From: Bolinopsis microptera
Lineage: Eukaryota; Ctenophora; Tentaculata; Lobata; Bolinopsidae
DNA: 64,000 nt
Direction: 5' to 3'
NCBI RefSeq assembly: GCF_026151205.1
Contig: NC_087079.1
Location: forward strand, 6,234,169-6,298,168
The position numbers and the translations under genes are program-made. The notes under the pieces were generated by a model. The model was given only the letters and a program-made list of their open reading frames with translations. It was not told the DNA's origin and searched no databases. Of the stretch, positions 1-64,000 are shown in pieces (position 1 is the first letter of the stretch; every line of letters starts with the position of its first letter).

Positions 1-954
1 GGAGTGGCTACTTGTTAAGGGGGATGGGGGTTGTTTGGCTGCTATCCACCTAACCAGTGTGTCATTCGCCAAATTTACAAATTTATGTTTCTAGTACTTA
101 GATTGATTGGAGGCTTTACTAATCTCTGATCCAGTCCCGTGGCCGGGTCTCGTAGTTCTTGCAAACTACGAGATAGTACTTAGTTCCACAGAGGTTGGAG
201 TTCTCAATCATTATGAATTATATGGATTAAACAAGTTTTTTCAACGTTTAGTCATCAATAAGGAAAATTCTTTTTGATGTCCTGTAATCAAGAAATTGCA
301 TGGAAGCTTGGGTTAATCAATAGTTAAGAGTTACTTAGCTTGTTTAGAACAAAATGTTGTTATCATTAATCTTCTCAGATAGGCAAAAAACTAAGTCTTC
401 TCGTTAGATTATTATCTCACGTGCTAAATCATATCAGTAATCAGAGAGGTCCAGATCATTTCTCCAGTATCCAATGCAAGTATTGACCATTGAATAGATT
501 AATACTTGTAATAATGTTATATACTTGTTATATGTTTTGTTATATGTTTTGTAAGGCTTATAAAGTTAAGCTTTGTAATTAACATGGTGGCTTATAATTT
601 TGAAGCCGTGTCGTTAGGCTTTGTATCAAAGAACTTTTGTTAAGTATATGTTCTTTATGGTTGGAGAGGATGTTACTCTATGGTATGGGAGGAGGTAAGT
701 GTTGCGGGTCTGAAGAAGTAGACATGGAATTGAATGAGTAGCTGGAGGGTTTATTGTTATATTTTCCTTTTTTTTAGACAGCTTTTGTAAGTGATGAGAC
801 TAACGACGCACCAGGGTTTGGAGCTTTAGTGAACCCTTGAAAAAGAGTAACATAACTCATTCTCTTTTTTGTTGAGGAGTCTTTATACGATCTGTTATTG
901 TCTAAATGATCTGACAATATTATGACGTCCGTACCGCTCGGTTGTTAGTTTTTA
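1..954. other. Non-coding stretch, no gene seen
   Basis: No convincing reading frame or RNA gene is visible. The only local structure noted is a short hairpin at about 147-173 (stem tctcgtagtt paired with aactacgaga around a 6-7 base loop) and a short run of repeated ttatatgttttg around 525-552. Neither suggests a specific function. Confidence 0.5.
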
Positions 955-1653
955 AGATAAGATAAGATAAGATAAGATGAGATGAGATAAGATGAGATGA
1001 GATGAGATGAGATGAGATGAGATGAGATGAGATGAGATGAGATGAGATGAGATGAGATGAGATGAGATGAGATGAGATGAGATGAGATGAGATGAGATGA
1101 GATGAGATGAGATGAGATGAGATGAGATGAGATGAGATGAGATGAGATGAGATGAGATGAGATGAGATGAGATGAGATGAGATGAGATGAGATGAGATGA
1201 GATGAGATGAGATGAGATGAGATGAGATGAGATGAGATGAGACGAGACGAGACGAGACGAGACGAGACGAGACGAGACGAGACGAGACGAGACGAGACGA
1301 GACGAGACGAGACGAGACGAGACGAGACGAGACGAGACGAGACGAGACGAGACGAGACGAGACGAGACGAGACGAGACGAGACGAGACGAGACGAGACGA
1401 GACGAGACGAGACGAGACGAGACGAGACGAGACGAGACGAGACGAGACGAGACGAGACGAGACGAGACGAGACGAGACGAGACGAGACGAGACGAGACGA
1501 GACGAGACGAGACGAGACGAGACGAGACGAGACGAGACGAGACGAGACAAGACAAGACAAGACAAGACAAGACAAGACAAGACAAGACAAGACAAGACAA
1601 GACAAGACAAGACAAGACAAGACAAGACAAGACAAGATAAGATAAGATAAGAA
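955..1653. repeat. Pentanucleotide satellite in four ordered blocks
   Basis: About 140 copies of a 5-bp unit. The unit changes in blocks rather than randomly: GATAA, then GATGA (to about 1240), then GACGA (about 1241-1545), then GACAA (about 1549-1634), then GATAA again. Each step is one transition. Because five does not share a factor with three and the unit has no stop in several phases, the array is open in several frames on both strands (Arg-Arg-Asp-Glu-Thr or Ser-Arg-Leu-Val-Ser style repeats); these are not genes. Confidence 0.97.
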
Positions 1654-1703
1654 TGGCTCCCCGCTCCATCTACACTTTCACCGGGACACTCAGTATTAAT
1701 ATA

Positions 1704-2474
1704 CAGGGTGGGCCAAAAGTCAGTACCCATACGTTGGCCTTTATAGCTCAGTCACTGAGTGCCCAATTTAAATACTTCTTTCTGGTATGACTTAGTACCA
1801 CCACTGGTTCGAGGAATTTGTCAACTCGAAAAATATTCGCGTTCATTTTTTTCAAATAGAGGTTCATTTTCACATTTATTTGATAGTTTGGATAGTCGGA
1901 TCAAGCTAAATGTTATTGAATTGTGTTTGGCCATTCGAATTACGTTTGTCCTGAAAGAATTAGAACTGTAGCTTCTCAGATGACCGAGATATGAAGCATA
2001 ACGAGTTTATTCATTACGTGTGATCAGGTGATTGGTTTACCTAATCACGTGATAGGGTGACCCCGTTAACTACCCCGTTAAACATTATGGGAATTGTTAA
2101 GGGTGCCCAATTAAGGTGTCGTGTCACGGTGTCACATAATCACCCAGTCAATTTTGTTAACGAGATACAGAACATGCTTGATAACTTCGTCATTTCTAAT
2201 CCGTTTTGCCTCATGTTTTCAGATCATATGCAACATTTGACAATCTACCGTCTCTGAAAAAATTAGGCGTTCAGCATGTTCAGAGAAAACAATATAGGTG
2301 TTTTAATATTGAATGGGCGTGGTCTAAAATATTCGAATTTTCAAATTTTGACGACGGAATCCTCGAACCAGTAAGTACAGTATGCCATCTGCAAAGCAAC
2401 AGCTCTCAAATATAAAACACGGCGGAGCTATTAAGGCCAACGTATGGGTACCTACTGACTTTTGGCCCACCCTG
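1704..2474. mobile_element. Mariner/Tc1-type MITE with TA target duplication
   Basis: A 771-bp element with long terminal inverted repeats beginning CAGGGTGGGCCAAAAGTCAG at both ends, continuing for about 45 bp with one 3-bp indel. It is flanked by TA on both sides (1702-1703 and 2475-2476), the target duplication of the Tc1/mariner superfamily. Internal frames are all under 75 codons and show no DDD/DDE transposase motif, so it is non-autonomous. Superfamily assignment rests on the TA duplication and the CAGGGTG terminus. Confidence 0.85.
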
Positions 2475-2489
2475 TATCAATGCATTAAT

Positions 2490-2551
2490 ATATTAATGTA
2501 TTATTATATTAATGTATTATTATATTAATGTATAATTATATTAATGTATTA
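2490..2551. repeat. 16-bp AT-rich tandem repeat
   Basis: About four copies of a unit close to tattaatgtattatta immediately outside the preceding MITE. Confidence 0.85.
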
Positions 2552-3969
2552 TCCACATAATGAGCAGACGTTTGTCGGCACCCATTTGACATGACCCTGG
2601 TACTGCGTATTATGACGTTGCTGGCTCCTGTCCCCGAACCCGTGTACAGTAGATCCACGCCTTAAATTGTCTATTGTACTAAAATACCTCATAATGGTAG
2701 CTGCGGAGGGACAGCAGAAATTAGCCTAGGTTCGAGGTTCTTCGTGCCTCCGTGAGATATTATTCGTTAATAAATGCTTCGTGTTGATAGGAGCATCTTG
2801 ATCCCAAATGATCTGATCTCTTCTGCCATTTTAATATAAGTTGAAGAAAGCAGGCTTCTTGATAAACGTTATAGTTAGATTCCGTAGCTTAACATTAGTC
2901 GCACAATAGATATAGGTGACATGATCATCGCAGATATAAGCCCTGGTTTAGAGCTCCCCGTCCTGCTTATAGAGATATTATTCGTGAATAATGAATAATT
3001 CGTTGATCGTAGCATGATGATCCAAAAGATCCGATTTCTTGAACATGTAGGCTACTTGATGATAACCATATTATGGTTATAATATTAATATATATATATT
3101 AATATATTATATAGATTATACTAATAAGTAGTAAGTTTTAGTAAAGCAGAAAAATCCAGGCTCTGATTCCACCGAAAAACTGATAGTTCTGACTAAGCTT
3201 AATCGTCTGAATCTGGTCAGTGTGTTACAATCGTCAACATTTTTTCAAATATAAAACCTCTTTTGTTGTCCTCAGACTGAACCCCAATTATCAAGATTGT
3301 TCGATTATCAAGATTGTTCGATATTTACAGCACCCATTCCGATATGATTACAAATGACTCTGAATCACGCTGTGTCTGTATCTACCACTAGCACACTAGC
3401 GGTGATAGCTGATTCTAGACATGCGATGAATCTCATCCGTTCAGTTTATGATCTATCAGATTGCAAGAGTAGCGTTGGTCAGCATGATATTGTGCGAGCT
3501 CATTGCGAAAAGCAAGGTATGATTCACAAAGCCGAGGTATGATTCATATATTCACGGGTTCTTTACAAAATACCGATTGTTGAAATACGATATAATATCT
3601 AGCTGCTAGCGCTATACTTAGCGCTTTTTGCGATAATTTCTAGGATTTTTGTGTACTTATTGAGGGGTCGTTCACATATTGCCTAGGTATGATTCCTAGA
3701 TCAAAAGTGTGATCCATAAAGCAAGGTAGTAAGGTATAATCTATAGAAAAGGCTGACCACTCATCACCTCATGGTCCAACTTTCTGGTTCTAGCAAGTCC
3801 GTCCTCCACTTTCATATTTGAGCGGTTAATTTATAAATGCAAATAATTGCTAACTATTACTAAATGATAACCACTAGATCAATAATAGCTCTGATTCGTG
3901 TTTATGACAGACTTAATCAATAATTACTAATCAGGTACTTTAATAATCTGCTTTAATTATGTATGTACC
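2552..3969. other. Non-coding stretch with a partial MITE end
   Basis: No gene recognised. Two loosely similar blocks at about 2730-2830 and 2955-3060 share motifs such as gagatattattcgt and look like an old degenerate duplication. At 3664-3680 the 17 bases ggggtcgttcacatatt match the terminal repeat of the MITE at 5819-5968, probably a broken relative. The repeated word gtatgattc occurs four times between 3520 and 3700. Confidence 0.4.
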
Positions 3970-4140
3970 GTACATGACATAAACGTGACATAAACATGAC
4001 ATAAACATGACATAAACATGACATAAACATGACATAAACATGACATAAACATGACATAAACATGACATAAACATGACATGAACATGAAATAAACATGACA
4101 GAAACATGACAGAAACATGACAGAAACATGACATAAACAT
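3970..4140. repeat. 11-bp minisatellite
   Basis: About 15 copies of an 11-bp unit (ataaacatgac). Near the 3' end several copies carry ataa to agaa changes. The open minus-strand frame through it, with repeated Met-Ser-Cys-His, is a by-product of the repeat. Confidence 0.93.
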
Positions 4141-5818
4141 GTCCATCATCCCATCAGACGTGCTAATCTCCGTGAATTTGGAAATTTTCACTTGTTTTAT
4201 ATCCGCCTGCACTGTAGGGCCTTATAATAAACCCCCTAGGAACAACGAACACGGGCTACATGCTAATAACAACCTAAGATCAGGTAAGACAATACTTGTA
4301 ACATCACGTGGTCCACCGCTGCACTCAGCCTTACGTGTGTGACCAATAATTGATTGATCGGCCAAGCAATCGTCTGATTAGAGCCTGTAACTGACAGGAG
4401 GGTGTCAAGATATATGGAGTAAGATGCTGCCGCTCCCTGTTATTTGAGGATATTAGTTCACCCTTGTCCCGGAGATGTGGGGATCCAGTTGTTGTCCAGG
4501 ATGGTTTGTTAAAGTAGTATCGTACTCTGGTATAACATTTGGAGAGCATTAACAACTGCAGATGTGCATAGGAACTGTGAGTAGGAACTGTGAGTAGGAA
4601 CTGTTGCATTAATTCCTTCCTTGTTCTCCTAATTTACAGCCACTCTCCGATCTGAACTGTTTTAGCGTTTTAATCGACGGACGTCGAACAAGACTTAGCA
4701 CGTTTCAATAACTGAGAATAATTGGACGGTACAATTATAATTTTGTATGATATGTTAAGTTAGACTGCATATAGGTAGAAACTAGAAGCTTCGGAAGTTA
4801 TTATGGTCAATTACTGTCCAAGACGTGGTATATATTTAATTAAAATAGTACCTACTATACATGCTATTGATGCCTCTTATCTGCTTTACTCTTTATTCGT
4901 TGCAAAGTTTAAAGGTGAGCACGGGTCTATCTAACGATAGAGGGGTAACTCTCATTATAATGATGGACTGAAAGTTGCTCCGGTTACATAGATGGGAGGC
5001 CGACTTAGAGGGCGCTTCTTTGCTGTTTTGCATAATTTTGCCATCTTTCTTATCTAGCGGGCGATTTTGGACGGTCGGATATATTATAATGATATGAATA
5101 ATTATAATTATATGAATAACTATTATGTTAAACACCCCAAAAATCACATCGCTTGCTCGGTAGCCTACTTATTGACGCCAGAAATCGTTTACTATCCAGG
5201 ATCTACGTGCTGATTTGACGCCTATCGCAAAGCCACAAAGAAATAAGCTCTTAAAGTTGCGATCCTATTATTGGGGCTTGTCTCCTTCATGTCTTCACCA
5301 CAACTTTGAACTTAAACTCAGTTTGCAACTCTGCAGATAATGAGATGATGCACAATCTCATCATCGTCATGAGATTCAGAGATTAGGGTAATGGGTATCA
5401 ACATTTTGAGGGTCAAATAGTCGACTCTAGCGTCATTTTATCTACTACCCCAATATTAAGTCGTAGCACATTACCACAACACGAATTTAATTGTATATTA
5501 TCTCGTCCCCTTTCTTCTGTTTCTTTGTGGCAGCCACTCTACCTCCGTCTAGGCTACGTCCATTAGACTTATAACTCTATTCATTTCGTTTTATCGCAGC
5601 TTTAAAGCGTTAAGAGCCGCACATACATTATTGAGGATGACACAATTTCTAAGACTTTATAATTCGTTGCAAACTGCAAATATGTGCATGGGTCAAGGAA
5701 ACTAGAGTTGAGAAAACTAAAGTTGAAACTACAGATCAGCTGTTAGTTTCCAATTTACAAAATCATCATTCATTTAAAATGCAGACTCCTTTGCTTTTCA
5801 AAATGTATATTCTAATAT
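4141..5818. other. Non-coding stretch, no gene seen
   Basis: No reading frame with family features. A 13-bp motif (gtaggaactgtga) occurs three times in tandem near 4568-4604. Otherwise I see nothing specific. Confidence 0.4.
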
Positions 5819-5968
5819 GGGGTCGTTCACATATTACGGAATCACTGAGGTGGGGGGGGGGGGGGGGTTTACAACTGATTACGATAGTGTAATTTTAACA
5901 TAATAGCTATGGAGGGGGGGGGGTAAAAATTGGCCCAAATAATTATCACGTAATATGGGAACGACCCC
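5819..5968. mobile_element. 150-bp MITE with GGGGTCGTTC ends
   Basis: Terminal inverted repeats of about 20 bp: the left end begins GGGGTCGTTCACATATTACG and the right end reads as its complement with one mismatch. ATAT flanks both sides and may be the target duplication, though the flank is too simple to be sure. The interior holds two poly-G tracts. The superfamily is not determined. Confidence 0.7.
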
Positions 5969-6902
5969 ATATGAGCTTCATTTTGTAATCGTTTCTATTT
6001 CACACTTTCTCAGATTAAAAAAAGGTCCATAAATTGTCAGTAAAATGGAGTCCTTCTTTGATGATAATGAAATTGGGTCTCAGCAATCCGTTATAAAAAC
6101 AAAAACCCTAGTTTTGACATATTTTCAGTTTGTCGACGTCTGCAATGGCCATCTGGTGGAGTTACATCTATTCGAATCTCGTTCTCATTATGATGCGTTT
6201 CTACTATACTGCCATGTTTTTGTCTAACTTTTATCAAGGCTAGAAATGATCAGTAAGTCTAGTACAACCCATTATTTTGTTATGTTTAAGAATCCTAATG
6301 AGTAAAGGTGTCGAAGGACCTTAACTCAGACAGTTTATACAGACTTGGATACTTCAGCTCATCTCTCATAATTTTTATTGAAAATCTTTTCTAAATAGTA
6401 CATACATCAATGTAATTGCATGAAAATAACACGGTCAAAAAGTGATTTCTATGTACTATAATGACGGGAAACCAGAACGTAGTTCGTGCAAAAATTACAC
6501 CTACAAAATATGGTCCCTTGAAAAAACATTTCATACAATCAACACATATAAATTTAAGATATATTGTAATAGAGATGATTGTGCAATAATAAAATACAGC
6601 GTGCATAAAATATCATAATGTTAATAATTTGTTAACTTGTTAATGAAATAGATTTTATCATACAATACTTTTAAAAACACAACCCAACCCACCCCTAACC
6701 CCTTAAATAGTTTGGATCGGTTATTTTAGATCAGAGAATTGGCATTGGGAGAAATGAGATGCATCTAATCATTATCAGACAGGTAGAATTCAGCGTGACT
6801 ATCGTTTGGATCTGTGGGTAGCATTTCCGACCATATGTTAAACATTTTTTAAAAGTCCTCAAATCTGCCAACCCTACAGTTTAGGTGCTCGTTAGGAGTT
6901 AG
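5969..6902. other. Non-coding stretch, no gene seen
   Basis: Frames here are short (about 60-71 codons) and lack recognisable motifs. Nothing specific is seen. Confidence 0.4.
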
Positions 6903-6973
6903 ACGTGTATAAAGTTTATAAACACGTGTATAAAGTTTATAAACACGTGTATAAAGTTTATAAACACGTGTAT
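6903..6973. repeat. 21-bp tandem repeat
   Basis: Three and a third copies of a unit near aacacgtgtataaagtttata. The unit is itself partly self-complementary (acacgtgt; ataaagtttat). Confidence 0.9.
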
Positions 6974-7204
6974 ATTTTAAACATCCATAGATGTGTTATG
7001 TAACCTATAATATCAGTAGTCAATAACTACACAGGGGTATTGTAGTGAAAATGAAATGATGGCGTCTGGACTTCAGACCAGCTCGCATTACATCAATGCT
7101 CTCTGGTTACCATCAAGCTAGTTAAATAAATGAATATGTTAGGTAAAACGAACCGAGAAATAAATTAAAATAAAATCAGAAATCGTACTGTGCTAACATA
7201 AAGA

Positions 7205-7400
7205 ATTTATATATATATAAACCTATATATAAACCTATATATAAACCTATATATATAAACCTATATATAAACCTATATATACCTTTATATATAAATCTAC
7301 ATTTAAACCTATATATAAACCTACATATAAACTTATATAATATATATAAACCTATATATAAACCTATATATAAACCTATATACATACAAACCTATATAGT
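7205..7400. repeat. 12-bp AT-rich satellite
   Basis: About 15 degenerate copies of aacctatatata. The minus-strand frame with repeated Gly-Leu-Tyr-Ile is a by-product of the repeat. Confidence 0.92.
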
Positions 7401-9641
7401 ATTATATATATAAGCATCTATACTACTTCAATTTAATTTCAGTAGTTCATATCGTACCGTTTAATCTGATATTTACTTTATTTCGCAACTCTCGTCTCGT
7501 GACAACTTGCTCTTGGGAGTTACTTGTTGGATTGACAGTTTGATGGTTGACCTACATGTGCAATTCACGGTCGATATCCAAACCACTGAACCAACCTCAA
7601 TGTCAAATTAGTCTCCGATCTAGTAGTGGTTATAGTGGTTATAACCGTACTGCGTGACCAAAAACCTCCCCGCAATTAATATCTACTATCAACGGTTATT
7701 TCTTATTGGGTAGAAACATTTCTCAGTCTCTCACCATTTATAAACAAATTTACTGACAAATTACTGAATTTACGAAATGTCTTCCTCTTTATACTGTTAC
7801 TTAAAAGGACCAGGTTTGCATACTATTATACCACTCCCACTATATCGGTCTCAAACTAGATGATCTTAAATCTCATTACGATTATGATTACTTCGCTTGG
7901 AATGTCAAAGCAGACATTTCAATAATGGAGTTCCTCGCCTATCTTTATTCATCACCTAACTCCTAAATTCCTAAATATTTTATGTCTGAACGGTATAACG
8001 TTCTTTAACGATATATCGATATATTCGAGGTTATTAAATTGAATGCTGTTTTGCTCTTTATTTGCTTTAACTTTCAGCAAAGAAGTTAGGTCATTCGAAA
8101 GCAATCTCTCAAGATTATATACTATTAAAATTTTAATAGGATATTTTGTCGTTATGTTAGGATATGCGTAGTGTTCATAACGCCACATGGTTAATGGGAT
8201 TTGAGATCTTATTCGCCGAAACGTTATAAAGGTTTTAACTCGATCCTCACTTACATATTACAATCCACAACTTCTAAAAGCCAATGCAAAATTGAATGGT
8301 GCAGGGTGCTAGAAAATCTTGGTCTGCTATAAATGGGCTACAGAGACTGAGAAACGTGATTCAATTCGAGGAACAAACCTCCAATCTGTCAAAATTCCAG
8401 GTTTTTATTGTTAGTGATAGGATCCGTAAAGAGTTAGTGTATGACACTGCGTTGTTTGGGTCGGGATCATACATGCTGTTATCCAGAAGAAACAAACTAG
8501 GGCGAGAGGGTGGGAAGGGAGGCGAGTTAAAAGTCGCCATTTATATTAGTTTCTGACGAAAGTAGGGCTCGCGAAACGGCATCAAATCACCCGCAGCTAT
8601 GATGCCAATATCCACATATTTTATTGCATAACTCACTCATAATTCTTCATACTATAGAATAGATAGTTGTTCCCATCTCTATTGTATCCTATTATGTCGT
8701 ATTATCGTTACTTCGCATTGTTGATCTACAGGATATCGTGCTATACTTCTTAAAATAGAAACAAACATCTTCTAATATTCGCCGCTCATGCTCGATGTAC
8801 TTCATCAAAGTTAACCTGGTTCGTTGGTCCAGACAGTAGTAATCATTAAAGATGCTCACTGCTCAACCAGCAACCTGTCTTTTAATCACTATCGTCAGAC
8901 ATTAAGACACGTGTCCTCATTGTAGTTTTACATTATAAAACCGTAATAAAACCGTTATAATACTGGTACTTCTTTGACAACCAGCATTTCATAAAATATA
9001 TTTCATGAAATATATAGTTGCGCAATTTAGTGCTGGATCTCGATCCTCTGCAAGTCGCTTAGTGAATTGTTTTTGGCACTTTGCTGGATCGTGATATTAT
9101 GTGTTTGTAAATGTAAACTAGGAAAGTTTTAGCCCAGCCCTAAGCTATTCATATTTTGTCTAACAAAGTTATGATAAGTACTGAAACGTAAATGTTTTTT
9201 CTCAATCTAAAAATTAATTAAATTAATTTATTGCGCTGTAAGTGTAACGAGGGACCGCCGAATCACCCCTCTTCTTCAGTCCTACGTTCCAATCTGAGAC
9301 GATCTGATAGCCTGCCTCGACTCCCTCTGAGATGTTATGGTCCACATGACGCACAATCTAATCAGAGACATTATCTTTTTTAGGTTTTACGATATATAAA
9401 AGTATAAATCATCTGGCACTTCTTAATTGACAGCCAGTATTTCATAAAAGATGCTCATCATTAAGTTCCGGTGTTGACCGAGTACCAGGACCACATAGAA
9501 GAAACGCTTCTTTTCAAATGGCAATTCTGTGCTGCTACTCAAACACATTATAGGACATCAATTCATGTTGCATTGTTACAACATTGCTTCGTAAAAGGAT
9601 TCAGCACGGGTCACTGATTAGAATAACCACACAGATTGGTG
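7401..9641. other. Non-coding stretch, no gene seen
   Basis: No frame here has recognisable domains; the longest (plus strand, about 8296-8556) shows no motif and no supporting splice sites. I see no RNA gene or element boundary. Confidence 0.4.
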
Positions 9642-9812
9642 CAGTTTCCAACTGGTGGAGCACAGCTAGTCAGGTAGGTCATATTGCCCCCCCCCCCCGC
9701 CGCTCAGTTTCCAACTGGTAGAGCACAGCTAGTCAGATAGGTCATATTGCCCCCCCCCCCCCCCTCCCGCTCCCCCGCCGCTCCCCCCCCCCCCCCCCCC
9801 CCCCGCCGCTCG
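9642..9812. repeat. 64-bp duplication with poly-C tracts
   Basis: A block starting cagtttccaactggt at 9642 is repeated at 9706, each copy ending in a C homopolymer (9687-9698 and 9750-9764), followed by a third C tract of 22 (9783-9804). A plus-strand proline-rich frame through it is a by-product. Confidence 0.85.
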
Positions 9813-10343
9813 GTTTCTTTGTTTTACAACGGTCGTTATCCTCCTGCTCCAAAAACTAATCAAATATCAATTGTAAAACATGTTTTAATGTGGCGGAAAG
9901 AGCCACCGCCCACCATACATAACGCACTACTTCTCTTGTTGTATCGGGGCTCATCTTACATATCAACTGTCAACTTTTAAATGGCACTAGTTTTGTATCA
10001 ACGACCAGGTGAGCAATTCAGGTTGGAGATAATCGAGCACGTTGTGGGCCCACTAAATCTTGATTAATGATACTATGTTATACTATGGTCTATGTTATAT
10101 TATGTTATACTATGTTATATATTACGTTATATTAATGTTATATTATTATAAGTCATTATCGTTGATATTTCTGAGATTGGCACCGCCTTTTCTGAGATTG
10201 GCACCGCCTTCACCTAACCACTGCAAGCGCAAGGGCTCTGGATAGAGCAAGCAACGCCCACAGTATATATACTGAATTTATACTGTACGGTACTATTATC
10301 GTCTGTAGTTTAATTGCAGTTCCATTCTGTTAACATATAATAA

Positions 10344-11005
10344 ACTATATTAAAGTATATTAAAGTATATCCCCGGGTAAAAATCGGAAAAAATCCTACA
10401 TTTTAATATACTTTAATATACCTACAATTAGAAGATTTATATTCTTCGTTAAGATTTACATGATGAACTATATTTTTTACTCAGATTCGCAAGATAAGCC
10501 TGTTTTAGGACTAGTACATGAATTTCCATCCAGATTAGTCAAAAATTTGCTGAGCTATGAGCTTTAAAAAATATGCCCATATTTAGGCATACGCTTTTGC
10601 CCAAATTCGCTTTTACCCAAATTCGATAAAATTTCAATATTTTTTAATGAGACTAACTCTATGTGAAAGATATAATTCAGTGTTTGTTGAATATAGTGGA
10701 TACTAAGTAAAAAGACCTCCATGAACAAAATTGGGAAAATTGCACATAATATCTCGGTTCGGAATACTAGCCAAAATGACTTCATTAATATTGAAATAAC
10801 TCCATCAGTTTTCAATATTTTTTCAAGAACTTTTTGGAATCGATTAAGAATTGCATTTCAAGCTTATTTTGGGCAACAATTTTTGATGTAGGCCTCCAGG
10901 GAGATAGGGATATATTAAAGTATATTGTAGGTATATTAAAGTATATTAAAGTATATCCCCGGGTCAAAATCGGGAAAAATCCTACATTTTAATATACTTT
11001 AATAT
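10344..11005. mobile_element. Unclassified element with a hairpin module at each end
   Basis: Both ends carry the same module in the same orientation: an AT-rich stem (tatattaaagtatatt), a core beginning ccccgggt and ending atcctaca (10371-10400 and 10957-10985), then the complementary stem (ttttaatatactttaatat). Each module can fold on itself. The interior (about 10490-10870) resembles the sequence around 25030-25341 and 31864-31990 inside the Mutator-like element, sharing words such as tttcaatattttttca and the context gacttc, so this is a distant relative of that interior. No coding capacity seen; class unknown. Confidence 0.5.
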
Positions 11006-12031
11006 GGTTGCCCCCCCCCCCCAATAAAAGGTTGGATTGATTCCAGCTGCAGTGATTGCCTGTCGAGGTTTCCTACGATCTTTAAGCCGTATATTATCCG
11101 TTAAATTGATCGCTCAGTGATTAGGTAATTAATCAATTAATTAAGTAATTTAGTGGGTATTTATGTGTAGTTAATTAGTTAACATATTGTCATATCTTTG
11201 TAATATGCAGTTATATCAGGAAACGTTTAGCTATAGTTTGACTGGCTAACCACCAATCTGAAGCTGCCAGTAGCAGCCACTCCCATGACGGAGAGTAGGA
11301 TTGGTATAGATTATAGAAGTATGATTGGTATGAGAAGTGAGAACCACTACCTGACTACCAGTCCTAAAGATGGTTGTATGGAAGACTGTATGACATGTTT
11401 AGATTCTAATCGTTATTTCACCATGACCGTGTTGTTAATGTTAATAATTATATCGTTTTAACGCCGATATAACCTGGAATTGCAACCTCATTAAAACCTC
11501 AGCCCGGAAGTTGGTCACGTGTTCTTTAACAGTGGAAGTGTTGTGGTACCACCACCTCATCAGATTAACCTTTTTGTTGTCGACAGTTTTGGACTTCCGG
11601 CTCTGCATTTGTTTGTATTGAACGGCACCATTTTTGTTTGCACTCATCTTGCAGTGGTTGTCTTCTGCAGGTGTAGCATGTGTTCTCTCATAGTTGTGGA
11701 TAATTAGGATACTAATTAATGATTACCAGTGAAACAGTTTATCTAGTTTGAGATGTGTAAGACCTGAAGCCTCATGATAATGAACATCTTGTCACTATGT
11801 GTTGCATGAAATTTTCAGTTTGCCCCCAATTTTTCAACGACTGTTTAAACTGCCGAATTCTCCCCGTTTTAGGCAGTTGATAAATAATAATGTATTGTTA
11901 ATTGTTGAGTTAATTTTGGTGAAATTCAATTTATTCTGGCCTCCATCCCGGCCCGAGTGTACAAACCTATTTGTGGATAGAATGGCACAAATTTGACTTG
12001 TTTTTGTTGATTGCCTTTATGTCAGAGCATT
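11006..12031. other. Mostly non-coding, with one weak exon candidate
   Basis: Begins with a 12-base C tract (11010-11021). Apart from the weak minus-strand exon candidate listed separately, I see nothing specific before the start of the tandem duplication at 12032. Confidence 0.4.
11475..11647 (-). CDS. Weak candidate 5' coding exon, unknown product
   Basis: A minus-strand frame opens with a real ATG at 11647 in a reasonable context (caagATGa) and runs about 58 codons with ordinary composition (basic, with an RWWYHNT stretch) before a possible splice donor, TTCCAG followed by GTTATA, near 11479. I recognise no family. It stands out mildly from the surrounding AT-rich DNA but could be chance. 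Transcript evidence would decide. Confidence 0.15.
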
Positions 12032-15000
12032 ATAGATCGACAGTGACTAATAAGTGCAATACTGTTTCTCATTTAATCAAATCTTCCAAATTTTCAGGTA
12101 GCCGTAGAGCTAATTTACCCTGATATTTCGATTACTGTCTTTGTATCGTAAAACTCGCCCAAAAATCTGAGATTAATCTAAATCGCCATGGATATACAGT
12201 CTCAAGCATTGTGGTGTTGCCATGGTCACTATTTTATAAGAAATTAGCTGAAATTCTCCGTTATAGAGCGAGATAACCTTGAGCTCATGCTTTACCGAGA
12301 CTCACTTTAACCAACTCTGTTGCTTCGTTTAACTGATCAGGCAAACCTGCGTCACAAACAAAATGTTTTTAATATAAACGATAATATAAACGTTTCTGGC
12401 AAACGCGATCTTTTCATTTACCCAATTAAATGTTCTGCAAAATGGGTAGATTTTATTTCTTGAAGAGCTTTATTATAGGGAGCAGCTTAAACTGATGTTT
12501 AAAGGTCACATACTACACCATCATATACTACACCATCACATACTACATCATCACTGACTATATTGATCAAGGAGTATTATACATGATATACCACAACCAC
12601 TACCTTATAGATAGCACAGATTGTTAACTGCAAATTAAAATGAAGTCCCCGTAATACTAATTGAATTGTGACTTTTCTGCTACTCTAAAAAGAGGTTCTC
12701 AACCTTTTTATCACGCGCCTGGTAGGTGTTACTATGCAAAAATCAAGAATGCAGTAGTTTAAATATGGTACAGCTTGAGCTGCACTGTACCGGTATAAGT
12801 TGCAGCTTCTAAAGAGCATACTCGCCAGTCTGGATTTTTATTGATATGCCAACAAAGGCGGAAATTTTAGATGCTTGTATTTGCAAGTTTATTTAAGGTT
12901 CTATGATTTATTCATGATTGATGTGATTTGATCTAAACTTTCACAAATATTTCATTTTTGTCGTTGTTCTCGCTCCTTACCCATTGGCCATTGCTACAGC
13001 GGGACCGCGCAGCCCGCAAGTAAAAGGCCCGATATTTCTCAGCCCGCTGATGATACAGCCCACGAGCAAATGACATACATTTCAGCCCGCCGGGCTATAT
13101 GACATAATATAGCTCGCGAGAACGAGATACAATCTACCAACGTGTAGCATCTTAAACTGTCGTTAAACGAACAAACACGCTACAAACTATACAAACATAC
13201 AAATTTCCACACAGATGAAGGTCAAATTTTACGGCTTGAAAGTTAAAACTAATAGATAATGAACTATACAAGGCACAACAGTTGGCACGTGTACCATATG
13301 CATATTTATGATGATTGATACACGGCGGCTACAGCAGTATCCTCATATTATTCCACACTACACTTTAATAATTCCCACGGCAATAGTAATACAAAGAATG
13401 TATCAGCTCACCTCCTATCCCCTACCTTAGGGCCAATAAATTTGGTTAACAATAATTTTGGTTACCATAATTTTAGTCACAAATTTCGCAAATCTTTAGT
13501 CTACAACAATTTTAGTCACATTTTTTCGACTTTTTGAGACCATTTTCCATTCCATTTATTAGATTTTTCCATTTTTTCCCCCGATTTCGCATATAAAGTC
13601 ATACTTTATAGTTTAACGTTAGGCATGTTGATTAAATTATTTGTTGCAATAAAGAAATAAAACAAATAATTTGTAAAATAAAATGCTAACCATTAATTCA
13701 GCATGAATGAGCACCCGTCTGAGCATTACAGATTAAGCTGCAATGCATTACTCAGGAATTTCAATAACATCAGATCCAGAGTCTGTGACTCTGTATCACT
13801 AAGTTCTTCAGTACGCTGTTCGGTTTCTTTTTCACCCTTTTTCGAAGCTTTACCATTTCAGTCGGTACGAGTAGTTTATGTCTATATGATCCTTCAGCCG
13901 GTCCAACTGAACATATAGGGATGGATCGATTAAAGATGTAATGTCCAAGAGGAGCTCTAGAACGCATTAAGTGCAATAGGACTTTGGTACGGTTTTGTGC
14001 TTCGTAGTTTCACAACGGTCTTTCCTCACAACAAAGTTGTTCAGCAGTAGGAACGGTGATGTCATTATATTAATTATAAACAATGTAAGCTCAATAATAT
14101 TCATGTCATATATGATCTACTGAAATTTTGGTCTCCTTTAAAATTGGTCGCCTAAAAAATTAGTCTCATGAAATTTGGTTTACAACAATTTTAGTCTAAA
14201 GTTTGACTAAATTTACGGTGGACTAAATTTGTCGTTCTTAAGGTATATCACGCAGCTGGTGCATGATTGGCTCATATTGATCACGTGACATACTGTTACT
14301 ATGGTTACAAAATTCGTGGCGACCTAAATTTAAAGTCTGAGTCTCTAATCTCTATTAGTATTATTAACTGTTTTGTGTTTATCATTTCTATATAAATTGC
14401 TCACTATTTCAGTTGATAAACATTGAAATTTTAGGCCAACATTTTTCGTGTCACTCTATTGTGTTCCCGAAACATATTTTGCCCTGTTAAAAAAAACTAC
14501 CACTAACATTTATGTTATGAATTTGATCTTTTACTCTCATATTCAATGTCCATGATCAGACTGTGATCTCGAGCTCTCTGGGTTACTATTGTAAGCCATT
14601 ATAATAAGTCTACTCCTTTTGATGGTATAACCTGTAAGCTGAATTAGTTTTTTATATTCAGGCCGGGTTTTACTCGTAAATATATTGTGTACCGAATAGA
14701 AAATTGCCCTGTTTTGACATCGCCAGTAAAATGATTTTTTTGCGAATTTTACGTTCTACTCTCACGTTTTCTCCGTTTCAAACTCTCCTGGTAACTTTAG
14801 TCGTAGATTATTCACCTACTTCTAGGGTGTGGCAAAACTACTTGGAGAGGGTTCCAGGTATATCAGTGTAGAGAATAGAAGGTTAATGAATTCGCAGACA
14901 AGGTTTAGTCGATGTACTGTTAGATAGTTTTGACGCTGAAACTCTAGCCAAGAGCCAGGGTTGCCACATCTAGTTGTTACAACTTGAGCTAAAGATTGAT

Positions 15001-15962
15001 GTCTACACAGATCAGTTTCTGTCTAGAGTATAAGGTTTGGGAGGTTTACATGTAGAATATCATGTCATTTTACTTTCGCCGCATTTCCCCGACGTATACC
15101 GACAATATGTCTTCCCTGTTCTCATTACTTATATTCTAAATATTGGTTTACTTTTAGTTTTATGGATATTTATATCGTAGTTTGTATATTTAGTTTTCCG
15201 TGACTATCATTATCAATGTTACTATCTTTACTGTTACAACTTAAAAACTTGGACTCAAATACAAGGTATCTCGCATCAAATAAATAGTGCCAGGATTTGG
15301 TACTACTCATTACCCTGCCCTCATTATCTGTCGCCTGATCAGTGATCAAAACATTGTAAATTTCCGTATAAATCACAACGTTTTTTAAATAAATACGCAA
15401 AAACCTGTTAAATAAACGTAAAAACGCTCCAATTCAAAAAAACTTAAAACACGTATTTTACAACCTTGCTGATCACCATGTTGCATAGCATTTTAAAATG
15501 CACTTGAGAATTTCTTTCATTTGTTAAATTGTTCAATAATTCAAGCTGCCAGTTTTAGAGTGGGTTAAGAAAATATCGTGCGTCATCTCGGGGCGGAGCA
15601 GCAGTTTATTTGGTACAAGTTAAAGTGCACAACTCAGTTAAATCAAATTACTTGATTCTGGGGAACAATTTGTAGTGTTCCCGTTTATTGCACCAATGAT
15701 AAAGCTCCTATCAGGATAAATACTAACCATATTTAGGTAAACATTCCCAATCATTTGTACCTCAAAAGCGTCGTTCGTGTAATTAACATACCCCCAAGTG
15801 AAGCACATGACATGTTCATGATCCTAGGTCTTTATTGTTGGGGTGAGTTTCACAATCCGGAAGTTGCTGAGATACCCTCACAATAAAACGCTGAATATAC
15901 GACAGGTAAAGTGAGTATCATGTGATCTGCCCTGGTATATAGTCCACCTTTTAGGAAAGTAC
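12032..15962. other. Non-coding part of unit 1
   Basis: No gene recognised. Features: a near-duplicate trinucleotide-rich stretch at 12510-12555 (catactacaccat repeats), short inverted words in 13010-13130 around agcccgc, and about 13440-14240, where attttagtc and its complement gactaaat recur many times in alternating orientation. The small frames here are also found, with changes, in unit 2 and show no conserved domain. Confidence 0.45.
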
Positions 15963-16233
15963 CGCCCTTGTGCCCTCCGCCCTTGTGCCCTCCGTTCTCG
16001 TGTCCTCCGTTCTTGTGCCCTCCCCCCTCGTGTCCTCCGTTCTTGTGTCCTCCGTTCTTGTGCCCCCTGCCCTTGTGCCCTCCGCACTCGTGTCCTCCGT
16101 TCTTGTGCCCTCCTCCCTCGTGTCCTCCGTTCTTGTGTCCTCCGTTCTTGTGCCCTCTACCCTTGTGCCCTCCGTTCTTGTGCCCTCTGCCCTCGTGTCC
16201 TCCGCCCTTGTGCCCTCCGTTCTTGTGTCCAGT
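15963..16233. repeat. 15-bp GC-rich minisatellite, unit 1 copy
   Basis: About 18 copies of a 15-bp unit near ccttgtgccctccgt. Since 15 is divisible by three, it gives open frames on both strands (Cys-Pro-Pro-rich one way, His-Lys-Asn-Gly-Gly the other). The frames have no other coding feature, and the array length differs from the unit 2 copy (34949-35144), so I read it as a satellite. Confidence 0.9.
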
Positions 16234-16901
16234 TTCCAAAAAGCTTTCTTAACCCCTCATAAATTATGGATATTATGAGTCATTATATTCACAATTCACA
16301 TTGTTTTCAGGTCTCTAGAAACGTTTAGCTCTGTTGAACCTATTATTTGTACGCAGTATTGTGCAGCGGTTGGCGAGGTGGGGAGACAGTCTAAAAAGTC
16401 AATTAATTTAGATGTTATCAATAGTGGACACGATAAAGTTCATTCGTATCACCTGAGATTGATTCCTCACGTTATCTTATCACTAGCAATGTAGCAATGT
16501 TCTGCTCCTGCAAAAAATAAAATCCCTACACGACAACTCATCATGACTGGTTGTTTGTTTTCCGATAAAAAGTTCCAGCAGCGAGATTAATAAATATTGC
16601 TGGATATTGCCTCTGTTCCCCCTACTCATAACTTCTAACCGTGCTGCCACCGCACAAACTTAACAAATGGCCCGAAATCAGTAACTTTCCGCCTAATTCA
16701 CCTTCATTTCTGTTTCATCTCCCCGCTCAGGGGTCTGGGAAATGAGGAAACCCTCTCCGACAGCTCCGGTTCTCTTGTTAGTCCGGGTTATTTCCCCTGT
16801 GGGAAGATGATGTTCGTCTGCTTGTGAAGAGGATTTAGTGCTGGGTGGTCGGATAATACTTTGTTAGATGTTAGTGTCCGAGCTTGGAAGCTCTCTTCTT
16901 G

Positions 16902-16972
16902 TAACACCTTGTAATACCTTGTAACACCTTGTAACACCTTGTAACACCTTGTAACACCTTGCAACACCTTTA
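16902..16972. repeat. 10-bp tandem repeat, unit 1 copy
   Basis: About seven copies of gtaacacctt. The counterpart in unit 2 (35811-35852) has four. Confidence 0.9.
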
Positions 16973-17156
16973 TATACCTTGTAGTTGTTACTTATTATAC
17001 AACGTTTTCTCCTTTCTAATTCCTTGCAACATATTTTAACTTATCTTAGCCTATTGAGCTTAAATATTCATGTTACAAGCCGATAAAAGAATTTAGATTT
17101 TTGCCGTTATTTAAAAATTATTTTTCCATAATCGTAATCACTATCAGCTTATCAGC

Positions 17157-17231
17157 TTGGCGAGACAAAACCTTTAGTACCAAATTTATGATATTCAAAT
17201 ATCATAAATTTGGTACTAAAAGTTTTGTCTT
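17157..17231. repeat. Hairpin palindrome, truncated copy
   Basis: Inverted repeat with arms reading agacaaaacctttagtacc... and ...ggtactaaaagttttgtct around a 3-4 base centre. The right end lacks the outer 10 bases present in unit 2 (36023-36115) and the following sequence differs, so unit 1 carries a trimmed form. Confidence 0.9.
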
Positions 17232-17440
17232 TTTTTTTAAACGACTAACTTATCTCTCGTTTTTGTTAATCGTTTAATTATCATTCAACTCGTACACCCC
17301 TTCTCTTTTAAAAGACTCTTCCATTTACAACTACAACTCTGCCAGTGCCATCCCTTTGAATATATTCTGCAGGAACATCAACCTGCCGTATAAATTACAA
17401 GTTTCCAGAACCCGGTCACCGCTACAGCTCTTGACGTTCC

Positions 17441-18464
17441 AGCTTGACGTTCAGCGGTTCAGTTAATGTCCGGACTACTCCAGCTTGACGTGCAGCGGTT
17501 CAGTTAATGTCCGGACTACTCCAGCTTGACGTTTAGCGGTTCAGTTAATGTCCGGACTACTCCAGCTTGACGTTCAGCGGTTCAGTTAATGTCCGGACTA
17601 CTCCAGCTTGGCGTTCAGCGGTTCAGTTAATGTCCGGACTACTCCAGCTTGGCGTTCAGCGGTTCAGTTAATGTCCGGACTACTCCAGCTTGGCGTTCAG
17701 CGGTTCAGTTAATGTCTGGACTACTCCAGCTTGGCGTTCAGCGGTTCAGTTAATGTCCGGACTACTCCAGCTTGACGTTCAGCGGTTCAGTTAATGTCCG
17801 GACTACTCCGGCTTGACGTCCAGCGGTTCAGTTAATGTCAGGACTACTCCGGCTTGGCGTTCAGCGGTTCAGTTAAAGTCCGGACTACTCCAGCTTGACG
17901 TTCAGCGGTTCAGTTAATGTCCGGACTACTCCAGCTTGACGTTCAGCGGTTCAGTTAATGTCCGGACTACTCCAGCTTGACGTCCAGCGGTTCAGTTAAT
18001 GTCCGGACTACTCCAGCTTGACGTTCAGCGGTTCAGTTAATGTCCAGACTACTTCAGCTTGGCGTTCAGCGGTTCAGTTAATGTCCGGACTACTTCAGCT
18101 TGGCGTTCAGCGGTTCAGTTAATGTCCGGACTTCTCCAGCTTGACGTTCAGCGGTTCAGTTAATGTCCGGACTACTTCAGCTTGACGTCCAGCGGTTCAG
18201 TTAATGTCCGGACTACTCCAGCTTGACGTTCAGCGGTTCAGTTAATGTCCGGACTACTCCAGCTTGACGTTCAGCGGTTCAGTTAATGTCCGGACTACTC
18301 CAGTTTGACGTGCAGCGGTTCAGTTAATGTCCGGACTACTCCAGCTTGACGTTCAGCGGTTCAGTTAATGTCCGGACTACTCCAGCTTGACGTTCAGCGG
18401 TTCAGTTAATGTCCGGACTACTCCAGCTTGACGTTCAGCGGTTCAGTTAATGTCCAGACTACTT
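17441..18464. repeat. 41-bp minisatellite, about 25 copies (unit 1)
   Basis: The 41-bp unit starts agcttgacgttcagcggttc and ends with actactcc. Copies differ mainly at a few positions (gacg/ggcg, gttc/gtgc/gtcc, cc/tc). Twenty-five copies fit the length exactly. The period is not a multiple of three and no frame stays open. Confidence 0.97.
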
Positions 18465-18741
18465 TACATTGATTTGTTCCGATACTGTCATCGTCAACAT
18501 AGCTCCATAAACGGAATAAATAGGTAACTTTTAATTTAAATCCTAGTATTTTACTATTTAAATGTCAGTCCATACTTACCAATATTCGTTGGGTATCGCT
18601 ATTGAAACGGCATTTAAACGGTTCGATCGGACTATAAATTTAATTGTCAGTCGCATATTCGTGGTATTCTTTTGTTGGGAGTTCGATTGTAGCAAGAGTG
18701 GAATTTGATCATGAAACTTAAAGTTTTTGTAATTTACTAAC

Positions 18742-20100
18742 TTAGTGTAGCGTGTAATCAGTGTAGCTTGTGTTGCAAATATCGAGCTCTCTTATCTTTT
18801 GTAAATTTGCAATAAGTTCAGTTTGCTGCTACCGCGTAGTTAACCTTTGCGTGTGTACTTGTACATTACTATACAAGTACACTATGGGGGATGACCCAAC
18901 TTTGACCCGATCCCAGGAGTTGATTAAGGAGTTCAACTATGATCAACAGGAAGGCTGTGTTGCACGCTGGTCCGATCAGTTAGAAAAAGACCTGCATATT
19001 GACTACCGTGACATTGACTACGAAAGTCGTGAAAAGATCAAGACTAAGGATAAACAGACTCTGTCTGGCTGGATTGTGGATGCAGTGGACCTTGTTCGTC
19101 GGCAGAGTAGTCAGATGTATCTATTGAAGGAGATCATCGAGTGCTTCAAGACGGAAGCACTAGCAGACAAAGAAAAGGTGATCAGACTGCAGGGCCAGCT
19201 GCTGATGCAGAAGGACGAACAACTACAGTTGCTTAAGACGTCTGTTGAGGAAACAGTCCAGTCAGGGATTCAGAACTATAGTGCAGCAGTTCAGCAGAAC
19301 AGTGCAAGTGGTACGGTCTGCAACAGTAAAATCCTGAAGAAGGTGATGAAGAGTGTGGCTGCAGAGGAGGACAGGAGCAAGAACCTGATCGTGTTTGGAC
19401 TGAAAGAAGAGGAGGAAGAACAGCTTCCAGCGCTAGTTACTGCAGTTTTGGAGGAGATCGGGGAGAAACCTCACTTCGAAGCGACTAGAGTCGGTTGGAA
19501 GAGGCCAGGTAGTACGGCTATCCGACCAGTCAAGATCACCGTCCCTAGCTCAACAGCGGTTCATCAGATTCTGATGGAAACAGGGAGACTGAGGGAGACG
19601 CACAAAGATGTATGGATATGTCCAGACAGATCCAGCGAAGAACGAGCAACAAGGAAGCATCTGGTCACTGACCTGAAGAAGAAGAGGGCGGAACAGACTC
19701 ATCTCGACCACTACATCCGGTACGGGAAGGTATGTAGCCGTGATAAGAAGTCACCATGAGTTACACTCTCGGACACTGATCAGTATATGAAGGAGTGATG
19801 ATTATTTTAAGAATTTTCAGACGTTATCTGTATTTAAGAGACAACTATATATTTTGAATATTTTATTATTTGATTGTTTCACACTTTTCATATTTCATAA
19901 TTTTATTACTAGGTGGAGGTGATGTTATTGAGACTTTGGGCGGCCATAAAACTCCTGTTTTGATAGTTGTCCTCTGTACTTGTTTCACTGACCCACGCTT
20001 TATAGCATTTATACATTTCGGCCCATTTTATATGTTTGTTCGACTTGCTGTACATTTGTATATTTGCTATTTTGTAAAAGTTTCAAATCAAAATCAATTA
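18742..20100 (+). mobile_element. ORF1-only (half) LINE, ORF2 absent
   Basis: This segment is absent from the matching position in unit 2 (about 39336-39350), so it is an insertion in unit 1 or a loss from unit 2. It has a 5' leader of about 140 bp, an intact ORF1, and about 340 bp of 3' UTR ending in caaatcaaaatcaa, followed by a possible short target duplication (ttagt at about 18742 and 20098). A related 3' UTR lies on the minus strand at about 63155-63410, ending in repeated aaatc, which supports the 3' boundary. No endonuclease or reverse transcriptase sequence is present. The layout resembles the half-LINEs (HAL1) known in mammals. Confidence 0.75.
18884..19759 (+). CDS. LINE ORF1 RNA-binding protein (intact)
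   Basis: A 291-aa protein from the ATG at 18884; the frame is open further upstream but has no earlier ATG. The N-terminal 60 residues are charged and unassigned. Residues about 80-130 are a Leu/Gln/Lys/Glu-rich coiled coil (KVIRLQGQLLMQKDEQLQLL). Residues about 164-245 look like an RRM: a first strand around NLIVFGL (167-173) and a central strand around RPVKITV (214-220). Residues 248-268 (PDRSSEERATRKHLV onwards) match the C-terminal domain that follows the RRM in L1-like and CR1/L2-like ORF1 proteins. In those families ORF1p forms multimers on LINE RNA and acts as a chaperone. Translation is unbroken, suggesting a young insertion. The exact LINE clade cannot be told without ORF2. Confidence 0.8.
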   Translation: MGDDPTLTRSQELIKEFNYDQQEGCVARWSDQLEKDLHIDYRDIDYESREKIKTKDKQTLSGWIVDAVDLVRRQSSQMYLLKEIIECFKTEALADKEKVIRLQGQLLMQKDEQLQLLKTSVEETVQSGIQNYSAAVQQNSASGTVCNSKILKKVMKSVAAEEDRSKNLIVFGLKEEEEEQLPALVTAVLEEIGEKPHFEATRVGWKRPGSTAIRPVKITVPSSTAVHQILMETGRLRETHKDVWICPDRSSEERATRKHLVTDLKKKRAEQTHLDHYIRYGKVCSRDKKSP

Positions 20101-21042
20101 GTAGTAACTACAAAAATTGATTATGAATTATGATATCAGCCCCACACAGAGATATAATAGTTATTATTGAAGAAATAACAACAAAAGAAGTATTAAAATA
20201 ACCTCTGAACACACCCTACTTGGTGTGGTAGTACAGAAGCCTAGTTCTTGTTGATCCTCTCAATACCTGACAGGAATTACCAGACCAATGATCCGTTGTA
20301 CTTAATAACAACTTCCTGTGTACAACTCTAGTAACAACCTCCCATAGTCAGCTCCAGTCTGTGAACTAAGATCTTAGCAGGGTCCTGTCTATATGGTATT
20401 TGGTTGCTTGTAGCGACGTCTCCGCTAGTATAATTAATTAATTAATTAACTGATGTATTAGTTATAAGATGACACGTTTAGCTTGTAGCGACGTCTCCTC
20501 TTGTATTATGTATAATTAATTAACATATATATTTGTTATTAGATTACACGTGTGGTAGTACAGAAACCTTCTTGTAGTTCTTAACTTTGTCAAGTTTCGT
20601 CGGTTATTTGATATTTTTAATTACTTAAAATTTAGATACTGTTAATCGAAACACTCTAAATAATAATTGGTCAGCCTTATAAATTATTAATCACTCTTTA
20701 AGTGCTCCAAATAGTCCTCATTCATATTGCGATTTATATGTCACGATTTATATGTCACGAATACTGTTAAGCTATCTTAGTCCTAACGAGTTATCAAGCA
20801 GTATACTAGTCCCTCAGTATTTGCATCAAGTACGATTATCATTAGATATAATACTTAATATACAGAATATATTTGTCTGTCTTAATATTACTATTCATCA
20901 ACTTTACAATTTGTGTCTTGATGTCATATGTCCCTTACTTTTATACTACTGAATATTTTAGCACTAAATTATAAATATGTAGCCCATTCATTTTCCTTGA
21001 TCTTAACTTTAAATATTTGCAATGTGATATATTAACTAATAA
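20101..21042. other. Non-coding end of unit 1
   Basis: No gene. The words gcttgtagcgacgtctcc recur at about 20410 and 20480, each followed by attaattaatt-type runs. About 20555-20765 is missing from unit 2, where a different inverted repeat is found (40464-40517). Confidence 0.5.
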
Positions 21043-21059
21043 GATCTATTAAATAGATC
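21043..21059. repeat. 17-bp palindrome at the duplication junction
   Basis: GATCTATT-A-AATAGATC is a perfect odd palindrome straddling the join of unit 1 (ends 21042) and unit 2 (starts 21053). The last seven bases belong to the start of the repeated unit (also at 12032-12038); the first ten occur at neither unit end, as expected of an inverted templated insertion. Confidence 0.8.
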
Positions 21060-24000
21060 GACAGTGACTAATAAGTGCAATACTGTTTCTCATTTAATCA
21101 AATCTTTCAAATTTTCAGGTAGCCGTAGAGCTAATTTACCCTGATATTTCGATTACTGTCTTTGTATCGTAAAACTCGCCCAAAAATCTGAGATTAATCT
21201 AAATCGCCATGGATATACAGTCTCAAGCATTGTGGTGTTGCCATGGTCACTATTTTATAAGAAATTAGCTGAAATTCTCCGTTATAGAGCGAGATAACCT
21301 TGAGCTCATGCTTTACCGAGACTCACTTTAACCAACTCTGTTGCTTCGTTTAACTGATCAGGCAAACCTGCGTCACAAACAAAATGTTTTTAATATAAAC
21401 GTTAATATAAACGTTTCTGGCAAACGCGATCTTTTCATTTACCCAATTAAATGTTCTGCAAAATGGGTAGATTTTATTTCTTGAAGAGCTTTATTATAGG
21501 GAGCAGCTTAAACTGATGTTTAAAGGTCACATACTACACCATCATATACTACACCATCACATACTACATCATCACTGACTATATTGATCAAGGAGTATTA
21601 TACATGATATACCACAACCACTACCTTATAGATAGCACAGATTGTTAACTGCAAATTAAAATGAAGTCCCCGTAATACTAATTGAATTGTGACTTTTCTG
21701 CTACTCTAAAAAGAGGTTCTCAACCTTTTTATCACGCGCCTGGTAGGTGTTACTATGCAAAAATCAAGAATGCAGTAGCCGCTGCAATTAAAGTTTAAAT
21801 ATGGAACAGCTTGAGCTGCACTGTACCGGTATAAGTTGCAGCTTCTAAAGAGCTTACTCGCCAGTCTGGATTTTTTATTGATATGCCAAGTGCCAACAAA
21901 GTCGGAAATTTTAGATGCTTGTATTTGCAAGCTTATTTAAGGTTCTATGATTTATTCATGATTGATGTGATTTGATCTAAACTTTCACAAATATTATATT
22001 TATCATGCAGTGATTATTGAAAGTAAAGTCAACATTTATTATTTCTTGTCGTGATTTAATATTTGTAAGTGACGTCCTCTCCATTTTTTTATAGACTTCG
22101 TAACTTTTTACACGTGGGTCGTGGAAGGTATTGATTCATTTGTGTGAAACTGGACACCAGAACAAATATGACGAATGACAAGGTTGCTCACTCCTTGTTC
22201 TCGCTCCTTACTCATTTCCCCTTTTTGCTGGCTCCTTGCTTCTCACTTCTTGCTCCTTGATCCGTAGTAATTGGGTTCATCTCAACTGCAGCTATTATCA
22301 GCGGGTGGTCTGGGAACATTCCACAGTGAGCATATATTAGATGAGAGACTGTAATAAATAACAAAAAAAATAAAATAATTTGTAACATAAAATGCTATCT
22401 ATTAATTCGGCAATGAGCACCCGTCTGAGCATAACAGATTAAGCTGCAATGCATTACTCAGGAATTTCATTAACATCAGATCCTGAGTAGCTGTGACTCT
22501 GTATCACTAAGTTCTTCAGTACGCTGTTCGGTTTCTTTTTCACCCTTTTTCGACTTTACCATTTCAGTCGGTACGAGTAGTTTATGTCTATATGATCCTT
22601 CAGCCGGTCCAACTGAACATGTAGGGATGGATCGATTTAAGATGTAATGTACAAGAGGAGCTCTAGAACACTTTAAGTGCAATAGGACTTTGGTACGGTT
22701 TTGTGCTTCTTAGTTTCACAACGGTCTTTCCTCCCAAAAAAGTTGTTCAGCAGTAGGAACGGTGATGTCATTATATTATTTATAAACAATGTAAGCTCAA
22801 TGATATTCATGTCATATATGCTTTACTGAAATTTTGGTCTCCTTTAAAATTGGTCGCCGAAAAAATTAGTCTCATGAAATTTGGTTTACAACAATTTTAG
22901 TCAAAAGTTTGACTAAATTTATGGTAGACTAAATTTGTCGTTCTTAAGGTATATCACGCAGATGGTGCATGATTGGCTCATATTGAACACGTGACATACT
23001 GTTACTATGGTTACAAAATTCGTGGCGACCTAAATTTAAAGTCTGAGTCTCTAAAGTCTAATCTCTATTAGTATTAATAAATGTTTTGTGTTTATCATTT
23101 CTATATAAATTGCTCACTATTTCAGTTGATAAACATTGAAATTTTAGGCCGAAATTTTTCGTGTAATTCTATTGTGTTCCCGAAACATATTTTGCCCTGT
23201 TTAAAAAAAACTACCACTAACATTTATGTTATGTCATGAATTTAATCTTTTACTCTCATATTCAATGTCCATGATCAGACTGTGATCTCGAGCTCTCTGG
23301 GTTACTATTGTAAGCCATTATAGTAAGTTTACTCCTTTTGATGGTATAACCTGTAAGCTGAATTAGTTTTTTATATTCAGGCCGGGTTTTACTCGTAAAT
23401 ATATTGTGTACCGAATAGAAAATTGCCCTGTTTTGACATCGCCAGTAAAATGATTTTTTTGCGAATTTTACGTTCTACTCTCACGTTTTCTCCGTTTCAA
23501 ACTCTCCTGGTAACTTTAGTCGTAGATTATTCACCTACTTCTAGGGTGTGGCAAAACTACTTGGAGAGGGTTCCAGGTATATCAGTGTAGAGAATAGAAG
23601 GTTAATGAATTCGCAGACAAGGTTTAGTCGATGTACTGTTAGATAGTTTTGACGCTGAAACTCTAGCCAAGAGCCAGGGTTGCCACATCTAGTTGTTACA
23701 ACTTGAGCTAAAGATTGATGTCTACACAGATCAGTTTCTGTCTAGAGTATAAGGTTTGGGAGGTTTACATGTAGAATATCATGTCATTTTACTTTCGCCG
23801 CATTTCCCCGACGTATACCGACAATATGTCTTCCCTGTTCTCATTACTTATATTCTAAATAATAAATATTGGTTTACTTTTAGTTTTATGGATATTTATA
23901 TCGTAGTTTGTATATTTAGTTTTCCGAGACTATCATTATCAATGTTACTATCTTTACTGTTACAACTTAAAAACTTGGACTCAAATACAAGGTATCTCGC

Positions 24001-24196
24001 ATAAAATAAATAATGCCAGGATTTGGTACTACTCAATACCCTGCCCTCATTATCTATCACCTGATCAGTGATCAAAACATTGTAAATTTCCGTATAAATC
24101 ACAACGTTTTTTAAATAAATACGCAAAAACCTGTTAAATAAACTTAAAAACGCTCCAATTCAAAAAAACTTAAAACACGTATTTTACAACCTTGCT

Positions 24197-24205
24197 GATC
24201 ACCAT
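24197..24205. repeat. 9-bp target duplication GATCACCAT (left)
   Basis: Identical to 34456-34464; the uninterrupted site is present once in unit 1 at 15471-15479. Confidence 0.95.
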
Positions 24206-24744
24206 TAGGGCCTGTCGTGATATCATGGATCGCTTAGGTTCCACCAGGATCTGGTAGTCCTCATAATTCTGCGGCCTCTATGTGTCGTCATCTCGCACAA
24301 CTCCGAAAAACCGTTGTGAGTTTGGCATGTGAAAATTTGCAGCCCTCCAGACATCGATTGGGTTAACGAGTTGTCGTACGTCACCTCAAGATCGGGTGAC
24401 AGGGGGCTGAACAGGCCAGAACCCAATTGATTGGGTCTGAGGTCACGTGATTATGAGCCTGAGGTCACGTGACTATGACGTCACCAGAGCTCGTTCTCCG
24501 TTTCCCGCTCTTTGGACCAGGTGAGCTTGCATGCTTGTGAAAGTGGGTGTAAGTACAGCTGTACTGTAGTTACATCCAATTACCCCTAATAGAATGAAGA
24601 TTTATTTTCTGACAGAAAGCTAGAAATTTACCAAAATATCGACTTTGTTCAAAATTTATTTTGATGATCACTCCTAACCTAAAATTGCACGAGAAATCGA
24701 TTAAACTTGGTTTCAGAACTCAACAATGCTTCCTTATGCCTAAA

Positions 24745-24826
<82 letters not shown>
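24745..24826. repeat. 82-base G homopolymer
   Basis: An uninterrupted run of G at the inner edge of the left terminal repeat of the Mutator-like element. The matching place in the right terminal repeat (about 33450) has no such run. It gives poly-Gly or poly-Pro frames that are not genes. Its exact length is likely uncertain in any assembly. Confidence 0.9.
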
Positions 24827-24828
<2 letters not shown>

Positions 24829-25600
24829 CACTCTGATTTTTTTGTGAAACTTAGTTTCGAAATAGCAGTTAACCAACAAACTAGGACCGGTGACCGAACT
24901 TTTGAGGGGGTCCCGGACCCCAACCGCCAAACGGTGCCCGCGGGGCAGCCACGCCCATATTTGGTCCAAATCAGGCCCAATTTAGCCAAATACCCTGAAC
25001 ATGCCCTAAACCCAAATTTTAGGTGCTCTTTTTGTAGCTAGTGGTCCCCTGAACTCGTATATGAATTTTCATCAAGATTGGACAAAAAATGACGTAGTTA
25101 TGAGCCAAAAACCATATGACCGTATTTGGGCATACGCACCAAATTTGATCGATTTTGGCCCATAAATTGGTCAAATATCAATATTTTTGAATGAAACCAA
25201 CTTTATATGGAAGGTAAGCCTATACTACACATTCTCTATGATTATCAGCTCAATATCTACCTAACTGTGGATTCTGTGTTCAAATAGTTGCAAAAAATGA
25301 ACAAAATCGCCCATATATTAGTTCGCGATATTTGCAAAACTGGGGGGGGTGTAACCCAAAAAAACCCAACTCCTACCCAAGAAAAGGTAATACTGGGATT
25401 GGGTTTTTTTGGGTTTTTTTGGGTTTTTTAAACAAAATTTAAACAAAATTCTAGCCATTTCATTAATTGTATTGAATGTGAATTATTTCCCACTGAGTCT
25501 TACCTACGTGTTGTTCTCATGTCTTAACTTAATAGATAGTTTACATAGTATTATATGAGTGTGTTTATATTGATAGTATGTTATCACGATAGCAAACAGG

Positions 25601-25732
25601 ATGTCTCGATCATCGAGATATAATCCATATGAATGCACAAAGTGGAAATGTGCCAAATGTGGCAAATGTGTTCTCCTGTCATGGAAGGAGGCTATGACGA
25701 AGGTCAAGGGCAAGTCAAAGCACATGACTTAA
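25601..25732 (+). CDS. Small Cys-rich ORF (43 aa), copy 1
   Basis: An ATG-started frame near the left end of the 3.26-kb element encodes a 43-aa peptide with four cysteines packed as C-x5-C-x2-C-x2-C (CTKWKCAKCGKC) followed by a basic tail. This looks like part of a zinc-binding knuckle or ribbon and may be the remnant of the last exon of a transposase. No start or stop context proves expression. The other strand of the same region is also open but featureless. Confidence 0.3.
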   Translation: MSRSSRYNPYECTKWKCAKCGKCVLLSWKEAMTKVKGKSKHMT

Positions 25733-25857
25733 ATTACTTGACTTAAGGCGGCTTCAGAGTCCGAGTCTCAATGATGTGTGCTTTCTCAATGATGTGTGCT
25801 TTCTGTCCGCCATAAGCTCCTTAATCTCCCCAGTGTTCTTGAGTACGGTGTCACTTA

Positions 25858-26993
25858 TTAGGTTATCGACGAAAGTGAGCGGTGGTCTGCCCCTCCCTCT
25901 GGTCCCATGGCTAGGTTCCCGAAGGAGAAGTTGGTGTACTGCCAGGTCATCATATCGCTGGATCTCTGGATGTGCCCAGCCGACCTCATTCTTCTGGCCT
26001 GTATCTTCGAACTAACTCTTGGGAGTGATTTAAAGACCTCTTTGTTGGTGCGATGTTCTCTCCAGTCCACGTTTAGGGCCATCCAAAGCATTTTACTGTA
26101 ACATCCGTCTATTATTTTCAAAGATTCTGTCATTGTCCACGTTTCCGTTCCATACAGGAAGATTGATTCAACTGTAGCCTTGAAACAGACGGATCTTTAA
26201 ATCTCGGCGCAAATTGGACCTCCATATAGCCTTCATTTTGTGGTAGGCAGCCCATGCCTTGGCCTTGGGTACCCTTAAGTCGTGCTCTGTTGTACTTATC
26301 CAGGCTCCTGGGTAGAAAAAATCCTCAACTTCCTCTAAGGCATGTCCGTCCTTAGAAGTTATTGTGTGTGGCTCCTCTTCTACTAAATTAACAGTAAGAT
26401 GCTTGGTTTTAGACAAAAGAGATTTTCTGCCTCCTCATCAGATGAGGCTTCTGTAGGACTGTAGCATGTGATGACAGTGAGCCTGCGCTTTCCATTGAAA
26501 GGCATGGTGAGGATCCTTGCGCTGTAAGATTTCATAAGACTTAAATAGCCTCATATGCTGTCCTCGTCAAGATGATTCCTACTCTCCCATTAGAAGCGCC
26601 AGCTGCGTTTTTCCACGCAGATGAGGTCACTAGATGAATCCCTTTGTTCATCTTTTCTATCCTGGTAGGCTCAGAATGCTCTACATGATGTTCTTGCAGG
26701 CCAAGGATGTGCAGTTTGATTCGAGAAAATAGTTCTGCAAGTTCGATGCGTTTGTGCTGTTCTCTGGCTGTTCTTATGTTAAATGTGCTAACCTTAGCAG
26801 TCCTTTTACATGATACAATACAATTGATGTTCATATTTTTTTGATGTTTTCTTGTTTGACTTTCTGTAGAAATAGGTTGTCGTGTTGTGGAGACCGAGTT
26901 ATCAGCTTCTGTAATAGCAGCGTAATTACCCCGGCAACCACTTCCACTAGAAAAATAAGGGGCTTTAACCCTTAAGCTGTTGATAAAATTCAT
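25858..26993 (-). pseudogene. LINE remnant: endonuclease joined to RT C-terminus (copy 1)
   Basis: Read on the minus strand. The first part (26993 to about 26420) is an apurinic-type endonuclease (EEP) domain: FNIRT at residues 71-75 and the metal-site context ILGLQEHH at 96-103 of the first frame, continuing in another frame after a shift near 26540. It joins directly at about 26416 to the C-terminal part of a reverse transcriptase (SKTKHLTVN, then YPGAWIS, KAWAAYHKM, DLKIRLF), with a further shift near 26175 and then DGCYSKMLWM, NVDWREH and KIQARRMRSAGH. The catalytic RT core between them is missing. These words are typical of endonuclease-reverse transcriptase proteins of RTE/CR1-like LINEs in animals. 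Not functional. Confidence 0.85.
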
Positions 26994-27539
26994 CTTGACT
27001 TTTCAGTTGGCTCACAATCCTGTGCAGTCCCCTGTACATTGGCAGTGGATTGTGTTCGTAACTCTTGCGCCACTAAAAGAGTAAAAGGTTAAGGCAATCC
27101 GCTTGAACAAAAGCCATCTTTAACTCTCACCATAATATCTTGGGTATCTTGAGCATGTAATTGCACGAACATATGCTATACAAGACAAATGTGACACTTC
27201 CTTTTTCTACCAAACAGCATCAGTTGTAATCCTTACCCAATCGTCACCTGCTCCAGTGTGGGACTTTCCGATTTTATCCCAAAGCATAAGGAGGTTAGAG
27301 TGAGAACAGAGCTACACTTTAGCGGGGACTAACCCTTCCCCTGACTACCTCGTTACCCGGTACCCCGGGCATAGGGAGCCGTATCCTGACTACCAGAGTG
27401 TGGTCCAGTCTAGCTGGGTCATAGTAGACTAGGTTGAACAGGGTAACAGCCAACACCTCTTTAGCTACTGTGCAATCCACAGTAAAGATTTACGAGTCTC
27501 AAAGCCTCTTGTAGACCAAGAGTTAAGGAGTCAATAGAT

Positions 27540-28470
27540 CAAATTATTGAACTTCCGGGGCTCAATGTCTCCCGTCGACCGTCCTGCCTTTAGCCTGGAC
27601 CCCCTGTTCAGTATCCAGTCTTCACCACGTGGAGGTAGTGGCTTTCATCATGCTGTCCGATGAGTGTCTGGAAGAGGGCACCAGCAGAATACCCCTTTTC
27701 AAAGTTCTGGGAGCCTCACATCAGACCAGGGCTTCCACCCAACTTCTATCCAGCGGTGACGCCTTGGGCCACCTAAGCTTCACACAACCATTGAAAGACC
27801 ACCTGCCTACTTGTAAAAATTTTGATGATGCGATAAGAACACTGTAACTTTGAAGGAGAGGCTTTCCAACCATCTTCTGACGGAGCAGAGAGTGACGAAG
27901 CGGAAACAGATGATGAAGAAGAGGAAGTGGAGGATATTGACTCATCAGAGGAATGGGCGAAAATAGTAACTGTGTATGGTGATGCTCTGCATCATGATAC
28001 GGCTGTTGAGGTTTGCCTCAATGGAGGGCGAGATCGAATGCCATCCCAGTCAAGATTTTAGCGACTCCGGGGCCATAAACAAGCGAAGATATCACTTAAT
28101 ATCACATGTGATCACGCAGCTGATGGTAACTGCAAGATTCTTTCAGTTGGAGATAGAGCATGGTTTCTCGTTAAGCGGATGATCAGGAAAACGGAAACAG
28201 AGATCGTGAAGGTGAGAAGAAAGGCTTTATTCCTCTCGTACCGGTTGCGGTCAGGGTTGGGGTCATCAGTGAGTTGCGTCCCTACTAACTTAATTTGCCA
28301 TGGCCATCGAAGTGAGCATTACATATGGCTGATATCATATCTGGATGGCCAACTTCTTCTGAGCACATCAGTGAATAAAATACTGCTTTTGGGTGATATT
28401 TAAGCGATTATATCTATTGTGATGTTGTAGTGATGAACAACAACAGTGATGTTGTACTGATAATTGTTTT
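27540..28470 (+). other. Right part of 3.26-kb element, copy 1, possible coding remnants
   Basis: Several plus-strand frames of 60-75 codons follow one another in different phases (27629-27847, 27976-28182, 28179-28403). Between the first two is a very acidic stretch (about 27848-27960; repeated Asp/Glu, ending DIDSSEEW). This could be a decayed transposase or host-derived exon, but I recognise no family. Confidence 0.25.
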
Positions 28471-28860
28471 GCTAGGTGCCTACATGATTTTATTTCCTTC
28501 AAATGAAAAATTTGTAAAAAACCCAAAAAAACCCAAAAAAACCCAACTCCTACCCTGAAAAAGGTCATACTGGGATTGGGTTTTTTTGGGTTACACCCCC
28601 CCCGGGGGTGTAACCCAAAAAAACCCAACTCCTACCCAAGAAAAGGTAATACTGGGATTGGGTTTTTTTGGGTTTTTTTGGGTTTTTTTAAACAAAATTT
28701 AAACAAAATTCTAGCCATTTCATTAATTGTATTGAATGTGAATTATTTCCCACTGAGTCTTACCTACGTGTTGTTCTCATGTCTTAACTTAATAGATAGT
28801 TTACATAGTATTATATGAGTGTGTTTATATTGATAGTATGTTATCACGATAGCAAACAGG

Positions 28861-28992
28861 ATGTCTCGATCATCGAGATATAATCCATATGAATGCACAA
28901 AGTGGAAATGTGCCAAATGTGGCAAATGTGTTCTCCTGTCATGGAAGGAGGCTATGACGAAGGTCAAGGGCAAGTCAAAGCACATGACTTAA
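28861..28992 (+). CDS. Small Cys-rich ORF (43 aa), copy 2
   Basis: Same 43-aa frame as at 25601-25732, within the second copy of the dimer, with the same C-x5-C-x2-C-x2-C arrangement. Function unknown; a decayed transposase zinc module is one possibility. Confidence 0.3.
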   Translation: MSRSSRYNPYECTKWKCAKCGKCVLLSWKEAMTKVKGKSKHMT

Positions 28993-29117
28993 ATTACTTG
29001 ACTTAAGGCGGCTTCAGAGTCCGAGTCTCAATGATGTGTGCTTTCTCAATGATGTGTGCTTTCTGTCCGCCATAAGCTCCTTAATCTCCCCAGTGTTCTT
29101 GAGTACGGTGTCACTTA

Positions 29118-30253
29118 TTAGGTTATCGACGAAAGTGAGCGGTGGTCTGCCCCTCCCTCTGGTCCCATGGCTAGGTTCCCGAAGGAGAAGTTGGTGTACT
29201 GCCAGGTCATCATATCGCTGGATCTCTGGATGTGCCCAGCCGACCTCATTCTTCTGGCCTGTATCTTCGAACTAACTCTTGGGAGTGATTTAAAGACCTC
29301 TTTGTTGGTGCGATGTTCTCTCCAGTCCACGTTTAGGGCCATCCAAAGCATTTTACTGTAACATCCGTCTATTATTTTCAAAGATTCTGTCATTGTCCAC
29401 GTTTCCGTTCCATACAGGAAGATTGATTCAACTGTAGCCTTGAAACAGACGGATCTTTAAATCTCGGCGCAAATTGGACCTCCATATAGCCTTCATTTTG
29501 TGGTAGGCAGCCCATGCCTTGGCCTTGGGTACCCTTAAGTCGTGCTCTGTTGTACTTATCCAGGCTCCTGGGTAGAAAAAATCCTCAACTTCCTCTAAGG
29601 CATGTCCGTCCTTAGAAGTTATTGTGTGTGGCTCCTCTTCTACTAAATTAACAGTAAGATGCTTGGTTTTAGACAAAAGAGATTTTCTGCCTCCTCATCA
29701 GATGAGGCTTCTGTAGGACTGTAGCATGTGATGACAGTGAGCCTGCGCTTTCCATTGAAAGGCATGGTGAGGATCCTTGCGCTGTAAGATTTCATAAGAC
29801 TTAAATAGCCTCATATGCTGTCCTCGTCAAGATGATTCCTACTCTCCCATTAGAAGCGCCAGCTGCGTTTTTCCACGCAGATGAGGTCACTAGATGAATC
29901 CCTTTGTTCATCTTTTCTATCCTGGTAGGCTCAGAATGCTCTACATGATGTTCTTGCAGGCCAAGGATGTGCAGTTTGATTCGAGAAAATAGTTCTGCAA
30001 GTTCGATGCGTTTGTGCTGTTCTCTGGCTGTTCTTATGTTAAATGTGCTAACCTTAGCAGTCCTTTTACATGATACAATACAATTGATGTTCATATTTTT
30101 TTGATGTTTTCTTGTTTGACTTTCTGTAGAAATAGGTTGTCGTGTTGTGGAGACCGAGTTATCAGCTTCTGTAATAGCAGCGTAATTACCCCGGCAACCA
30201 CTTCCACTAGAAAAATAAGGGGCTTTAACCCTTAAGCTGTTGATAAAATTCAT
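29118..30253 (-). pseudogene. LINE remnant: endonuclease joined to RT C-terminus (copy 2)
   Basis: Second copy of the remnant at 25858-26993, with the same internal deletion at about 29676, the same frameshifts and identical conceptual frames. Since the deletion is shared, it predates the duplication of the 3.26-kb element. Confidence 0.85.
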
Positions 30254-31869
30254 CTTGACTTTTCAGTTGGCTCACAATCCTGTGCAGTCCCCTGTACATT
30301 GGCAGTGGATTGTGTTCGTAACTCTTGCGCCACTAAAAGAGTAAAAGGTTAAGGCAATCCGCTTGAACAAAAGCCATCTTTAACTCTCACCATAATATCT
30401 TGGGTATCTTGAGCATGTAATTGCACGAACATATGCTATACAAGACAAATGTGACACTTCCTTTTTCTACCAAACAGCATCAGTTGTAATCCTTACCCAA
30501 TCGTCACCTGCTCCAGTGTGGGACTTTCCGATTTTATCCCAAAGCATAAGGAGGTTAGAGTGAGAACAGAGCTACACTTTAGCGGGGACTAACCCTTCCC
30601 CTGACTACCTCGTTACCCGGTACCCCGGGCATAGGGAGCCGTATCCTGACTACCAGAGTGTGGTCCAGTCTAGCTGGGTCATAGTAGACTAGGTTGAACA
30701 GGGTAACAGCCAACACCTCTTTAGCTACTGTGCAATCCACAGTAAAGATTTACGAGTCTCAAAGCCTCTTGTAGACCAAGAGTTAAGGAGTCAATAGATC
30801 AAATTATTGAACTTCCGGGGCTCAATGTCTCCCGTCGACCGTCCTGCCTTTAGCCTGGACCCCCTGTTCAGTATCCAGTCTTCACCACGTGGAGGTAGTG
30901 GCTTTCATCATGCTGTCCGATGAGTGTCTGGAAGAGGGCACCAGCAGAATACCCCTTTTCAAAGTTCTGGGAGCCTCACATCAGACCAGGGCTTCCACCC
31001 AACTTCTATCCAGCGGTGACGCCTTGGGCCACCTAAGCTTCACACAACCATTGAAAGACCACCTGCCTACTTGTAAAAATTTTGATGATGCGATAAGAAC
31101 ACTGTAACTTTGAAGGAGAGGCTTTCCAACCATCTTCTGACGGAGCAGAGAGTGACGAAGCGGAAACAGATGATGAAGAAGAGGAAGTGGAGGATATTGA
31201 CTCATCAGAGGAATGGGCGAAAATAGTAACTGTGTATGGTGATGCTCTGCATCATGATACGGCTGTTGAGGTTTGCCTCAATGGAGGGCGAGATCGAATG
31301 CCATCCCAGTCAAGATTTTAGCGACTCCGGGGCCATAAACAAGCGAAGATATCACTTAATATCACATGTGATCACGCAGCTGATGGTAACTGCAAGATTC
31401 TTTCAGTTGGAGATAGAGCATGGTTTCTCGTTAAGCGGATGATCAGGAAAACGGAAACAGAGATCGTGAAGGTGAGAAGAAAGGCTTTATTCCTCTCGTA
31501 CCGGTTGCGGTCAGGGTTGGGGTCATCAGTGAGTTGCGTCCCTACTAACTTAATTTGCCATGGCCATCGAAGTGAGCATTACATATGGCTGATATCATAT
31601 CTGGATGGCCAACTTCTTCTGAGCACATCAGTGAATAAAATACTGCTTTTGGGTGATATTTAAGCGATTATATCTATTGTGATGTTGTAGTGATGAACAA
31701 CAACAGTGATGTTGTACTGATAATTGTTTTGCTAGGTGCCTACATGATTTTATTTCCTTCAAATGAAAAATTTGTAAAAAACCCAAAAAAACCCAAAAAA
31801 ACCCAACTCCTACCCTGAAAAAGGTCATACTGGGATTGGGTTTTTTTGGGTTACACCCCCCCCAAAACT

Positions 31870-33449
31870 GACTTCGCTCAAAACAATAGGGTTTCAATAT
31901 TTTTTCATGAAATTTTCAGAATCGACGTAGAATCGCCTCATGACCTTAAGTTTTGTATTAGAATTTTGAGTTAGGCCTTTAAAAAAATTTGGCGGCCAAA
32001 TTCTGAAAAATGCCCGATATTCTTCAACGGTTGAAAAATTCCGAATCTTATGGTTAAGTAAGAATTTTTATTGTGTCTTATCGAAAGTGAATGAGAGAAA
32101 CACTTGTGACAATTTTATTTACTGGTCCTCATATTTGTAAAGCTATCCTGAAGCTCTGCGCTCTTTTCCTTCTCTCATCCTGCCAGCTCTTCTACACAGC
32201 AGTTATTGGGAGAATTACGACGTGGCTGCGTTTGTTGTCCAGCAAGTAAGTTTAAAGTTATGGTTGTTAAATTTCCTTGAACTTCTATGTCCTATGATCT
32301 TGCCAAAGGCGTAGATATAGCGCGCATACGCCTACCGTATGATCAGCTGTTTGTCGAGACCTCAAAAAGAAATAACAGTCAACCAAATCTGACTAAGAAA
32401 AACTCGACTACATAGAGCAACTGCAAGGGTGGTGTCTAATTGGTGCGCGTTGGTAGTAATGAAGTTTTGACACATGTCCCTAAAGCGATTTCATTTAATG
32501 AAGTTTTGATCGAAAGCAAGTCGACCACAAAGAATTAATTAACTCAGGCATGAAGCAATTCGTAACTCAAACTGAGAAATATGCCCGCACGTGCCACGTT
32601 TGTATACTGACCAGTCCACCACAAATGAACACATAAAAGGTGATCTGAAATTGAAACTAGTTTGATTTGCAATCTCTCGGTTCAACAGAAATGGCGGTCT
32701 CGTGATATAAGTTGTTCCGTGCAAAGCACAATTGAACTGCTTCCCGAATCCAACTATAATGAAGTATTTAAACTTGGTCCGTAGTCTTTGTGGAATTTGG
32801 ATAGATCTTTATAATTCAATTCGTGGTGGTCCCGTGACCTGTCAAAATGGGTTAGACGGGTTCCTGCTAGTAGACTTGAACCTGTCGACAATATTTCAGG
32901 AATGATTCCCGCAAGAAATTATATTCCTTCGTTTTGCTCTGATCCCTACTCTGGAACTAACTGCTGATGGAATTTCATACGATTCGTTGATTTTTTGTAA
33001 AAATTGAACATACATTTTATAAAATTCCGATATTCTTCAAGGGTTGAAAAATTCCGAATCTTATGGTTAAGTAAGAATTTTCATTGTGTCTTATCGAAAG
33101 TGAATGAGAGAAACACTTGTGACAATTTTATTTACTGGTCCTCTTATTTGTAAAGCTATCCTCAATACATTCAATGACAAAGTGTGATAACCGTTAAAAC
33201 AGGGGTCGAATTCACAAAAATAACGTAAACCGTTGATTTAAAGCAATCGCCGCTACTGTCTCTTGATTGCTGATGATGATCAGGAACGCATGACGTATAA
33301 ATATCATCACGACGATTATTGGTCACTCGAAATTAAATCGACCCGTTAAGAATGCAATGTAAGTGCGATGGTTTTTTGTGTGCATTTGTTACCTGTTACT
33401 AATTAATCCACAGGATCAAAATGTTTATTGTATCGATAAAAATGGATTT
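31870..33449. other. Right interior of the Mutator-like element
   Basis: No gene recognised. A block of about 136 bp starting ccgatattcttcaa at 32014-32149 is repeated directly at 33028-33162 (offset 1,014) with a few differences. The 878 bp between may be an insertion with direct terminal repeats or one half of an old tandem duplication. The 31870-31990 part resembles 10780-10870. Confidence 0.45.
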
Positions 33450-33737
33450 TAAGGCATAAGGAAGCATTGTTGAGTTCTGAAACCAAGTTTAATCGATTTC
33501 TCGTGCAATTTTAGGTCAGGAGTGGTCATCAAAATAAATTTTGAACTAAGTCGATATTTTGGTAAATTTCTAGCTTTCTGCCAGAAAATAAATTTTCGGT
33601 TTCTATAGGGGTTAATTAGGTATAAACTACAGTACAGCTGTACTTACACCCACATTCACAAGCATGCAAGCTCACCTGGTCCAATGAGCGGGAAACGGAG
33701 AACAAGGTCTGGTGACGTCATAGTCACGTGACCTCAG

Positions 33738-34080
33738 GCTCATAACAGTGGCGTAACTTTGCCTGTTGGCGCCCCCCGCTCAGTGACGAAAAGCGCCCCC
33801 CTAAAATTTTTTGTCCCTAAAAAAAAAAAAAAAAAAAAAAAAAAAGGTCGGGTACTTTTTTTCTCGCCCCCCTACAGCTTTTTGCGCCCCCTGAAGCAAG
33901 AAAGGGTACCCCAAATATTTTTTTCGCGTCGACCGAACGCTAAATTGGACAGGGAAATACACAAACAAGGCGTTTTTTCAGTGAAAGGGCCTAAAATTCA
34001 GGAAAATTGCGCCCCCCTTATACGGCGCCCCCCCGCACAGCGGGGTCTGCGGGGCCCTAAGTTACGCCACTGGCTCATAA
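33738..34080. mobile_element. hAT MITE with 8-bp target duplication
   Basis: The element proper spans 33746-34072 (327 bp). It has a 14-bp terminal inverted repeat, CAGTGGCGTAACTT and its complement, and is flanked by GCTCATAA on both sides (33738-33745 and 34073-34080). The CAGTGGCGTA terminus and 8-bp duplication are typical of hAT elements. The interior is rich in gcgcccccc and contains a poly-A run of about 27. It interrupts the right terminal repeat of the Mutator-like element and has no transposase. Confidence 0.93.
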
Positions 34081-34092
34081 TCACGTGACCTC

Positions 34093-34231
34093 AGACCCAA
34101 TTTGACGGATGTTACTCGTCTAAATTTCTTCGAAGTAGCGCGCGCCGCTTTCTTCTCGAAATGGCCCGATGGCAAGTGCTACGAAGTAGCGCGCGCCGGG
34201 CCAGATCATTAACAATGGTCAAAGACCCAAT
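34093..34231. mobile_element. 121-bp micro-element with 9-bp target duplication
   Basis: 34102-34222 is inserted in the right terminal repeat of the Mutator-like element, as shown by comparison with the left one. It begins TTGACGGATGTTA and ends TAACAATGGTCAA (inverted match at TTGACnnnTGTTA), and AGACCCAAT flanks it on both sides (34093-34101, 34223-34231). Inside, acgaagtagcgcgcgccg occurs twice. The 9-bp duplication again suggests Mutator-type mobilisation, possibly by the same enzyme as its host element. Confidence 0.8.
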
Positions 34232-34455
34232 CAATTGGGTTCTGGCCTGTTCAGCCCCCTGTCACCCGATCTTGAGGTGACGTACGACAACTCGTTAACC
34301 CAATCGATGTCTGGAGGGCTGCAAATTTTCACATGCCAAACTCACAACGGTTTTTCGGAGTTGTGCGAGATGACGACACATAGAGGCCGCAGAATTATGA
34401 GGACTACCAGATCCTGGTGGAACCTAAGCGATCCATGATATCACGACAGGCCCTA

Positions 34456-34464
34456 GATCACCAT
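34456..34464. repeat. 9-bp target duplication GATCACCAT (right)
   Basis: Partner of 24197-24205. Confidence 0.95.
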
Positions 34465-34948
34465 GTTGCATAGCATTTTAAAATGCACTTGAGAATTTCT
34501 TTCAATTGTTAAATTGTTCAACAATTCAAGCTGCCAGTTTTAGAGTGGGTTAAGAAAATATCGTGCGTCATCTCGGGGCGGAGCAGCAGTTTATTTGGTA
34601 CAAGTTAAAGTGCACAACTCAGTTAAATCAAATTACTTGATTCTGGGGAACAATTTGTAGTGTTCCCGTTTATTGCGCCGACGATAAGTCTCCTATCAGG
34701 ATAAATACTAACCATATTTAGTAAACATTCCCAATCATTTGTACCTCAATGACGTCGCGTTCGTGTAATTAACATACCCCCAAGTGAAGCACATGACATG
34801 TTCATAATCCTAGGTCTTTATTGTTGGGGTGAGTTTCACAATCCGGAAGTTGCTGAGATACCATCATAATAAAACACTGAATATAGGACAGGTAAAGTGA
34901 GTATCATGTGATCTGCCCTGGTATATAGTCCACCTTTTAGGAAAGTAC

Positions 34949-35144
34949 CGCCCTTGTGCCCTCCGCCCTTGTGCCCTCCGTTCTCGTGTCCTCCGTTCTT
35001 GTGCCCTCCCCCCTCGTGTCCTCCGTTCTTGTGTCCTCCGTTCTTGTGCCCCCTGCCCTTGTGCCCTCCGCACTCGTGTCCTCCGTTCTTGTGCCCTCCT
35101 CCCTCGTGTCCTCCGTTCTTGTGCCCTCCGTCCTTGTGTCCAGT
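34949..35144. repeat. 15-bp GC-rich minisatellite, unit 2 copy
   Basis: About 13 copies of the unit seen at 15963-16233, with roughly five fewer. Confidence 0.9.
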
Positions 35145-35810
35145 TTCCAAAAAGCTTTCTTAACCCCTCATAAATTATGAATATTATGAGTCATTTTAAT
35201 CACAATTCACATTGTTTTCAGTTCTCTAGAAACGTTCAGCTCTGTTGAACCTATTATTTGTACGCAGCATTATGCAGCGGTTGGCGAGGTGGGGAGACAT
35301 TTTTCAAAGTCAATTAATTTAGATGTTATCAGTATTGGACACGATAAAGTTCATTCGTATCACCTGAGATTGATTCCTCACGTTATCTTATCACTAGCAA
35401 TGTAGCAATGTTCTGCTCCTGCAAAAAATAAAATCCCTACACGACAACTCATCATGACTGGTTGTTTGTTTTCCGATAAAAAGTTCCAGCAGCGAGATTA
35501 ATCAATATTGCTGGATATTGCCTCTGTTCCCCCTACTCATAACTTCTAACCGTGCTGCCACCGCACAAACTTAACAAATGGCCCGAAATCAGTAACTTTC
35601 CGCCTAATTCACCTTCATTTCTGTTTCATCTCCCCGCTCAGGGGTCTGGGAAATGAGGAAACCCTCTCCGACAGCTCCGGTTCTCTTGTTAGTCCGGGTT
35701 ATTTCCCCTGTGGGAAGATGATGTTCGTCTGCTTGTGAGGAGGATTCAGTGCTGGGTGGTCGGATAATACTTTGTTAGACGTTAGTGTCCGAGCTTGGAA
35801 GCTCTGTTCT

Positions 35811-35852
35811 TGTAACACCTTGTAACACCTTGTAACACCTTGTAACACCTTT
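35811..35852. repeat. 10-bp tandem repeat, unit 2 copy
   Basis: About four copies of gtaacacctt (seven in unit 1). Confidence 0.85.
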
Positions 35853-36022
35853 AAATACCTTGTAGTTGTTACTTATTATACAACGTTTTCTCCTTTCTAA
35901 TTCCTTGCAACATATTTTAACTTATCTTAGCCTATTGAGCTTAAATATTCATGTTACAAGCCGATAAAAGAATTTAGATTTTTTACCGTTATTAAAACAT
36001 TATTTTTCCATAATCGTAATCA

Positions 36023-36115
36023 CTATCAGCTTGGCGAGACAAAACCTTTAGTACCAAATTTATGATATACAAATATCATAAATTTGGTACTAAAAGTTTT
36101 GTCTCGCCAAGCTGA
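36023..36115. repeat. Near-perfect hairpin, about 42-bp arms
   Basis: Starts cagcttggcgagacaaaacc and ends with the complement around a 4-base centre, with a single visible mismatch between arms (ccttt/ctttt). It may be a foldback element; unit 1 keeps a version without the outer right end. Confidence 0.93.
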
Positions 36116-36393
36116 AAACAATCCAGTAAAAATATTTCCGAAATTTATTACGATCCTGTAAATAAAAATCCTGTACAGATATTTTGTCATGACGTTACTT
36201 CATCGTTCTTATCTCCACTTATCTCTCGTTTTTGTTAGTCGTTTAATTATCATTCAACTCGTACTCCCCTTCTCTTTTAAAAGACTCTTCCATTTACAAC
36301 TACAACTCTGCCAGTGCCATCCCTTTGAATATCTTCTGCAGGAACATCAACCTGCCGTATAAATTACAAGTTTCCAGAACCCGGTCACCGCTA

Positions 36394-39062
36394 CAGCTGG
36401 ACGTTCAGCGGTTCAGTTGATGTCCGGACTACTCCAGCTGGACGTTCAGCGGTTCAGTTAATGTCCGGACTACTCCAGCTTGACGTTCAGCGGTTCAGTT
36501 AATGTCCGGACTACTCCAGCTTGACGTGCAGCGGTTCAGTTAATGTCCGGACTACTCCAGCTTGGCGTTCAGCGGTTCAGTTAATGTCCGGACTACTCCA
36601 ACTTGACGTTCAGCAGTTCAGTTAATGTCCGGACTACTCCAGCTTGACGTTCAGCGGTTCAGTTAATGTCCGGACTACTCCAGCTTGACGTTCAGCGGTT
36701 CAGTTAATGTCCGGACTACTCCAGCTTGACGTTCAGCGGTTCAGTTAATGTACGGACTACTCCAGCTTGACGTTCAGCGGTTCAGTTAATGTCCGGACTA
36801 CTCCAGCTTGACGTTCAGCGGTTCAGTTAATGTCCGGACTACTTCAGCTTGACGTTCAGCGGTTCAGTTAATGTCCGGACTACTCCAGCTTGACGTTTAG
36901 CGGTTCAGTTAATGTCCGGACTACTCCAACTTGACGTTCAGCGGTTCAGTTAATGTCCGGACTACTCCAGCTTGACGTTCAGCGGTTCAGTTAATGTCCG
37001 GACTACTCCAGCTTGACGTTCAGTGGTTCAGTTAATGTCCGGACTACTCCAGCTTGACGTTCAGCGGTTCAGTTAATGTACGGACTACTCCAGCTTGACG
37101 TTCAGCGGTTCAGTTAATGTCCGGACTACTTCAGCTTGACGTTCAGCGGTTCAGTTAATGTCCGGACTACTCCAGCTTGACGTTTAGCGGTTCAGTTAAT
37201 GTCCGGACTACTCCAACTTGACGTTCAGCGGTTCAGTTAATGTCCGGACTACTCCAGCTTGACGTTCAGCGGTTCAGTTAATGTCTGGACTACTCCAGCT
37301 TGACGTTTAGCGGTTCAGTTAATGTCCAGACTACTCCAGCTTGACGTTCAGCGGTTCAGTTAATGTCCGGACTACTCCAGCTTGACGTTCAGCGGTTCAG
37401 TTAATGTCCGGACTACTCCAGCTTGACGTGCAGCGGTTCAGTCAATGTCCAGACTACTCCAGCTTGACGTGCAGCGGTTCAGTCAAAGTCCGGACTACTC
37501 CAGCTTGACGTGCAGCGGTTCAGTCAAAGTCGGACTACTCCAGCTTGACGTGCAGCGGTTCAGTTAATGTCCAGACTACTCCAGCTTGACGTGCAGCGGT
37601 TCAGTCAAAGTCTGGACTACTCCAGCTTGACGTTCAGCGGTTCAGTTAATGTCCGGACTACTCCAGCTTGACGTGCAGCGGTCCGGTTAAGTTAATGTCC
37701 GGACTACTCCAGCTTGACGTTCAGCGGTTCAGTTAATGTTCGGACTACTCCAGCTTGGCGTTCAGCGGTTCAGTTAATGTCCGGACTACTCCAGCTTGAC
37801 GTGCAGCGGTTCAGTCAATGTCCGGACTACTCCAGCTTGACGTTCAGCGGTTCAGTCAATGTCCGGACTACTCCAGCTTGACGTTCAGCGGTTCAGTTAA
37901 TGTCCGGACTACTCCAGCTTGACGTTCAGCGGTTCAGTTAATGTCCGGACTACTCCAGCTTGACGTTCAGCGGTTCAGTTAATGTCCGGACTACTCCAGC
38001 TTGACGTTCAGCGGTTCAGTTAATGTCCAGACTACTCCAGCTTGACGTTCAGCGGTTCAGTTAATGTCCGGACTACTCCAGCTTGACGTGCAGCGGTTCA
38101 GTCAATGTCCGAACTACTCCAGCTTGATGTTCATCGGTTCATTCAATGTCCGGACTACTCCAGGTTGGCGTTCAGCGGTTCAGTTAATGTCCGGACTACT
38201 TCAGCTTGACTTTTAGCGGTTCAGTTAATGTCCAGACTACTCCAGCTTGACGTTCAGCGGTTCAGTTAATGTCCGGACTACTCCAGCTTGACGTTCAGCG
38301 GTTCAGTTAATGTCTGGACTACTCCAGCTTGACGTTCAGCGGTTCAGTTAATGTCCGGACTACTCCAGCTTGACGTGCAGCGGTTCAGTTAATGTCCGGA
38401 CTACTCCAGCTTGGCGTTCAGCGGTTCAGTTAATGTCCGGACTACTCCAGCTTGACGTTCAGCGGTTCAGTTAATGTCCGGACTACTCCAGCTTGACGTG
38501 CAGCGGTTCAGTTAATGTCCGGACTACTCCAGCTTGACGTGCAGCGGTTCAGTTAATGTCCGGACTACTTCAGCTTGACGTGCAGCGGTTCAGTTAATGT
38601 CCGGACTACTCCAGCTTGACGTTCAGCGGTTCAGTTAATGTCCAGACTACTCCAGCTTGACGTTCAGCGGTTCAGTTAATGTCCGGACTACTCCAGCTTG
38701 ACGTTCAGCGGTTCAGTTAATGTCCAGACTACTCCAGCTTGACGTTCAGCGGTTCAGTTAATGTCCGGACTACTCCAGCTTGACGTTCAGCGGTTCAGTT
38801 AATGTCCGGACTACTCCAGCTTGACGTTCAGCGGTTCAGTTAATGTCCGGACTACTCCAGCTTGACGTGCAGCGGTTCAGTTAATGTCCGGACTACTCCA
38901 ACTTGACGTTCAGCGGTTCAGTTAATGTCCGGACCACTCCAGCTTGACGTTCAGCGGTTCAGTTAATGTCCGGACTACTCCAGCTTGACGTTCAGCGGTT
39001 CAGTTAATGTCCGGACTACTTCAACTTGACGTTCAGCGGTTCAGTTAACGTCCGGACGACTT
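36394..39062. repeat. 41-bp minisatellite, about 65 copies (unit 2)
   Basis: Same 41-bp unit as 17441-18464 but 2.6 times longer. A rare variant (tgtacggac) at 36751 and 37079, exactly 328 bp apart, with the same run of neighbouring variants, shows a higher-order repeat of eight units. Copies with gtcaaagt cluster at about 37485-37620. A few copies have indels (about 37680). Confidence 0.97.
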
Positions 39063-39478
39063 CACATTAATTTGTACCGATACTGTCATCGTCAACATAG
39101 CTCCATAAACGGAATAAATAGGTAACTTTTAATTTAAATCCTAGTATTTTACTATTAAATGTCAGTCCATACTTACCAATATTCATTCGGTATCGCTATT
39201 CAAACGGCATTTAAACGGTTCGATCGGACTATAAATTTAATTGTCAGTCGCATATTCGTGGTATTCTTTTGTTGGGAGTTCGATTGTAGCAAGAGTGGAA
39301 TTCGATCATGAAACTTAATTTTTTTGTAATTTACCAACTTAAGTAGTAGTAACTACAAAAATTTATTATGAATTATGATATCAGCCCCACACAGAGATAT
39401 AATAGTTATTATTATTAAAGAAATAACAACAAAAGAAGTATTAAAATAACCTCTGAACACACCCTACTTGGTGTGGTA

Positions 39479-40155
39479 CAGCAGGGTGTCATAATTATTG
39501 GCGCGTAGACAATTTTGCGTAAAATTCTAGCTTACCCAAGCTTTTAGAAACGATCATAACTTGACTTCTGAGGGTCAGTTTCCTATGATGTCTTGATCAT
39601 TCGAGAAATAATCCTTCATACTACAATTCAGTCTAAAAAAGAAGTCCGAAAGAAGTTAAATTTTGTCGATAATCACGACGAAAGAGAAAAATTTGGATTA
39701 TTGAACTTGAAGCCTTTGGCTGCTTCCCCTGAATTCCGGGATGAGTCCGCCTGACTATATTTTATTGCGTCAGTTAGAGGAGAAAGAGAGCTTTTATAAA
39801 ATCTATAGTTTTCTATATGTTTCGCTATTGCCTGAAGAGCTGTGCACTTTAGTCTAAAGAATAATTTCAGAAAAAATTCACCGAAAAAAAATTACACATA
39901 AATCCCTTACTCCTTCGTAAATCTAACCAAGTATGGAATCGACCCTTTAGATAACGGCCTAAATTATGGGTTTTGAGGTACATCAACACAAAATTCTTAA
40001 ATTAAGAAAAAGTTCAGACGATTGTCTACAGACTGGTTTTTGAATTTTGTAATTCCGATATTCAGAAGTAAAGTTATGACCCGTCGAAAAATATTGATTT
40101 CATCATAAAATACACATAAAATTTCAAACACGCCAATAATTCTGACACCCTGCTG
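39479..40155. mobile_element. Mariner/Tc1-type MITE (677 bp) with TA duplication
   Basis: Terminal inverted repeats of about 25 bp starting CAGCAGGGTGTCA with one mismatch, flanked by TA (39477-39478, 40156-40157). The empty site is in unit 1 at 20229-20230. There is no transposase frame. It is distinct from the MITE at 1704-2474. Confidence 0.93.
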
Positions 40156-40463
40156 TAGTACAGAAGCCTAGTTCTTGTTGATTCCTCTCAATATCTGACA
40201 GGAATTACCAGACCAATGATCCGTTGTACTTAATAACAACTTCCTGTGTACAACTCTAGTAACAACCTCCCATAGTCAGCTCCAGTCTGTGAACTAAGAT
40301 CTTAGCAGGGTCCTGTCTATATGGTATTTGGTTGCTTGTAGCGACGTCTCCGCTAGTATAATTAATTAATTAATTAACTGATGTATTAGTTATAAGATGA
40401 CACGTTTAGCTTGTAGCGACGCCTCCTCTTGTATTATGTATAATTAATTAACATATATATTTT

Positions 40464-40517
40464 TATTAGATTACACGTGTGGTAGTACAGAAACCTACCA
40501 CACGTGTAATCTAATAC
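40464..40517. repeat. Inverted repeat of 21-22 bp arms
   Basis: tattagattacacgtgtggt followed by its complement, around about ten bases. It replaces the roughly 210-bp stretch found at the same place in unit 1, so it probably marks a deletion repaired by foldback. Confidence 0.8.
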
Positions 40518-40796
40518 CTATTAAGCTATCTTAGTCCTAACGAGTTATCAAGCAGTATACTAGTCCCTCAGTATTTGCATCAAGTACGATTATCATTAGA
40601 TATAATACTTAATATACAGAATATATTTGTCTGTCTTAATATTACTATTCATCAACTTTACAATTTGTGTCTTGATGTCATATGTCCCTTACTTTTATAC
40701 TACTGAATATTTTAGCACTAAATTATAAATATGTAGCCCATTCATTTTCCTTGATCTTAACTTTAAATATTTGCAATGTGATATATTAACTAATAA

Positions 40797-41730
40797 AGTT
40801 TAAGGTTATAATATTCATTATGCAGGCTATCTTTATGCGAATAATTTGTCCTTGGTCTCAGGAATTGGCTAAATTAGCACTAAATGGACTATTCAAGTCA
40901 TTTGATTTCCCGTTTTATGATGACCACCAATGTTTAGTTAAAAGGATGAAAATTGTATCTTTAAATTTAAAGTAACCCCTGCGCCTTCAGATTCGCAATT
41001 AAAGAAAATTTTCTGAGGTTACTTCTTTGGTTCTCCTATAATGCACTTGTTTTATATGATCTATTGAAAAATATGACGTTAATCATCTAACAAAGGCACG
41101 AAATGACAATTAACATCAATTTACTCCTTTATAATCTAAATTGTCCCCCACATTCACTATTTGAATCTAGCAGATAGTATCTTTAAAGAGAACAGCACCA
41201 GCTGCACTGTTTAGTATCCCAGTCCCTCGGGTCCGCACTTAGCATGTCAAACTAGACATAGCACGTCAACTTTTGTCTACCTCATCCTCCTCTAACATTA
41301 GCATTACTTTGGCCCGCATTGACAGTGACTTTTTCGTCGTTAAATGTTATAATCGATATGGATAAACCGGTGCTAAAGAATCATATAATATAAACTAATT
41401 AAACAGAAAAATTTCGTCATTTTTCAAATTTTTTAATAAACGATTATACGACTAACAATAAAATGTATTATAAACCCATTCTTGATGAGTTATATGATAC
41501 TTGATATTGGAGAAACTCCTAACAGTACCTTAAACCACGATCTGTGACTGTCTCCAATTATCAGTCATGTGGGATCATGATTTCTCTTTATTCTATAATT
41601 TCTAATATACTCCAGCTTGGCATATGAGCATATCTACACTGTGCCAGCGTATTTAGCGTGGAATTGTGAGATTTATATCATAAATCAATGTTGTGGACAT
41701 AGCCGCATTATTATTATTTAAGGTTCGAAT
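40797..41730. other. Non-coding left flank of the Polinton-like element
   Basis: No gene recognised. A B-box-like word (ggttcgaatc at 41722-41731) lies just before the insertion, but no A-box or cloverleaf is present. Confidence 0.5.
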
Positions 41731-41736
41731 CATAAA
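41731..41736. repeat. 6-bp target duplication CATAAA (left)
   Basis: Identical to 55694-55699, outside the palindrome at both ends. Confidence 0.85.
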
Positions 41737-41864
41737 AGTAGTATGACTATGCCGGGCCAGACTCATTTCGAGAACAGTGGATTTCAGGCGGAAATAGGGC
41801 GGTTTGAAAATCTGACATATAAATTTGTGTGTAAAAAAGGGTGTAATTAGTTTCCGGGTTAACC

Positions 41865-42345
41865 CTAGGTAGCTGGATTGAGTGAGCTTTCCGGGTGTGG
41901 TAACCCTAGTCAACCCTAGCTAGAATGGGAATGTATATTCTCAAAATATTTGCTGTATAGTTCCGGGTTATATAGGATATGTGCAGGAAGTGTGGCCTTG
42001 AAATTTATACTAGGTAGCTGGATTGAGTGAGCTTTCCGGGTGTAGTAACCCTAGTCAACCCTAGCTAGAATGGGAAAGTATATTCTCAAAATATTTGCTG
42101 TATAGTTCCGGGTTATATAGGATATATGCAGGAAGTGTGGCCTTGAAATTTATACTAGGTAGCTGGATTGAGTGAGCTGTCCGGGTGTAGTAACCCTAGT
42201 CAACCCTAGCTAGAATGGGAAAGTATATTCTCAAAATATTTGCTGTATAGTTCCGGGTTATATAGGATATATGCAGGAAGTGTGGCCTTGAAATTTATAC
42301 TAGGTAGCTGGATTGAGTGAGCTGTCCGGGTGTAGTAACCCTAGC
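41865..42345. repeat. 145-bp subterminal repeats, left arm
   Basis: Three full copies plus a partial one, starting ctaggtagctggattgagtg at 41865, 42010, 42155 and 42300. They lie about 130 bp inside the element terminus and are mirrored at about 55085-55565. Possible recognition sites for replication, integration or packaging proteins, which is inference only. Confidence 0.93.
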
Positions 42346-42612
42346 AAACTTTAGCTGTGTGCAATTATATTCCTAATAATGTCTGTGCTGTGCTCTAGAT
42401 AAGTAAAATAGTTTCACTTGAAGATATGACTGGCAGTCTGACAAGCCAATCAGGAAGACTAGTCGATATTTTTTCACTCTGGCCCCGGAACTAATTACAT
42501 GAGGACATGACCGGTAGTCTGACAAGCCGATCGGGATATCAATTAACACTTCAATTAACATCCGTGCAGGGTGTTAATTGATACTGGATATTCGGTGCTG
42601 ATAGAGGATGTG

Positions 42613-42620
42613 TTATATAA
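42613..42620 (+). promoter_or_regulatory. Possible TATA box of the zinc-finger ORF
   Basis: ttatataa lies about 115 bp upstream of the first ATG (42732) in the left arm and is mirrored at 54810-54817. It is the best TATA-like match near that ORF, but the AT-rich context weakens it. Confidence 0.3.
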
Positions 42621-42731
42621 ACCAAAAATTTTGCAGTTGACATTATCTATTTGCTAATTTGATTGAATTCGCTGCTTGAATTATCAAATCTTGAAACAAC
42701 CGATTGTCAGATTATTTCCCCTTTGGTCGCT

Positions 42732-43430
42732 ATGACAAAGAGCCCTTGTCATTTCGGTCCTTCTACGGACTTTAAGTTCAGTGGTGAATATGATTCAGCC
42801 CTTGCGGAGGTTTCCAAGTCTATTTGGCGTGCTCGGGATAACTATCCTATTAAAGCACTTTTGACTGTGACTGCCTCGAATGGTAACCGCTATGTGTCCA
42901 GTCCCTTGTACGTTCATCAGTTTAAACAGGAGATGATTGATCTTACCTTGAGGAGTAGTATTGATGCTCAACTGGAGCTTGCCGTGATGGATGCGGCATG
43001 TGTAGGCGTGTTCGATAGAATAGATACTACCTCTTATTATTTAAACCTCAGACAGATAAGGGATCCAGGTCATCAGTGCCCGGTGTGTCAGAAATGGTAT
43101 GTACGGAATTTTAAGAGACATGTGGAAGCATGTGGTAAGGGTAAGTGGTTTACAGTTTGCCTTACTCATCCTGATGATTTGGTGACTCATCGTTTGGTAT
43201 GTGAGGGGGATCTTTTCCCATGTCGGGTATGTAGTTTGTTTTTCCAGAGTCGGGAGCTTAGATTGGAGCATGAGACGATCTGCAGAAGACCTGATAGTAG
43301 CGCGACAGCCAGGAACGTGAGACCTAGAGTGGAGACAAGTGAGACAGCTGAAGAGAGTTCCTTGGGAAACCAGACGGTAACCAGTATCACGGCCATAGAT
43401 GGATTATTTCGTACGGAATATTTTAACTGA
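42732..43430 (+). CDS. Zinc-finger protein of the Polinton-like element, left arm
   Basis: A 232-aa protein from the first ATG; the frame opens at 42663 but without an earlier ATG. Residues 1-110 are unassigned. Residues 116-134 hold CPVC with H130 and C134; 143-157 hold C143, H153 and C157; 164-184 hold CRVC with H180 and C184. These make three C2HC-type finger-like units in a row. Proteins containing this polymerase type often have zinc fingers in the N-terminal part, so this may be the first part of the same broken polymerase gene rather than a separate gene; the intervening 44040-44410 repeats argue that it is now separate. The last residues run into a copy of the 31-bp repeat. DNA binding to the nearby dyad repeats is speculation. 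Confidence 0.6.
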   Translation: MTKSPCHFGPSTDFKFSGEYDSALAEVSKSIWRARDNYPIKALLTVTASNGNRYVSSPLYVHQFKQEMIDLTLRSSIDAQLELAVMDAACVGVFDRIDTTSYYLNLRQIRDPGHQCPVCQKWYVRNFKRHVEACGKGKWFTVCLTHPDDLVTHRLVCEGDLFPCRVCSLFFQSRELRLEHETICRRPDSSATARNVRPRVETSETAEESSLGNQTVTSITAIDGLFRTEYFN

Positions 43431-43700
43431 TAAATTAATTCCGCCGGAATAATTAAAGGTAATTGTGACCATTTTAAAAATCGCACGGAATATTTTAACT
43501 GATAAATTAATTCCGCCGGAATATTTTATCTGATAAATTATTTCCGCCGGAATATTTTAACTGATAAATTAATTCCGCCGGAATATTTTATCTGATAAAT
43601 TAATTCCGCCGGAATATTTTATCTGATAAATTAATTCCGTCGGAATAAACAAAGGTAAATACGATCAGTTAAGAATATTTTATCTAATAAATTATTTCCA
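43425..43700. repeat. 31-bp dyad repeats, cluster A (left arm)
   Basis: About seven copies of a 31-bp unit containing two odd palindromes, TTATC-T-GATAA and TTCCG-C-CGGAA. A few units have paired changes that keep symmetry, such as TTCC-ACA-GGAA. Mirrored at 53730-54005. Confidence 0.9.
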
Positions 43701-43735
43701 CAGGAATAATTAAAGGCAATTGTGAACATTTTAAA

Positions 43736-43850
43736 ATCGCAGAGAATAAAATATAAACAAATTAAAAGTTAAACTGATGCAGTTTTTAAACAAATAAGTT
43801 AATCAACAATCACAAAGCATAACATCTTAAAACTTAAACAAATTCAATAT
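43736..43850 (-). repeat. Inverted copy of the polymerase 3' end segment
   Basis: This stretch is the reverse complement of about 46612-46800 (end of the polymerase gene and its 3' flank), lacking about 60 bp. So each arm contains a smaller inverted repeat around its polymerase gene. Confidence 0.85.
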
Positions 43851-43859
43851 CAAGGAGCT

Positions 43860-44060
43860 TTGAAGAAATCGTTTCCCAGATTGACTGATATTATTGAATA
43901 TAATCATGGAACTGGTATAAAGTTCAATTTGGAATTGAAAGTAAACCTCAGCAAGATGGTCACCGGAGACATCGTAGCTAAAACGTTTGATAGCGAGATG
44001 ATACCATTAGAGATGGGAATGGATAATATTTTATCTAATAAATTATTTCCACAGGAATAA
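43860..44060 (+). pseudogene. Possible fragment of the polymerase N-terminal region
   Basis: A 66-codon frame without ATG at its start encodes KKSFPRLTDIIEYNHGTG and then IKFNLELKV; it resembles, from memory of the family, a segment that lies between the N-terminal fingers and the polymerase domain in related animal proteins. It ends in a 31-bp repeat copy. The assignment is tentative. Mirrored at 53370-53570. Confidence 0.3.
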
Positions 44061-44410
44061 TTAAAGGCAATTGTGAACCTTTTAAAAATCGCTCGGAATA
44101 TTTTAACTGATAAATTAATTCCGCCGGAATAAATAAAGGTAAATGCGAATAGTTGAGAATACTTTATCTAATAAATTAATTCCACAGGAATAATTAAAGG
44201 CAATTGTGAACATTTTAAAAATCGCACGGAATATTTTATCTGACAAATTAATTCCGCCAGAATATTTTATTTGATAAATTAATTCCGCCGGAATATTTTA
44301 TCTGATAAATTAATTCCGCCGGAATATTTTATTTGATAAATTAATTCCGCCGGAATATTTTATCTGATAAATTAATTCCGCCGGAATTAATAAAGGAAAA
44401 TGCGAATAGT
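44040..44410. repeat. 31-bp dyad repeats, cluster B (left arm)
   Basis: About nine copies and variants of the dyad repeat, separated in places by a longer spacer containing aaaggcaattgtgaac. Mirrored at 53020-53390. Confidence 0.9.
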
Positions 44411-44424
44411 TAAGATTATCGCTA

Positions 44425-46625
44425 ATCCAAATTGTGTTATTTGCAAATGTAAACTTATTAAAGATAAACATCTCGATCACTGTCACTACACTGTAAAGTT
44501 TTAGGTTACACTCATCCACCATGCAACCTAGAACGTCAAACACCAAAGTATTTACCCATTTTCTTTCACAATCTTAAAGGATACGACTCACACATGGTTA
44601 TTGGAGGTATTGCAGATCGTGTTGATGATCCTAGGGATATCTATGTTATCGCCAAGGCTATGGAAACATATACAGCATTCAGCACTAAAAAGTTCAGATT
44701 CATTGACTCATGTGCTCACCTCAACTCCTCTCTAGAGAAACTTGTGTCTAATCTTCATTCGTCAGGACCTGTCGAAGACTTCCTTCAGCAGAAGTTTGGT
44801 TCTGTGGAGCCTGAGAAACTGGAGCTTCTTCTTCGCAAAGGGGTGTACTCATACTCCTACTTCAAGACCTTCGAGACCCTTGAGGAGTCTGAACTAACTC
44901 CTATTACGGCTTTCTTCAATGACCTGAACGATGAACCCTGCTCGGAGGAGGACTATGCTCATGTGCAGAAAGTCTGGGAGGTGTTTGGTTTGGAGAGTCT
45001 CGAGGATCTGGTATATCTCTACATAGCCTCTGATGTCCTACTCCTCGACTCAGTGCTACAACAGTATAGGACAGAGTGTATAAATTCTTATGATCTTGAT
45101 CCTGTTCATTATTACACTGCACCAGGTCTAACATGAGATGCAGGATTAAAGTATACTGAGGTAGAGCTAGAATGATTGGATGATCAGGAAATGTATAATT
45201 TTATCGAGCAGGCTATCCGTGGTGGCATTAGCAACATTACTCATCGCTATGCTAAGGCTAACAATCATAATCTTCCAGACTTTGATCCTTCTAAACCTGA
45301 AAGCTACTTTTCCTATATAGACGCAAACAACGTGTACGGATGGGATATGTGTCATGAGAAGCTTCCTATATCGGGCTACAAGTGGCAGAAACCGGGTAAA
45401 CTTCTCACCATCGACGACATCATGGCTTGGGATCCGAATGGTGACGTGGCTTACTTTTTCAAGTGTAATTATTTACAGATATGAAACCCGAGGATCACGA
45501 AAAAATCCAACGATCTACCTCTATTCCCTGAATCTCTGGTGGTACAGGATAGTATGGTATCAAATGCAACTCGTAAGGCAATGGAGAGGAGAGGGGGTAA
45601 ACTCCGTTGATCCTTCTAAGAAGCTTGCTCCAAACCTCTTTCCTAAGATTAAGCATAAGATTCATGTACGTAGCAGCATTGCAGTATTACATTTCAATCA
45701 GCGGTGTTTCTACCAAGATTCATAGAGTTATAGAATTTAAGCGGTCTGATTGGTTAAGGAAGTACATTGCATTTAACGCCAAAAAACGACAGGAGTCTAC
45801 TTCAGAGTTTGGTAAAGCTTTCTTCAAACTACTGAACAATGCCTTCTTCGGGAAGAGTATGGAGTCGGTGAGACTTAGAGTGAACATCAGACTGATACGG
45901 AACGGCAGGCAACATCGCTTTCAGACTAGTAAACCTGGATTCAAGAGGTTTTGCATTTTCTCTGATAAACTGGTTGGACTAGAACTTGTAAAGCCTGTTA
46001 TCGTGTTAGATAAGCCGATTTATTTAGGAGCAGCTATTTTAAACTTGTCAAAATTGTTAATGTATAGATTCTGGTACGATGCCCTCAAGGTTAAATATAG
46101 TAACATTAAATTATGTATTACGGATACAGATAGTTTCTTATATTGGGTTGAAACTGCCGATCTGCATAAAGACTATCAGGATATGGCCAGTCATTTCGGC
46201 ACTAGTATTTACCCTACTGAGCACCCCCTATTTGATTTAACTAACAAGGCAGTACCGGGCTTAGTGAAAGATGAATTTGCGGGTAAGTTTGCCTCTGAGT
46301 TTTGTGGATTAAGAAGTAAATTATATAACTGTAAAGATCATGAAGCTGATGGTAAGATGGCCACAGCAGGGGTTAAACATAAAGTAGCTAGGCGTCACTT
46401 ATTACATGAGAAATATAAAAGTGTTTTGTTCGGTGGAGAGGAAGTGAGGGTTAACCAAACCGCACTAAGAAGTTAAAATCATACAATGTATACTATTAAG
46501 CAGAGGAAATGTACACTTTCTGCCATTGATAATAAGAGATATATTTTACCAGACTTAGTCACCACTAGAGCTTTAAGACATTGCCTTAACCAGCCTGAAC
46601 TAGACTGTGACATTGATTTTGTTTA
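44425..46625 (+). pseudogene. polB: Protein-primed family B DNA polymerase, broken, left arm
   Basis: Replicative polymerase of Polinton-type elements, here disabled. In order: an endonuclease VII-like zinc module (CVIC at 44433-44444, DHCHYT at 44475-44492); an exonuclease motif FHNLKGYD (44564-44587); YIASD, an Exo III-like YxxxD; IRGG and motif A SYIDANNVYG (Asp codon at 45320); motif B KLLNNAFFGK (from 45826); motif C TDTDS (46120-46134); and a thumb-like C-terminus ending at a TAA near 46625. Breaks: a shift between the zinc module and Exo motif (about 44500), in-frame TGA at 45134-45136 and 45173-45175, shifts near 45470-45520, near 45680 and after 46476. All but one base-level difference are shared with the right arm. 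Family B with NNAFFG/TDTDS and no introns is clear; exact clade is not. Confidence 0.88.
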
Positions 46626-46849
46626 AGTTTTAAGATGTTATGCTTTGTGATTGTTGATTAACTTATTTGTTTGTTTTTTTAAATTGTAAAATTTCATAAT
46701 TTTATTAGATTGTATATCATTTCAGCTTTATTTATATGATTTTTAAATTGCATCAGTTTAACTTTTAATTTGTTTATATTTTATTCTCTGCGATTTTGAT
46801 ATGTTCACAATTGCCTTGAATTATTCCTATGGAATTAATTTGTTAGATT

Positions 46850-47275
46850 AAATATTCTCAACTATTCGCATTTACCTAAGTTATTTATTCCGGCGGAATT
46901 AATCTATCAGATAAAATATTCCGGCGGAATTAATTTATCAGATAAAATATTCCGGCGGAATTAATTTATCAGAAAAAATATTCCGGCGGAATTAATTTAT
47001 CAGATAAAATATTCCGTGCGATTTTCAAAATGTTCACAAATACCTTTAATTATTCCTGTGGAATTAATTTATTAGATAAAATATTTTCAACTATTCACAT
47101 TTACCTTTATTTCTTCCGGCGGAATTAATTTATCAGATAAAATATTCCGTGCGATTTTTTAAATGATCACAATTGCCTTTAATTATTCCTGTAGAATTAA
47201 TTTATTAGATAAAATATTTTCAACTATTCAAATTTACCTTTAATTATTCCCGTGAAATTTATTTAACTTATTTCG
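46850..47275. repeat. 31-bp dyad repeats, cluster C (left arm)
   Basis: About ten copies of the dyad repeat in inverted orientation relative to clusters A and B, alternating TTCCGGCGGAA and TTCCTGTGGAA-type cores. Mirrored at 50157-50582. Confidence 0.9.
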
Positions 47276-47463
47276 AGATTTTACTTTAGATTATTTGCAT
47301 AAGGGAGTTAACTAGGAAATTTCCAAACTGTTTCTTTTAAAAACGGTTCTAGACATTGTTGTTTTATTGTATAACAAGAAATACAAATTTTAAGATAATT
47401 GAAAATCAAAATATATAACATCATAAATATTAACGGCAACTAAAAAATATCACATATCAGTCT

Positions 47464-47745
47464 CTAGTACATTGTGTATAAAGTTGACAATGTTCCACAA
47501 CTTTGCCAGGCTGCAATATCGGGGTTATGTGAGATGCCGCACCATGCTGTCGGGAGCTGTTTGGGGAAAGCGTGGCAGGAGATCTCCTGGATGTTATAAA
47601 TGTCCGCATAGGGAAGGATCGTTGTTAGGAATTTGTATGCGACGTGTCCTGCGCAAAATATCTTATAGTTTGCCAGGGAGTAAATGATGCCAATGTGAGA
47701 GTAGTAGTCTAGAGAACCATCTACTAAAAGCGATCTCACTCTAGT
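47464..47745 (-). pseudogene. 91-codon frame of unknown function, left arm
   Basis: An open minus-strand frame with no ATG near its start, so a fragment or exon. It contains VDGSLDYYSHIGIIYS, a Cys/His-rich middle (CAGH) and AWCGISHNPDIAAW near the end. The composition looks protein-like and the frame is preserved in both arms (49687-49968 in the other), but the arms are too alike for that to be evidence of selection. I do not recognise the family. Located where a normal Polinton might have other genes, pointing opposite to the polymerase. Confidence 0.35.
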
Positions 47746-47883
47746 TCAGAATAGGATGGGAACATAGCTGGAAGAGAGACAAAACGCTTACGTACGGGAG
47801 CCAAATCCCAGACAGATAAGTGACGATGTAGCACATATTGGAAAAAGTTAAATAGACTTCAGAATAGGAAATTTAACGAGAGA

Positions 47884-48706
47884 GAAAAGTTTGGTGAAGC
47901 TTTCTTCAAACTTCTGAACAATGCTCTCTTCGGGAAGAGTATGGAGTCGGTGAGGCTTAGAGTGAACATCAGACTGATACGGAACGGTAGGCAACATCGC
48001 TTTCAGACTAGTAAACCTGGAATCAAGAGGATTTGCATTTTCTCTGATAAACTGGTTGGACTAGAACTTGTTAAGCCTGTTATCGTGTTAGATAAACCGA
48101 TTTATTTAGGAGCAGCTATTTAGACTTGACCAAATTGTTAATGTATAGGTTCTGGTACGATGTCCTCAAGGTTAAATATAGTAGCATTAAACTATGTTTT
48201 ACGGATACAGATGGTTTCTTATATTGGGTTGAAACTGCCGATCTGCATAAAGACTATCAGGATATGGCCACTCATTTTGACATTAGTAGTTACCCTACTG
48301 ATCACCCTCTATTTGATTTAACTAACAAGACAGTACCGCGTTTAATGAAAGATGAATTTGCAGGTAAATTTGCCTCTGAGTTTGTAGGATTAAGAAGTAA
48401 ATTATATAGCTGTAAAGTTCATGAAGCTGTTGGTATGATGGCCGCAGCAGGGGTTAAATATAGAGTAGCTAGACGTCACTTATTACATGAGAAATATAAA
48501 AGTGTTTTGTTCGGTGGAGAGGAAGTGAGGGTTAACCAAACCGCACTTAGAAGTTAAAATCATACAATGTATACTATTAAGCAGAGGAAATGTGCACTTT
48601 CTGCCATTGATAATAAGAGATATATTTTGCCAGATTTAGTTACCACTAGAGCTTTAAGACATTGCCTTAACCAGCCTGAACTAGACTGTGACATTGATTT
48701 TGTTTA
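47884..48706 (+). pseudogene. polB: Third, diverged polymerase 3' end in the central loop
   Basis: Starts abruptly inside motif B (KFGEAFFKLLNNALFGK) exactly where the left arm ends, and continues through motif C, here TDTDG rather than TDTDS, and the thumb-like C-terminus. It differs from the arm copies by many substitutions, with a stop and frameshift near 48121. So the loop contains a second, older lineage of the same gene segment in tandem with the left arm's copy (offset about 2.08 kb). Not functional. Confidence 0.85.
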
Positions 48707-48889
48707 AGTTTTAAGATGTTATGCTTTGTGATTGTTGATTAACTTATTTGTTTGTTTTTTAAATTGTAAAATTTCATAATTTTATTACATTGTATATCAT
48801 TTCAGCTTTATTTATAAGATTTTTAAACTGCATCAGTTTATCCTTTAATTTGTTTATATTTTATTCTCTGCGATTTTGAAATGTTCACA

Positions 48890-49205
48890 ATTGCTTTTAA
48901 TTATTCCTGTGGAATTACTTTATTAGATTAAATATTCTCAACTATTCGTATTTACCTTTATTTATTCCTGTGGAATTAATTTATCAGATAAAATATTCCG
49001 TGCGATTTTTTAAAATGATCACAATTGCCTTTAATTATTCCTGTAGAATTAATTTATTAGATAAAATATTCTCAACTATTCCACAAAGAATCATTGATAA
49101 TGTCAAATAAATGCAAGAAACTTGATTTGTTTCGTTTAATATAAATTCTCAACTATTCCACAAAGAATCATTGATAATGTCAAATAAATGCAAGAAACTT
49201 AATTT
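48890..49205. repeat. 31-bp dyad repeats and a 61-bp tandem pair in the loop
   Basis: About four dyad repeat copies (48890-49080), then ctcaactattccacaaagaat followed by about 40 more bases, repeated in tandem (about 49072 and 49146), leading into the stop codon of the 129-aa ORF. Confidence 0.8.
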
Positions 49206-49538
49206 GTTTCGTTTAATATAAATCCTAACCTTATTTACAAGTGACTTAACCATAGTGCGTTCATCCTCTGATAAAGCTATGCGTTGAGGTTGTGTGATTG
49301 GAATAACCCCATAAGTTAATTCTAGAAATAGACGCCGTAAATCATCAATATGTTTTCTGTTGGAAAGTATCCTTGAAAGTTTTCCATCTTCAATCAGAGT
49401 CCTAATCTCATTAAACTGAGTGATAGTTACACTGTTGATAACTGCCTGATTTATTTTGGTCATAGCTACATCTCCATCAACGGTCAAATCATTAAGCTGT
49501 TCCTCTATTTTTGAAAACATGTCAAACTGTTTTTTCAT
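49149..49538 (-). CDS. 129-aa ORF in the central loop, unknown
   Basis: Runs from a true ATG at 49536-49538, two bases inside the loop, to a stop at 49149. The protein is predicted helical and mixed-charge, with a Lys/Arg-rich C-terminal half (MVKSLVNKVRIYIKRNKL). The only unbroken ATG-started frame unique to the loop. I do not recognise it. Since the start abuts the arm boundary, the true N-terminus may have been cut off by the rearrangement: the frame upstream in the right arm is open for only a few codons. Candidate for a truncated structural or accessory Polinton gene, with little support. Confidence 0.4.
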   Translation of the reverse strand: MKKQFDMFSKIEEQLNDLTVDGDVAMTKINQAVINSVTITQFNEIRTLIEDGKLSRILSNRKHIDDLRRLFLELTYGVIPITQPQRIALSEDERTMVKSLVNKVRIYIKRNKLSFLHLFDIINDSLWNS

Positions 49539-49686
49539 AAAACTTTTCCCTCTCGTTAAATTTCCTATTCTGAAGTCTATTTAACTTTTTCCAATATGTG
49601 CTACTTCGTCACTTATCTGTCTGGGATTTGGCTCCCGTACGTAAGCGTTTTGTCTCTCTTCCAGCTATGTTCCCATCCTATTCTGA

Positions 49687-49968
49687 ACTAGAGTGAGATC
49701 GCTTTTAGTAGATGGTTCTCTAGACTACTACTCTCACATTGGCATCATTTACTCCCTGGCAAACTATAAGATATTTTGCGCAGGACACGTCGCATACAAA
49801 TTCCTAACAACGATCCTTCCCTATGCGGACATTTATAACATCCAGGAGATCTCCTGCCACGCTTTCCCCAAACAGCTCCCGACAGCATGGTGCGGCATCT
49901 CACATAACCCCGATATTGCAGCCTGGCAAAGTTGTGGAACATTGTCAACTTTATACACAATGTACTAG
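49687..49968 (+). pseudogene. 91-codon frame of unknown function, right arm
   Basis: Mirror copy of 47464-47745 with the same sequence features: no ATG near the start, VDGSLDYYSHIGIIYS and AWCGISHNPDIAAW. Directed outward from the centre. Confidence 0.35.
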
Positions 49969-50156
49969 AGACTGATATGTGATATTTTTTAGTTGCCGTT
50001 AATATTTATGATGTTATATATTTTGATTTTCAATTATCTTAAAATTTGTATTTCTTGTTATACAATAAAACAACAATGTCTAGAACCGTTTTTAAAAGAA
50101 ACAGTTTGGAAATTTCCTAGTTAACTCCCTTATGCAAATAATCTAAAGTAAAATCT

Positions 50157-50582
50157 CGAAATAAGTTAAATAAATTTCACGGGAATAATTAAAGGTAAAT
50201 GTGAATAGTTGAAAATATTTTATCTAATAAATTAATTCTACAGGAATAATTAAAGGCAATTGTGATCATTTAAAAAATCGCACGGAATATTTTATCTGAT
50301 AAATTAATTCCGCCGGAAGAAATAAAGGTAAATGTGAATAGTTGAAAATATTTTATCTAATAAATTAATTCCACAGGAATAATTAAAGGTATTTGTGAAC
50401 ATTTTGAAAATCGCACGGAATATTTTATCTGATAAATTAATTCCGCCGGAATATTTTTTCTGATAAATTAATTCCGCCGGAATATTTTATCTGATAAATT
50501 AATTCCGCCGGAATATTTTATCTGATAGATTAATTCCGCCGGAATAAATAACTTAGGTAAATGCGAATAGTTGAGAATATTT
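50157..50582. repeat. 31-bp dyad repeats, cluster C' (right arm)
   Basis: Mirror of 46850-47275. Confidence 0.9.
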
Positions 50583-50805
50583 AATCTAACAAATTAATTC
50601 CATAGGAATAATTCAAGGCAATTGTGAACATATCAAAATCGCAGAGAATAAAATATAAACAAATTAAAAGTTAAACTGATGCAATTTAAAAATCATATAA
50701 ATAAAGCTGAAATGATATACAATCTAATAAAATTATGAAATTTTACAATTTAAAAAACAAACAAATAAGTTAATCAACAATCACAAAGCATAACATCTTA
50801 AAACT

Positions 50806-53005
50806 TAAACAAAATCAATGTCACAGTCTAGTTCAGGCTGGTTAAGGCAATGTCTTAAAGCTCTAGTGGTGACTAAGTCTGGTAAAATATATCTCTTATT
50901 ATCAATGGCAGAAAGTGTACATTTCCTCTGCTTAATAGTATACATTGTATGATTTTAACTTCTTAGTGCGGTTTGGTTAACCCTCACTTCCTCTCCACCG
51001 AACAAAACACTTTTATATTTCTCATGTAATAAGTGACGCCTAGCTACTTTATGTTTAACCCCTGCTGTGGCCATCTTACCATCAGCTTCATGATCTTTAC
51101 AGTTATATAATTTACTTCTTAATCCACAAAACTCAGAGGCAAACTTACCCGCAAATTCATCTTTCACTAAGCCCGGTACTGCCTTGTTAGTTAAATCAAA
51201 TAGGGGGTGCTCAGTAGGGTAAATACTAGTGCCGAAATGACTGGCCATATCCTGATAGTCTTTATGCAGATCGGCAGTTTCAACCCAATATAAGAAACTA
51301 TCTGTATCCGTAATACATAATTTAATGTTACTATATTTAACCTTGAGGGCATCGTACCAGAATCTATACATTAACAATTTTGACAAGTTTAAAATAGCTG
51401 CTCCTAAATAAATCGGCTTATCTAACACGATAACAGGCTTTACAAGTTCTAGTCCAACCAGTTTATCAGAGAAAATGCAAAACCTCTTGAATCCAGGTTT
51501 ACTAGTCTGAAAGCGATGTTGCCTGCCGTTCCGTATCAGTCTGATGTTCACTCTAAGTCTCACCGACTCCATACTCTTCCCGAAGAAGGCATTGTTCAGT
51601 AGTTTGAAGAAAGCTTTACCAAACTCTGAAGTAGACTCCTGTCGTTTTTTGGCGTTAAATGCAATGTACTTCCTTAACCAATCAGACCGCTTAAATTCTA
51701 TAACTCTATGAATCTTGGTAGAAACACCGCTGATTGAAATGTAATACTGCAATGCTGCTACGTACATGAATCTTATGCTTAATCTTAGGAAAGAGGTTTG
51801 GAGCAAGCTTCTTAGAAGGATCAACGGAGTTTACCCCCTCTCCTCTCCATTGCCTTACGAGTTGCATTTGATACCATACTATCCTGTACCACCAGAGATT
51901 CAGGGAATAGAGGTAGATCGTTGAATTTTTTCGTGATCCTCGGGTTTCATATCTGTAATAATTACACTTGAAAAAGTAAGCCACGTCACCATTCGGATCC
52001 CAAGCCATGATGTCGTCGATGGTGAGAAGTTTACCCGGTTTCTGCCACTTGTAGCCCGATATAGGAAGCTTCTCATGACACATATCCCATCCGTACACGT
52101 TGTTTGCGTCTATATAGGAAAAGTAGCTTTCAGGTTTAGAAGGATCAAAGTCTGGAAGATTATGATTGTTAGCCTTAGCATAGCGATGAGTAATGTTGCT
52201 AATGCCACCACGGATAGCCTGCTCGATAAAATTATACATTTCCTGATCATCCAATCATTCTAGCTCTACCTCAGTATACTTTAATCCTGCATCTCATGTT
52301 AGACCTGGTGCAGTGTAATAATGAACAGGATCAAGATCATAAGAATTTATACACTCTGTCCTATACTGTTGTAGCACTGAGTCGAGGAGTAGGACATCAG
52401 AGGCTATGTAGAGATATACCAGATCCTCGAGACTCTCCAAACCAAACACCTCCCAGACTTTCTGCACATGAGCATAGTCCTCCTCCGAGCAGGGTTCATC
52501 GTTCAGGTCATTGAAGAAAGCCGTAATAGGAGTTAGTTCAGACTCCTCAAGGGTCTCGAAGGTCTTGAAGTAGGAGTATGAGTACACCCCTTTGCGAAGA
52601 AGAAGCTCCAGTTTCTCAGGCTCCACAGAACCAAACTTCTGCTGAAGGAAGTCTTCGACAGGTCCTGACGAATGAAGATTAGACACAAGTTTCTCTAGAG
52701 AGGAGTTGAGGTGAGCACATGAGTCAATGAATCTGAACTTTTTAGTGCTGAATGCTGTATATGTTTCCATAGCCTTGGCGATAACATAGATATCCCTAGG
52801 ATCATCAACACGATCTGCAATACCTCCAATAACCATGTGTGAGTCGTATCCTTTAAGATTGTGAAAGAAAATGGGTAAATACTTTGGTGTTTGACGTTCT
52901 AGGTTGCATGGTGGATGAGTGTAACCTAAAACTTTACAGTGTAGTGACAGTGATCGAGATGTTTATCTTTAATAAGTTTACATTTGCAAATAACACAATT
53001 TGGAT
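50806..53005 (-). pseudogene. polB: Protein-primed family B DNA polymerase, broken, right arm
   Basis: Mirror copy of the left-arm gene with the same motifs (zinc module, FHNLKGYD, YIASD, IDANNVYG, LLNNAFFGK, TDTDS) and the same lesions, including both in-frame TGA codons (52294-52296 and 52255-52257). It differs by lacking one T near 51955, which shifts the frame after the motif A region differently from the left arm, and by one Pro/Ser codon difference at about 51923. Also not functional. Transcription would run from the outer end toward the centre, convergent with the left-arm copy. Confidence 0.88.
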
Positions 53006-53019
53006 TAGCGATAATCTTA

Positions 53020-53390
53020 ACTATTCGCATTTTCCTTTATTAATTCCGGCGGAATTAATTTATCAGATAAAATATTCCGGCGGAATTAATTTATCAAATA
53101 AAATATTCCGGCGGAATTAATTTATCAGATAAAATATTCCGGCGGAATTAATTTATCAAATAAAATATTCTGGCGGAATTAATTTGTCAGATAAAATATT
53201 CCGTGCGATTTTTAAAATGTTCACAATTGCCTTTAATTATTCCTGTGGAATTAATTTATTAGATAAAGTATTCTCAACTATTCGCATTTACCTTTATTTA
53301 TTCCGGCGGAATTAATTTATCAGTTAAAATATTCCGAGCGATTTTTAAAAGGTTCACAATTGCCTTTAATTATTCCTGTGGAAATAATTT
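53020..53390. repeat. 31-bp dyad repeats, cluster B' (right arm)
   Basis: Mirror of 44040-44410. Confidence 0.9.
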
Positions 53391-53570
53391 ATTAGATAAA
53401 ATATTATCCATTCCCATCTCTAATGGTATCATCTCGCTATCAAACGTTTTAGCTACGATGTCTCCGGTGACCATCTTGCTGAGGTTTACTTTCAATTCCA
53501 AATTGAACTTTATACCAGTTCCATGATTATATTCAATAATATCAGTCAATCTGGGAAACGATTTCTTCAA
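53370..53570 (-). pseudogene. Possible polymerase N-terminal fragment, right arm
   Basis: Mirror of 43860-44060, identical frame; same tentative interpretation. Confidence 0.3.
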
Positions 53571-53579
53571 AGCTCCTTG

Positions 53580-53694
53580 ATATTGAATTTGTTTAAGTTT
53601 TAAGATGTTATGCTTTGTGATTGTTGATTAACTTATTTGTTTAAAAACTGCATCAGTTTAACTTTTAATTTGTTTATATTTTATTCTCTGCGAT
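53580..53694 (+). repeat. Inverted copy of the polymerase 3' end segment, right arm
   Basis: Mirror of 43736-43850; inverted relative to 50630-50818. Confidence 0.85.
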
Positions 53695-53729
53695 TTTAAA
53701 ATGTTCACAATTGCCTTTAATTATTCCTG

Positions 53730-54005
53730 TGGAAATAATTTATTAGATAAAATATTCTTAACTGATCGTATTTACCTTTGTTTATTCCGACGGAATTAAT
53801 TTATCAGATAAAATATTCCGGCGGAATTAATTTATCAGATAAAATATTCCGGCGGAATTAATTTATCAGTTAAAATATTCCGGCGGAAATAATTTATCAG
53901 ATAAAATATTCCGGCGGAATTAATTTATCAGTTAAAATATTCCGTGCGATTTTTAAAATGGTCACAATTACCTTTAATTATTCCGGCGGAATTAATTTAT
54001 CAGTT
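53730..54005. repeat. 31-bp dyad repeats, cluster A' (right arm)
   Basis: Mirror of 43425-43700. Confidence 0.9.
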
Positions 54006-54698
54006 AAAATATTCCGTACGAAATAATCCATCTATGGCCGTGATACTGGTTACCGTCTGGTTTCCCAAGGAACTCTCTTCAGCTGTCTCACTTGTCTCCA
54101 CTCTAGGTCTCACGTTCCTGGCTGTCGCGCTACTATCAGGTCTTCTGCAGATCGTCTCATGCTCCAATCTAAGCTCCCGACTCTGGAAAAACAAACTACA
54201 TACCCGACATGGGAAAAGATCCCCCTCACATACCAAACGATGAGTCACCAAATCATCAGGATGAGTAAGGCAAACTGTAAACCACTTACCCTTACCACAT
54301 GCTTCCACATGTCTCTTAAAATTCCGTACATACCATTTCTGACACACCGGGCACTGATGACCTGGATCCCTTATCTGTCTGAGGTTTAAATAATAAGAGG
54401 TAGTATCTATTCTATCGAACACGCCTACACATGCCGCATCCATCACGGCAAGCTCCAGTTGAGCATCAATACTACTCCTCAAGGTAAGATCAATCATCTC
54501 CTGTTTAAACTGATGAACGTACAAGGGACTGGACACATAGCGGTTACCATTCGAGGCAGTCACAGTCAAAAGTGCTTTAATAGGATAGTTATCCCGAGCA
54601 CGCCAAATAGACTTGGAAACCTCCGCAAGGGCTGAATCATATTCACCACTGAACTTAAAGTCCGTAGAAGGACCGAAATGACAAGGGCTCTTTGTCAT
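54000..54698 (-). CDS. Zinc-finger protein of the Polinton-like element, right arm
   Basis: Identical 232-aa frame to the left-arm ORF, from the ATG at 54698. The three C2HC-like units are unchanged. A TATA-like word lies at 54810-54817. See 42732-43430 for residue positions. This is the only sizeable unbroken frame in the arms, so it is the part most likely still able to make a protein, from two divergent-facing copies. Confidence 0.6.
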   Translation of the reverse strand: MTKSPCHFGPSTDFKFSGEYDSALAEVSKSIWRARDNYPIKALLTVTASNGNRYVSSPLYVHQFKQEMIDLTLRSSIDAQLELAVMDAACVGVFDRIDTTSYYLNLRQIRDPGHQCPVCQKWYVRNFKRHVEACGKGKWFTVCLTHPDDLVTHRLVCEGDLFPCRVCSLFFQSRELRLEHETICRRPDSSATARNVRPRVETSETAEESSLGNQTVTSITAIDGLFRTEYFN

Positions 54699-55084
54699 AG
54701 CGACCAAAGGGGAAATAATCTGACAATCGGTTGTTTCAAGATTTGATAATTCAAGCAGCGAATTCAATCAAATTAGCAAATAGATAATGTCAACTGCAAA
54801 ATTTTTGGTTTATATAACACATCCTCTATCAGCACCGAATATCCAGTATCAATTAACACCCTGCACGGATGTTAATTGAAGTGTTAATTGATATCCCGAT
54901 CGGCTTGTCAGACTACCGGTCATGTCCTCATGTAATTAGTTCCGGGGCCAGAGTGAAAAAATATCGACTAGTCTTCCTGATTGGCTTGTCAGACTGCCAG
55001 TCATATCTTCAAGTGAAACTATTTTACTTATCTAGAGCACAGCACAGACATTATTAGGAATATAATTGCACACAGCTAAAGTTT

Positions 55085-55565
55085 GCTAGGGTTACTACAC
55101 CCGGACAGCTCACTCAATCCAGCTACCTAGTATAAATTTCAAGGCCACACTTCCTGCATATATCCTATATAACCCGGAACTATACAGCAAATATTTTGAG
55201 AATATACTTTCCCATTCTAGCTAGGGTTGACTAGGGTTACTACACCCGGACAGCTCACTCAATCCAGCTACCTAGTATAAATTTCAAGGCCACACTTCCT
55301 GCATATATCCTATATAACCCGGAACTATACAGCAAATATTTTGAGAATATACTTTCCCATTCTAGCTAGGGTTGACTAGGGTTACTACACCCGGAAAGCT
55401 CACTCAATCCAGCTACCTAGTATAAATTTCAAGGCCACACTTCCTGCACATATCCTATATAACCCGGAACTATACAGCAAATATTTTGAGAATATACATT
55501 CCCATTCTAGCTAGGGTTGACTAGGGTTACCACACCCGGAAAGCTCACTCAATCCAGCTACCTAG
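55085..55565. repeat. 145-bp subterminal repeats, right arm
   Basis: Mirror of 41865-42345. Confidence 0.93.
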
Positions 55566-55693
55566 GGTTAACCAGGAAACTAATTACACCCTTTTTTACA
55601 CACAAATTTATATGTCAGATTTTCAAACCGCCCTATTTCCGCCTGAAATCCACTGTTCTCGAAATGAGTCTGGCCCGGCATAGTCATACTACT

Positions 55694-55699
55694 CATAAA
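55694..55699. repeat. 6-bp target duplication CATAAA (right)
   Basis: Partner of 41731-41736. Confidence 0.85.
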
Positions 55700-57541
55700 G
55701 TTCACAAATGCTATAATACTAAGTTTGAATAAATTACTTATATTTATTATCGATTATCACTACGCACTAAAGATAAGATGACACTGCATATAATTATTGC
55801 TGAGAGTAACGTAGCCCGGTAGCCTGTTGCACCTGTGCCACGAGATCCTTTCACTAAGATGCAGACTGTGGTTCCTTCAACAAATTCTTCGCAGCACATT
55901 TTTGTGCCAACGGTTATTTTTCAGTGCCAAGAATCGCTGGAATTGCCAGCATATTGTTATGGCACCTGGCTCCAAGAAAAGTGAAATGTTTGGGTTCAAG
56001 AAAAGTGAAATGTTTGGGTTCAAGAAAAGTGAAATGTTTCCCTCACAACTCACGAACTGTTCATCTAGAATTGTTTTTAATTCTCCATATTATTATCTTA
56101 TTATGGAGCCACCGGCTACACCTGGTTAAAACTTAAAACGCTTCCATCCCATTACATAATACTGGATATTACAATTCCCTCCAGCCTCTCTAGGGTTGTT
56201 AGATGTACTTTATCCAGATATTCACTAACATTGGTCACATCCTTCATTGCAACAGGTAGTTGATACGGCCAGTTGCTGGTTGGTGGTACCAAATTAGGGT
56301 TTTAAAAACCGCTGCAGCGATTATTATTAGTGATAGATGTGCAATATCCGATGACGTCATGATTTAACGTGACGTCAGAATTTAACGTGACGTCAGAATT
56401 TAACGTCAGTTCAACCGTCACGCTTGTAAATCGTAACAGATGTTGAATGAAGCGTCTTTGAAGTTACCAGACCCATTGTTCAACTTGCCAATTAGTTTTG
56501 TAGGCGAGGTATTAGGCTCATCTCTACGAATATGACGGTTTAAGCCCCAAATTCAATTGCTTTTGAAGCTTTAGAGTTTCCAAATTTGAGTCGTTCTACA
56601 GCTAGGTTCTGTATTTGTTGTTCTCGTCTCTTCCGTTTTAGTAAAACTGGAATTTTTCATGATTTTGGGTCATGACTCCATCATTGTTTGGAATTAAGAT
56701 TTTGTTGAAGGTATGTCTTACTCTCTCAGCTATAAAGGATCACTTATGCCTAATGACTATGGTCATTAATGGTCACTTATGGTACTATTAAGGTACGAAC
56801 GTCTAGTCTCATCGTGTATTTTCGTACCATTTTGACACTCAAATATTGGAACATGTTCATCATATATTGCATATTGTTTTTTCATGTTTCAATCAACGAA
56901 CAAACTAAAAAATGCACTAGATTAGGAATATGGCTGCTTTAAACGAGATACAATTGCAATATGATGCCACGGAATGGTTAGTTAAAGGCATAAGTGTCTG
57001 AAATAAAGGTTAAGCGTTTAAGAAATAACCTTCTCTGTTTAATGTTTAAGTGACTCACCTCCTTACTCAGTTTATTTGTCTAAAAAGCGCCATTTTTTGC
57101 CTAATATAGCCAACATATAACATGACGAGCAAGTAGGATGACGTCACAACACATGCCCAAATATGGGCATCAAAAGCTCTTCGTACAGGAGAGTTCCAAT
57201 GTTGCTGACAGTTACCAATTGTTTCTATTCATGATTATCCGGCTAGTTTTCTAAACAGTTCACAGCTGGCACCAAGAGCTGTTTAACTTTAACATCCAGG
57301 TGCTTCTAATATGTTATACTTAACCGTTTTTATCTCGCAGTCACATCTAATAGCTTTCCTTTGTTACTCCTAGGAACAGTTTGTTTTGGTGTTGGGGACG
57401 TCGATCACAAGAAAGTAAGAAAAAACAATGAAATTTGAAAAGCACGCACAACATTTCCTCATTTCCAAAGTAGTACTTTAGTGTGCCGACTAATAAAGTA
57501 GTTAGGTTGTGTTGCTGTATTTAGTATAAGTAGAGGGCTCC
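55700..57541. other. Non-coding right flank with short tandem repeats
   Basis: No gene recognised. A 24-bp unit (gtgaaatgtttgggttcaag) is repeated about three times at 55979-56040, and a 20-bp unit containing gtgacgtcagaatttaac is repeated at about 56360-56406. Small frames here are featureless. Confidence 0.45.
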
Positions 57542-58628
57542 GGGCCATGCTGAGGGGTTGCCTGATCATTCCTGACTCCTAGCCTTCTCCTTTGGGCCAT
57601 GCTGAGGGGTTGCCTGATAATTCCTGACTCCTAGCCTTCTCCTTTGGGCCATGCTGAGGGGTTGCCTGATCATTCCTGACTCCAAGCCTTTTCCTTTGGG
57701 CCATGCTGAGGGGTTGCCTGATCATTCCTGACTCATAGCCTTTTCCTGTGGGCCATGCTGAGGGGTTGCCTGATCATTCCTGACTCCTAGCCTTTTCCTG
57801 TGGGCCATGTTGAGGGGTTGCCTGATCATTCCTGACTCCTAGCCTTCTCCTTCGGGCCATGCTGAGGGGTTGCCTGATCATTCCTGACTCCTAGCCCTTT
57901 CCTTCGGGCCATACTGAGGGGTTGCCTGATCATTCCTGACTCCTAGCCTTCTCCTTTGGGCCATGCTGAGGGGTTGCCTGATAATTCCTGACTCCTAGCC
58001 TTCTCCTTTGGGCCATGCTGAGGGGTTGCCTGATCATTCCTGACTCCTAGCATTCTCCTTCGGGCCATGTTGAGGGGTTGCCTGATCATTCCTGACTCCT
58101 AGCCTTTTCCTTCGGGCCATGCTGAGGGGTTGCCTGATCATTCCTGACTCCTAGCATTCTCCTTCGGGCCATGCTGAGGGGTTGCCTGATCATTCCTGAC
58201 TCCTAGCCTTCTCCTTCGGGCCATGCTGAGGGGTTGCCTGATCATTCCTGACTCCTAGCCTTTTCCTTCGGGCCATACTGAGGGGTTGCCTGATCATTCC
58301 TGACTCCTAGCCTTCTCCTTCGGGCCATGTTGAGGGGTTGCCTGATCATTCCTGACTCCTAGCCTTCTCCTTCGGGCCATGCTGAGGGGTTGCCTGATCA
58401 TTCCTGACTCCTAGCCTTCTCCTTCGGGCCATGCTGAGGGGTTGCCTGATCATTCCTGACTCCTAGCCTTTTCCTTCGGGCCATGCTGAGGGGTTGCCTG
58501 ATCATTCCTGACTCCTAGCATTCTCCTTCGGGCCATGCTGAGGGGTTGCCTGATAATTCCTGACTCCTAGCCTTCTCCTTCGGGCCATGCTGAGGGGTTG
58601 CCTGATCATTCCTGACTCCTAGCATTCT
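57542..58628. repeat. 52-bp minisatellite, about 21 copies
   Basis: Unit begins gggccatgctgaggggttgc and ends with a variable cattctcctt/ccttttcctt. Copies are over 90% alike. The period is not a multiple of three. Confidence 0.97.
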
Positions 58629-61600
58629 TCCTCCTGTCCTCTACGTGACATGAGGAAATGCTGTGAGGATATTATGTAGGGTGGCTCACTGAATCCCACA
58701 CGGAACATAGGAATATCTCACATAATTCTTGTCAGAATTTGGATAAATTGTGTGGGCGTTTCATAACGTTTTTACCGATAACAGTGGAACTGGAAGTAGC
58801 CATAATCGTATGTCAACAACTCCATCAGTTCACATGAAACTTCGTCTCAAGGAACTTCCTTTCTCGTTTAAACTCGTCCAGCATCCTTGTCATGTACAAC
58901 TACTTAGAGTCAACAGATAACAATTCATTTAAGTCATTGGTCATCCCCATTAACGAGCTTTTAAAAATGACCGTTACAGTACATTGGTTACCATAATTGG
59001 TTACTAATGGCATTAGTTACCATTAGTAACCATTGGTTACCAGTACGTTGCAGGGTGTAACTGCGGGTAACATTTCAGTCACCAATTTTCATGCTAACTA
59101 TAAAACGCTACAGACCATATTGGTAGCTACATTTGAAATTAACAGAACCCCTTAGAACCCCTTGTAGTTACAAGGTTGTTGCAATATATGCTACTTAACG
59201 TCGAGAGCTTCCGTAAAACTTGTCGTGTTCCTTAGTCCGTGAGGGGTGGAGCACTGGTAGCGATATCAGTGGTCAGAACATTGATCACATTGTCATTTAT
59301 CATTGCCACATTGTCATTTATCATTGCATCGTTATATAGCTGTCAATAGGTTAGGGTAGGTTTCATGTTTACGCGATGTAACTAGAAATGGTATATACTT
59401 GACTTTAAACATGACTCAATGTTTTTTATCTGTGTTATCTCCGTAGGTTAGCTTATGACAAGAGACGTTGGCAGCGATTAAAGTGAAATTTGTATTTTTG
59501 AGTCCCCTGTCCCGGACCCCTGCAAATGGCATAAACGTAACTATAAATCTTTTAAAAGTAGTTCGATGATCTACATTCTGCCACTGAGCAATCTGACTTC
59601 AATTTGGGCTAGAAAAATTCTTAAGATTGAACCGACTTGGTTGATTTTTAACACTCTTTAACATCATATTCGATGACCAGCAGAAAACCGTATCCAAGAA
59701 AACTGTCTCCTTGAAAAGAGGCGAGCACAATATGTCTATTGTGATTTGTCGACACCCAAACTTAGACAAACTTCTGTATCATAGCAGATCTCAGGACTCA
59801 GTTCCTTTTGTTACGGACTTTTAAGTTACGGAGTTTATATTAACAGGAAGTGGTGTGACAGAGTCGATATATATTTTAATGTTGCCATGGGGTGGCAAGT
59901 CCCCTATCATCGCAGCCCGATAGTTTTACTGTCTCTCAATATGGAGGATATACCCTGTTAATTTGTAATTTAGAACGATTTACCCCTCATGGGGTTTACT
60001 GTTCAGGGGCAGTTCCGAGTGGTAATTGAATGTTTTACAGTTCACAGATGATATCATATTATCTTAGTCTCACTTAGCAGCTTGCCAACCAACATGGTCG
60101 TATAGATTAACCCAATAATCATTACTCGCCATTCAATTATCATTATTCGGCATTGACTTTGATCGTGCACTTTTTGTCCTCGTGAACCAACTCTTCACGA
60201 CCTTCCTCATCGCCCTGTGTTGCAACAATTGAACAAGTTTCTGGAACCTTCACTGCAGCTAATCAAGCGTAGTCGAGCGTAGTCGAGCGTGGGGCGTGAT
60301 TTCTATTCTTCTCCAACATTTAACCTGGATTGTCCGAGCGCCGTCAGCTGCACTTTCAGGTGACATGAACCGTTCTGAGCGTTATATTGCCAGGTGTCCG
60401 CTAGGTCAGGGACTTTGAAATGAAACACTTTCGCATACCTATTATATCTAGATTATACAGTTTGGGACTCAGCGCTTCAAGCTTTTCTTTACCTTTTCTT
60501 TACCTTTTCAGCCATAGATTGGATTTTTTGTTAGTGTTCACTGTTCAGCCTATTTAGATTGTGAATAGCGAAAAATGTTACCCGTTTTTGAGTCGTCAAA
60601 CATAATATTATCCGATTATCCGATGTTCCACTTGGTGGATGAGCTTATTCTTATCACACTGCGTGCGTAAATCCACTTTACATATTTCAGCCGACGGTAC
60701 CGACGGTCATATTAATAAACATCTGTTGATATGGTTTGAATTTAAATCTCTAGCTCATGCTAACGATCCCCCATTACTCGCTTAGAACATAAAATAACAT
60801 TGTCGTAATTATTCATAACAGGAGGCAGCAGGCACCAGATATAAATTAACATTTGCACGAGGTCACCCTTACTTTCATGATCCTGCCGAAAATAAGGGTC
60901 CTAATTCTCTACAGCTAACGACCAATCACAGCTTCAAATGTTTAAATACCAACTGCTCGAACCAGGGCCATCAGTTCGCAGCCATGAAATTAGAGCCTGG
61001 TCCTTCCCACACCGTGAGAGGACCAAGTCTAGTAGTCACGTTACTCCTTATATGGACATCACGTGGCATCTAAAGATCTTGACAACCAGCACGTGGGCTT
61101 TATTAGCTTTTAATATCACCTTGTCCTCCTCGGGTGGTCGCTGTTTTTCCATCAGCAGCAGGGCGTTTTGCTAATATACCTTGAATCACTTCTCATATCT
61201 TAACCCTGGTTCAGATCGATTTCAGGGGAGGGGGGTAGCAACGGATAGTGTGATCTGATGATACACGTTTATTACCGTATTAAAACTGGCCGCTGTTTCT
61301 ATCTTGTTAACATTTATCTCCTGTTCTGTTAATAAGTCAGATAACGACTATTTGTTCACTTTACTGCAGACTGTTCCTGCTCACATATGCTACCTGGCTA
61401 CCTCTATAAATGTATCTTGTGTTTTTGGATCATGTACGTTGGGGAGACGTGTTACGCTTGAAACTGCCTCGAAGTTACCGATAATGTAATGACGTTGTTG
61501 TTTAGATGTTCCATCCGGTAGTAATTGTTACCAGATAATTAGATAATTATCAGATAATTGGATTATCTGTAATGGATTCTCATCAAAATGTCACGGCTGT

Positions 61601-62250
61601 TTGGTCGAACTAATTTAGCGAGCTGGAGCAGTAGGTCGGAGTACAGGTAGAACATTACTGATGAAGCTTCCATACGCTGGGTTTATTTTATCTACAAGTA
61701 TTTGATTGAGCCAGCAATTCTCCGCCATAATTTTCTAGTTCTACTGAAGCATTGTTTACAAAACAACCTTTGTTTTCCTTACAGAGTTTCAACAAACATC
61801 CCGCTAAGTTAACTGTGAACGTTCGCTCATTATTTCTCCAATATTATTTGTTGCTAAGCTCAATCTCACCACGCTAATTTTTTTCTGTGACCTATTTTAT
61901 TTTTAGTTACTCTTGAATAGTGCAGAAAAAAACAATTAATATTATCCTTGATCTGTTTTGACGCAAATTTTTTGGTTTTCGTGACTTATTATATCAAACA
62001 ATAATCATTAATCATGCATAATCGGATCACACTGTTTACTGGTTCCCCATTCATAAACTTTCACAACAAATACTGCTAAACAAGTACTGACTAAATTAAT
62101 TTTCAGGAATTTGTCTGCTAACTATGCGCATTTTATTTTGTGTCATGATCAGATATCATACGAACTAGTTGAGCTATTCAGTTGCTTTTAAAATTCTGTT
62201 TCATTGTCAATTTCCTGGTTAATTAACAATATTATTTTAGCCTATTACAT
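58629..62250. other. Non-coding stretch with one weak exon candidate
   Basis: No recognised gene. Minor structures: gttaccatt/aatggttac words in both orientations at 58985-59045; gcgtagtcga in triplicate at about 60267-60292; and a minus-strand exon candidate listed separately. Confidence 0.4.
61045..61170 (-). CDS. Weak candidate 3' terminal exon, unknown product
   Basis: On the minus strand an AG acceptor after tatatt is followed by 41 codons (starting QNALLLMEKQRPPEED, later HVLVVKIF) and a TAA. Composition is more balanced than its surroundings. No family recognised and no matching upstream exon found in the window. Chance is a real alternative. Confidence 0.15.
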
Positions 62251-62613
62251 TCTAATATGAATTTTTACTAACCCATTTTCAGTTATAAACGTATTTATAT
62301 TTACAAATAAGCAAAATGTTCAGGACTTGACTTATTCAATGCTGTGAAATTCGCACTGAACGTATTATTCGAACTAAATTCGCATACGATTTTTTCTCTA
62401 AAAATTGCCGTATTTAAAAAAATATAGTAGTTGTTTCACGATAGTTCATAGTTGGTTTTGTATGGTGAAATATTGATAAAACACATAACATGTACTTCCC
62501 GCAACATGTTCGTGGTTACTGGTTAGCGATCAAGATCGCAAGGGGTTAAATTTAGCTCATAGTCATACCGGAATTGAAGACATTATGGAGTAATAAACTT
62601 GAAATCACTTAAT
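62251..62613 (+). repeat. Direct repeat, first copy (at least 363 bp)
   Basis: Repeats at 63638-64000 with no difference that I could see; the first copy ends or continues past the window limit of the second. Offset 1,387 bp. Confidence 0.93.
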
Positions 62614-63154
62614 TTCCTCCACAGTCTACTTGTCGAGATTTGTAAGTTCGAGACTTGAAGTATAACGTCACATATCCAACTAGATTATAGATTATAGACT
62701 CTAGAATGCTGCAATGCTGCGCGTTCCCACAGCCGCATTTTTACCGAATTTTCTGCGCATTTCTTGGCGAATGTAACAGCCCTAAAAATTAAAACTTGAA
62801 GTAGTAAATTGGCGAATTATTCGCGTTTTTTTTGAGAAATCTAAATGCGCCGTATTTTTTGACGAATATTTGTCGAATTTAACAGCCTTAGACTTATTAT
62901 TTTATCTTCAATTTTTATTCCATTAATTTGAACTGAAAAGATGTTATTTTATTTTCAAATTTTACTAAGGAATGATCAATGTCCTCCTCACGGCAGTATC
63001 GTATTTTCTTCTACAGCAGGCTGCCGCAATAAAGACAATCAGTAAGTACCTTATTTAATACGTTATTTTGTTTTTAACGACTTTTAAGTTACAACACATT
63101 TTAATTTACAAGTGAGACAGAGCCTACATGTTATACTTATATAACTAGTTCTGT

Positions 63155-63410
63155 AGACCTGGTTGATTTGATTTGATTTGAAACTTTTACAAAATAGCAA
63201 GTATACAAATGTACAGCAATTCGAACAAACATAATATAAAATGGGCCGAAATGTATAAATGCTAAAAAGCGTGGGTCAGTGAAACAAGTACAGAGGACAA
63301 CTTTCAGAACAGGAGTTTTTTGGCCGCCCAAAGTCTCAATAACATCACCTCCACCTAGTAATAAAATTATGAAACGTGAAAAGTGTGAAACAATCAAATA
63401 ATAAATAATA
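63155..63410 (-). mobile_element. LINE 3' UTR fragment, 5'-truncated
   Basis: Minus-strand counterpart of the 3' UTR at about 19860-20095 with several differences, ending in repeated aaatc (63160-63180). Same LINE family as the ORF1-only element. The conserved open frame shared by both copies (86-87 codons) lies in the UTR and has no domain. Confidence 0.85.
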
Positions 63411-63460
63411 GGTTATGGGATGGGAAGGTTAAAACCTTCCCATCCCATAACCTATTATAT
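63409..63460. repeat. Perfect palindrome, 25-bp arms, 2-base centre
   Basis: taataggttatgggatggga... followed after aa by the exact complement. It sits immediately at the truncated 5' end of the LINE fragment. Confidence 0.93.
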
Positions 63461-63637
63461 TTAATAAATTTAAGAGTGTTTATGTAGTGTTGTAATTAGT
63501 TTTATTTAATTAATTGTAATCAGTTTTATCTGAAACGTAAGGTGACCTGCATGTTTAAAATCTTTCTTTTCCTCCTTTAAATGAAGTACCAAATAAGTTT
63601 CTCTGAAATAATTTACTCCTCACCATACTAATCTAAT

Positions 63638-64000
63638 TCTAATATGAATTTTTACTAACCCATTTTCAGTTATAAACGTATTTATATTTACAAATAAGCA
63701 AAATGTTCAGGACTTGACTTATTCAATGCTGTGAAATTCGCACTGAACGTATTATTCGAACTAAATTCGCATACGATTTTTTCTCTAAAAATTGCCGTAT
63801 TTAAAAAAATATAGTAGTTGTTTCACGATAGTTCATAGTTGGTTTTGTATGGTGAAATATTGATAAAACACATAACATGTACTTCCCGCAACATGTTCGT
63901 GGTTACTGGTTAGCGATCAAGATCGCAAGGGGTTAAATTTAGCTCATAGTCATACCGGAATTGAAGACATTATGGAGTAATAAACTTGAAATCACTTAAT
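63638..64000 (+). repeat. Direct repeat, second copy, runs off the window
   Basis: See 62251-62613. Confidence 0.93.

What the first reader, a model, noticed from the sequence alone, without database searches (positions are those of the whole stretch)
41731..55699. A Polinton-like element folded into a 14-kb near-perfect palindrome
Seen: two inverted 6.15-kb arms, nearly identical, around a 1.65-kb loop, bounded by CATAAA on both sides and starting AG; each arm has its own polymerase B gene. Known: Polintons have AG ends, 6-bp target duplications and protein-primed polymerases, but terminal repeats are normally a small part of the element. Protein-primed genomes such as adenoviruses and linear plasmids can produce symmetric end-duplicated defective molecules by strand switching. 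Inference: a snap-back replication product of a Polinton or adintovirus-like genome was integrated as a unit, giving a non-autonomous palindromic element. The intact target duplications argue that the palindrome existed before or at integration.
Basis: partly seen in the sequence, partly recalled or inferred. Interest (0 to 1): 0.93.

Follow-up and report, generated by a model that had tools for sequence, protein, structure and literature searches.

The report
Mobile palindromic Polinton-like elements
A 14-kb stretch of this genome is a transposon-like element made of two mirror-image halves, and further mirror-image relatives elsewhere in the same genome suggest that the mirrored form itself is copied and spreads, rather than being a one-off accident.

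Summary
Window 41737-55693 is a 13,957-bp palindrome (arms 99.89% identical, 1,647-bp loop, AGTAGTATG... ends, direct 6-bp duplication CATAAA). A second palindrome with the same loop lies on C1. Two other end-type families hold sequence-read palindromes with their own 6-bp duplications; 8 of the 9 elements checked have an exact one. In family F2, six palindromes share one centre (three read across it, three placed by position only); three carry a polymerase gene in both arms, two a zinc-finger-like gene. In the three F2 polymerase palindromes the two arms are sisters (0.02-0.17% apart, against 0.26-1.42% between elements), and the frame is open with dN/dS 0.17-0.29 in 5 of 6 comparisons. So the palindrome looks like an inherited, mobile form whose arms evolve together. 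I read it as a linear, end-replicating element made symmetric by strand switching at its centre. The window copy has a broken polymerase in both arms, so it moved with help or has decayed. Membership of Polintons proper is not shown: no integrase in the frames scanned, no Pox_A32 ATPase match in the genome. Gene conversion between arms after insertion is the main rival for the arm identity.

The parts
41731..41736 (+). left target-site duplication CATAAA
55694..55699 (+). right target-site duplication CATAAA, same direction
41737..47892 (+). left arm of the palindrome, begins AGTAGTATGACTATGCC
   Evidence: 99.886% identical to the right arm
49540..55693 (-). right arm of the palindrome
47893..49539 (.). 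loop; the palindrome on G000:C1 has the same loop at 98.3-98.5% identity
47888..47892 (+). 5-bp overlap where two distant parts of the linear relative are joined (template-switch scar, inferred)
41865..42344 (+). subterminal array, 145-bp unit x 3.3, left arm
55086..55565 (-). subterminal array, 145-bp unit x 3.3, right arm
42663..43430 (+). 255-aa open frame, zinc-finger-like (Pfam zf_C2H2_6 E 0.0064, below cut-off), left arm
54000..54767 (-). the same frame, right arm
44421..46672 (+). broken family-B DNA polymerase gene, left arm (95% to C11:19583037-19585290)
50759..53009 (-). broken family-B DNA polymerase gene, right arm (mirror of 44421-46672, limits by symmetry)
47888..48753 (+). further partial copy of the polymerase 3' part, in the loop
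49149..49580 (-). 143-aa frame, fragment of a gene seen as a 362-aa open frame at C11:19587902-19588990
46886..47265 (+). 31-bp and 61/133-bp minisatellites after the polymerase, left arm; related arrays at 43486-43647 and 44227-44387, and mirrored in the right arm

Best explanation
The window holds one insertion of a palindromic mobile element that exists as a family in this genome. Shown: the palindrome is present as a unit at two sites, one with a target duplication; the two arms of one element are closer to each other than to other elements; F2 palindromes share one centre and their polymerase frame is open and constrained. Inferred: the element lives for a time as a linear molecule copied from its ends by its own (or a relative's) family-B polymerase. 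During copying a strand switches at an inverted repeat or short homology near the middle and copies back, giving a molecule with one half twice and two authentic ends. Such a molecule can be copied again and integrated with a 6-bp duplication by an integrase supplied in trans. Because each strand is self-complementary, fold-back or repeated switching erases differences between arms, so a change in one arm soon stands in both. The window copy carries a dead polymerase in both arms: it moved with help from elsewhere, or has decayed since.
For: Second palindrome with the same loop at C1:3701454-3715105, arms 98.8% alike. F2: inverted copies of one centre in six elements, C5, C7, C9 (two), C11 and C12; C7, C11 and C12 were read across the centre, C5 and the two C9 centres are known by position only. 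Three have polymerase in both arms (C7 and the two on C9), two a zinc-finger-like gene (C12, C11). Exact 6-bp duplications at 8 of 9 elements checked. Changes shared by both arms of one element: 34 (C9a), 5 (C9b), 4 (C7), against 1 two-state site in conflict and 1 multi-state site; the tree pairs the arms. dN/dS 0.17-0.29 in 5 of 6 comparisons. 5-bp overlap at the loop junction. Centre deletions of about 260-305 bp on one side in 4 of 6 F2 palindromes, like those reported for palindromes in mouse cells (PMC8701086, passages).
Against: No integrase found: 0 of the 150 scored rve matches (of 394 candidates) lies inside any of 27 mapped intervals; an integrase could be below that list. No extrachromosomal form or movement was observed. 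Protein priming was not tested. Arm identity alone could come from gene conversion in the chromosome. The C1 copy has no clear duplication, and 33 of the 35 gaps between its arms are single bases, perhaps sequencing error. In the window family only 2 loci are palindromes; C11, C9 and C6 relatives with like ends are linear or degenerate, and the polymerase is broken in both palindromes. The dN/dS comparisons overlap in lineage, were not tested for significance, used left arms only, and the sixth (C7-C9b) has 0 synonymous and 4 non-synonymous changes. As arms can be exchanged around a centre, some of that constraint may have accrued outside a palindrome.
Confidence: 0.6

Rival explanations
1. 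Elements with very long terminal repeats whose arms are kept alike after insertion by arm-to-arm gene conversion in the chromosome, as in mammalian sex-chromosome palindromes; the palindrome moves, but the sameness of arms is a chromosomal effect.
For: Arms within an element differ at 1-7 sites while elements differ at 11-59; conversion that keeps palindrome arms over 99% alike is known (PMC8981503, start of abstract in listing).
Against: Does not by itself explain why polymerase-armed and zinc-finger-like-armed palindromes share one centre, with both arms exchanged at two different borders.
Confidence: 0.25
2. Each palindrome is an independent, dead-end snap-back product of a linear Polinton-like parent, caught by integration once.
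For: Linear relatives exist (C11:19579946 onwards; C9:2024566-2038358); the window polymerase is broken.
Against: C8 and C1 share the same loop; six F2 palindromes share one centre; F2 polymerase constraint.
Confidence: 0.1
3. Assembly artefact: hairpin or chimeric reads mirrored one arm.
For: Palindromes are hard to assemble; the C1 right arm looks unpolished.
Against: Mirrored reads would mirror the flank too; here flanks differ and carry 6-bp duplications at 8 of 9 elements checked. One F2 element sits in one arm of another palindrome whose other arm shows the empty site with six target bases once.
Confidence: 0.02
4. A foldback-type DNA transposon with long, internally repetitive inverted ends that captured polymerase fragments.
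For: Long arms with internal tandem repeats resemble Galileo and Foldback (PMC3573991, start of abstract in listing).
Against: Frames of both gene types are open in F2 arms (in C12 the left-arm frame is split in two, the right-arm one is open); no transposase match in the frames scanned; 6-bp duplications and AG ends fit Polinton-type integration (rule recalled).
Confidence: 0.05

Closest known systems
Polinton/Maverick self-synthesizing transposons
   Same: AG...CT ends and 6-bp duplications (that rule is recalled; ends and duplications seen); family-B polymerase with DNA_pol_B_2 and, in the C11 relative, Endonuclease_7 over the cut-off
   Different: No integrase in the frames scanned, no Pox_A32 ATPase match in the genome; two mirrored halves instead of one linear gene set; 4.4-15.3 kb. 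All Polintons are said to encode polymerase and integrase (PMC4642659, passages)
Symmetric defective genomes of protein-primed replicons (adenovirus, yeast pGKL1 derivatives; recalled, no call)
   Same: One end duplicated in mirror image around a centre, both authentic ends kept
   Different: Here integrated in chromosomes, with family members sharing a centre and, in F2, an open and constrained polymerase
Inverted amplification by strand joining at short inverted repeats (ODIRA, yeast; PMC4689423, passages)
   Same: Short inverted repeats let a nascent strand turn back and give palindromic molecules
   Different: Proposed for chromosomal segments with an origin, not for a transposon with its own ends
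Bidnaviruses (PMC4061559, passages)
   Same: Polinton-derived polymerase and inverted terminal repeats; genome on two molecules (PMC3036147, start of abstract in listing)
   Different: Single-stranded DNA virus with a capsid; I saw no report that its segments are palindromes

Membership tests
Polinton/Maverick | 6-bp target duplication and 5'-AG...CT-3' ends (rule recalled) | tested here: met
   Window CATAAA; 8 of 9 elements checked; C1 not met
Polinton/Maverick | Family-B DNA polymerase of the organellar/viral type | tested here: met
   PF03175 over cut-off in the C11 frame and in the polymerase part of C7 and both C9 frames (a scan of the whole 1,184-aa C7 frame listed Endonuclease_7 only). 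NNLYG and DTD columns invariant in 48 sequences. Window gene broken, one piece just under the cut-off
Polinton/Maverick | Protein priming (terminal-protein domain) | not testable with these tools
   Structure prediction switched off; no PDB polymerase match by sequence
Polinton/Maverick | Retrovirus-type integrase in the element | tested here: not met
   No rve match in the frames scanned; 0 of 150 scored rve matches inside 27 mapped intervals. Not every frame of every element was scanned, and the linear C11 relative has an assembly gap
Polinton/Maverick | Packaging ATPase | tested here: not met
   PF04665: 0 matches in the genome at E<=0.001, 2 candidates scored; 2 of 14 control genomes matched. 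Sensitivity for Polinton ATPases not known
Adintovirus | Double-jelly-roll capsid genes | not tested
   No capsid profile was searched in the genome; no capsid match in the frames scanned
Snap-back (symmetric) derivative of a linear replicon | One terminal half duplicated in mirror image with both ends authentic | tested here: met
Snap-back (symmetric) derivative of a linear replicon | Linear parent with the same half | tested here: inconclusive
   C11:19579946 onwards is a linear relative colinear in blocks, and an old linear C9 relative exists; no linear F2 element was found
Galileo/Foldback type | P-element-type transposase in autonomous copies (Galileo: start of abstract) | tested here: inconclusive
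   None in the frames scanned; not searched genome-wide

The most novel reading that the evidence does not exclude
The F2 element is a two-part genome: polymerase palindromes and zinc-finger-like palindromes are two segments that share ends and centre, complement each other, and are each kept symmetric by copy-back replication at a shared palindromic centre. A self-symmetrising, bipartite transposon would be a new way of life for a self-synthesizing element.
Probability: 0.3. Interest if true: 0.92.

Novelty: new variant of a known kind. Interest (0 to 1): 0.8.

Why it matters
Long perfect palindromes are usually unstable, yet here they look like the transmitted form of a mobile element. If right, these elements give natural evidence that Polinton-type elements pass through a linear, end-copied stage, offer a set of palindromes in which centre deletions can be followed, and show a route by which one linear genome can split into two complementary segments.

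Tried and rejected
Considered that the palindrome reaches beyond CATAAA (41708-55722): rejected by gapped alignment. Considered an assembly mirror: rejected by unlike flanks, direct duplications, the C1 copy and the empty site on C13. Viral-contig relatives of the C11 polymerase: no match. Named relatives of the frame at C11:19586832-19587482: 28 found, none named. C6:9801400 and C2:11336166: degenerate or single-ended. The whole-frame Pfam scan of the C7 polymerase missed DNA_pol_B_2; scanning the polymerase part alone found it. Papers: titles and abstract starts listed describe no palindromic Polinton-type element. Some lists were cut (20 of 41, 10 of 105, 10 of 11, 15 of 19, 12 of 165), and only CC0, CC BY and CC BY-SA papers are held. 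Passages of PMC6431247 and PMC11071308 were also looked at.
Full report
OBSERVATION. The two arms, 41737-47892 and 49540-55693, match over 6,156 columns at 99.886%, with 5 mismatches and 2 one-base gaps, around a 1,647-bp loop. Both ends read AGTAGTATGACTATGCC inward. CATAAA lies directly outside each end in the same direction, and the flanks are otherwise unlike. The finding's coordinates are right. The window is part of an unnamed 264.65-Mb genome in 232 contigs, at C8:6234169-6298168.

NOT ALONE. A search of that genome with the window end gave 19 matches, led by the two window ends and two inverted ends on C1. C1:3701454-3715105 is a second palindrome: its arms are 98.8% alike over 6,029 columns, its left arm is 99.15% like the window arm over 5,890 columns, and its loop is 98.3-98.5% like the window loop. 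No 6-bp duplication is evident there. Of 35 gaps between the C1 arms, 33 are single bases, so part of the C1 difference may be sequencing error. The family-1 end pattern gave 8 sites, with 2 matches of the reversed control pattern: besides C8 and C1, the sites at C2, C6, C9 (two) and C11 are not shown to be palindromes. So in this family 2 loci are palindromic and the other relatives seen are linear, degenerate or single-ended.

OTHER FAMILIES. The F2 pattern gave 19 sites and 0 in the control. Fourteen have the F2 form and make seven inverted pairs, 7.7-15.3 kb long; the other five are one pair of another end type on C10 and three single sites. C7:6690411-6705670 is mirrored through its centre. 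C12:15097586-15106053 (8,468 bp) is mirrored end to end at 99.46%; C11:6783760-6791428 (7,669 bp) has 99.59% arms and a 283-bp loop. The two C9 elements have polymerase arms 99.36% (C9a, 0.66 Mb) and 99.81% (C9b, 6.6 Mb) alike, which is 7 and 4 substitutions when gaps are left out. C13:13624197-13632401 is a shortened, unequal member. C5:18059736-18070047 was not read; positions of the centre sequence suggest a palindrome with about 2.9 kb inserted in one arm. Family F4 (10 end sites, control 0, four pairs): C4:10998705-11003072 has 2.0-kb arms at 98.96%, a 332-bp loop and duplication GTGAAT; the other three pairs hold an inverted piece at matching distances from both ends. Family F5 (23 end sites, control 0, ten pairs): the outer palindrome at C13 was read in part, and C13:16155574-16160488 has overlapping inverted matches about its middle. 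The four end types all begin AGTAGTAT.

DUPLICATIONS AND AN EMPTY SITE. Exact 6-bp duplications: window CATAAA, C7 TACTTG, C9b CTTGTT, C9a GACGTC, C13 TCTTAG, C12 CTGACC, C11 GACAAC, C4 GTGAAT. GACGTC is its own reverse complement, so direction cannot be told there. C1 has none: 8 of 9 elements checked; the older linear relatives were not checked. The C13 F2 element lies in one arm of the F5 palindrome, and the other arm carries the uninterrupted site with the six bases once. This is hard to get from an assembly error.

ORIGIN OF THE WINDOW PALINDROME. C11:19579946 onwards is a non-mirrored relative, followed up to and past an assembly gap of 100 N; no right end was found. Block by block the window matches it at about 92-96% for the longer blocks, and at 87% for 47727-47892. 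The right border of the loop runs on into the arm as in C11; the left border joins two parts of C11 about 3.9 kb apart that share 5 bases. C9:2024566-2038358 is an older linear relative with short inverted ends. The polymerase is broken in all four arms of the two palindromes, and two stops recur in all four; the C1 right arm is gapped, and some stops may be alignment run-on. Shared damage means that it is older than the split of the two copies.

F2 SHOWS INHERITANCE OF THE FORM. The centre of C7 recurs, inverted about a middle, in six elements. Polymerase arms (C7 and the two on C9) and zinc-finger-like arms (C12, C11; Pfam zf-C2H2 E about 0.035, below the cut-off) join it at different points, and in C11 the zinc-finger-like gene runs the other way. 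In C12 the frame is open (308 aa) in the right arm and split in two in the left; in C11 it is open (316 aa) and identical in both arms. Seven polymerase arms were aligned over 4,229 columns: within an element 1, 4 and 7 differences, between elements 11-59. Changes shared by both arms of one element number 34, 5 and 4; one two-state site conflicts with arm pairing and one site has more than two states. The seven arms keep the frame open over the 1,184 codons held. Six comparisons of left arms from four elements gave dN/dS 0.17-0.29 in five and 0 synonymous to 4 non-synonymous changes in the sixth; they share lineages and were not tested for significance. As C7 and both C9 elements share the centre, these changes most simply accumulated in a palindromic lineage, but arms can be exchanged around a centre, so some may have accrued elsewhere. 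For the zinc-finger-like frame 2 synonymous and 2 non-synonymous changes separate C12 and C11, too few to judge. About 730 bp of the F2 centre also occur as inverted pairs in F4 elements, so an inserted inverted repeat may have supplied the switching point; this is inference.

CENTRES. Four of six F2 palindromes lack about 260-305 bp more on one side of the centre than on the other; C7 and C12 are nearly perfect. Small symmetry-breaking deletions that stabilise palindromes are described for mouse cells (PMC8701086, passages).

MECHANISM. The statement under best explanation separates shown from inferred. Strand joining at short inverted repeats that gives palindromic molecules has been proposed and tested in steps in yeast (PMC4689423, passages). 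Symmetric products of adenovirus and yeast linear plasmids are recalled, not looked up.

MEMBERSHIP. Polintons are said always to encode a protein-primed polymerase and a retrovirus-type integrase (PMC4642659, passages). The elements meet the end and duplication features and have the polymerase family (PF03175 over its cut-off in the C11 frame and in the polymerase part of C7 and both C9 elements), but no integrase was found in the frames scanned. Of 150 scored rve matches (394 candidates) none falls inside 27 mapped intervals; the nearest is about 62 kb away. PF04665 gave 0 matches in the genome; 2 of 14 control genomes matched. So I do not file it as a Polinton; it works like a helper-dependent Polinton relative. 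The C11 polymerase frame has 4,656 relatives at E<=0.001 among 8,000 scored; of the best 120 listed, the eight that bear an organism name are molluscs, corals, a sea anemone and a sponge (the groups are my own knowledge).

LIMITS. Not every frame of every element was scanned. No reads were available.

Noticed in passing
G000:C9:2029819-2035017 (L015, L016): At least 1.68 kb (cut by the end of the stretch) is repeated inverted at 99.94% inside an old linear relative; a frame with weak reverse-transcriptase and GIY-YIG matches (below cut-offs, Penelope-like) overlaps the right copy.
   Followed up: partly
G000:C11:19575433-19579522 (L014): An F4-type palindrome with a like frame in both arms (256 aa; no Pfam match), cut short on the right, lies just left of the linear family-1 relative at 19579946.
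   Followed up: partly
window 17438-18463 and 36394-39061: Two arrays of the same 41-bp unit (25 and 65 copies), about 18 kb apart.
   Followed up: no
window 24206-24744 and 33449-34455: A second, shorter set of inverted repeats (233, 149 and 121 bp at 96-100%), 8.7-9.8 kb apart, possibly ends of another element.
   Followed up: no
window 975-1637: About 132 copies of a 5-bp unit AGACG.
   Followed up: no
L018:4719-5237: RING-finger frame inside or beside the degenerate C6 element.
   Followed up: no
G000:C1:3709111-3715105: Of 33 single-base gaps between the C1 arms, 21 are bases lacking in the right arm, suggesting poor polishing inside palindromes.
   Followed up: partly
G000:C2:11341666-11343498 (L011): Self-inverted stretch of 1.8 kb at 82%, an old palindrome or repeat array.
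   Followed up: no
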